Assembly: GCA_020832665.1 (NCBI GenBank)
Contig: JAFIEG010000041.1
Coordinates: 1 to 37,225, forward strand
Reading direction: 5' to 3'
From: Pararhodobacter sp.
GTDB taxonomy: Bacteria; Pseudomonadota; Alphaproteobacteria; Rhodobacterales; Rhodobacteraceae
DNA length: 37,225 nt
Of the stretch, positions 1 to 37,225 are shown in pieces; positions within the stretch are counted from its first letter, which is position 1; each line of letters begins with the position of its first letter. Both the position numbers and the translations under genes were made by a program. The notes under the pieces are model-generated. The model was not told the origin of the DNA. It did not search any database and worked only from the letters and a program-made list of their open reading frames with translations.

Positions 1-2667
1 TCCCTTCTGGGCTGGAAGGAATTCGAGATGGAGGTGGTGCGCGACAAGGCCGACAACGCCATCATCGTCTGCTCGATAGAGAACGTCGATCCGATGGGCG
101 TGCATACCGGCGATTCGATCACCGTGGCGCCGGCGCTGACGCTGACCGACAAGGAATACCAGATGATGCGCAACGGCTCGATTGCCGTTCTGCGCGAGAT
201 CGGGGTCGAGACCGGCGGTTCCAACGTGCAATGGGCGATCAACCCTGAAGACGGGCGCATGGTGGTGATCGAGATGAACCCGCGTGTGTCGCGTTCCTCG
301 GCGCTGGCATCCAAGGCCACGGGCTTTCCCATCGCCAAGATCGCCGCCAAGCTGGCGGTGGGCTACACGCTTGATGAGCTCGACAACGACATCACCAGGG
401 TCACGCCCGCCAGCTTCGAGCCGTCTATCGATTATGTCGTCACCAAGATCCCGCGCTTTGCCTTCGAGAAATTCCCCGGCGCGAAAGCCGAATTGACGAC
501 GGCCATGAAATCGGTGGGCGAGGCCATGGCCATCGGCCGCACCTTCCACGAATCGGTGCAAAAGGCGCTGGCCAGCATGGAAACCGGGCTCACCGGGTTT
601 GACGAGATCGCCATTCCCGGCGCACCCGACAAGGCCGCGATCATCAAGGCCATCAGCGGCCAGACCCCTGACCGGATGCGCCTGATCGCCCAGGCCATGC
701 GCGAGGGGCTCGATGACGAGGAAATCCGCCGCGCCACGTCTTTCGATCCGTGGTTCCTGGCGCGCATCCGCGAGATTGTCGAGGCCGAGGCGGCGATTCG
801 CGCCGGCGGCCTGCCCGCAGATGAAGTGGGCTTGCGGCGGCTGAAGATGATGGGCTTTACCGATGCCAGGCTCGCCACGCTGACCGGGCGGGAAGAGGCC
901 GCGGTGCGCCGCGCGCGGCTTGGCGCCGGGGTGGTGGCGGCGTTCAAGCGCATCGATACCTGCGCCGCCGAGTTCGAGGCGCAGACGCCCTACATGTATT
1001 CCACCTATGAAGCCCCGGCGATGGGCGATGTCGAATGCGAGGCGCGGCCGTCTGATCGCAAGAAGGTGGTGATTCTGGGCGGTGGGCCCAACCGCATCGG
1101 GCAGGGGATCGAGTTCGATTATTGCTGCTGTCATGCCTGTTTTGCGCTCACCGATGCGGGCTACGAGACAATCATGATCAACTGCAACCCCGAGACGGTG
1201 AGCACCGATTACGACACCTCTGACCGGCTCTATTTCGAGCCGCTGACGCTTGAGCATGTGTTGGAAATCCTGCGCATCGAGCAGTCAAAAGGCACGCTGC
1301 ACGGGGTGATCGTGCAGTTTGGCGGGCAGACTCCGTTGAAGCTGGCCAATGACCTTGAGGCCGAGGGCATTCCCATCCTGGGCACCACGCCCGATGCCAT
1401 CGACCTGGCCGAAGACCGCGAACGCTTTCAGGGGCTGCTGGGCAAACTGGGGCTGAAACAACCTGTCAACGGCATCGCCTTTTCCGAGGAACAGGCCTTC
1501 GAGATCGCCACGCAGGTGGGCTTTCCGCTGGTTATCCGCCCTTCCTATGTGCTGGGCGGGCGCGCGATGGAGATCGTGCGCGACATGGATCACCTGAAAC
1601 GCTACATCGCCACGGCGGTCCATGTCTCGGGGCGCAACCCGGTGCTGCTTGACAGCTATCTTTCCGGCGCCATCGAGGTTGATGTCGATGCGCTCAGCGA
1701 TGGCGAGGCGGTGCATGTCGCCGGCATCATGGAGCATATCGAGGAAGCCGGCGTGCATTCAGGCGATAGCGCCTGCTGCCTGCCGCCGCATTCGCTGAGC
1801 GCCGAGGTGGTTGACCAGCTTGTCCGCCAGACCGGGGCGATGGCGCGCGGGCTCAATGTGGTGGGGCTGATGAATGTGCAGTTCGCGGTCAAGGACGGCG
1901 ATATCTATGTGCTCGAGGTCAACCCCCGCGCCAGTCGCACCGTGCCCTTCGTCGCCAAGGCCACCGACAGCGCCATCGCCTCGATCGCGGCGCGGCTGAT
2001 GGCGGGCGAGAAGCTGGCCGATTTCCCGCGCCGCGCCCCCTATCCGCAGGGCGTGGGCCCCGATACCGAACTGCCGCTGGCCGACCCGCTCACGCTGGCC
2101 GACCCGATCACGCCGTGGTTCTCGGTCAAGGAAGCGGTGCTGCCCTTCGCGCGCTTTCCCGGCGTCGATACATTGCTGGGCCCCGAGATGCGCTCGACCG
2201 GCGAGGTGATGGGCTGGGACCGCTCTTTCCCGCTGGCCTTTCTCAAGGCACAGCTTGGCGCGGGCACCATGCTGCCCGAAAGCGGGCGCGTCTTCGTGTC
2301 GATCCGCGATACCGACAAGACCCCGGCCATGGCCGAGGCGGCGCGCGATCTGCTGGAACTGGGCTTCGATATCACCGCCACCAGCGGCACCGCCGCCTGG
2401 CTCAAGGCGCAAGGCGTGGCGGCGCTGCCGGTGGCCAAGGTCTATGAGGGGCGGCCCAATATCGTGGATGCGCTGAAGAATGGCGAGATCGCGCTGGTGT
2501 TCAACACCACCGAAGGCGCGCAGGCCATCGCCGACAGCCGCGAGATCCGCACCAATGCGCTGCTCGACCGCATTCCCTATTTCACCACCGCCGCCGGCTC
2601 GCTCGCAGCGGTGGCAGCGATGAAGGCGCGCAACGAGGGCTTCGGCGTGCGCACGCTGCAGGGCTGA
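1..2667 (+). CDS. carB: Carbamoyl-phosphate synthase large subunit, 5' end missing
   Basis: The large subunit makes carbamoyl phosphate from ammonia (delivered by CarA), bicarbonate and two ATP, for pyrimidine and arginine synthesis in the cytoplasm. The reading frame is open from base 1, so the gene begins upstream. The first visible residues ([16 protein letters not shown]) match the middle of the first ATP-grasp domain, and by comparison with E. coli CarB roughly 200 residues are missing. Visible in order are the end of ATP-grasp 1 ([20 protein letters not shown]), the oligomerisation region, ATP-grasp 2 (from [20 protein letters not shown], then [16 protein letters not shown]), and a C-terminal MGS-like allosteric domain ([14 protein letters not shown] to VFNTTEGAQ). 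The ATG at 28 is internal, not the start. It ends in TGA, followed by GC-rich hairpins. Identity is very secure. Confidence 0.97.
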
Positions 2668-2677
2668 AAACGCGCGT

Positions 2678-2711
2678 GGGGCGTCCGCGCCCCCGCCCGG
2701 CCCGGCGGGCC
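2678..2711. terminator. Tandem GC hairpins between carB and the convergent msrC
   Basis: Two adjacent perfect stems fill the short gap between convergent genes: GGGGCG-TCCG-CGCCCC at 2678-2693 and GGCCC-GGC-GGGCC at 2699-2711. There is no T-run on either strand, so this is a probable intrinsic-like or attenuating structure rather than a classical rho-independent terminator. Confidence 0.5.
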
Positions 2712-2716
2712 CCTGA

Positions 2717-3169
2717 TCAGTCGCGCGCGAAGGTCTCGTACAGAATCCCCGCCAGCGCACGCGCATCCTTCTTGTCAAACGCGTCGGGCTGGTCGCTGTC
2801 GATATCGAGCACGCCGATCACTGCGCCCTTGGCATCGAAAACCGGCAGCACCAGCTCCGAGCGCGTGCTCGCCGAACAGGCGATATGGTCGGGAAATTCC
2901 TCGACATCGCGTACCAGCTGCACCTGCCCGCTACGCGCCGCCGCGCCGCATACCCCGCGCGAGAACGGAATCACCAGACAGCCATGCCCGCCCTGATAGG
3001 GGCCGATCTTCAGCAAGCCGGGCTCGGTCACCCGGTAGAACCCCGTCCAGTCGAATCGCGTATCGCTGTGATGTATCTCGCAAGCCAGCGTCGCCATCAG
3101 TGCCACCGTGTCGCTCTCGCCCTCGCAAAGTGCACGAACACGCGCGGCCAGCGCCTTGTAATCCGGCAT
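2717..3169 (-). CDS. msrC: Free methionine-(R)-sulfoxide reductase, GAF-domain type
   Basis: This GAF-fold enzyme reduces free L-methionine-(R)-sulfoxide to methionine in the cytoplasm using thioredoxin-type reductants, as repair after oxidative stress. The 150-residue product begins MPDYKALAAR and is the usual length. The three redox cysteines are C64, C74 and C98 (contexts GHGCLVIPF, RGVCGAA, HIACSA). Their spacing of 10 and 24 equals that of the catalytic cysteines C84, C94 and C118 in the E. coli enzyme, and C98 corresponds to the catalytic Cys. The start at 3169 has a good purine-rich SD (GGGAGG). A longer reading frame reaches 3322, but its extra 51 residues are translated from a palindromic repeat and should not be included. 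The gene is convergent with carB. Confidence 0.92.
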   Translation of the reverse strand: MPDYKALAARVRALCEGESDTVALMATLACEIHHSDTRFDWTGFYRVTEPGLLKIGPYQGGHGCLVIPFSRGVCGAAARSGQVQLVRDVEEFPDHIACSASTRSELVLPVFDAKGAVIGVLDIDSDQPDAFDKKDARALAGILYETFARD

Positions 3170-3235
3170 CGCACCCTCCCTCTCTGCACTCGCTGGTGCC
3201 ACAGCCGCACCGCCTTGCCCAGCCCCTTCATCTTG

Positions 3236-3285
3236 CCCGAAATACTTCGGGGGGAGTCCGCGAAGCGGATGGGGGGCAGCGCCCC
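3236..3285. repeat. REP-like palindromic element (three consecutive hairpins)
   Basis: Within the 295-bp divergent gap 3170-3464, three perfect small stems follow each other: CCCGAA-ATAC-TTCGGG (3236-3251), TCCGC-GAA-GCGGA (3257-3269) and GGGGC-AGC-GCCCC (3273-3285). I recognise this layout as the type of intergenic repeat common in Rhodobacterales chromosomes (from memory, not searched). Its core GGGCAGCGCCC also occurs at 9368-9377 and, reversed, near 31356-31366. The rest of the gap holds no gene. An 11-nt dyad CATGT-A-ACATG lies at 3383-3393 ahead of the next gene. Confidence 0.6.
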
Positions 3286-3464
3286 ACGAAGGAAAGCGCG
3301 CCACGGCTGTGTCGTCGGGCATAGGGTATATCCTTGTTATTCAATCCGTTAAACAGGGGCGGGTTTCACCAAGGGGCCGTTTCATGTAACATGGCCACAC
3401 CGTTTCCGGCCCTGCCCGGCATCCGCTGCGCACGCAAACCCACCCCATTCATGGAGAAAAAACC

Positions 3465-4052
3465 ATGCGCACCCAGACGTCCCGACACAAGCTTGCGGCC
3501 ACCGCTGCCGCGGCGGCGCTTGCCTTTGCGGCGCTGATCGCCCCGCGCGAGGCCGCGGCCCAGGACCAGTATGGCAACCCCGGCGTTGCGGCGCTGGAAG
3601 ACTGTCTCGCGCTCAATCCGGCTCAGGTGCAGGCGGCGCAGGAAGGCGGCAGCTGGAAGCTGGTGCAGGGAAGCCGCTGGCTGTTCGATTTCGGCAGTGA
3701 TGCCGATTCCGAGGAGCAGGCCAACATGGCCCATCGTGTCGTGCAACACTACGGCATCGACCAGAGCTGCTTTGTCGGCCGCCCGAACCCGCCGATGAAC
3801 TATCTGCTGAGCGGGCGCAGCGCGCCGCAGGGCAGCATTCCCGGCGAGGATTGCATCGGCTTCAATGCCGGTTCGCTGGAGGTGCGCGCCGATGGCAGCC
3901 GCTGGCTGATGACCGATGGCAACAGCCGCATGGTGATGTTCGACGATGCCGCCGAGGCGCATCTTTCGCTGTTCCTGGTGCAGTATTACGGCTTCACCCA
4001 TCAGTGTTTCGTCGGTCGGCCCAACCCGCCGCTCCGTTACTGGCGCCGCTGA
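3465..4052 (+). CDS. Exported protein with two FVGRPNPP-type repeats, function unknown
   Basis: A 195-residue protein with a Sec signal peptide: positive start (MRTQTSRHK), an Ala-rich hydrophobic core at residues 11-26, and a probable cleavage after AREAAA near residue 32. The mature part is two homologous units at about residues 45-113 and 128-192. Each has EDC near its start, a central SRWL motif, the helix-like segment (V)VQ(H/Y)YG, and ends with CFVGRPNPP-x-x-Y. Each unit carries two cysteines (C47/C102 and C130/C181), placed to form one disulfide per unit in the periplasm. SD GGAG lies 8 nt before the ATG. It is a single-gene unit ending in a strong hairpin. I cannot assign a function. 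The signal peptide, disulfides and aromatic-rich repeats would suit a small secreted binding module, but that is inference. Confidence 0.85.
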   Translation: MRTQTSRHKLAATAAAAALAFAALIAPREAAAQDQYGNPGVAALEDCLALNPAQVQAAQEGGSWKLVQGSRWLFDFGSDADSEEQANMAHRVVQHYGIDQSCFVGRPNPPMNYLLSGRSAPQGSIPGEDCIGFNAGSLEVRADGSRWLMTDGNSRMVMFDDAAEAHLSLFLVQYYGFTHQCFVGRPNPPLRYWRR

Positions 4053-4060
4053 CATGGCTC

Positions 4061-4108
4061 GCGCTACCCTGCCCGGTCGGTGTGTTCGCTCACCGGGCGG
4101 GGTAGCGC
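4061..4108. terminator. Long bidirectional hairpin between convergent genes
   Basis: A 17-bp stem with a single G-T wobble is formed by 4061-4077 and 4092-4108 (arms begin GCGCTACCC and end GGGTAGCGC), with a 14-nt loop. It starts 8 nt after the stop of the exported protein gene and lies just before the end of lrgB on the other strand. No T-run follows on either side, but its position and stability fit a shared terminator. Confidence 0.7.
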
Positions 4109-4114
4109 CCCCCC

Positions 4115-4834
4115 TTACAGGAACAGCCGAAGCACGGCCGGTGCCAGCGCCGCGGTCAGGATGGCGTTCAACCCCATGCCGATGCCGGCAAAGGCACCGG
4201 CCTGCGGGTGCACCTGAAACGCCCGGGCGGTGCCGATGCCATGCGCGGCCACCCCCACCGCCAGCCCGCGCGCTCGCCAGTCGCGAATCCCCAGCGCGTT
4301 GAACAGTGGCGTCACCATGACCGCGCCGACGATGCCGGTCAGCAGCACCAGCACGGCGGCCAGCGTCGGCGAGCCGCCAAGGGATTCGGCGATGCCGATC
4401 GCCACCGGCGCCGTGGTGCTTTTCGGCGCCAGCGCCGCGAGAGTCTCGCCATCCACGCCCAGCGCCGAGGCAATCCACAAAGCCGAGATGACCGCCACGG
4501 CCGAGCCGGCCACGAGCCCCGCCAGCACCGGCAGCAAGGCGCGCCTGACCCGCTGGCCCTGCTGGTAGAGCGGCACCGCCAGCGACACGGTTGCCGGCCC
4601 GAGCAGGAAATGCACGAATTGCGCGCCCTCGAAATAGACTGCATAGGGCGTGCCCGTGCCCCACAGCGTGACCGCCAGCAAGAGCACAGCAATCAGCACC
4701 GGGTTGGTCCATGGCGAGCGGCCGGTGGCGGTGCTCAGCGCATCGGCCGCCACCCAGGCGACCAGCGTCAGCGTCAGCCAGATCAGGGGCCCGGCGGCAA
4801 GATAGCTCCATATTTCGGCGAAATCAGTCATCAT
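4115..4834 (-). CDS. lrgB: LrgB/CidB-family inner-membrane protein
   Basis: A 239-residue hydrophobic protein with multiple membrane segments and the LrgB/YohK signature region (LAPKSTTAPVAIGIAESLGG, then VGVAAHGIGTARAF near the C terminus). LrgAB/CidAB proteins are holin/antiholin-like and in some species take part in export or uptake of small metabolites such as glycolate or pyruvate. Which role applies here is not visible. Two ATGs in tandem (4834 and 4831) are possible starts. The gene overlaps the 3' end of lrgA by 8-11 nt, indicating translational coupling in one leftward operon. Confidence 0.9.
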   Translation of the reverse strand: MMTDFAEIWSYLAAGPLIWLTLTLVAWVAADALSTATGRSPWTNPVLIAVLLLAVTLWGTGTPYAVYFEGAQFVHFLLGPATVSLAVPLYQQGQRVRRALLPVLAGLVAGSAVAVISALWIASALGVDGETLAALAPKSTTAPVAIGIAESLGGSPTLAAVLVLLTGIVGAVMVTPLFNALGIRDWRARGLAVGVAAHGIGTARAFQVHPQAGAFAGIGMGLNAILTAALAPAVLRLFL

Positions 4835-5189
4835 CGCCGTACCATCCGCCGCCGGTCAGCCGCGCCACGGCCAGAAAGGCCAGCGCCCCGGCGAGGAGCG
4901 CCAGAAAGGTGGAAAGCACGATGGCGAGCATCAGCCAGCCCGCCTGCGCGCCCAGCCGGTCGAGATGGCCCACCACCCCCACGCCCGCCGGCACGAACAG
5001 AAGCGCAAGATGCCGCAAGATGCCCTCGCCCACCGGCACCACCAGCGCCGCCACCCGCTGTGACAGCGCCAGCAGCGCCAGCATCAGCCCCATGCCCAGC
5101 ACCGGGCCGGGCACCGGCAGTCCGAGCATGCGCGCCAGAGTTTCGCCCAGCAACTGGCAGAGCAGGATAAGGGTCAGGGCCTGAATCAT
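4824..5189 (-). CDS. lrgA: LrgA/CidA-family holin-like membrane protein
   Basis: A 121-residue protein starting MIQALTLILLCQLLGE, with the family motif G(L)PVPGPVLGMGLML near residues 22-36 and about four hydrophobic segments. It ends in a charged tail (GGGWYGDDD). Members are small inner-membrane proteins that pair with LrgB. The start at 5189 is preceded by GAGG at a 6-nt spacing; the longer frame to 5321 lacks family similarity upstream and is rejected. It is the first gene of the lrgA-lrgB operon. A perfect 14-bp palindrome lies 37 nt upstream. Confidence 0.9.
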   Translation of the reverse strand: MIQALTLILLCQLLGETLARMLGLPVPGPVLGMGLMLALLALSQRVAALVVPVGEGILRHLALLFVPAGVGVVGHLDRLGAQAGWLMLAIVLSTFLALLAGALAFLAVARLTGGGWYGDDD

Positions 5190-5225
5190 CGCACGCCTCG
5201 CGCCGGCTTTGCGCGATGCTGCGCC

Positions 5226-5239
5226 GCTTGCGCGCAAGC
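5226..5239. promoter_or_regulatory. Perfect 14-bp palindrome upstream of lrgA
   Basis: GCTTGCGCGCAAGC is a perfect inverted repeat in the 148-bp gap between hmgR's stop and lrgA's start. It is well placed as an operator for lrgAB, or alternatively as a small hairpin after hmgR. The binding factor is unknown. A GC-rich genome produces such palindromes by chance, so confidence is low. Confidence 0.3.
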
Positions 5240-5337
5240 TGCAAGCCCGGCTCATGCCAGCGGGGCAGCAAAGAGTCGAAACGTCTTGCGCGCGCCTGTG
5301 CAATCCGGCTGCGCGTTCCAAGTGTTATGAAAGCGCG

Positions 5338-5844
5338 TCAGTCGCCGCGCGGCGGCGGGGCCGGTGACTTGAGCAGCACATCGAGCGCCGCGTCCAGCCC
5401 CTCGGCCGCAGGGCCCAGCCTTTCGCGCATCTCGGCCTGGAACTGCATCGCCACCGGCAGGATGCGCCGCATCAGCGCGCGTCCCTGAGGGGTGAGTTCC
5501 AACTGCAGAAGCCGGCGGTCGGTATTGTTTACCGCCTTGGTGATATAGCCCGCCTGTTCCAGCCGGCTGGCGGCGCGGCTGGCCTTGGATTTTTCCATGT
5601 CGGCGCGCGCCTCGATATCGCGCACCGAGACCGGCCCGGCATGGTGCAGATGCGCCAGAACCCTCCATTCGGGAATAGAAATGCCGAATTCCTCGCGGTA
5701 GCGTTCGGCAAAGGCACGGCTGATGCGCGCCGCCGCCGCAGCCAGGCGATAGGGAAGGAAGCCGGCGAGGTCGAATGATTCAAGGGGGTCGGTGACGTCG
5801 TCGTCGGGTGGCAGGACGGTTACTTGGGCAGGGGGTCTGGTCAT
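5338..5844 (-). CDS. hmgR: MarR-family regulator of the homogentisate operon
   Basis: A 168-residue MarR-type winged-helix protein. The DNA-binding core runs from about residue 52 (FGISIPEWRVLAHL), through the recognition-helix region (DMEKSKASRAASRLEQAGYI), to the wing (NNTDRRLLQLELTPQGRAL). The N-terminal 30 residues are Pro/Asp-rich. It is divergent from hmgA with a 189-bp gap containing a TTGCA-N2-TGCAA dyad. By analogy with other hmg regulators it probably represses hmgA-maiA-fahA until a pathway intermediate, likely homogentisate or a related aromatic acid, binds. I chose the ATG at 5844 (MTRPPAQ) because GGAG lies 9 nt upstream; an upstream ATG at 5877 would add 11 residues. The symbol is assigned by context. 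Confidence 0.85.
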   Translation of the reverse strand: MTRPPAQVTVLPPDDDVTDPLESFDLAGFLPYRLAAAAARISRAFAERYREEFGISIPEWRVLAHLHHAGPVSVRDIEARADMEKSKASRAASRLEQAGYITKAVNNTDRRLLQLELTPQGRALMRRILPVAMQFQAEMRERLGPAAEGLDAALDVLLKSPAPPPRGD

Positions 5845-5961
5845 TGGACAGGCTCCGGTGGCAGGCTCCGCCAGCATCCTTGCAACGGCAACGGACGAAA
5901 CGAATCACATGTTAGGGCCGGAATCAATGCCGCTGTTACAAGCAAGACTGCCGATGGCGGG

Positions 5962-5990
5962 TTGACAATGTTGCACCTGCAATGAATCTT
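5962..5990 (+). promoter_or_regulatory. Probable hmgA promoter with overlapping MarR-type operator
   Basis: A consensus -35 (TTGACA, 5962-5967) is followed at 17 nt by a weak -10 (AATCTT, 5985-5990). An inverted repeat TTGCA-CC-TGCAA (5971-5982) lies between them, where a bound regulator would block RNA polymerase. It is 43 nt upstream of the hmgA start, in the gap shared with divergent hmgR, so it could also control hmgR. Confidence 0.55.
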
Positions 5991-6033
5991 TACCCATGAG
6001 CCGAATTCACGCCGATTGACGGAGACCATCGCC

Positions 6034-7395
6034 ATGACCGACCAGAGCCTGCCACGCGGCATGATCCGCGCCAGCAACACCGCCGGCACGCATGAGGGCT
6101 ACATGCCCGGCTTCGGCAATGATTTCGAAACCGAGGCCCTGCCCGGCGCCCTGCCCCAGAGCCAGAACAGCCCGCAGAAATGCGAATACGGCCTGTACGC
6201 CGAGCAGCTTTCGGGCACCGCCTTCACCCAGCCCCGGCCCGAGCGCGCCTGGTGCTATCGCATCCGCCCCTCGGTGCGCCACACATCGCGTTTCAAGAAG
6301 ATCGATCTGCCCTACTGGAAGACCGCGCCGCATATTCCCGAGGACGTGATCAGCCTCGGCCAGTATCGCTGGGACCCGGTGGCGCTGCCGGGCAAGGGCG
6401 AGGGTTATACCTGGCTGACCGGCATGCGCTCGATGACCACGGCGGGCGATGTGAACACGCAGGTGGGCATGGCCGCGCATGTCTATCTGGTTACCGATTC
6501 GATGGTCGATGAATATTTCTACTCGGCTGACAGCGAATTGCTGGTGGTGCCGCAGGAGGGCCGCCTGCGCTTTTGCACCGAGCTGGGCATCATCTATATC
6601 GAACCCAAGGAAATCGCCATCCTGCCGCGCGGGCTTCTGTACCGTGTCGAGGTGCTGGAAGGGCCCTGCCGCGGCTTTGTCTGCGAGAATTACGGCCAGA
6701 AATTCGAACTGCCCCATCGCGGCCCCATCGGCGCCAACTGCCTGGCCAATCCGCGTGATTTCAAATCGCCCGTCGCCGCCTTCGAGGACCGCGACGCGAA
6801 AAGCCGCGTGGTGATCAAATGGTGCGGCCAGTTCCACGAAACCTTCATCGGCCATTCGCCGCTCGATGTCGTGGCTTGGCATGGCAACTATGCGCCCTGC
6901 AAGTATGATCTGCGCACATACTCGCCCGTCGGCGCCATCCTCTTCGACCACCCCGACCCGTCGATCTTCACCGTGCTCACCGCGCCCTCAGGCCAGCCGG
7001 GCGTGGCGAATATCGATTTCGTGCTCTTCCGCGAGCGCTGGCTGGTGGCCGAGCACAGCTTCCGCCCGCCCTGGTATCACAAGAACATCATGTCCGAGCT
7101 GATGGGCAACATCTACGGCCAGTATGACGCCAAACCGCAGGGCTTCGTGCCCGGCGCCATGAGCCTGCACAACTGCATGCTGCCCCACGGGCCCGACCGC
7201 GACGCCTTCGAAGGCGCCTCGAATGCCGAGTTGCAGCCCCACAAGCTGGACAATACCATGTCCTTCATGTTCGAAACGCGCTTCCCGCAGCATCTGACCG
7301 AATACGCCGCCACCGAGGCGCCGCTGCAGGATGACTACATCGATTGCTGGACTTCGCTGGAAAAGAAGTTCGACGGCACACCGGGGGTGAAATGA
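6034..7395 (+). CDS. hmgA: Homogentisate 1,2-dioxygenase
   Basis: A non-haem Fe(II) enzyme that opens the homogentisate ring to 4-maleylacetoacetate in tyrosine/phenylalanine breakdown. The 453-residue product has the family landmarks [19 protein letters not shown] near the N terminus and [16 protein letters not shown] near residues 348-362. The predicted iron ligands are H349, E355 and H385 (MLPHGPD). Their spacing of 6 and 30 is identical to H335, E341 and H371 of the human enzyme. The ATG at 6034 has GGAG 9 nt upstream; a TTG 18 nt earlier is less likely. It is the first gene of a rightward operon and overlaps maiA by 4 nt (ATGA). Confidence 0.97.
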
Positions 7396-8024
7396 AACTG
7401 TATACTTTCTGGCGTTCGACCGCCGCTTATCGGGTGCGCATCGCGCTCAATCTCAAGGGAATCGAGCGCGAGGAGGTGTTCGTCTCATTGCCCGGCGGTG
7501 CGCATCGCGCCCCCGACTACACCGCACTGAACCCGCAGCAATTGCTGCCGGCGCTGGAATTGCCCGGCGGGCAGGTGCTGTCGCAATCGCTGGCGATCAT
7601 CGATTGGCTGGAGGCCGCACACCCGAAGCCCGCGCTGCTGCCCGCCGACCCGCTGGAACGCGCGCGCGTGCTGGAAGTGGCGCATGTGGTGGCGATGGAT
7701 ATTCACCCGGTCAACAATCTGCGCGTGGTGCAGCATCTGGCCAAGAATTTCGGCGCCGATGACGATGCCCGCCAGGCCTGGATGCAGCACTGGATGCGCC
7801 TTGGGTTCGATGCCATCGAACCGCGCCTTGCCGGCACCCGCTTTGCCTTTTCCGACACCGAACCGGGGCTTGCGGATATCTGCCTGGTGCCGCAATTGTA
7901 CAATGCGCATCGCTGGGGGCTGGACATGAGCCCCTGGCCGAAGATCGCGGCGATCGGCGTGGCCTGCCTTGCCCTGCCCGCCTTTGCCGATGCCGCGCCC
8001 GAGGCCCAGCCCGACGCGGGCTGA
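7392..8024 (+). CDS. maiA: Maleylacetoacetate / maleylpyruvate isomerase, zeta-class GST
   Basis: A glutathione-dependent cis-trans isomerase that converts maleylacetoacetate to fumarylacetoacetate. It has 210 residues: an N-terminal thioredoxin-fold GSH-binding domain ([19 protein letters not shown], then [11 protein letters not shown] and QSLAIIDWL) and a helical C-terminal domain ([21 protein letters not shown]). The usual zeta motif SSCSWRVR is here STAAYRVR: the active-site Cys position is Ala, while the leading Ser is kept. From memory, this and the overall sequence are closer to NagL-type maleylpyruvate isomerases than to eukaryotic MAAI, so it may also serve the gentisate pathway at 27758-30701. 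Its ATG overlaps the hmgA stop. Confidence 0.92.
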
Positions 8025-8041
8025 AAAATGAAGGAACCGAC

Positions 8042-9304
8042 ATGCCGCTGATGAAATCCTGGGTCGAAAGCGCCAATGCGCCCGACAGCCCCTTTCCGCT
8101 CAACAATCTGCCTTATGGCGTGTTCTCGCGCCCTAATGAGGCGCCGCGCTGCGGGGTGGCGATCGGCGAGCACATCCTCGATATCACGGCGATGGAAAGG
8201 GCCGGGCTGATCCGGCTGGCCGATCATGCGGTGCTCGACAAGCCCGAATGGAACGCGGTCATGGCGCTGGGTCCCGATGCCTGGGCACGGCTGCGCACCC
8301 TTCTCTTCGGCTTCCTCGCCGAAGGCGCGGAACTGCGCGGCGAGGTCGAGCGCCATCTGGTGCCACTGGCGGGGGCGCAGATGCATCTGCCCTTCACCGT
8401 GGCCGAATTCACCGATTTCTACGCCGGCAAGAACCATGCCGAGAATGTCGGCACCATGTTCCGCGGCCCCGAACACGCGCTGCCGCCGAACTGGCTGCAT
8501 ATCCCCATCGGCTACAACGGGCGCGCCTCGTCGGTGGTTGTCTCGGGCACCGATATCCGCCGCCCCTGGGGCCAGCTCAAGGGCCCGCAGGACGAGGCAC
8601 CGCGCTTTGCGCCCTCGCAGCGCTTCGATCTCGAGCTGGAGCTTGGCGCCATCGTCGGCCAGCCCTCGCCCTTCGGCCAGCCGGTAAGCGTGGCCGAGGC
8701 CGACGCCATGATCTTCGGCTATGTGCTGCTCAACGACTGGTCGGCGCGCGATATCCAGGCCTGGGAATACCAGCCACTGGGGCCCTTCCAGTCCAAGGCC
8801 ACCGCCACCTCGATCAGCCCCTGGATCGTGAGTCGCGAGGCGCTGGAGCCCTTCCGCTGCGCCGGGCCCGAGCGGGTGCATCCGCTGCTGGATTACCTGC
8901 AAGAGCCCGGGCCCATGCTCTACAATATCGACATGGAGGTCGAACTCACCCCAAGGGGTGGCCAGCCTACAGTGATCGCGCGCACCAATTACCGCGAGAT
9001 GTATTATTCCTCGGCGCAGCAACTGGCGCATCACACCACCGCCGGCAGCGGCATGCGGGTGGGCGATCTTCTGGGCTCGGGCACCATCTCGGGGCCGGTC
9101 AAGGAAAGCCGCGGATGCCTGCTGGAGCTGACCTGGGCGGGCAAGGAGCCGGTCGCGATTGCGGGTGGCCAGACCCGCAGCTTCATCGAGGATAACGACC
9201 GCATCACCCTGCGCGGCGCCTGCAAGGGTGACGGTTTCACGCTGGGCTTTGGCGAATGCACCGGCGTGGTGCTGCCGGCGCTGGACAAGCCCTTCCGCCG
9301 CTGA
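8042..9304 (+). CDS. fahA: Fumarylacetoacetase
   Basis: This enzyme hydrolyses fumarylacetoacetate to fumarate and acetoacetate, the last step of tyrosine catabolism. The 420-residue length is typical. An SH3-like N-terminal domain precedes the FAH fold. Predicted metal and catalytic residues are D125 (TDFYAGKNHA), E198 and E200 (DLELELGAIVG), and D232 (NDWSARDIQAWEYQPLGPF), in the order and spacing of the mouse enzyme (D126, E199, E201, D233). It begins 17 nt after maiA and is the last gene of the hmg operon. Confidence 0.96.
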   Translation: MPLMKSWVESANAPDSPFPLNNLPYGVFSRPNEAPRCGVAIGEHILDITAMERAGLIRLADHAVLDKPEWNAVMALGPDAWARLRTLLFGFLAEGAELRGEVERHLVPLAGAQMHLPFTVAEFTDFYAGKNHAENVGTMFRGPEHALPPNWLHIPIGYNGRASSVVVSGTDIRRPWGQLKGPQDEAPRFAPSQRFDLELELGAIVGQPSPFGQPVSVAEADAMIFGYVLLNDWSARDIQAWEYQPLGPFQSKATATSISPWIVSREALEPFRCAGPERVHPLLDYLQEPGPMLYNIDMEVELTPRGGQPTVIARTNYREMYYSSAQQLAHHTTAGSGMRVGDLLGSGTISGPVKESRGCLLELTWAGKEPVAIAGGQTRSFIEDNDRITLRGACKGDGFTLGFGECTGVVLPALDKPFRR

Positions 9305-9362
9305 GACCATATACGCCTGATCGGTTCCGTTCCCCCCGCCTGCATGCCCACCCTTGCAGCCG

Positions 9363-9423
9363 GCACGGGCAGCGCCCGCAAGCCGTGCGGGTGCGAGCGC
9401 GGCATTCGGGCACTTCCTGCCCG
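9363..9423. repeat. Palindromic repeat / terminator region after fahA
   Basis: The 163-bp convergent gap holds several stems: CGGGC-AGC-GCCCG inside GCACGG...CCGTGC (9363-9388), then CGGGCA-CTTCC-TGCCCG (9407-9423). The 15-mer CACGGGCAGCGCCCG (9364-9378) also occurs exactly on the minus strand at 31355-31369. This marks a dispersed element, here probably acting also as terminator for fahA and for the facing kinase-like gene. No T-run is present. Confidence 0.55.
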
Positions 9424-9467
9424 CCCCCTACGGGCCGTTTCCGTGTTGCGAAGAAGTGGCGAAACGC

Positions 9468-10673
9468 TCAGCTTCCGGTCATGGCCTCTTCGAGCGCGGC
9501 AAACGCATCGCGCAAAAGGGGTGCCTGAGTGGAGGCGGGCGCCCGCATGAAGTGCAGGAAAAAGAACACGAACCCGCGCCAGTCTGCCTCGGGGTCGGCG
9601 GGGTCTGCGAAATGCTGACGATACAGTGCCACGATCTCGGGCCAGGGCAGATCGGCGTGGCGGCGCCCTAGATAGTTACCGGCATCAAAGCCCCGGGGCA
9701 GGAAACCGCAGCCGTCCCAATCCACCACCCAGCCATCGGCCATGAGGTTGCCGAGGCTTGGGTCACCGTGGCAATAGCTGCGTGGCCCGGCGTCCAGCTT
9801 TGCCTGCCACTGCGCCAGGAGCGCCGGCATGGCCGCAGCACGCGCCGGCATCTCACTGCCCAGCAGCTTCAGCAATTGCCCGCGGCAACTGCCTAGGAAA
9901 TTCGGCTGATAGACCCATAAGGCGGCCTCAGGTGGAAGCGTGGTTTCGTCGAAGCGCTGCAACTGCCGCACCAGCGATGCCGCCAGGGCGAGCGGCTTGC
10001 CTTGCGAAACCGACAGATCGGCCCATTCGAAATACGCGGCCGCCAGGCAGCGCCCCTGAGCGACATGCACCAGCCGCGGGCTCCTGATCCCCTCGAGCCT
10101 GGGCAGCAGATGCCGCTGGGCGAACAGCATCTGTTTGATCGGCGCGCGGTTTTCACAAAGATATATCTTCTCGAACAGGCACTGCCCGTTCAGCGTGACA
10201 CGTCGATAGGCGTTGAGCGAACCATGGCCGACACCGGCCCCGCAAAAACCCTGCACCTGCAATCCCTCAGGCAGGCGCAACCACGGATCGTAGCGCACGA
10301 GAAGCCGCTCATAGGCCCGCTGTGCCTGTTCATTGCACCCCTGCAGCCCGATAAAGGCCGACACCAGCCGCAAATCATGCAAACCGGCCGGACGCTCGCC
10401 GTGAAAAGCCTCAAGCCGATCGGCGACCACCGCGGGCGCATTCCTTCTCGCCACGGCACGGACCGTTTTCCAGTCGGCTTGCGTCTCGCCCTGCTCGGCA
10501 AGCGCTTTGCGGCAATTCCTGACCGCGAGGTTGAGTTTCTTCGCCGGCAACAGCGGTTTGTCATTCCTTCGCAGACCGGGCGGCAGCAGGCGATTGCCCA
10601 GCCGGGCCATAATGCGGCGCAGCGTTCCCGGCGTGCCGCGAATGGCGGCGCTCGATCCGTCACGGAACGTCAT
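9468..10673 (-). CDS. APH-fold phosphotransferase-like protein, partner of the glycosyltransferase
   Basis: A 401-residue protein with the aminoglycoside/choline-kinase (APH) fold in its C-terminal two thirds. Key sites are a possible ATP-binding Lys, K169 (LFEKIY), the Brenner-type catalytic motif H302-G-D304-x4-N309 (CHGDPSLGNL), and the metal-binding Asp in VVDWDG (D318 or D320). The first 140 residues are a basic, helical region of no recognised family. It is cytoplasmic with no signal peptide. Its ATG overlaps the TGA of the upstream giant glycosyltransferase (ATGA), so the two are co-translated. Context suggests it phosphorylates a sugar, polyol or lipid-linked glycan made by the partner. 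Substrate is unknown, and drug resistance is not implied. Confidence 0.8.
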   Translation of the reverse strand: MTFRDGSSAAIRGTPGTLRRIMARLGNRLLPPGLRRNDKPLLPAKKLNLAVRNCRKALAEQGETQADWKTVRAVARRNAPAVVADRLEAFHGERPAGLHDLRLVSAFIGLQGCNEQAQRAYERLLVRYDPWLRLPEGLQVQGFCGAGVGHGSLNAYRRVTLNGQCLFEKIYLCENRAPIKQMLFAQRHLLPRLEGIRSPRLVHVAQGRCLAAAYFEWADLSVSQGKPLALAASLVRQLQRFDETTLPPEAALWVYQPNFLGSCRGQLLKLLGSEMPARAAAMPALLAQWQAKLDAGPRSYCHGDPSLGNLMADGWVVDWDGCGFLPRGFDAGNYLGRRHADLPWPEIVALYRQHFADPADPEADWRGFVFFFLHFMRAPASTQAPLLRDAFAALEEAMTGS

Positions 10674-13600
10674 GCAACCTCGCCCGCGAGTGCGCGGCGG
10701 ACGAAGTCGCATTCGCGCCATGGCACCGAGATGGCGGGATCGAAAACCGCTTCGCGGCCCTCGGAGACCAGGGCAAGATAGTTGCGATATTCTTCTGCGT
10801 TGTTGAAATGCTGCTGACGCGCGGCCTCGGCCACGGCCTTGGCGCGAAAGGCGGCGTTGTACTTGAAATGCGCGAAAACCAGATCGCGCCGGGCGCAGCG
10901 AATATCGGCAACGAAATGCAGGCCGGCCGACAGCCGCATCCAGGGCCGGTATTTCAGAAGCGCGAATTTCTGGGCCACGAACAGTTCGGCGCGCGAGCCC
11001 GCGATCAACCGGTGGCGCAGGGCGCTGGTGAAGACCGGCGCATCGGTGAACGGCCCCATCCCGCCCGAGACCGTCAGGAACGGCTCGTGATCGACATACT
11101 CCGCCTCGGTGAACGGATCGCCCGAGGAAAAATCGGCATCGGCGAGTGGGCCCTTGGGATACATGTCGAGCATGAAGACGCGCGCGGCATCGGCATCGGC
11201 AAAGGCCGGGTCGCCCTCGAGCAGGCCGGGCAGCCCGCCGCCTTGCCAGTCGGGGGCGGGGATCAGCAACTCGTCGGCATCGGCCATGAGCGACCACCGC
11301 CCGCCGCGAAACCCCGCCAGCAGCGCCTGTTGCCAGGCGACGCCGTAATGCGAGTGGCTGTATTCGGTATCGACCGAAAACAGCGCCACATCGGGCGCCT
11401 CGGCGAGCAGTTCAAGCGTGCCGTCATCCGAGCCGTTATCGGCGATCAGAAAGCCCTCGACCCCCAGCGCGCGGTAATGGGCCAGGAAATGCGGCAGCAT
11501 GAAGGCCTCGTTGCGCATGCAGGCCACCACCGCCACCGGCGCGGCGGCGGCACGCGCCAGGCGGGCATGCGGCGAGACCAGTTCCAGCGCGTTCGATCGC
11601 GCCCCCAGCCGCGCCGGCTGGTAGCTGGGCCAGGTCTTCTTCGGGCGCGGCACCGGCTTGGCCTTGCCCGCCTGCACCTCGGCCATTCGATCAACGCCAT
11701 CGAGATGGGCAAGCTTGATACCACTGCCACGAAACGGCAGGAAGCCGTTTTCCCATTGCGAAACCAGCGGCCCGCCTAACCGGCTGCGGCGCATCACGGC
11801 AACGCGGTAATCCTCGTTGGCAACGGTAATCCCTGACAGCGCCAACAGATCACCGACCATCTTGTCCTCCATGAAGGACCGCTGGATCAGTGCCTGCCCC
11901 TCGTAGCTGTCCGCCGCCGCCACCAGCGCGGCCATGGCGCGGCGCGAAAGCGCGTAGCCCGAGCCACCATCGGCATGACTTGAGGGTTCAGGCGACTTGT
12001 CCAGTTCAAGCTGCCCTCGTTCACTGCGCGACTTGGCCATGTGCCAGGTGCGGTTCATCTGGCCGCGCTGGCGGGTCAGTGGGCGGCCGTAATAGTCGAA
12101 CTTCATGTGACTCAGGCTGAAGAAATACGGCTCGGCATCGAGAAAGCAGTCATCGTCGATCTTGAGCAGATGCGCAAAGCCGGTATTGTCATGCACCCAG
12201 CGCACCATGGCGAGCGACTTCTGCGGCAGGCCCTCGTATTCGTCGGGTGCATCGAGATGCACCACATCGCCCTCGCGCCGCCCGTCACCATCACCGACAA
12301 AGACCAAGTGCGGCACGCCCAGCGCGCGCAGCGATTGCAGCCAGCTCTGGCGCAGGGCCGGGATGCGGCTGTCAAGATTGGGCCGGCACGAGCAGATGCA
12401 GACCAGCGTGTCGAACACAAACCGCCCGGCATCGGCGGGATCGGGGTTTTCCGGTCCGCCGGGCGCAGCGGGGCCGGCATGGGCGGGCGCGGCACCGGGC
12501 AGGTTTGCGGCGCCGGGCGCAAATTCCTGGCTCAAGCGCTCCATCAGCCGTTCGCTGCCCGGGGCCGCGCGCAGCGCCGACATGGCCAGCGCCGGCGCGG
12601 TCTCGCGCAGGATTGCGCCGCGATGTTCGGGGCGCCAATGCGCCACCAGCCCGAGCGAGGCCGCGATCAGCGCATCGGCCGGGGTAGTCTGTCCGCGATG
12701 CAGGAAAAAGGCTGCCAGCCGCCACAGCAGCGCCGGGGCCAGAAAGCCACCGTCACCGCTGCAAAGCGGCCTCAGCCGCGCGGCAAAGCAGGCCAGCGCC
12801 TCGGCGCCGGGGGGCGTTTCGAGCCGGGCCAGTTCGAGCGCCTGGCGCGCCACCGCTTCCTGCAGCGCGGCGTGCGAGGCGCGCGGCACGCCCTGCCAGG
12901 CGGTACCGATGGCGCGGCGCAGCGCCCGGCGGGTGCCGGTTTCGTCAAGCCCGGTCGGCGGCTCATCCCCGGCCTGGGGAAAGGCCAACTGGCGCAAGAT
13001 CGCCTCGTCAGGATCGAGCCCGGCATGCAGGCTGTCGGCCAGGTCCGGCAAGGCGGCGCCGACCGGCGCCAGCCCTGAAGGGCCCAGAAGATCGCGCCGG
13101 TATCGCGCGACATCGACATTGCCCAGCCGCGTGAACAGATCAAGCCGGCGCGCGATGGCGTCGCGGTCACCGCCACCGGCTTGCACCAGGGCGGCAAGCT
13201 CGCGAAAAGTCGCGCGTGCCGGCTTCATGCGCTCGGGCAGTTCCAGCCTGCCCTCGGCCTGGGCGGCATCGACCGCCGCCCAGAAGCCGGGCACCAGCGC
13301 ATGGCTGCGCAACAGCCGCCATACGAGTTCGTCATTCAGATACCAGGGCAGACTGTGGCGTTCGCACAAGATCTGCACCAGCGCGCCGATCAGCGCCCGG
13401 CAGGGCAGCCGCTCCCAGTAATCCGGCGCGCGCCTGTCGATGAAGTCGATAAAGGCGCGGATGATGGCGAGTCGTTCCATTGGACTGGGCAACCTGCCGC
13501 CGGCATCGGGGGAATACTGCGCCGCCTCGCGCGCCACCCAGGCCAGGGCGGGGGTAACGACCCAACCTTCCTGTGGTTGCGCCATCTCGGCAATCAACGC

Positions 13601-14917
13601 CGTCAGTGTCTGGAAATCGCCCTGGCAATACAGAAAGGGCAATACCGAGCTGTCATGCCAGATGTCGTTTCCGCGCGGTGCATGGGGGGGCAGCCCGCGC
13701 GCGTTGGCCAGCGCATGCAGCGCGCGCGGGTCTGCATGGATGCTGAACCACTCGCTCAGCCCCAGGACCAGCTCTCGCGCGGCGCGCGGACCAATGCCCT
13801 CGCCATCGATCAGCGCGGCCAGTTCTGCAGCCGGCTCGGAATCGGGGCGCGCTCGCATGGCGGCGGTGAAGCGGTTGCGCAGCGCCTGCGGCGGCGTTTC
13901 TTTTTGGCCTGGCAAGGCGGAATGCTGCCGGGCATCCGCCCGCGCTGACGGTGCCGCCGAGGCCGGCACGGCGCCGCCTTCGCCGAGCGTCACGGCACCG
14001 CCTTCGCCAAACAGCCAGTCACCCAGCCCGAAAAACGCCGCGCGCTCGGCAAGCGCGGCGCGCCCCGGCGCCGACAAGGCATCGACGATCCCGGCAAAGT
14101 GTGCATGCTCGATCGCCTGCAGGGCGAAGAGATCGTCACGCTGCAGTTTTGGCGAGCGCGCCATCGCCTCGAACTGCGCTTGCAGCCATTCGCGCGACAG
14201 CGTCAGGCGTGCATGCTCGCCGCCGCGCGCATCGACAAGACGCAACACCAGCGATTCGCCCGCGCCCTGCCAGATGCGCCCCGGCAACAGGCAACTCAGC
14301 GCATGCTCGCGCGCATTGGCACCGTCACCCGAGGCAAGCCGGTAGGGCATGGCGAGTTGCACCATCGGCAACTCGTCGCGCAGGTTTTCGGCGTGCACCT
14401 TCATGCCGGCAAGCTCGACGGCGTCGGCTTCGCCGAGACCGCGCAAAAGCAGTTCAAGCCGCTCGTTCACCGCCGGCCCGGCGGGTTGGTCAAGCCCCGG
14501 GCAATCCATCAGCAGGCTGCCCGGCACAAGCGGGCCGCGGATATCGACATGGGCAATACCGCCAAGCCCCGGAAAGCCGCGCCGCAGGAAGAACCGCCCC
14601 GTCCGAGCCGGCCGGGGCAGGGCGCCAAAACGCCCGATCAGCCGCCCATCCAGCCTGAGCGTCGCCCCGAGTGGCCCGAAGCGGATATCGACAGCCATCG
14701 TCGGCGCCTCGAAGCGCTCGGCAAAGATAATCTCGCGCCGCCAGCCCTCTGGCGCGCGTCGGTTGACCACGACCACGCCCTCGTTGCGTCGCAAGGACAG
14801 GTGAAAGGGAATGCGCCGAAACCCGTCATCATGGAAATCGATGTTGAGAACCGCTGCGTGCGTGAAATCCGCCTGGCAGTGGAAACGCGCGATCCGGGTG
14901 GTTTTGAAAGGAAGCAT
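10670..14917 (-). CDS. Multidomain protein: galectin-like domain, GT31-like and GT2-like glycosyltransferases
   Basis: A 1415-residue protein. Residues ~10-128 resemble a galectin carbohydrate-recognition domain: H39-x3-R43, N52, W59 and E62, where the N-to-W (7) and W-to-E (3) spacings equal those of human galectin-1 N61, W68 and E71. Residues ~160-830 are largely helical, of unknown family. Residues ~835-1090 are GT31-like (beta-1,3-galactosyltransferase type): R-x4-R-x2-W (RIPALRQSW), DDD metal motif in LLKIDDDCFL near 924, GGSGYALS, and MEDKMVG near 1015. Residues ~1128-1300 are GT2-like (VACMRNEAFMLPHFLAHY, IADNGSDDGT, DADELL near 1212). No signal peptide or membrane segment is evident, so it should act in the cytoplasm, perhaps building a surface glycan. 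GGAG lies 7 nt before the ATG. It is the first gene of a two-gene leftward operon. Confidence 0.85.
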   Translation of the reverse strand: MLPFKTTRIARFHCQADFTHAAVLNIDFHDDGFRRIPFHLSLRRNEGVVVVNRRAPEGWRREIIFAERFEAPTMAVDIRFGPLGATLRLDGRLIGRFGALPRPARTGRFFLRRGFPGLGGIAHVDIRGPLVPGSLLMDCPGLDQPAGPAVNERLELLLRGLGEADAVELAGMKVHAENLRDELPMVQLAMPYRLASGDGANAREHALSCLLPGRIWQGAGESLVLRLVDARGGEHARLTLSREWLQAQFEAMARSPKLQRDDLFALQAIEHAHFAGIVDALSAPGRAALAERAAFFGLGDWLFGEGGAVTLGEGGAVPASAAPSARADARQHSALPGQKETPPQALRNRFTAAMRARPDSEPAAELAALIDGEGIGPRAARELVLGLSEWFSIHADPRALHALANARGLPPHAPRGNDIWHDSSVLPFLYCQGDFQTLTALIAEMAQPQEGWVVTPALAWVAREAAQYSPDAGGRLPSPMERLAIIRAFIDFIDRRAPDYWERLPCRALIGALVQILCERHSLPWYLNDELVWRLLRSHALVPGFWAAVDAAQAEGRLELPERMKPARATFRELAALVQAGGGDRDAIARRLDLFTRLGNVDVARYRRDLLGPSGLAPVGAALPDLADSLHAGLDPDEAILRQLAFPQAGDEPPTGLDETGTRRALRRAIGTAWQGVPRASHAALQEAVARQALELARLETPPGAEALACFAARLRPLCSGDGGFLAPALLWRLAAFFLHRGQTTPADALIAASLGLVAHWRPEHRGAILRETAPALAMSALRAAPGSERLMERLSQEFAPGAANLPGAAPAHAGPAAPGGPENPDPADAGRFVFDTLVCICSCRPNLDSRIPALRQSWLQSLRALGVPHLVFVGDGDGRREGDVVHLDAPDEYEGLPQKSLAMVRWVHDNTGFAHLLKIDDDCFLDAEPYFFSLSHMKFDYYGRPLTRQRGQMNRTWHMAKSRSERGQLELDKSPEPSSHADGGSGYALSRRAMAALVAAADSYEGQALIQRSFMEDKMVGDLLALSGITVANEDYRVAVMRRSRLGGPLVSQWENGFLPFRGSGIKLAHLDGVDRMAEVQAGKAKPVPRPKKTWPSYQPARLGARSNALELVSPHARLARAAAAPVAVVACMRNEAFMLPHFLAHYRALGVEGFLIADNGSDDGTLELLAEAPDVALFSVDTEYSHSHYGVAWQQALLAGFRGGRWSLMADADELLIPAPDWQGGGLPGLLEGDPAFADADAARVFMLDMYPKGPLADADFSSGDPFTEAEYVDHEPFLTVSGGMGPFTDAPVFTSALRHRLIAGSRAELFVAQKFALLKYRPWMRLSAGLHFVADIRCARRDLVFAHFKYNAAFRAKAVAEAARQQHFNNAEEYRNYLALVSEGREAVFDPAISVPWRECDFVRRALAGEVA

Positions 14918-14980
14918 TCACCGGCTCCGGACAGCTGACACAAGAACTTGCAGTTTCTCGCGTTATGAAGGCGATTTGCC

Positions 14981-14995
14981 GGTGATTCAATCACC
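14981..14995. promoter_or_regulatory. 15-nt dyad in the divergent glycosyltransferase/ATPase gap
   Basis: GGTGATT-C-AATCACC is a perfect 7+7 inverted repeat in the 200-bp gap 14918-15117 between two divergent genes. It lies 64 nt from the glycosyltransferase start and 123 nt from the ATPase start, so it is a candidate operator for either. I see no clear -10/-35 pair and no additional gene in the gap. Confidence 0.35.
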
Positions 14996-15117
14996 CGGTG
15001 CCGGCGCGGCGATGCGCGGCCGGGCTGCATGCCGGGCGGGAGTGCGCGCAGGGGGGGCTGCGCAAGGGCGATGCGATCGGGTATAGGCGTTCTGTCAGTA
15101 GCGAGCAGGCCGGTTTC

Positions 15118-17757
15118 ATGCACAAGGATACCCCGTTTCACGCCCAGGAAGCCGACGCCGCGCTCGAGGCGCTGGAATCGGGCGCCGAGGGGCTGAGTGG
15201 CGACAACGCTGCCCGGCGCTTGCAGGAACACGGGCCCAACAGGCTGCCCGAAGCGGCGAGGCGCAGCACGCTGATGCGCTTCATCGTGCAGTTCCACAAT
15301 GTGCTTATCTATGTGCTCATTGTCGCCGCCGGGGTGACCGCGCTCTTGGGACACTGGATCGATACCGCGGTGATTCTGGCGGTGGTATTGCTCAATGCCA
15401 TCATCGGCTTCGTGCAGGAGGGCCGCGCCGAGGCGGCGATGGAGGCGATCCGCTCGATGCTGGCGCCGCGCGCGGCGGTGTTGCGCGACGGCAAGCGGGT
15501 AACGGTCGATGGCGCCGATCTGGTGCCCGGCGACGTGGTGCTGCTGGAAGCCGGCGACAAGGTGCCGGCCGATCTTCGGCTCATTCGCGCGCGCGGGCTG
15601 GCGGCGCAAGAGGCCATCCTGACCGGCGAATCGGTGCCGGTGGAAAAGGGCACCGAGCCGGTGGCGGACAATGCGGCGCTGGGCGACCGGGCCTCGATGC
15701 TGTGGTCGGGCACGCTGGTCACGCAAGGCGCCGGGCGCGGGCTGGTGGTGGCCACCGGTGCCGAGACCGAGATCGGGCGCATCGGCGGCATGCTGGCCGG
15801 GGTCGAGCAATTGACGACGCCGCTGGTCGAGCAGATGAACCGCTTTGCGCGCTGGCTAAGCCTGTTCATCCTCACCGCGGCGGCGATGCTGTTTGCCTTT
15901 GGCATGTTCGTCGTTGGCTACGAATTCGACGAGTTGTTCATGGCCGTGGTGGCAGTGGCGGTCTCGGCCATCCCCGAGGGGCTGCCAGCGGTGCTGACCA
16001 TCACGCTGGCCATCGGCGTGCAGGCGATGGCGCGGCGCAACGCCATCGTGCGCCGTCTGCCCGCGATCGAGACCGTGGGCGCGGTATCGGTGATCTGCAC
16101 CGACAAGACCGGCACGCTGACCCGCAACGAGATGACCGTGGCGCTGGCCGAAACCCCGGAGGGGCGGATGAAGATTTCCGGCGAGGGCTACGCCCCCGAG
16201 GGCCGCATCGAGGGCGAGGGCAAGGCCGATGTCGAACACCTGGCCCTGGCAGCGGCGCTTTGCAACGATGCCGATTTGCATGAGCGCGAGGATGGCTGGC
16301 AAGTCGAGGGCGACCCGATGGAGGGCGCGCTGCTGGCCTTTGCCGGCAAGGCGCTGGGCGATGACCCGCGCGCCGGCTGGGAGCGTATCGACGCCATCCC
16401 CTTCGACAGCCGCCACCGCTACATGGCCACGCTCAGCGAAAAGGACGGCAAGCGGCTGGTGCATGTCAAGGGCGCGCCCGAACGGGTGCTGATGATGTGC
16501 GGGCAATTGCCCGATGGCGAGCCCCTGCGCGTGCAGAAATGGCACGAGCATGCCGACCGCCTGGCCGCCGAAGGCACGCGGGTGCTGGCGCTGGCGATGA
16601 TCGAGGCCGACGCGCTGGACGAAAAGGTCATCGATGGCGAGCTGACCTTTCTGGGGCTTGTCGGGCTGATCGACCCGCCGCGGCGCGAGGCCATCGAGGC
16701 AGTCGCCGAGTGCCACGCCGCCGGCATCGACGTGAAGATGATCACTGGCGATCATGCCGGCACCGCCGCCGCCATCGCCCGGCAGGTGGGGCTGAAGCAT
16801 TGCGACAAGGTGCTTACCGGCGCCGATCTCGAAGAGATGGACGATGCGCGCCTGGCGCAGATGGTGCGCGAGGTCGATGTCTTTGCCCGCACCACGCCCG
16901 AGCACAAGCTGCGCCTGGTCACGGCGCTGCAAAGCCACGGGCTGGTGGTGGCGATGACCGGCGACGGGGTCAATGATGCGCCGGCGCTGAAACGCGCCGA
17001 TATCGGCATCGCCATGGGGCAGAAGGGCTCGGAGGCGGCCAAGGAGGCATCCGACCTGGTGCTGGCCGACGACAATTTCGCCTCGATCGCGGCGGCGGTG
17101 CGCGAGGGGCGCACGGTTTATGACAATATCCGCAAGGTGATCGGCTGGACCCTGCCCACCAATGCCGGCGAATCCTCGGCCATCATCATCGCGCTGTTGA
17201 TCGGCGTGGCGCTGCCGATCACGGCACTGCAGGTGCTGTGGGTGAACATGATCACCTCGGTGACGCTGGGCATCGCGCTGGCTTTCGAGCCCACCGAGAA
17301 GGCCACCATGCAGCGCCCGCCGCGCGCGCGAAAGGCGCCGCTGATGACCGGGTCGCTCTTGTGGCATGTGGTGCTGGTGGGCGCGCTCTATGCCGCGGCG
17401 ATGTTCGGCATCTTCAACTGGGGCATCGGGCGCGGGCATGAGGTGGCGCATGGCCAGACGCTGGCCATGAACACGCTGGTTATGCTGAAGATCTTCTACC
17501 TGTTCCACATCCGCAATTTTCACGGCGAGAAGCTGAGCCTGGATATGGTCAAGGGCACCAGGGCGGTCTGGGCCACGCTGGCGGTGGCGGTGGCGGCGCA
17601 GGCGGTCATCACCTACACCCCCTTCATGCAGATCGCCTTCGGCACCAGCCCGGTGGCGCCGTTCGAGGCGGCGGTCATCTTCGGGCTGGGGGTGGTGTTC
17701 TATGTGCTGATCGAGGCGGAGAAACAGATCAGGCTGGCAATCAGCCGGCCCGATTGA
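15118..17757 (+). CDS. P-type (P2-like) cation-transporting ATPase
   Basis: An 879-residue inner-membrane pump with the full P2-type order: cation-ATPase N-terminal domain, M1-M2, actuator loop (ILTGESVPVEK), M4 (AIPEGLPAVLTI, E287), phosphorylation site CTDKTGTLT with D329, nucleotide-binding part (MATLSEKDGKRLVHVKGAPERV), hinge TGDGVNDAPALKRADIGIAMG, and M5-M10. In M5, N682 and E685 match calcium-site residues of SERCA. In M6 the SERCA motif VNLVTDG is replaced by VNMITSV, with Ser714 where the key Asp sits. The transported ion therefore cannot be assigned as Ca2+ with confidence. Start chosen at 15118 (MHKDTPFHAQ); an in-frame ATG at 14998 would add 40 Arg/Gly-rich residues. SD is weak. 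It stands alone as a single transcription unit. Confidence 0.88.
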   Translation: MHKDTPFHAQEADAALEALESGAEGLSGDNAARRLQEHGPNRLPEAARRSTLMRFIVQFHNVLIYVLIVAAGVTALLGHWIDTAVILAVVLLNAIIGFVQEGRAEAAMEAIRSMLAPRAAVLRDGKRVTVDGADLVPGDVVLLEAGDKVPADLRLIRARGLAAQEAILTGESVPVEKGTEPVADNAALGDRASMLWSGTLVTQGAGRGLVVATGAETEIGRIGGMLAGVEQLTTPLVEQMNRFARWLSLFILTAAAMLFAFGMFVVGYEFDELFMAVVAVAVSAIPEGLPAVLTITLAIGVQAMARRNAIVRRLPAIETVGAVSVICTDKTGTLTRNEMTVALAETPEGRMKISGEGYAPEGRIEGEGKADVEHLALAAALCNDADLHEREDGWQVEGDPMEGALLAFAGKALGDDPRAGWERIDAIPFDSRHRYMATLSEKDGKRLVHVKGAPERVLMMCGQLPDGEPLRVQKWHEHADRLAAEGTRVLALAMIEADALDEKVIDGELTFLGLVGLIDPPRREAIEAVAECHAAGIDVKMITGDHAGTAAAIARQVGLKHCDKVLTGADLEEMDDARLAQMVREVDVFARTTPEHKLRLVTALQSHGLVVAMTGDGVNDAPALKRADIGIAMGQKGSEAAKEASDLVLADDNFASIAAAVREGRTVYDNIRKVIGWTLPTNAGESSAIIIALLIGVALPITALQVLWVNMITSVTLGIALAFEPTEKATMQRPPRARKAPLMTGSLLWHVVLVGALYAAAMFGIFNWGIGRGHEVAHGQTLAMNTLVMLKIFYLFHIRNFHGEKLSLDMVKGTRAVWATLAVAVAAQAVITYTPFMQIAFGTSPVAPFEAAVIFGLGVVFYVLIEAEKQIRLAISRPD

Positions 17758-17779
17758 GGCAGGCCGGTTTCGGCGGATT

Positions 17780-17809
17780 CGCAGGATGGGCAGTATTTCC
17801 AATCCTGCG
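17780..17809. terminator. Hairpin between the convergent ATPase and adaptor genes
   Basis: CGCAGGAT (17780-17787) pairs perfectly with ATCCTGCG (17802-17809) around a 14-nt loop, starting 23 nt after the ATPase stop. It lacks a T-run. Placement in the 99-bp convergent gap supports a bidirectional terminator. Confidence 0.55.
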
Positions 17810-17856
17810 GCCGGTGGCCCCGGTGCGGGCGACCGATCGGGCCGCCCCTGTCCGGA

Positions 17857-19068
17857 TCACCCCCCGCGAGGGATGACCCTATCGCCATCGCCCAGCGCGG
17901 CGGGCGGGAACAGCACCACCCCGGCGCCGGCTTCGAGCCCGCCTGCAAGTTCGGCCCGCCCCTCGGCCTGGCGGCCGATCTGGACCGGGGTCAGCCGGGC
18001 GCGACCTTCCTCGACGCGAAACACCGCCCAGCCGCCCTCGTGACGAAACAGCGCCGCCTGGGGCAGTTGCAGCACATCCTCGCCCTCCCACAGAACCAGC
18101 CGCACGAAGACGCGGTAACGATCGCCCAGGCCGGGGCGCGCCTCGGGCGGCGACAGCAGATCGAGCCTCAGGCGCACGCGCTGCTCTTCGATGCCCAGCG
18201 CCGAAACCCGGGTAAAGGCCGCCGGCTCGACCCGGCGCACGCGCGCCTGCAGATCGCCCTCGCCGCCCCAGCGCTCGACATGGGCCAGGGCGCCGGCGGG
18301 CACGCGCACGGCATCGGCCGAAAGCAGATCGAGCTCGATTTCCAGATCGGTCACATCGCCGATCGACAGAAGCGGCGCGCCGGCCTGCACCAGCCGCGCG
18401 CTGGCATCGGCCACTTCGAGCACGGTGCCGGTTTCGGGGGCGAGGATGCGCAGGCAGCATTCGCCCGGCTCGCCATTGGCCGCGATCTCGGACTCCGGGC
18501 CCATCAGCTGCGCCTGCGCGCGCATCAGCGTCGCGCGCTGCAGATCAAGCTCTTGATGCGCCGCCTCAAGCCCCTGGCGGGCGGCAACATGCGCGGCTTG
18601 CAGATCTTCGAGCATGCGTTGCGATATGGTGCCGCGCTCGGCCAGGGCGCGGCCGCGCTCAAACTGCGTGCGGGCGTGTTCGAGATCGGATTCGGCGCGT
18701 GCCAGCCGCGTCTCGGCCAGGCGCAGCGCCGCCTCGGCCTCGGCCACCGCGGCTTCGGCCTGGGCACGACTACGCGCATCCATCAGTGCCGGATCGGCCG
18801 GACGCATGATCGCAACCACCGTCTCGCCGCGTGTGACCGCATCGCCCACATCGACCGGCGAGCGCGTCACCGCGCCGGTGATCGGGGCGGTGATGGCATA
18901 GGGCTCGCGCACGCGGGTGACGCCCTCGGCCAGCAGGCTGACCTGCATAGGCCCGCGCGTGACCTCGCCCACATCCACCGCCGCCGGTTCCGGCCACAGC
19001 GCCCAGACCAGCGCGCCGGCCAGCGCCAGCCCGCCCAGACCCATCGAAGCCTTGCGCATGATACCCAT
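17857..19068 (-). CDS. HlyD/RND-type periplasmic adaptor of an ABC exporter
   Basis: A 403-residue membrane-fusion protein that links the inner-membrane ABC permease to an outer-membrane channel or to the periplasm. An N-terminal membrane anchor (residues ~9-26, GLGGLALAGALVWALW) is followed by the first lipoyl half (TAPITGAVTRSPVDVGDAVTRGE). Next come a long Ala/Glu-rich coiled-coil hairpin (~95-195), the second lipoyl half (ILAPETGTVLEV), and beta-barrel domains ending VIPRGG. A clear SD (AGGAGGG) overlaps the stop of the permease gene 9 nt upstream, so it is third in a leftward operon. The loop after the hairpin contains a CC pair (GECCLRILAP). Cargo is unknown. The arrangement recalls MacAB or DevBCA exporters. 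Confidence 0.88.
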   Translation of the reverse strand: MGIMRKASMGLGGLALAGALVWALWPEPAAVDVGEVTRGPMQVSLLAEGVTRVREPYAITAPITGAVTRSPVDVGDAVTRGETVVAIMRPADPALMDARSRAQAEAAVAEAEAALRLAETRLARAESDLEHARTQFERGRALAERGTISQRMLEDLQAAHVAARQGLEAAHQELDLQRATLMRAQAQLMGPESEIAANGEPGECCLRILAPETGTVLEVADASARLVQAGAPLLSIGDVTDLEIELDLLSADAVRVPAGALAHVERWGGEGDLQARVRRVEPAAFTRVSALGIEEQRVRLRLDLLSPPEARPGLGDRYRVFVRLVLWEGEDVLQLPQAALFRHEGGWAVFRVEEGRARLTPVQIGRQAEGRAELAGGLEAGAGVVLFPPAALGDGDRVIPRGG

Positions 19069-19077
19069 GCCGCCCTC

Positions 19078-21434
19078 CTATTCGCGTGCCTTCAGCGCCA
19101 TCGCCAGGTCAACCCTGTCGAGCCGCCGTCGCACCATCATCACCGAGCCCAGCGCCGCCAGGAACACGGCCAGCGCCGCCAGCGCGAAGGTGCGCTTGGT
19201 TATGTGAAACGGTATCTGGATGGTGTCGGTGGACATCGCCCCCACCAGCCCCACCGCCAGAAAATAGCCCAGCACCCAGCCCACGGGAACCGCCACCAGC
19301 GTGAGCAACATCATCTCGCCCACCAGCACGAAACTCACCTCGCCGCGGCTGAAACCCAGCACACGCAGGCTGGCCAGTTCGTAGCTGCGCTCGGATAGCT
19401 GGATGCGCGCGGCGTTATAGACCACACCGATGGCGATCAGCACGCCGATCAGCGTGTAGATGCCCACCATGGTCAACAGGTTCTCGCTGAGCGTTTCGTC
19501 GAACTGCCGGCGCACCTCGCCCCAGTCGGCCAGGCTGGCCACCGCCGGGGTTTCCTTGATGGCATTGTTGAGCGCTTCCATGCGGTCGGTTTCGACCATC
19601 AGATGGATCATGTTCACCTGCGGCGCCGTGCGCATGGCGGCAAACAGCGCCGGCGCGGCGATATGCGCTTCCTGCCCCAGCCCCTGATGGATGATCGCCG
19701 CCACCGGCAGTTCCAGCACCTCGCGCGGGGGAGCGAGCATTTCCACCCGCAGCATCTCGCCGGCGCTGATGCCAAGCGCGCGCGCCAGCATGTCGGGCAG
19801 CACCAGACCCTCGCCGGGCAGCGCCACCACGGTGCCGGCATCATCGACCAGCCGCGCCAGCTCGGCGCCCTCGTAATGGCCCTGCAGCGCGCTGAGGCGC
19901 TCGCGATGGCCGTTGACCAGCCGCACGGGCATGGTATAGGCGCCCTCGGCCATGCGCACGCCGGGTAGGGAATAGGCATCGCGCACAGCGCTTTCGTTCT
20001 GTGCCTGCGCCAGGACAAGGGTGATCTGCTGGCGGTTGGCCTGCTCGAACACGCTGTCGGCAAGCCGTTCCACCGCGTCGAACATGAAATACGACATCAC
20101 CAGCACACCCACCGAGGCCGAGACGCCAAAGAGCGTGATCGCCGCGCGCGCCGGCCAGCGGATGATCGAACGGAAGATCATCATCGTTGTCTGGCGCAGG
20201 CGCAGTCCGGTGAGCATCCGGTCCAGCCCGCCGCGGCCAAAGCTGGGCGGGGCCGGCGGTTGCATGGCCTCGGCCGGGGGCAGCTTGAGCGAGCCCCACA
20301 CAGCGCGCAGCCCGCCCAGCAGCACGGTGGCCATGCCCAGCACCGCCGAGATGACCAGCGCGCCGAAACTGAGATCGCGGATGATGAAGGGAAAGCGGAA
20401 GAAATCGCCGTAAAGGGCGATCATCGCCTCGGCGATCCACCAGCCGAAGCCCCAGCCCAGCACGATGCCGAGAAAGCCGATCAGCAGCGCCAGCTTCAGG
20501 TAATGCCCGGCGATCTCGACGCGGCCATAGCCCACCGCCTTCAAGAGCCCGATCTGCGTGCGTTCCAGCGCGATCAGCCTGCCCAGCACCATGTTGACCA
20601 GAAACGCCGCCACGATCAGGAAGATCGGCGGCATGAAGGCGGCCATGGCGCCAAGCTGCTGCAACTCGCCATCGAGAAAGGAATGCGACACCTGCCGCTC
20701 GCGCCCATGCGCGCCGGTGCCGCCGTAAGGATCGAGTAGCCCGTCAAGCGCGACGATCACCGCGCGCTCATCGGCATCGCGGGTCAGGCGCAGCGAAAGC
20801 TGGTTGATGGCGCCGGCCATGTCCATCGCCGCCGCCGCCGCGGCCTCGTTCATCCAGATCAGGCCGAAACGGCGGTCATCGGGCATGAGCGCGCCGGGTG
20901 CCATGGTGTAGATGAATTCGGGGCTGAGCACCCAGCCGGTGACCTCCATCTCGCGCAACTGGCCGTTGAGCACGCCGCGAAAGCGGCTGCCCGGCACCAG
21001 CCCGTGCGCCTCGCCGAAGGGTTCGTTGATCGCCACCTCATGGGGGCGGTCGGGCTCGGGCAGGCGGCCTGCTCGCAAGAGCGGCGTGTTGAGCGTGGCG
21101 CCATTCGGCGGCAGCGAAAGAACCTGCGCGGTGGCGGGCTCGGTCATGCTGTCGATATCGAGCACGGCACTGAAGCCGATGCGCCCCTCGGCCTGGGCCA
21201 CGCCATCGATCTGCGCGGCGGCCTCGACCACGGCCACCGGGGCGCGGGTCATGGAAACGAAGACATCGGCAAAGCGGTGGCGCTCGTAATAGGCGGCCTG
21301 GGTTTGCACCAGCGTGCGCTGGGTGGACTGGGCGCCGACCAGCACCATGATGCCGCAGCCCAGCACAAGCGCAATGGCCAGTGTCTGCGCCCAGATGCGG
21401 CGCAGGTCGCGCAGCATCTTTCGATCCAGCGCCC

Positions 21435-21438
<4 letters not shown>
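19078..21438 (-). CDS. ABC exporter permease with two FtsX domains
   Basis: A 786-residue inner-membrane protein. It has an N-terminal membrane helix ([19 protein letters not shown]), a large periplasmic MacB-like region (~45-250), and a first FtsX domain ([20 protein letters not shown] to about 390). A second helix and periplasmic region follow, then a second FtsX domain ([34 protein letters not shown], to the C terminus). This two-FtsX form is typical of exporters of lipids, lipoproteins or peptides that work from the periplasmic side. The start is GTG, overlapping the ATPase stop in GTGA. It is the second gene of the ATPase-permease-adaptor operon. Confidence 0.9.
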
Positions 21439-22169
<731 letters not shown>

Positions 22170-22224
22170 GTTCCCATCTGCCTTCCAACAGGCCGCGTCA
22201 TCGGCCATGACAACACCGCCTGCC

Positions 22225-22267
22225 TTGATCTGGCGCAAAGTTTCGTGCCGGCATGACCTCGGTCATG
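22225..22267. promoter_or_regulatory. FNR-like half site and perfect dyad in the ABC/ftsH divergent gap
   Basis: TTGATCTGGCGCAA (22225-22238) resembles an FnrL/CRP-type box, with one good half (TTGAT) and one poor half. CATGACC-TC-GGTCATG (22252-22267) is a perfect 7+7 inverted repeat 27 nt before the ftsH start. Both lie in the 125-bp gap between divergent genes and could coordinate exporter and protease. Evidence is sequence symmetry only. Confidence 0.35.
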
Positions 22268-22294
22268 TTGCGCCCGGGGGTGGTGCAACCATAA

Positions 22295-24157
22295 ATGGAG
22301 AAAGTCATCAGGGAAAAGGGCGCGGGCATGGAAAAGCAGCAGCAATGGCATCTGTGGTATTTCGTCGCCGCCTTTCTGGCGCTTCTGGCCTTTCAAAGCT
22401 GGATGTCCACCGCCTCGGTGACCGAGCGCATTCCCTACAGCACCTTTCTGGAACATCTCGAGGCCGACCGCATTGCCCAGTTGACCGTGCGCAGCGAGCA
22501 GATTCAGGGCCGATACCGCGACCCCATCGACGGCAACACGCATTTCATCACCAATATCGTGCCCGGCGAGCTGACCGAGCGGCTGGAACGCTCCACCGCC
22601 GAATTCGACGGCACGGTGGAGAACACGATCTTCACCATGATCCTGTCTTGGCTGCTGCCGATCGCGCTGATCCTCTTTGTCTGGTTCTATGTCTTTCGCC
22701 GTTTCGCCGAGCGCCAGGGCATGGGCGGAATGATGAATGTCGGCAAATCCAAGGCCAAGATCTATGTGGAAAAGGATACCGGCGTCACCTTTGATGATGT
22801 CGCGGGTGTGGACGAGGCCAAGAGCGAGTTGAAGGAGATCGTCGATTTCCTGCGCGAGCCCGAAAAGTTCGGTCGGCTGGGGGCGCGTATTCCCAAGGGC
22901 ATCTTGCTGACCGGCCCGCCGGGCACCGGCAAGACGCTCTTTGCCCGCGCCATCGCCGGCGAGGCGGGGGTGACCTTCTTTTCCATCTCGGGCTCGGAAT
23001 TCGTGGAGATGTTCGTCGGCGTCGGCGCCGCAAGGGTGCGCGATCTGTTCGAACAGGCGCGCAAGGCCGCGCCCTGCATCATCTTCATCGACGAGCTGGA
23101 CGCGCTGGGCAAGCGCCGCTCGATCGGCGGTTTTGGCGGCGGCCATGATGAGAAGGAGCAGACGCTCAACCAGCTTCTGGCCGAGTTGGACGGGTTCGAC
23201 CCGCGCGACGGGATCGTGCTTTTGGCCGCCACCAACCGCCCCGAGATACTGGACCCGGCGCTGATGCGCGCGGGGCGGTTTGATCGGCAGGTGGTGGTGG
23301 ATCGCCCCGACAAGCGCGGGCGCGCCGCGATCCTGAAGGTGCATCTGCGCAAGGTGCAGGTTGACCCCGATCTTGATGTCGATGCCGTAGCCGGGCTGAC
23401 ACCGGGCTTTACAGGGGCAGAACTGGCCAATCTGGTCAACGAGGCCGCCATCCGCGCCACCCGCCGCCAGGGTGATCATATCACCATGGAGGATATCACC
23501 GAGGCGCTGGAGCGCGTGGTCGCGGGGATGGAGCGCAAGGGCCGGCTCTTGAACCCGAAAGAGCGCGAAACCGTGGCCTGGCACGAGATGGGCCATGCCC
23601 TGGCGGCCGCCACGCTGCCCGGCGCCGACCCGGTGCACAAGGTCTCGATCATCCCGCGCACCATCGGCGCGCTGGGCTACACGCTGACGCGGCCCACCGA
23701 GGACCGGTTCCTTATCACCCGCGCCGAGCTTGAAAACCGCATGGTAATGCTGCTGGCGGGCCGCGCGGCGGAACAGATCGCCATGGGCGAGATATCGACC
23801 GGCGCCGCCGACGATCTGGTGCGCGCCACCGATATCGCGCGCCAGATCGTCACCCGTTTCGGCATGCATGAGGGGCTGGGCCAGGCTGTGCTGGAACAAG
23901 AGCGCGGCGGCTATCTGGGCGAGGACAAGCTCAGCTTTTCGCCCCGCGATCATTCCGAGGCCACGGCGCGCGAGGTCGATCTGGCGGTGCGCGAGATGCT
24001 CGCGGCGGCCTATGAGCGCGCGCTGGAACTGCTGCGCAAGCGCCATGACGATCTCGAGGCCGGCACAAGGCTGCTGATGGAGCGCGAGACCATCACCCCC
24101 GATGATTTCCCGCCCCTTCGCCCGGCCCGCCCCGAACCCGACCGGGCCACGGCATAA
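22295..24157 (+). CDS. ftsH: FtsH-type ATP-dependent zinc metalloprotease (probable accessory paralogue)
   Basis: A membrane-anchored AAA+ protease of about 620 residues. Two membrane helices (~20-37 and ~110-130) flank a small periplasmic domain. Then come the AAA module (Walker A GPPGTGKT near 207, [14 protein letters not shown], second region of homology [20 protein letters not shown]) and the M41 protease domain with H430-E-M-G-H434. FtsH degrades misfolded membrane proteins and some regulators. The linker region ([20 protein letters not shown]) and single-gene setting without tilS or folP suggest a second FtsH rather than the housekeeping one; this is inference. Starts at 22295 or 22328 ([12 protein letters not shown]) are both possible. 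Confidence 0.92.
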
Positions 24158-24197
24158 CGCCCCGGCGCGCGGCCCTGCCGTGCTGAAATGCTCAACC

Positions 24198-24209
24198 GAA
24201 ACCGGTTTC
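24198..24209. promoter_or_regulatory. Perfect 12-bp palindrome resembling a LacI-family operator
   Basis: GAAACCGGTTTC overlaps the stop codon of the DUF2783 gene, between it and convergent ftsH. It has the form of LacI/GalR operators, yet no such regulator or sugar operon is nearby. It may simply be part of the transcription end. Confidence 0.25.
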
Positions 24210-24396
24210 AGACTTCGGCGGTCTTCAGCGCCTCCCTGATCACCGCCTCGTCGCCGATATGGTTCATCAGCACCAGGATCAGCCGCGCGTTGAAGGCGTC
24301 GCTCTCTTCCTTGCTCTTGCCCTCATGCGCCTTGATCAGCATGTCATAGACATCGTCCGGCGCGGGAACATTGCGGTTCGTTTTCAGCGTACCCAT
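24208..24396 (-). CDS. DUF2783 family small protein
   Basis: A 62-residue acidic/helical protein (MGTLKTNRNVPAPDDVYDML to REALKTAEV). The patterns PxPDDxYDMLIxAHEG and NARLILVLMNHIGD are what I recognise as the DUF2783 family, found beside FAD-dependent aromatic hydroxylases. It starts 3 nt after the stop of the FAD monooxygenase gene, so it is the last gene of the MBL-FAD-DUF2783 operon. Its small size and constant company suggest an accessory or assembly partner of the monooxygenase. No catalytic motif is visible. Confidence 0.8.
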   Translation of the reverse strand: MGTLKTNRNVPAPDDVYDMLIKAHEGKSKEESDAFNARLILVLMNHIGDEAVIREALKTAEV

Positions 24397-24399
24397 AGC

Positions 24400-26037
24400 T
24401 CAGACCTCCATGCCGATGGCGCGGCCCAGCGCCGAGCGCGCCGCCGTCTCGTCCCACACCGCCCAGCGCGCGACGACATGCTGGTCGGGGCGGATCAGAT
24501 AGACCGCGCCCGGCGCCGCGCCCAGATAGCGCTCGCGCAGCATGTCGTTGCCCGCCGCCGACAGGGCGATCACCTCGCAATCGTTGCCATGCGCGACAAA
24601 GCTTTCGGGCACCTCCACATCGATCGCCAGGATCTGGAAGCGCGCGCCGGTGGCGTCGCCCAGCCGCTCGAGCATATAGCCATCATCCAGCGGCGCATCC
24701 GGACAGGGGCTGCCGGGGCGGGTGCGCTCGGGCCCGCCTTCCAGCGCGTCGGGGGTATTGAGCGGCGAGCCGTCATATGTGCAGGGCACCGACAGCCGCC
24801 CCGAATTGACGAAGGGGCGCGCGAAATCATGTTTCGCGGCCAGCGCAAGCACCGCATCACGGAAGATGCGGCTGATCTCGGATTTGGGCGTGATGAAATC
24901 GGTCGAGCGGGTGGAGTTGCGAATATTTTCCTCGGCGCCGTGGATGCGCTCGGCATCGTAGCTTTTCAACAGCGCCTCGGCCGGGACCTTGCCATCGAGG
25001 ATAAGCTTCAACTTCCAGGCCAGGTTGTCGGTATCCTGCACCCCGCTATTGGCCCCGCGCGCCCCGAAGGGCGAGACCTGATGCGCGGCGTCACCGGCAA
25101 AGACCACGCGGCCCTTGTGGAACTGGGTCATGCGCTTGCACTGGAAGGTGTAGATTGACGACCAGACCAGCTCGAACTCGATATCGTCACCGATCATCTG
25201 CGAAACGCGCCGACGAACATTTTCCTCTTTCAGTTCTTCGGCGCGGTCGGCGCCCCAGCCGATCTGGAAATCGATGCGCCACACATCGTCGGGCTGCTTG
25301 TGCAGAAGCTGCGAGTCACCCGAGCCCGAGGGCGGATCGAACCAGAACCAGCGCTCGGTGGGGAAATCGGCCTTCATGCGCACATCGGCGATAAGGAAGC
25401 TGTCCTTGAACACCTCGCCAGTGAAATCGATGCCCAGCATGCTGCGCACCGAGGAATTGGCGCCGTCGCAGGCAACCACATAATCGGCCTTCACCTTGTA
25501 GGGGCCGTCGGGCGTCATCACCTCCAGCACCACATGATCGCCCTTGTCCTCGACGGCATCGACCCGGTTCTTGCCGCGAATCCGGATGGGCGCGCCCTCG
25601 GCCTGCAAGGCATGCACGCGCTCAAGGATATCCATCTCGAAATAGGGCTGCTGCAAATTGATGAAGGCGGGGAACTTGTGGCCCTTCTCGGGGAGCAGGT
25701 TGAACTCGAAAACCTCGTGGTCACGATGAAAGACCCGGCCCAGATTCCACACCACGCCCTTTTCCACCATCGGCTGCGCGCAGCCCAGTCGATCGAGGAT
25801 TTCCAGCGGGCGCTTGGCATAGCACACCGCGCGCGAGCCCATGCCGATGCCTTCGTGATCGTCGAGCACCAGCACGCTCACGCCCTTGAGCCCCAGATCG
25901 AGCGCCAGCGCCATGCCGATGGGGCCGCCGCCGGCGATGACCACCTGATGGTGCACCGGTTCGGGCAGGTCCTGATCAGGCGATTTCTCGTAAGGATAGG
26001 TCTTGTAGGCAAGCGTGTAGCGGTCAGGAAAGCTCAT
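24400..26037 (-). CDS. FAD-dependent aromatic monooxygenase, MhpA-like
   Basis: A 545-residue class A flavoprotein hydroxylase. It has the dinucleotide motif VVIAGGGPIGMALALDLGLKG near residue 30, the DG motif YVVACDGANSSVRSMLG, and the flavin-binding GD motif VVFAGDAAHQVSPFGARGAN. A thioredoxin-like C-terminal region resembles that of the phenol-hydroxylase/MhpA subgroup. Such enzymes add one hydroxyl to a phenolic ring using NAD(P)H and O2. The substrate is not visible; being next to the gentisate operon hints at a phenolic acid feeding a ring-cleavage pathway. SD GAGGAGG lies 9 nt before the ATG at 26037. The gene is between the MBL-fold gene (13 nt upstream) and the DUF2783 gene (3 nt downstream). 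Confidence 0.88.
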   Translation of the reverse strand: MSFPDRYTLAYKTYPYEKSPDQDLPEPVHHQVVIAGGGPIGMALALDLGLKGVSVLVLDDHEGIGMGSRAVCYAKRPLEILDRLGCAQPMVEKGVVWNLGRVFHRDHEVFEFNLLPEKGHKFPAFINLQQPYFEMDILERVHALQAEGAPIRIRGKNRVDAVEDKGDHVVLEVMTPDGPYKVKADYVVACDGANSSVRSMLGIDFTGEVFKDSFLIADVRMKADFPTERWFWFDPPSGSGDSQLLHKQPDDVWRIDFQIGWGADRAEELKEENVRRRVSQMIGDDIEFELVWSSIYTFQCKRMTQFHKGRVVFAGDAAHQVSPFGARGANSGVQDTDNLAWKLKLILDGKVPAEALLKSYDAERIHGAEENIRNSTRSTDFITPKSEISRIFRDAVLALAAKHDFARPFVNSGRLSVPCTYDGSPLNTPDALEGGPERTRPGSPCPDAPLDDGYMLERLGDATGARFQILAIDVEVPESFVAHGNDCEVIALSAAGNDMLRERYLGAAPGAVYLIRPDQHVVARWAVWDETAARSALGRAIGMEV

Positions 26038-26050
26038 TGGCGACGCCTCC

Positions 26051-27001
26051 TCAGCCTTGCAGATCGGCCCACATCTGCTGGTCGCGCTCGGCGGTCCAGA
26101 TGCGTGGGGTCTCAATGCCGCGCGCTTCGTCATAGGCGCGGGCCACATTGAAGGGCAGGCAGTGCTCGTAGATCGCGTATTCGGCGAATTTGGGGTCGCA
26201 CTCGGCGCGCACAGCATCCCAGGCCTCTTTCAGGCTGCCACCGCGGGCGACAACGCGCTTCACCGGCGCATAGGTGGAATCGACGAAATCCCAGGTGTTG
26301 GCGATGGCCTTTTCCACCAGGTCCTCACCCACCAGCGCATCACCGCGCCCGGGCGCGATGGATTTGGGCTCATACTCGGCGATGGCGGCAAGCGTGTCGC
26401 CCCAATCCTCGAAATGGCCGTCGCCGCAATAACAGGCCGAGTGGTATTCGACGATATCGCCGGTGAACATCACCTCGTTGTCGGGCACCCAGACCACGGC
26501 ATCGCCGGCAGTGTGGGCGCGGCCCAGGTGCATGATGTCCACCCGCCGTTTGCCCAGGTAAACGGTCATGCGGTCGCTGAAGGTGGTGGTGGGCCAGGTC
26601 AGGCCAGGAATTTCCTCATGGCCCTGGAACAGGCGCGGGAAGCGGCCGAACTCGCTGTCCCAATCCTCCTGCCCGCGCTCGGCGACCATTGCGCGGGCAC
26701 GGTCAGACATGATGACCTCGCGCGCGCCATAGGCCGAGGCGCCGAGCACGCGCACGGCGTGGTAATGGGTCAGCACCAGGTGGCTGATTGGCTTGTCGGT
26801 CACCGAGCGAATGCATTCGACCACCTTGCGCGCCAGCCGCGGTGTGGCCTGCGCTTCGATCACCATCACCGATTCGTCGCCGATGATGACGCCCGAATTC
26901 GGGTCGCCCTCAGCGGTGAAGGCATAAAGCCCCTCGCCGATTTCGGTAAAAGAGACGGTCTTTTCCTCAAGATCGCCGGCAGAGGCAAAGGATTTCGACA
27001 T
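26051..27001 (-). CDS. MBL-fold hydrolase-like protein with a degenerate metal site
   Basis: A 316-residue metallo-beta-lactamase-fold protein. The usual HxHxDH motif reads H79-Y-H81-A-V83-R84, so the Asp and third His are replaced. H163 (GRAHTAGD) and D182 (FTGD) are kept, while the late PGHG motif is PGRG. All three replaced residues are Zn2-site ligands (class B numbering D120, H121, H263), whereas the Zn1 ligands remain. A cluster YHSACYCGDGHFEDW (H187, C190, C192, H196) might offer other ligands. Function is therefore uncertain: a single-metal hydrolase, a thioester or lactone hydrolase for the pathway product, or a non-enzymatic role. SD GGAGGA precedes ATG 27001. First gene of the operon, divergent from a MarR gene. 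Confidence 0.85.
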   Translation of the reverse strand: MSKSFASAGDLEEKTVSFTEIGEGLYAFTAEGDPNSGVIIGDESVMVIEAQATPRLARKVVECIRSVTDKPISHLVLTHYHAVRVLGASAYGAREVIMSDRARAMVAERGQEDWDSEFGRFPRLFQGHEEIPGLTWPTTTFSDRMTVYLGKRRVDIMHLGRAHTAGDAVVWVPDNEVMFTGDIVEYHSACYCGDGHFEDWGDTLAAIAEYEPKSIAPGRGDALVGEDLVEKAIANTWDFVDSTYAPVKRVVARGGSLKEAWDAVRAECDPKFAEYAIYEHCLPFNVARAYDEARGIETPRIWTAERDQQMWADLQG

Positions 27002-27078
27002 GGAGTCCTCCGGTTTTCCAGCGGGGCGCGCGCGATGCCCCGAAAGATAGGTTTGCGAATCGATTTTGCGCAGGCTAG

Positions 27079-27101
27079 TAGTTGAAAGTGTAACTATCAA
27101 C
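27079..27101. promoter_or_regulatory. Overlapping dyads, probable MarR operator for the MBL-FAD-DUF2783 operon
   Basis: TAGTT-N8-AACTA (27079-27096) and GTTGA-N11-TCAAC (27081-27101) overlap in the 116-bp divergent gap. On the minus strand TTGATA (27100 to 27095) could be the -35 of the operon, with a weak -10 (TAGCCT) 17 nt on. The dyads end 16 nt before the marR start, suiting control of both directions. Confidence 0.55.
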
Positions 27102-27117
27102 GGCTTCGCTCAGAAAC

Positions 27118-27582
27118 ATGTTCCTGAAGGGATATCTGCCCTATCGGCTGAATCTTCTGGCCGAGTTGACCTCGGAAAGCACGCGCCAGATATACCGCCG
27201 CCGGCACGGGTTGACGCGGCCGGAATGGCGGGTGCTGGTAAATCTGGCTGAATCCCCCTCACTGACCGCAAGCGAACTTTGCGCGCTGGTGCCCGCGCAC
27301 AAGACCAAGATCAGCCGGGCGCTGGTGGCGCTGGAACGGCGTGGCTGGGTGAAGCGCGAGAGCGATGCGCGCGACCGGCGCGTGAGCCATGCCGCGCTCA
27401 CGCCGCGCGGACGTAGCGCTTTTGCGCGCATCCGCCCCGAGATGGAGGCCGCGACCGAGGCCATGCTGGCGCCGCTCGGCGCAGAGGACCGGCGCAAGAT
27501 CGACGAAGGGCTCGCGGTGCTCGAACGGCTGTTCGAGCGTGCCCCGCCGGCCACAGGGCCGGGTGCGGGAAATCGCGACTGA
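27118..27582 (+). CDS. MarR-family regulator of the MBL/FAD module
   Basis: A 154-residue MarR protein. It has an N-terminal dimerisation helix (FLKGYLPYRLNLLAELTSES), then LTRPEWRVLVNLAES, the recognition region (VPAHKTKISRALVALERRGWV), and wing (SDARDRRVSHAALTPRGRSAF). The N terminus FLPYRLNLLAE-like pattern is shared with hmgR (FLPYRLAAAAARI), suggesting the two regulators are related. It is divergent from the MBL-fold gene and probably represses that operon until an aromatic ligand binds. No good SD precedes the ATG at 27118, and in-frame alternatives upstream are blocked by a stop, so translation may be weak or leaderless. Confidence 0.88.
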   Translation: MFLKGYLPYRLNLLAELTSESTRQIYRRRHGLTRPEWRVLVNLAESPSLTASELCALVPAHKTKISRALVALERRGWVKRESDARDRRVSHAALTPRGRSAFARIRPEMEAATEAMLAPLGAEDRRKIDEGLAVLERLFERAPPATGPGAGNRD

Positions 27583-27593
27583 CACCGCAACCT

Positions 27594-27696
27594 GTTGATT
27601 ACCTTGCCGGCACGGCCGGGCAAACAAGCCAAGGTTTCGGAACCAATCAACCGAACTCGGCATGGGTGGCGAACCCGTCTGGAGCGTGTAGCGCTC
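27594..27696. other. Structured convergent intergenic segment (branched inverted repeats)
   Basis: In the 175-bp gap between marR and the convergent monooxygenase gene, GTTGATT (27594-27600) pairs with AATCAAC (27645-27651). This encloses CCTTG/CAAGG (27602-27606 with 27630-27634) and a GGTT-TCGG-AACC hairpin (27633-27644). A further GAGCG-TGTAG-CGCTC hairpin (27682-27696) is followed by a pyrimidine-rich stretch. The enclosed CCTTG/CAAGG stem and the TCGG-loop hairpin share two bases, so they compete at that edge. It could be a composite terminator or a small structured RNA; no gene is visible. Confidence 0.4.
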
Positions 27697-27757
27697 TAGC
27701 CTTCTGTTTCCGCATGCCTTTATTCGAAAGCCCTGTTCCCACCTTGCGCGACATTCT

Positions 27758-28975
27758 TTACCGTCCCGCGGCGCGGGTTTCGAACGAGACCGCGCCCTCA
27801 AGCCCGGTGGAGCCGTAAAGCCAGGCAATCTGGTCGTACCATTCGCCGGGCCCGCGCGCCCGCATTACCGCGTTGCGCAGCGCAGCATGCGCCCCGTCGG
27901 GGTGGTAGATATGCTCACCCACCGCGCGCGATTGCAGCTGCACTCGCGCCGTGCGCAGATGCCGGCGGTTCTGATAGGCCTGAAGCGCGGCCTCGGGCCG
28001 TTCTTGCTGCGCGCCCAACTCTTCGGCCAGCGCCACGGCATCTTCCATCGCCATGCAGGCGCCCTGCGCCATGTATTGAAGCATCGGATGCGCGGCATCG
28101 CCCAGAAGCGCGACATTGCCATCGGTCCAGCGCATCACCGGGTCGCGGTCGCACAGCACCCACAGCTTCCAGTCCTGGCCCTTGTCGATGACGCTGCGTG
28201 CCAGCGGGTTCACATGCTCGAAGCCCTTGCGCACCTCGTCATGGCTCACCGACTTGCCCGCCACCGGCTCGGGGGCGTCGTTGTGATAGGTCACCACCAG
28301 GTTGAACATCTTCCAGCCCGAGAGCGGGTAATGCACGATATGGCATTTCGGCCCGGCCCAGAGCGTGGCGGCGTTCCAGCGCAATTCCTCGGGCATGTCC
28401 TCGACGGGTATCACGCTGCGATAGGTGGTGTGGCCCGAAACCCTGGGCGGGCCGTCATTCAGCATCTGCGCGCGGATCTTTGACCACAGCCCGTCGGCGC
28501 CGATGAGCGCGCGCCCTTCCACACGCTCGCCGCCTTCCAGCACCGCCGCCACCTGGCTGCCTGCCTTCTCGTAGCCAGTTACATGGGCATGGGTGCGCAG
28601 TTCGACCAGTTCATGCGCCTGGCAGGCTTCAAGAAACACGCGGTGCAGCTCGCCGCGATGCACCACCGCATAAGGGTTGCCGAAGCGCGCGCGAAAATCA
28701 TCGCCCAGCGGAATGCGGGTTACCTCTTCGCCGCTTATTGCATCCATCAGGCGCAGATTGTCGATATAGACGGCCATTTCCCGCGCGCGGTCGCCCACGC
28801 CCAGGTAATCGAAGGCGTGAAAGGCGTTGGGGCCAAGCTGGATGCCGGCTCCGATCTCGCCGAATTCGCCCGCGCGTTCGAGCACGATCGAGGGCACGCC
28901 CTTGCCCGCCAGCCCGATCGCCGCCGCCAGCCCGCCGATGCCACCGCCGGCAATGACGATGCGATCGCTGCTCAT
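27758..28975 (-). CDS. 3-hydroxybenzoate 6-hydroxylase-like FAD monooxygenase
   Basis: A 405-residue class A flavin hydroxylase: GGGIGGLAAAIGLAGKG at residues ~9-25, R-rich GD motif LLGDAAHPMLQYMAQGACMA, and DG motif LIGADGLWSKIR. The segment MPEELRWNAATLWAGPKCH is of the type I associate with 3-hydroxybenzoate 6-hydroxylases (NagX/XlnD/MhbM), which make gentisate. The neighbouring gentisate dioxygenase and fumarylpyruvate hydrolase support that reaction. A salicylate hydroxylase-like activity cannot be excluded by sequence alone. Third gene of a leftward operon, overlapping the hydrolase gene by 4 nt (ATGA). Confidence 0.87.
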   Translation of the reverse strand: MSSDRIVIAGGGIGGLAAAIGLAGKGVPSIVLERAGEFGEIGAGIQLGPNAFHAFDYLGVGDRAREMAVYIDNLRLMDAISGEEVTRIPLGDDFRARFGNPYAVVHRGELHRVFLEACQAHELVELRTHAHVTGYEKAGSQVAAVLEGGERVEGRALIGADGLWSKIRAQMLNDGPPRVSGHTTYRSVIPVEDMPEELRWNAATLWAGPKCHIVHYPLSGWKMFNLVVTYHNDAPEPVAGKSVSHDEVRKGFEHVNPLARSVIDKGQDWKLWVLCDRDPVMRWTDGNVALLGDAAHPMLQYMAQGACMAMEDAVALAEELGAQQERPEAALQAYQNRRHLRTARVQLQSRAVGEHIYHPDGAHAALRNAVMRARGPGEWYDQIAWLYGSTGLEGAVSFETRAAGR

Positions 28976-29670
28976 GCCGGCTCACCGATGCTTAGCGAGA
29001 CATTTTCCAGCCCGTCGATGCCGCCCTCGATAACATCGCCTGGCTGCACCGGGCCCACACCCGCCGGCGTGCCTGTCATGATGATGTCGCCGGCATCGAG
29101 ATGGTAGAATTTCGACAGATCGGCGATGATCTCGGGCACGGAATGGATGAGATCGGACAGATGCGCATCCTGCTTTGTCTCGCCATTGACCGTCAGCCAG
29201 ATGCGTTGCGAGCCCAGTGCCGCCACCTCGGCAGCACGGGTCATCGGCGCCAGCACGGCGGATTGCTCGAAATCCTTGCCCAGATCCCAGGGGCGCTGCT
29301 TTTCGCGCGCCTTGAGTTGCAGATCGCGCCTTGTCATGTCCAGCCCGCAGCCAAAGGCATAGACCGCACTCATCGCCTGATCGGCGCTCACGCGAAAGGC
29401 CGGGCCGCCCAGCGCCACCACCAGCTCCATCTCGAAATGAAAATTTTCGGTGCCCGGCGGGTAGGGCATTGCCCCGCCTGATTCCATCACCGCATGCGGC
29501 GACTTGGTGAAGTAGAAGGGCGCCTCGCGATCAACCGCCACGCCCATCTCGGCGGCATGGGCGGCATAGTTGCGCCCCACGCAGAAGATGCGGCGCACCG
29601 GATAGGCGGCCTCTTCGCCCTTCACGGCAAGTGTGGGCTGCGGGGCGGGGGGAAAGAGATAGGCGTTCAT
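28972..29670 (-). CDS. Fumarylpyruvate hydrolase (FAH-fold)
   Basis: A 232-residue FAH-superfamily enzyme that would split fumarylpyruvate (or maleylpyruvate) into fumarate (or maleate) and pyruvate, the last step of the gentisate pathway. It has the opening RRIFCVGRNYAAHAAEMG, the predicted metal ligands E80 and E82 (FEMELVVALGG) and D111 (GLDMTRRDLQ), and the end motif DIIMTGTPAGVGPVQPGD. It is much shorter than the fumarylacetoacetase at 8042-9304 and lacks its N-terminal domain. It sits between gentisate dioxygenase and the monooxygenase, each joined by ATGA overlap. The NagK-type role comes from family plus context. Confidence 0.9.
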   Translation of the reverse strand: MNAYLFPPAPQPTLAVKGEEAAYPVRRIFCVGRNYAAHAAEMGVAVDREAPFYFTKSPHAVMESGGAMPYPPGTENFHFEMELVVALGGPAFRVSADQAMSAVYAFGCGLDMTRRDLQLKAREKQRPWDLGKDFEQSAVLAPMTRAAEVAALGSQRIWLTVNGETKQDAHLSDLIHSVPEIIADLSKFYHLDAGDIIMTGTPAGVGPVQPGDVIEGGIDGLENVSLSIGEPA

Positions 29671-30701
29671 CGCGTGCGCTCCTCGTAATAGGCCAGTTTT
29701 TCCTGCAGCGGGCGGTCATGCACGCGGATGAGAAAGCTTTCCTCGTCGGCGTGGTGGTCGATCTCGGCGAAGACCGGCGCGGTGAAGGTGTCCTTGGGCC
29801 CCCAGTTGACGCGCTTGCCGTCGATCACGCTGTGCCCGCGCCCCTTGACGACATGAAACGCCTGCGAGCACGAGCGCTGTGGCGGGCTGTCGCCCTGCCC
29901 CTCCGGCAGCATCATCGCGGTGAAGCCCAGCGCGGGCAGGATGTCCTCGCCGGTTTCGGGGTTGATGTAATCCATCTCGGCCAGGCCGCCATCGCCATAG
30001 CGCGCCATCTCGCGCAGCGCAGCCTCGGTGCGCGTCCAGGGGTAGCGCATCATCGGGTAGCGTCGCGCGCGGGCACGCATGCGCGAGGGCACCAGCCCGG
30101 CGGCGCGGTATTCGACCTGCGCGGCATCGGGGCGGTTGCGCTGCGCCTGCAAGGGGCCCTCATTGGCATAGGAGCCCTCGAGATAGACATAGAGCGGCAG
30201 GTCCAGCGCATCGAGCCAGATCACCGGCTCGTCGCCATCATGGCCGTGATCATGCCATTCGCCGCCCGGGGTGAGTACCAGATCGCCCTCTTCCATCGGC
30301 AGCTTCTCGCCATCGACGACGGTATAGGCACCCTTGCCCTCGACCATCACGCGCACCGCCGAAGGGGTGTGCACATGCGCCGGCGCGGTCTCGCCGGGCA
30401 GCAGAAGCTGCATGCCCAGATAGATCGACGATGTGGCCTGCATGGCGCCCACCCCGCGCCCGGGGTCGGAAAGCACCAGCACGCGGCGCTCGGCCTTTTC
30501 AACCGGCGTCAGATCGCCCGCGCGCAGCAGAAGCGGGCGCAGCGCACCGAAAGCCCAGTGGCCCGGTTTCGTCTGCGGTTGCGGGCGGCCATGGGGCAGG
30601 ACATTGCGCATCATCGGCCAGAGCGGCGCAACGCCGGCCTCGCTCAGCGCGTCGCGGTATTCCTGCGGCAATTCCTCAAGCGTTCCCAGTTGCGGGCTCA
30701 T
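29667..30701 (-). CDS. Gentisate 1,2-dioxygenase
   Basis: A bicupin Fe(II) dioxygenase that opens gentisate to maleylpyruvate. The 344-residue length is usual. Predicted iron ligands in the first cupin are H109, H111 (PAHVHTPSAVR) and H150 (GEWHDHGHDG). The spacing 2 and 39 equals the H104, H106 and H145 set known for the E. coli O157 enzyme. The second cupin lacks the ligands (QAFHVVKGRGHSVIDG), as in the family. ATG at 30701 has a strong GAGGAGG SD 9 nt upstream. It is the first gene of the leftward gentisate operon, divergent from a MarR gene with a palindromic operator between. Common names are gtdA/nagI/sdgD. Confidence 0.93.
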   Translation of the reverse strand: MSPQLGTLEELPQEYRDALSEAGVAPLWPMMRNVLPHGRPQPQTKPGHWAFGALRPLLLRAGDLTPVEKAERRVLVLSDPGRGVGAMQATSSIYLGMQLLLPGETAPAHVHTPSAVRVMVEGKGAYTVVDGEKLPMEEGDLVLTPGGEWHDHGHDGDEPVIWLDALDLPLYVYLEGSYANEGPLQAQRNRPDAAQVEYRAAGLVPSRMRARARRYPMMRYPWTRTEAALREMARYGDGGLAEMDYINPETGEDILPALGFTAMMLPEGQGDSPPQRSCSQAFHVVKGRGHSVIDGKRVNWGPKDTFTAPVFAEIDHHADEESFLIRVHDRPLQEKLAYYEERTR

Positions 30702-30741
30702 CGGGTTTTCCTCCTCGGGCTGGATATGGAATGCATACATA

Positions 30742-30760
30742 TGATAAGTATACTTGTCAA
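30742..30760. promoter_or_regulatory. MarR operator over the gentisate-operon promoter
   Basis: TGATAAGTATACTTGTCA (30742-30759) is an almost perfect 18-bp palindrome (8 of 9 pairs), with the perfect 10-bp core AAGTATACTT. It covers a minus-strand consensus -35 TTGACA (30760 to 30755) with a TATGCA -10-like element at 17 nt, so a bound dimer would block the gentisate operon. It is the only AT-rich palindrome in a GC-rich neighbourhood. Confidence 0.7.
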
Positions 30761-30805
30761 TTCTGTGCCGGGCGGCTAATCTGCCGCCATGCAGGAAATT
30801 TCGCC

Positions 30806-31393
30806 ATGACTCCGTTTCACGCCATGCCCGGCCATCTGATCCGCCGGCTCAACCAGATTGCGGTTTCGGTGTTTCAGGAGCACATGCAGGCGCTGGGGCT
30901 GGATTTGACGCCGGTGCAGTTTGCCGCGCTGCAGGCGCTGGGCGCGCATCCGGGCATCGACCAGGCCACGCTGTCGGCGCTCATCGCCTATGACCGCGCC
31001 ACCATCGGCGGGGTGGTGGACCGGATGGAGGGCAAGAGGCTGATCGCGCGGCGCATCAACCGGCGCGACCGGCGCGCGCGCGAGCTGCGCCTGACAGAAG
31101 CCGGCGCGGCACTGCTGGCGCGCGCCCAGCCCGAGGTCGAGGCGCTGCAAAAGGATATCCTCGCGGGGCTCGACGAGGGCGAGCAGGCGCAATTCCTGGC
31201 ACTGGCGGCGCGGCTGGCGCAGGCCGGCAATGCACGTAGCCGGGTGCCGATGGCGCCTGCGCCTGATGGCGGCCCGGATACGGTCGGCGCGCGTGACGAG
31301 CACGGGCAGTGCCCGATCGCGGGCGGAAGCGAAGCGCCCGCCCGGGGGGGCGGTCGGGCGCTGCCCGTGCCTTCCGGCACGGGTGGAAACTGA
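30806..31393 (+). CDS. MarR-family regulator of the gentisate operon
   Basis: A 195-residue MarR protein. Dimerisation helix HAMPGHLIRRLNQIAVSVFQEHM, then LTPVQFAALQALG, recognition region (LIAYDRATIGGVVDRMEGKRLI), and wing (INRRDRRARELRLTEAGAAL). The MarR domain ends near residue 150. The last ~45 residues are Gly/Pro/Ala-rich and encoded by a large palindromic repeat, so the C terminus may have been extended by repeat insertion. AGGA lies about 9 nt before the ATG at 30806. It is divergent from gentisate dioxygenase, and the operator at 30742 lies between. It probably responds to gentisate or 3-hydroxybenzoate. Confidence 0.88.
   Translation: MTPFHAMPGHLIRRLNQIAVSVFQEHMQALGLDLTPVQFAALQALGAHPGIDQATLSALIAYDRATIGGVVDRMEGKRLIARRINRRDRRARELRLTEAGAALLARAQPEVEALQKDILAGLDEGEQAQFLALAARLAQAGNARSRVPMAPAPDGGPDTVGARDEHGQCPIAGGSEAPARGGGRALPVPSGTGGN
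31300..31383. repeat. Large palindromic repeat inside the 3' end of the marR gene
   Basis: Arms 31300-31316 and 31354-31370 pair over 17 bp with one G-T wobble (GCACGGGC...GCCCGTGC). Inside is GCGGGCG/CGCCCGC (31319-31325 with 31335-31341). The right arm also overlaps an exclusive 8-bp hairpin, CCCGTGCC-TTCC-GGCACGGG (31364-31383). The 15-mer on the minus strand at 31355-31369 equals 9364-9378. It probably serves also as the transcription end of marR. Confidence 0.6.
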
Positions 31394-31452
31394 CCGCGGT
31401 TATCTTTGAACTCGAGCCTGCCGCTGTCGAGCAATAGCAGGCCGCCCCCGCG

Positions 31453-33591
31453 CTAACCGCGCCCCTCGCGCAGCCAGCCGCCCAGGATCAGCCCGGCGGC
31501 CAGGAGCAGCCATGCCCAGGGCGGCATCAGCGCGGCCAGCCGCATGTCGGTGGTGGCATGCGCCGCGCGCGGGGTGATGCCCAGCCAGCCGCGCCCCGCC
31601 GCCGCGCGGCCCTCGCCCACCCGGCGCACCGTTGGCAACCCGTCCTCGATCCGCGCCACCCCGCCGCGCGTGGCGCCGATGACCGGCGACAGCGGCTCGG
31701 CGCTGGCGATGGTGGTGGCGTATTCGCGCGGATTGGCCGGCCCCAGCACCACCACCGCATCCAGATCGCCATCACGCACTCGGTAGACCCCCTGCCCGCC
31801 GGCATCAAAATCGCCGCGAAAGCGCCCGGGCGCCTGCTCATCCAGCGACTGCTGGTGCGTGTTGCCCTCGGGATCGGTGATCTGGGCTTCATGCGGGCCG
31901 TCATGCAGCGAGCGGCGCTCGATGCGCAGTCGCAGCCCGTCGGCATGGGCTTCCAGCGCCTCTTCCTCAAGCTCGGGCTCGGCCATCATCCAGTGCGCCA
32001 ATCGGCGCAGAAGCTCGCTTTGCGGGCCGCCGCCCTCGAAACCGCGATCCCACAGCCAGGCCTGATCCGAGGCCAGCAGTGCGATGCGCCCCTCGCCCAC
32101 CCGGTCGAGCACCAGAAGCGGGTGGCCCTCGACGCCCTCCATCACCACATCGCCCTGCCGGTGGCGCAGTTCGACCTGGCGCAGCCAGCGCCCCCAGCCC
32201 GGCTCGGTGATTGTCTCGGCCGGCGCCGGCATCGGCGCCGCGCCGGCCACGCCATCGCCGCCATCGCCGGTCAGCCCGGCGTGATGCTCGGCCAGCCCGG
32301 CGGTGACCGGGTGACGCCTGCCGGTGGCCGTCTGCAAGGGCAGAAAGGCGCGCTCGAAAACCCGCGCCGTGGGCTCGGCCGGGAAGATGCCGCCCAGCGG
32401 CGAGTAGTGGATACTCTCGGCCCCGGCCAGTTCGGGCCCGCCGACCACCAGAAGCGCCCCGCCCTCGCGCACATAGCGCGCGATATTGGCGAAATAGGTA
32501 TTGGGCAGAATCCCGCGCCGGCGATAGCGGTCAAGGATGATGAGATCGAATTCATCGATCTTGTCGATGAACAGCTCGCGCGTGGGAAAGGCGATCAGCG
32601 ACAACTCGTTGACCGGCACGCCGTCATGGCGATCAGGCGGGCGCAGGATGGTAAAATGCACCAGATCCACCGCCGGGTCGGATTTCAGCAGGTTGCGCCA
32701 GGTGCGCTGGCCGGTATGCGGCTCACCCGAAACCAGCAGCACGCGGAGCCGGTCGCGGATGCCGTTGATCTGCGCCACCGCCTCGTTGTTGCGGGTGGTC
32801 AGCTCGCCCGGCGCCTCGTCGAGCACGAAATGCAGCACATTCATGCCGCCGCGATCGAGCGTGATCTGCAATTGCATGTCCTGGCCGATCGGCACGGTGG
32901 CGTGCTCCATCTCCTCGCCATTGAGCGAATAGCCCAGCCGCACCGGCTGGCCGGCAATTTCGGGCGGCACCGCGCCCTCATCCTCGACACGCAGGGTCAG
33001 GGTGAGCGTCTCGCCCAGGATGCCGTAGGCGGGCACGTTGCGCAGGATCAGCCGCCGGTCCCAGTCTGACGATTCGCCGGTCTTGACCAGATGCAGCGGC
33101 GCGGGCAGTTCGGGCGCCCGGACGGCATCGTGCACGATACCGTCGGAAACCACGAAAACCCCCGCCAGACGGTCGCGCGGCAGATCGGCCAGCGAATCCT
33201 CGAGCGCGCCCATCAGGAGCGTGCCGCCATCATCAGGGTCATCGCCGATGCGGGCCTCGCGCAGTTCGACCCCCATTGCCTGCAGCCTTTCGCGCAGATG
33301 GGTGGCGGCTTCCTCGGCCTGTTCGGGGCGCGCGCCCAGCCGGTTCGAGCCGGTATCGTCATGCAGCAGCAGAACGATATCCTGCAGCGGCGAGCGCTCT
33401 TCGGTCTGCAGCGAGGGGTTGGCCAGCGCCGCCAGAAGCGCCGCCATGCCCAGCGCACGCAGCCACCAGCCGGCCAGCCCGCGCCAAAGCGACAGCGCCG
33501 TGATGGCCAGCATCAACCCGCCCAGCACCGCCAGCGCCAGCCAGGGCAGGAACGGGTCGAGCACGATCTGCGCACCGCTCAATGCGTTCAT
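31453..33591 (-). CDS. Membrane protein with glutamine-amidotransferase-like and vWA-like regions
   Basis: A 712-residue inner-membrane protein. Two N-terminal membrane helices (~13-35 and ~40-60) and one near the C terminus (PPWAWLLLAAGLILGGWL) enclose a large soluble part. That part begins with a vWA-like strand (IVLLLHDDTGSN), followed by an Ig-like beta region (GETLTLTLRVEDEG). The central part is class I glutamine-amidotransferase-like (FDLIILDRYRRRG, YVREGGALLVVGGPE), but no catalytic Cys-His pair is apparent. It resembles the membrane partner in moxR-DUF58-DUF4159 clusters, thought to act in envelope integrity. Its ATG overlaps the stop of the DUF4159 gene (ATGA). Confidence 0.8.
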   Translation of the reverse strand: MNALSGAQIVLDPFLPWLALAVLGGLMLAITALSLWRGLAGWWLRALGMAALLAALANPSLQTEERSPLQDIVLLLHDDTGSNRLGARPEQAEEAATHLRERLQAMGVELREARIGDDPDDGGTLLMGALEDSLADLPRDRLAGVFVVSDGIVHDAVRAPELPAPLHLVKTGESSDWDRRLILRNVPAYGILGETLTLTLRVEDEGAVPPEIAGQPVRLGYSLNGEEMEHATVPIGQDMQLQITLDRGGMNVLHFVLDEAPGELTTRNNEAVAQINGIRDRLRVLLVSGEPHTGQRTWRNLLKSDPAVDLVHFTILRPPDRHDGVPVNELSLIAFPTRELFIDKIDEFDLIILDRYRRRGILPNTYFANIARYVREGGALLVVGGPELAGAESIHYSPLGGIFPAEPTARVFERAFLPLQTATGRRHPVTAGLAEHHAGLTGDGGDGVAGAAPMPAPAETITEPGWGRWLRQVELRHRQGDVVMEGVEGHPLLVLDRVGEGRIALLASDQAWLWDRGFEGGGPQSELLRRLAHWMMAEPELEEEALEAHADGLRLRIERRSLHDGPHEAQITDPEGNTHQQSLDEQAPGRFRGDFDAGGQGVYRVRDGDLDAVVVLGPANPREYATTIASAEPLSPVIGATRGGVARIEDGLPTVRRVGEGRAAAGRGWLGITPRAAHATTDMRLAALMPPWAWLLLAAGLILGGWLREGRG

Positions 33592-36416
33592 TGGCCCAGC
33601 CTTTCCAGCAATGCCGGCACATGCACCTGGTCGGATTTGTAGTTGCCCGAGAGCACATGCATGATCAGGTTGATGCCGAAGCGCATGGCCATCTCGCGCT
33701 GGCGCTCGCCGGTCATGCCGCGCCCGATGGGCACAAGCGGCAGGCCGCGCTCGTCCACCGCCCAGGCCGCCGCCCAGTCATTGCCGCCGATTACCACCGG
33801 CGTAACGCCGTCATTGAGGTTGCGAAACGGCATGCCCTCGGCACGCTCGGCCTCGGGCGGCGCGGCCTCGACCCAGACCTGGCTGCCGCTGTAGCGGCCG
33901 GGAAAATCGCCCAGCAGGAAGAAGGTGCGGGTGAGCACATGGTCATTGGGCACCGGCTCCAGCGGCGGGATGTCCAGCCCGGCGGCGATGGCCTGCAGCC
34001 GGCGCGCGGCGGGGGTTGTGCCGGTCAGCTCGGCGCGTTCGGCGTCGCGGGTGTCGAACAGGATCAGGCCGCCGCCGCGCAGATAGCGATTGATCCTTGC
34101 ATAGCCCTCGGGCGTGGGGATCGGGCTTTCCTCGACCACCGGCCAGTAAAGAAAGGGAAACAGCGCCAGCTCATCGCTTTCCACATCGACACGCATGGGC
34201 GTGCCGGGCTCGACCGAGGTGCGGGTGAATAGAGCCTCGGAAAGGCCCCGCAACCCGGCATGGGCGATTTCGTCCACCCGTTCGTCGCCCGAGGACACAT
34301 GCGCCAGCACCACCGATTCGGTGGCCTGCAACAGCCGCTCATCGACCGGCTGACGGCTGCTGGCGCTAGTCTCGGCGCGCGCCGGGGCCTCGGCCAGCGG
34401 CACCAGCGCCAACGCCAGCAACGCCGCACCCACGGGGCCCGCCCCCAGCCGCCCGGCCAGCGCCAGCGTGGCCAGCGCATCGGCCATCAGCGCCAGCGCG
34501 GCGGCGGAAAAGAACCAGCCGGCCAGAGGCTGCTCGGGGCGCTCGATGCCGCTTTCCAGCACCACGCCCGAGGGCCAGCTCGCCGGCTGCGGGCGGGTGC
34601 GCGGCCCGGCCACATTCAGCGCCACGCGTTGCGCGCCGCCGCTGTAAAGCCCCGGCACGGGCGCTCCCGGCTGCGGCTCGGCGGCATCGAGCGCCTCGCG
34701 CAGGGCGGGGCCGGGCACGGCGGGGCTATCCTCGGCGCGTTGCAGCCGGCCAAAGCCATCCAGCCGCGCCTCTTGCTGCCACAGGCTGTCGGCCAGTTCG
34801 GCGCTGTCGGGCAGCTGCCCGCGCGTGGAAACCGCGAGCCGTTCCAGCATGCGCACGAACAGCCCCGAGAGCGGCAGACTCGACCAGTCGGCCCCGGCGG
34901 TGACGTGAAACAGCACCACCTGCCCCTCGCCCAGCGCCCGGCGCGTGACCAGCGGTGTGCCGTCGGCCAGCTCGGCGATCGAGCGCTCGGAAAGGTCGGG
35001 GCCGGGCTGGGCCAGAACCTGTGCGCGCACCGTCACCTCGTCGGGGACGGCAAGGCCGGCAAAGGGCGTGCCCTCGCGAAACGGCGCCAGAAGGCGCGGC
35101 GCGCCCCAACTCATGGCACCGCCCACGGTGCGCCCTCCGGCGCGCAGCGTCACCGGCAAGAGCGGATCGTCAAGTGCGGCGCCGAAGGGCTGTTCGGCGC
35201 TGCGCTCTTCGGGCCCGGCGGCCAGGCGCGGCCCGGCAAAGCGCAGCAACAGCCCGCCTTGCTCGACCCATTCGGTCAGCGCCAGGCGCTCGCTATCGCT
35301 CAGCCCCGGCGCATCGCTGAGCACCACCACATCGGGCGCGGCGAGCAGCAAATCCTCGATGCCGCCGCCCTCGACCAGATCAGTACTCGGCGCGAGCGCC
35401 TGGCGCACGAAGTGCAAGGGCGTGAGCAGCGCCAACGCCTCGGTACCCTCGCGCACGCTCAAGAGCGCGACCTTGCGCCGACGCAGGCTGTCATCGGCCA
35501 GGCTGACCGAGGCCGGCCCGCGCGCGCCCTCGATCTGGAAGCGGGTGATGCGGTTGCGCAGCTCGGGCTGCAGGGAAAAGACGGCCTCGGCACTGTCGGC
35601 GCGGGTAGCGAATGCGAGCGGGGCGCGGGCCAGTTCGCGCTCGGTGCCGGCCGGGTCGCGGCCGATGGCGATGACATGCGCTTGGGCGGCCGGCAGCGCC
35701 TCGCCGGCGCGGCGGGCGGGCACGGTGACGCTGCCGCCCTCAAAACGCGCCGGCAGCAGCGCCAACACCGGGGTGTCGGTCTGGAACACACGCACCGGCC
35801 CGCGCGCTTGCAACTCGGCCAGCATTGCGGAGCGCCCCTCGCGCGCAAGCCCGTCGGATATCCACAGCGTTTCAAACGTATCGGGCAGGCTCTCCAGCCA
35901 GTCGGGCAACTCGGCGCCGGGCGCCACGGGCCGCGGTTGCAGCCCCGCCAGCCTTTCCTGCCAGTGCTCGGCGCCGCGAAAGGCCAGCGCCCCGCCCGAA
36001 GGTGGGTCGGTCAGGCGCACCAGCGCCACCGGGCGGCCGGCGCGGCGGGCATCGGTCAGCGCGCGCGAGACGCGCTCGGCCCGGCGCGGCCAGTCGCGGG
36101 CGCTGGCCCAGCTGGCATCCATCACCACCAGAAGCGGGCCCTCGCCGGGGCTGTCGGTGCGCGGGTTCAGCACCGGCCCGGCCAGCGCCAGGATCAGCGC
36201 CGCCAGCGCGGTCATGCGCAGCGCCAGAAGCCACCAGGGGGTGCGCTGGCTTTCGGGGTCGCGCTCACGCAGGCCCAGAAGCAGCGCGATGCCCGGAAAG
36301 CGCCGGCGCAGCGGCGCTGGCGGCACGGCGCGAAGCAGCCACCACAGCACCGGTAGCGCGATCAGCGCCGCCAGCACCGCCGGCGCGGCAAAGCCGATTG
36401 CGCCCAGCCCCACCAT
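33588..36416 (-). CDS. BatA/DUF4159 membrane protein
   Basis: A 942-residue protein. The N-terminal BatA-type anchor has two helices (MVGLGAIGFAAPAVLAALIA and WLLALRMTALAALILALAGP). A vWA-like region with VVMDASWASA follows, then a long middle with an amidotransferase-like stretch (VEQGGLLLRFAGPRL). Another membrane pair lies near residue 645-690, and a C-terminal DUF4159 domain contains FPFLYWPVVEESP and YLRGGGLILFDTRD. BatA-type proteins belong to clusters with MoxR AAA+ ATPases; function is poorly defined, perhaps protein maturation or stress tolerance. The start at 36416 overlaps the DUF58 gene's stop by one base (TGATG). The longer frame to 36473 would intrude into that gene and is rejected. 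Confidence 0.85.
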   Translation of the reverse strand: MVGLGAIGFAAPAVLAALIALPVLWWLLRAVPPAPLRRRFPGIALLLGLRERDPESQRTPWWLLALRMTALAALILALAGPVLNPRTDSPGEGPLLVVMDASWASARDWPRRAERVSRALTDARRAGRPVALVRLTDPPSGGALAFRGAEHWQERLAGLQPRPVAPGAELPDWLESLPDTFETLWISDGLAREGRSAMLAELQARGPVRVFQTDTPVLALLPARFEGGSVTVPARRAGEALPAAQAHVIAIGRDPAGTERELARAPLAFATRADSAEAVFSLQPELRNRITRFQIEGARGPASVSLADDSLRRRKVALLSVREGTEALALLTPLHFVRQALAPSTDLVEGGGIEDLLLAAPDVVVLSDAPGLSDSERLALTEWVEQGGLLLRFAGPRLAAGPEERSAEQPFGAALDDPLLPVTLRAGGRTVGGAMSWGAPRLLAPFREGTPFAGLAVPDEVTVRAQVLAQPGPDLSERSIAELADGTPLVTRRALGEGQVVLFHVTAGADWSSLPLSGLFVRMLERLAVSTRGQLPDSAELADSLWQQEARLDGFGRLQRAEDSPAVPGPALREALDAAEPQPGAPVPGLYSGGAQRVALNVAGPRTRPQPASWPSGVVLESGIERPEQPLAGWFFSAAALALMADALATLALAGRLGAGPVGAALLALALVPLAEAPARAETSASSRQPVDERLLQATESVVLAHVSSGDERVDEIAHAGLRGLSEALFTRTSVEPGTPMRVDVESDELALFPFLYWPVVEESPIPTPEGYARINRYLRGGGLILFDTRDAERAELTGTTPAARRLQAIAAGLDIPPLEPVPNDHVLTRTFFLLGDFPGRYSGSQVWVEAAPPEAERAEGMPFRNLNDGVTPVVIGGNDWAAAWAVDERGLPLVPIGRGMTGERQREMAMRFGINLIMHVLSGNYKSDQVHVPALLERLGQ

Positions 36417-37225
36417 CAGCGCCCCCTTCCCCAGGCGGCGCCATGCGCATTGGCGATGGCCTGCCACAACCACAACAGCCCGGCCGCCGGCGGGCTGTCG
36501 CTGTGCAGCGTGGCAAAGCGCCAGCCCGCCGAATACGCCATGCGATCGAGCAAGTCCTTGCGCTCGGCCAGCCGCTGCCGGTAGGGGCCACGAAGATCGG
36601 CGGCGCGCAGCGTCTCGAAGCGCAGATGCCCGCTCATGCTTTCAAAGCGAGTGCGCCCATCGAAGGGAAACTCCTCTTCCGCCGGGTCGAGCATCTGAAC
36701 CAGATACCCGCGAACATTGCGCGCCGCAGCCTGGGCGAGCGCCGCCTCGACCGGCGCCGGGTCACCGAGAAAATCGGAAAACAGCACGGCATGGCCGCCC
36801 GGCGGCAGCGCAGCCAGATCGGGCGCGCCATGCTCGGTGCCCGTGTTTGCTTCGGCGCCGGCTTCGGGCGCCGAAAGCGCCAGCGCCAGCGTGGTGGCTT
36901 GCGACTGGCCGCTGCGCGGCGGCATGTCGGGCCGGGCAAGGCCCACGCGCTCGCCCCCGCGCAGCAAAAGCAGCGCCAGCGACATGGCCAACAGCCGGGC
37001 GCGCGCGCCCTTGCTGTCGGCGCCCTTGCGGCTGGCGAAATCCATCGCCGCGCCGGGATCGACCCAAAGCGCCACCGCACGCGCCGCCTGCCACTCGGTC
37101 TCGCGCACGAAATGCTCGTCGCCGCGCGCCGAGCGGCGCCAGTCGATGCGGCGCAGCCCGTCGCTGCCGGCGGCGGGGCGGAACTGCCAGAACTCGGCGC
37201 CGTGGCCGGCGCGGCGGCGGCCATG
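36416..37225 (-). CDS. DUF58 domain protein, 5' end beyond the window
   Basis: The frame is open to the last base, so the N terminus is missing; the GTG at 37108 is not the true start. Visible residues include the DUF58 signature: GRRRAGHGAEFWQFRP, then GSDGLRRIDWRRSARGDEHF, and VRETEW. A vWA-like strand follows (VALWVDPGAAMDFAS), where DPGAA stands in place of the metal-binding DxSxS. The rest continues to WGRGR. DUF58 proteins are partners of MoxR ATPases; a moxR gene is expected just outside the window (inference). It is the first visible gene of a three-gene leftward operon. Confidence 0.9.
   Translation of the reverse strand, partial: HGRRRAGHGAEFWQFRPAAGSDGLRRIDWRRSARGDEHFVRETEWQAARAVALWVDPGAAMDFASRKGADSKGARARLLAMSLALLLLRGGERVGLARPDMPPRSGQSQATTLALALSAPEAGAEANTGTEHGAPDLAALPPGGHAVLFSDFLGDPAPVEAALAQAAARNVRGYLVQMLDPAEEEFPFDGRTRFESMSGHLRFETLRAADLRGPYRQRLAERKDLLDRMAYSAGWRFATLHSDSPPAAGLLWLWQAIANAHGAAWGRGR

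Follow-up and report, generated by a model that had tools for sequence, protein, structure and literature searches.

A galectin-family domain in a predicted two-site glycosyltransferase of Pararhodobacter sp. and its relatives in the Rhodobacteraceae

Introduction

Galectins are galactose-binding proteins known from animals, fungi, and plants, and they have been studied chiefly as eukaryotic lectins. In the plant enzymes GALT1-6, the galectin domain stands N-terminal to a GT31 domain, and we know of neither a solenoid nor a GT2 domain in these proteins. Among bacterial polymerases, WbbM of Klebsiella makes a polymer that alternates Galp and Galf, its locus has a UDP-galactopyranose mutase (UGM) gene, and its GT families are presumably different from those of the protein reported here.

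The sections of PMC4687291 that deal with GALT1-6 describe galectin (PF00337) and GT31 (PF01762, with a DDD motif) domains in one protein, three sizes (619, 673, and 681 aa), a predicted Golgi type II membrane topology, and the addition of galactose to hydroxyproline or N-glycans. It is for these plant enzymes, rather than for the animal ones named in the original prediction, that the combination of galectin and GT31 domains can be documented (PMC4687291, same sections). The text of PMC11231755 on Klebsiella O antigens presents the O2a polymerase WbbM as two GT modules in one chain, acting in a pathway for an ABC-exported polysaccharide, and several exporters whose ATPase (Wzt) carries a sugar-binding module for length or export control; its portion on WbbM mentions no galectin module. 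In the part of PMC12269835 on the Kingella galactan locus, PamC1 and PamC2 are GT2-family UDP-Galf transferases, one of them bifunctional; the GT2 family is the common element here, and that part mentions neither a galectin nor a GT31 domain.

The 1415-aa protein that we describe, from a marine-type bacterium, shares with GALT1-6, as presented in PMC4687291, a galectin domain and a GT31 domain with DDD in one chain, and with WbbM the presence of two GTs per chain. It differs from the plant enzymes in being bacterial, in having no membrane stretch, and in its spacer of about 700 residues and second GT domain; the plant enzymes act on protein-linked glycans (PMC4687291, same sections), unlike the activity proposed below. 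A literature search for bacterial galectins or for galectins paired with GT31 returned no description of a bacterial galectin-domain enzyme among the matches listed, and the Pfam family PF00337 may already have bacterial members.

Results

The window, i.e., the whole stretch of 37,225 nucleotides analyzed here, carries an ORF of 1415 aa (10670..14917, −; ATG to TGA) composed of galectin, beta, helical, GT31-like, and GT2-like modules. The protein is 46-57% identical to full-length relatives from the same genus. A membrane-spanning stretch is absent (maximum Kyte-Doolittle mean over 19 residues, 1.3), in agreement with the cytoplasmic location originally predicted. The start codon of a downstream gene for an APH-fold kinase-like protein (9468..10673, −; PF01636, E 1.4e-12) overlaps the stop codon in an ATGA, and the two genes are therefore probably cotranscribed. 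Among the loci compared, this APH-like gene has relatives in L019/L049 (same protein region) and in L030 (G204) but in no others. The 157-aa ORF at 10190-10663, which has no Pfam family and overlaps the APH-like gene, was rejected as spurious.

Residues 1-140 (14498..14917, −) are a genuine galectin-family domain, as judged from a PDB profile search, PF00337 matches in relatives, and an AF2 model compared by Foldseek. On its own, the window protein scores 17.7 bits against PF00337, under the gathering cut-off of 22.1 (E 0.071 for the whole 1415-aa protein, 0.0025 for residues 1-140 alone), and its single-sequence match to the fungal galectin CGL2 has E 0.052. Such single-sequence values are too weak, and galectin homology of this protein is therefore indicated through its relatives. 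Scanned singly, relatives exceed the cut-off (L014, 24.4; L050, 29.3; L011, 34.3 bits), and a PF00337 match at E <= 0.01 is obtained for 27/33 members (best, 3.5e-10). Profile A2, built from 33 relatives, retrieved 158 PDB sequences at E <= 0.001 (best, 5.2e-17); 59 of the 60 listed carry galectin names or synonyms, the other being the viral fibre protein 2wsu, which we take to be galectin-type. The domain model (pLDDT 93.0, pTM 0.87) gave 50/50 galectins among the Foldseek matches listed (best E 2.9e-7, TM 0.69), with identities of 13-22% in those 50 rows that mark the domain as a distant one. Both fold and homology thus bear out the galectin assignment: examined for the opposite outcome, no profile match and some other fold, the domain yielded galectin profile matches and a galectin fold.

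The galectin sugar-site signature (H39..E62; 14732..14803, −) consists of H39, S41, R43, N52, W59, and E62, all invariant in 35/35 aligned N-domains. H39, R43, N52, W59, and E62 lie where they had been predicted, with N-to-W and W-to-E spacings of 7 and 3, as in galectin-1. The H-to-R spacing of 4 is, on our assumption, likewise that of galectin-1, and R43 and N52 are 9 residues apart versus a presumed 13 in galectin-1, giving a shorter loop. In alignment A2 (33 rows), these six are the only invariant columns, at a mean column identity of 43%. Across 31 full-length rows, the domain has seven invariant columns, the seventh being N25, and six of the seven fall among what we take to be the seven galectin contact columns (hypergeometric P 5e-9 over 140 columns, treated as independent). 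Conservation of six contact columns in an otherwise variable domain suggests that the predicted sugar site is under selection.

The original prediction noted two differences at the site, N46 to Ser and R73 to Ile. Ser41 is invariant, and by alignment it matches the residue in CGL2 (HISIR) and a Toxascaris galectin (HISVR). The counterpart of galectin-1 R73, which we take to be the arginine two residues after the glutamate, is Ile64 here, Arg in 9/35 domains, and another residue in 26/35. CGL2 (PDB 1ul9; Foldseek rank 42) has the same galectin fold and, like the window protein, holds H-x-S-x-R, N, W, and E in the alignment; it is a free-standing lectin with an arginine two residues past the glutamate, presumably the galectin motif position, whereas the window protein lacks that Arg. 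The core site H-x-N/S-x-R, N, W, E is kept in 39/40 domains, including five plasmid copies. A Palleronia plasmid copy (L112) keeps the domain, has lost R43 and E62 in the alignment, and still has UGM nearby. The set of 35 N-domains was compiled after dropping L009 (in-frame stop), L038 (45 residues, stop inside), L016 (no frame scoring better than E 5.8 against the profile), L046-L048 (partial or weak), L049 (the L019 protein), L063 (same figures as L050), L059 and L065 (fragments), L029 and L030 (without the N terminus), and L031 (no galectin match); the near-duplicates L024/L025 (86%) and L051/L064 (91%) were retained.

About 700 residues separate the galectin and GT31-like domains. They comprise a second beta domain (residues 141-241; 14195..14497, −; strands within 148-241 in the AF2 model) and a modeled alpha-helical solenoid (residues 242-835; 12413..14194, −). 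The AF2 model of residues 141-835 has a mean pLDDT of 83.7 and a pTM of 0.61, with four short segments below 50. This part of the window sequence matched no Pfam family, its best E in a PDB profile search was 0.059, and Foldseek found no PDB match to the model at E <= 0.001.

The GT31-like (Galactosyl_T) domain (residues 836-1115; 11573..12412, −) matches PF01762 with 34.8 bits (cut-off 23; E 1.9e-8), as do 24/24 members at E <= 0.1 (best, 5.1e-14). Its best PDB sequence matches are the human GT31 enzymes B3GALT6 (E 4.2e-8) and B3GALT5 (E 9e-6), animal Golgi enzymes that, to our knowledge, have no galectin or GT2 domains. The catalytic acids of its motifs DDD (residues 921-923; 12149-12157, −) and EDKMVG (residues 1017-1022; 11852-11869, −) are each invariant in 32/35 rows, the other 3 being gaps. 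The GT2-like domain (Glyco_tranf_2_4; residues 1116-1412; 10682..11572, −) scores 86.1 bits against PF13704 (cut-off 27.5; E 2.4e-24). In its DADE motif (residues 1213-1216; 11270-11281, −), D1213, D1215, and E1216 are invariant in 31/35 rows, with gaps in the remaining 4, and A1214 is variable. The predicted presence of GT31-like and GT2-like domains in one chain is upheld by family matches and conserved catalytic acids alike.

The enzyme is sporadic in the Rhodobacteraceae and lies mostly within a polysaccharide locus (GT4, GT2, ABC export, and often UGM). Profile A1 matched 11/295 genomes across the family and 2/385 across the class, i.e., the genome of the window and a 45-residue frame with a stop. 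A PF00337 search across the phylum matched 0/299; it missed the window's own copy and matched none of 14 controls, so this zero carries no information on absence. By tblastn, 32 loci around galectin-bearing enzymes contain GT4 (26), a GT2 partner, separate or fused (24), KpsM-like (18), KpsT-like (18), UGM (17), and RTX (17) proteins. Six of these loci had been picked because of a nearby UGM; the other 26 hold GT4 in 20, GT2 in 22, KpsM in 12, KpsT in 12, UGM in 11, and RTX in 11. In L010, a gene of its own next to the enzyme encodes the GT2 partner, and the L013 chain carries it fused ahead of the galectin domain; judged by length and position, other forms (about 1800-2050 residues) have it in front as well. 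The G211 locus further includes galE/galU-type genes for epimerase and nucleotidyl-transferase enzymes (gal labels assigned by eye). In the window's genome, the gene is outside a polysaccharide cluster, with UGM, KpsM-like, and GT2-partner genes on other contigs.

Within the genus, UGM is present in 14/14 genomes with the galectin domain versus 1/4 without it (Fisher P 0.005, a test that, like the one below, ignores relatedness of genomes; genome completeness is 92% for G205 and 82% for G206). G208, a single case in this comparison, has an enzyme with a different N terminus, no galectin match, and no UGM. At the family level, 9/10 genomes with a GT31-type enzyme have UGM versus 53/280 without (P 5e-6, assuming that both searches drew the same 290 genomes), and by the N-domain profile 2/11 carriers (G606 and G614) have no UGM among the matches listed. 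The control dTDP-sugar gene PF00908 is not enriched (6/7 carriers versus 144/187 others, P 1.0), a control of limited power given its presence in 150/194 genomes; it omits the weak carrier G162, which has the gene, and scores G170, absent among the matches listed, as lacking it. On plasmids, 3/5 loci have no UGM within about 10-12 kb on each side, and UGM occurs in 315 plasmid records, the enzyme being matched in 19 (five of them covering 72% or more). UGM is thus not special to this enzyme type. The authors of PMC8256295 argue, in the part bearing on ligand recognition, that the hydroxyls by which galectins recognize galactopyranose are absent from galactofuranose; UGM therefore does not name the ligand.

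Discussion

We propose, with a probability of roughly 0.55, that the 1415-aa protein is a cytoplasmic two-site capsule glycosyltransferase or polymerase whose built-in galectin domain holds a nascent galactose-containing chain. Its GT31-like and GT2-like sites would build a galactose-containing surface polysaccharide for export by an ABC transporter. The N-terminal domain would bind a galactose within the growing chain and so prevent the chain from leaving the enzyme, allowing extension by each catalytic site in turn, with the beta domain and helical solenoid spacing the modules. We infer that both GT domains are active in a polymerizing mode and that the galectin domain binds sugar, with the nascent chain as its ligand. 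The gene neighborhoods fit the polymerizing or bifunctional enzyme first suggested.

A galectin domain that has lost sugar binding and is purely structural, either as a spacer formed by the beta-sandwich or as a docking surface for proteins, would be in keeping with the unconserved R73 equivalent, the Palleronia copy without R43 and E62, and the low identity to other galectins (13-22% over the 50 listed Foldseek rows). We nonetheless regard it as unlikely, because a spacer would not need six sugar-contact columns to stay invariant in 35/35 domains while the rest varies. The chances are slimmer for a chain-length or export checkpoint in which the domain recognizes a terminal or completed epitope, by analogy with the Wzt module. 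Many loci do have an ABC exporter, and Klebsiella O-antigen exporters achieve such control through a sugar-binding module of the ATPase (PMC11231755, text on these exporters), but the module here sits on a glycosyltransferase. The exporter seems to have no sugar-binding module of its own, since the two KpsT-like proteins scanned (217 and 219 aa) hold PF00005 alone.

We give least credence to an adapter or core enzyme whose GT31 and GT2 domains use a protein or lipid as acceptor, with no polymerization and with the galectin domain reading a galactose primer. Two catalytic domains per chain, and the fusion of a third GT2 in some relatives, resemble a polymerase instead, even if plant galectin-GT31 enzymes galactosylate hydroxyproline or N-glycans (PMC4687291, sections on GALT1-6) and many loci have separate GT2 and GT4 genes.

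Extended to the Rhodobacteraceae, the polymerase reading leads to a more tentative proposal, which we put at somewhat under even odds: cytoplasmic capsule polymerases of this family would have true galectin domains as built-in modules that hold sugar, and the domain would be retained in connection with a galactopyranose/galactofuranose polymer. If so, galectins would serve biosynthesis rather than signaling in bacteria, and bacteria and plants alike would possess the galectin-GT31 pairing.

Results

The minus-strand ORF at 10670-14917 specifies a 1415-aa protein in which, as originally predicted, GT31-like and GT2-like domains share one chain, both above the Pfam cut-offs (PF01762, residues 880-1033, E 1.9e-8; PF13704, residues 1135-1219, E 2.4e-24) and both with catalytic acids that are invariant wherever the column is present. 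The galectin domain proposed at its N terminus is weak in the window sequence alone, since PF00337 stays below its 22.1-bit cut-off (E 0.071 for the whole protein; residues 1-140 taken alone score 17.7 bits, E 0.0025). The call is nonetheless correct. A profile of relatives drawn from the family, the genus and named genomes matched PDB galectins at E 7.8e-14 with 20 sequences and at E 5.2e-17 with 33; 27 of these 33 match PF00337 at E <= 0.01 (best 3.5e-10), and three, each scanned singly, exceed the curated cut-off. The AlphaFold2 model of the domain (pLDDT 93.0) adopts a galectin fold, the best 50 Foldseek matches listed being galectins throughout (best E 2.9e-7; query TM 0.54-0.73). Residues 1-140 are thus a genuine galectin-family domain.

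Conservation centers on the sugar site. H39, S41, R43, N52, W59 and E62 are invariant across 35 N-terminal domains, with no further invariant column in the 33-row alignment; N25 is also invariant among the 31 full-length rows, where six of the seven invariant columns fall on galectin sugar-contact positions (P 5e-9). Equivalents of Ser41 occur in other galectins (HISIR in CGL2, HISVR in a Toxascaris galectin), and Arg occupies position 64 in only 9 of the 35 domains. The galectin domain is present in each of five additional copies located on plasmids (E 4e-21 to 3e-39). One of these five, from Palleronia (L112, 9547-14940), keeps the domain but has Q aligned at R43 and P at E62 and is, judging by its sequence, a natural site-loss variant.

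The AlphaFold model places a beta domain (residues 141-241) and a helical solenoid (242-835) after the galectin domain; residues 141-835 (mean pLDDT 83.7) gave no convincing family or fold match in Pfam, PDB profile and Foldseek searches. PF01762 matches the GT31-like domain in 24/24 members, and the best PDB sequence matches of this domain are B3GALT6 and B3GALT5. The invariant catalytic acids, together with a sequence in which no stretch looks like a membrane span, point to a probably cytoplasmic enzyme that has two predicted working sites.

The galectin-bearing enzyme occurs in 14 of 18 genomes of the genus, including G212, whose protein (L019) recurs unchanged within L049, and is absent from G202, G205 and G206, the G202 matches being GT2 stretches only. 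G208 encodes a relative (L104, 6141-10349; L031) whose galectin domain is replaced by another N-terminal region, with an ORF nearby that we labeled integrase-like by eye. Across the family, the N-terminal profile matches 11/295 genomes and the GT31 profile 10/290. The galectin-bearing form is found in Shimia, Roseobacter, Salipiger, Thalassobius, Pseudophaeobacter and Cognatishimia, among others, and on plasmids of Thalassococcus, Sulfitobacter, Tropicibacter and Palleronia. A full-length, 39% identical copy on a contig titled Bordetella petrii (L060) reflects either gene transfer or a mislabeled assembly.

The gene stands apart in the window's own genome, with UDP-galactopyranose mutase (UGM), a KpsM-like gene and a GT2 partner on other contigs (C36; C18, 62% identity; and C73, 54%, respectively). 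Upstream lies a divergent P-type cation ATPase gene (14998-17757, plus strand), beside an HlyD-like adaptor, an FtsX-type permease and an ABC ATPase (17857-22238, minus strand), a MacAB/Lol-like export set. Downstream, an APH-like gene overlaps the enzyme gene, followed by a plus-strand homogentisate cluster (6016-9304: HgmA, fumarylacetoacetase and a GST-family gene, by position maleylacetoacetate isomerase-like). Genes for a MarR regulator, an FAD-binding monooxygenase-type protein, an FAA-hydrolase and a cupin (27118-30740) look like a gentisate-type aromatic pathway.

In most relatives, the surroundings are those of polysaccharide loci. By tblastn, 32 loci around galectin-bearing enzymes contain GT4 (26), a separate or fused GT2 partner (24), KpsM-like and KpsT-like ABC export genes (18 each) and UGM (17), and some contigs are short, so an unmatched gene may still exist beyond the stretch. 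Six loci (L098-L102, L105) were picked for nearby UGM, and the L105 stretch does not include the enzyme itself; the other 26 hold GT4 in 20, GT2 in 22, KpsM and KpsT in 12 each, and UGM and RTX in 11 each. The GT2 partner adjoins the enzyme as a separate gene in L010 and precedes the galectin domain within one chain in L013 and other long forms. An RTX-repeat protein (~760-920 aa where measured), perhaps a secreted matrix partner, occurs in 17/32 loci (e.g., L098-L102, L105, L010, L012). Pfam matches at the G211 locus comprise an epimerase and a nucleotidyl transferase (galE/galU type by eye), a polysaccharide epimerase/dehydratase, RTX repeats, GT2, an ABC-2 permease, an ABC ATPase and GT4. 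Five annotated plasmid stretches carry sulfotransferases (5/5), an ABC transporter and a "sugar transporter" (4/5) and UGM (2/5).

Discussion

UGM (PF03275) accompanies the galectin domain in the genus (14/14 genomes with the domain versus 1/4 without); G208, listed as 100% complete, lacks UGM, a single case. Family-wide, UGM is present in 9/10 enzyme carriers versus 53/280 others (P 5e-6) and the control sugar gene PF00908 is not enriched, in tests that ignore shared ancestry. UGM also occurs without the enzyme in many genomes and plasmids. UGM produces UDP-Galf, and galectins read the hydroxyls of Galp. Galectin-9 is reported to bind Galf-containing arabinogalactan, although the authors of that work question whether the lectin contacts the Galf units themselves (PMC8256295). 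We infer that a polymer containing both Galp and Galf fits best.

The original prediction stated that some animal GT31 enzymes bear a galectin domain; the pairing that we could document is that of plant GALT1-6 (PMC4687291). Our literature search did not find this domain arrangement in bacteria, and a description may exist all the same; as far as that search goes, known domains appear here in an arrangement new for bacteria. Klebsiella WbbM is likewise a polymerase with two GT modules in one chain (PMC11231755), whereas the lectin module here sits on the glycosyltransferase. In the cytoplasm, the two GT domains would add sugars to a lipid-linked chain while the galectin domain would hold a galactose of that nascent chain, which would then leave through an ABC exporter.
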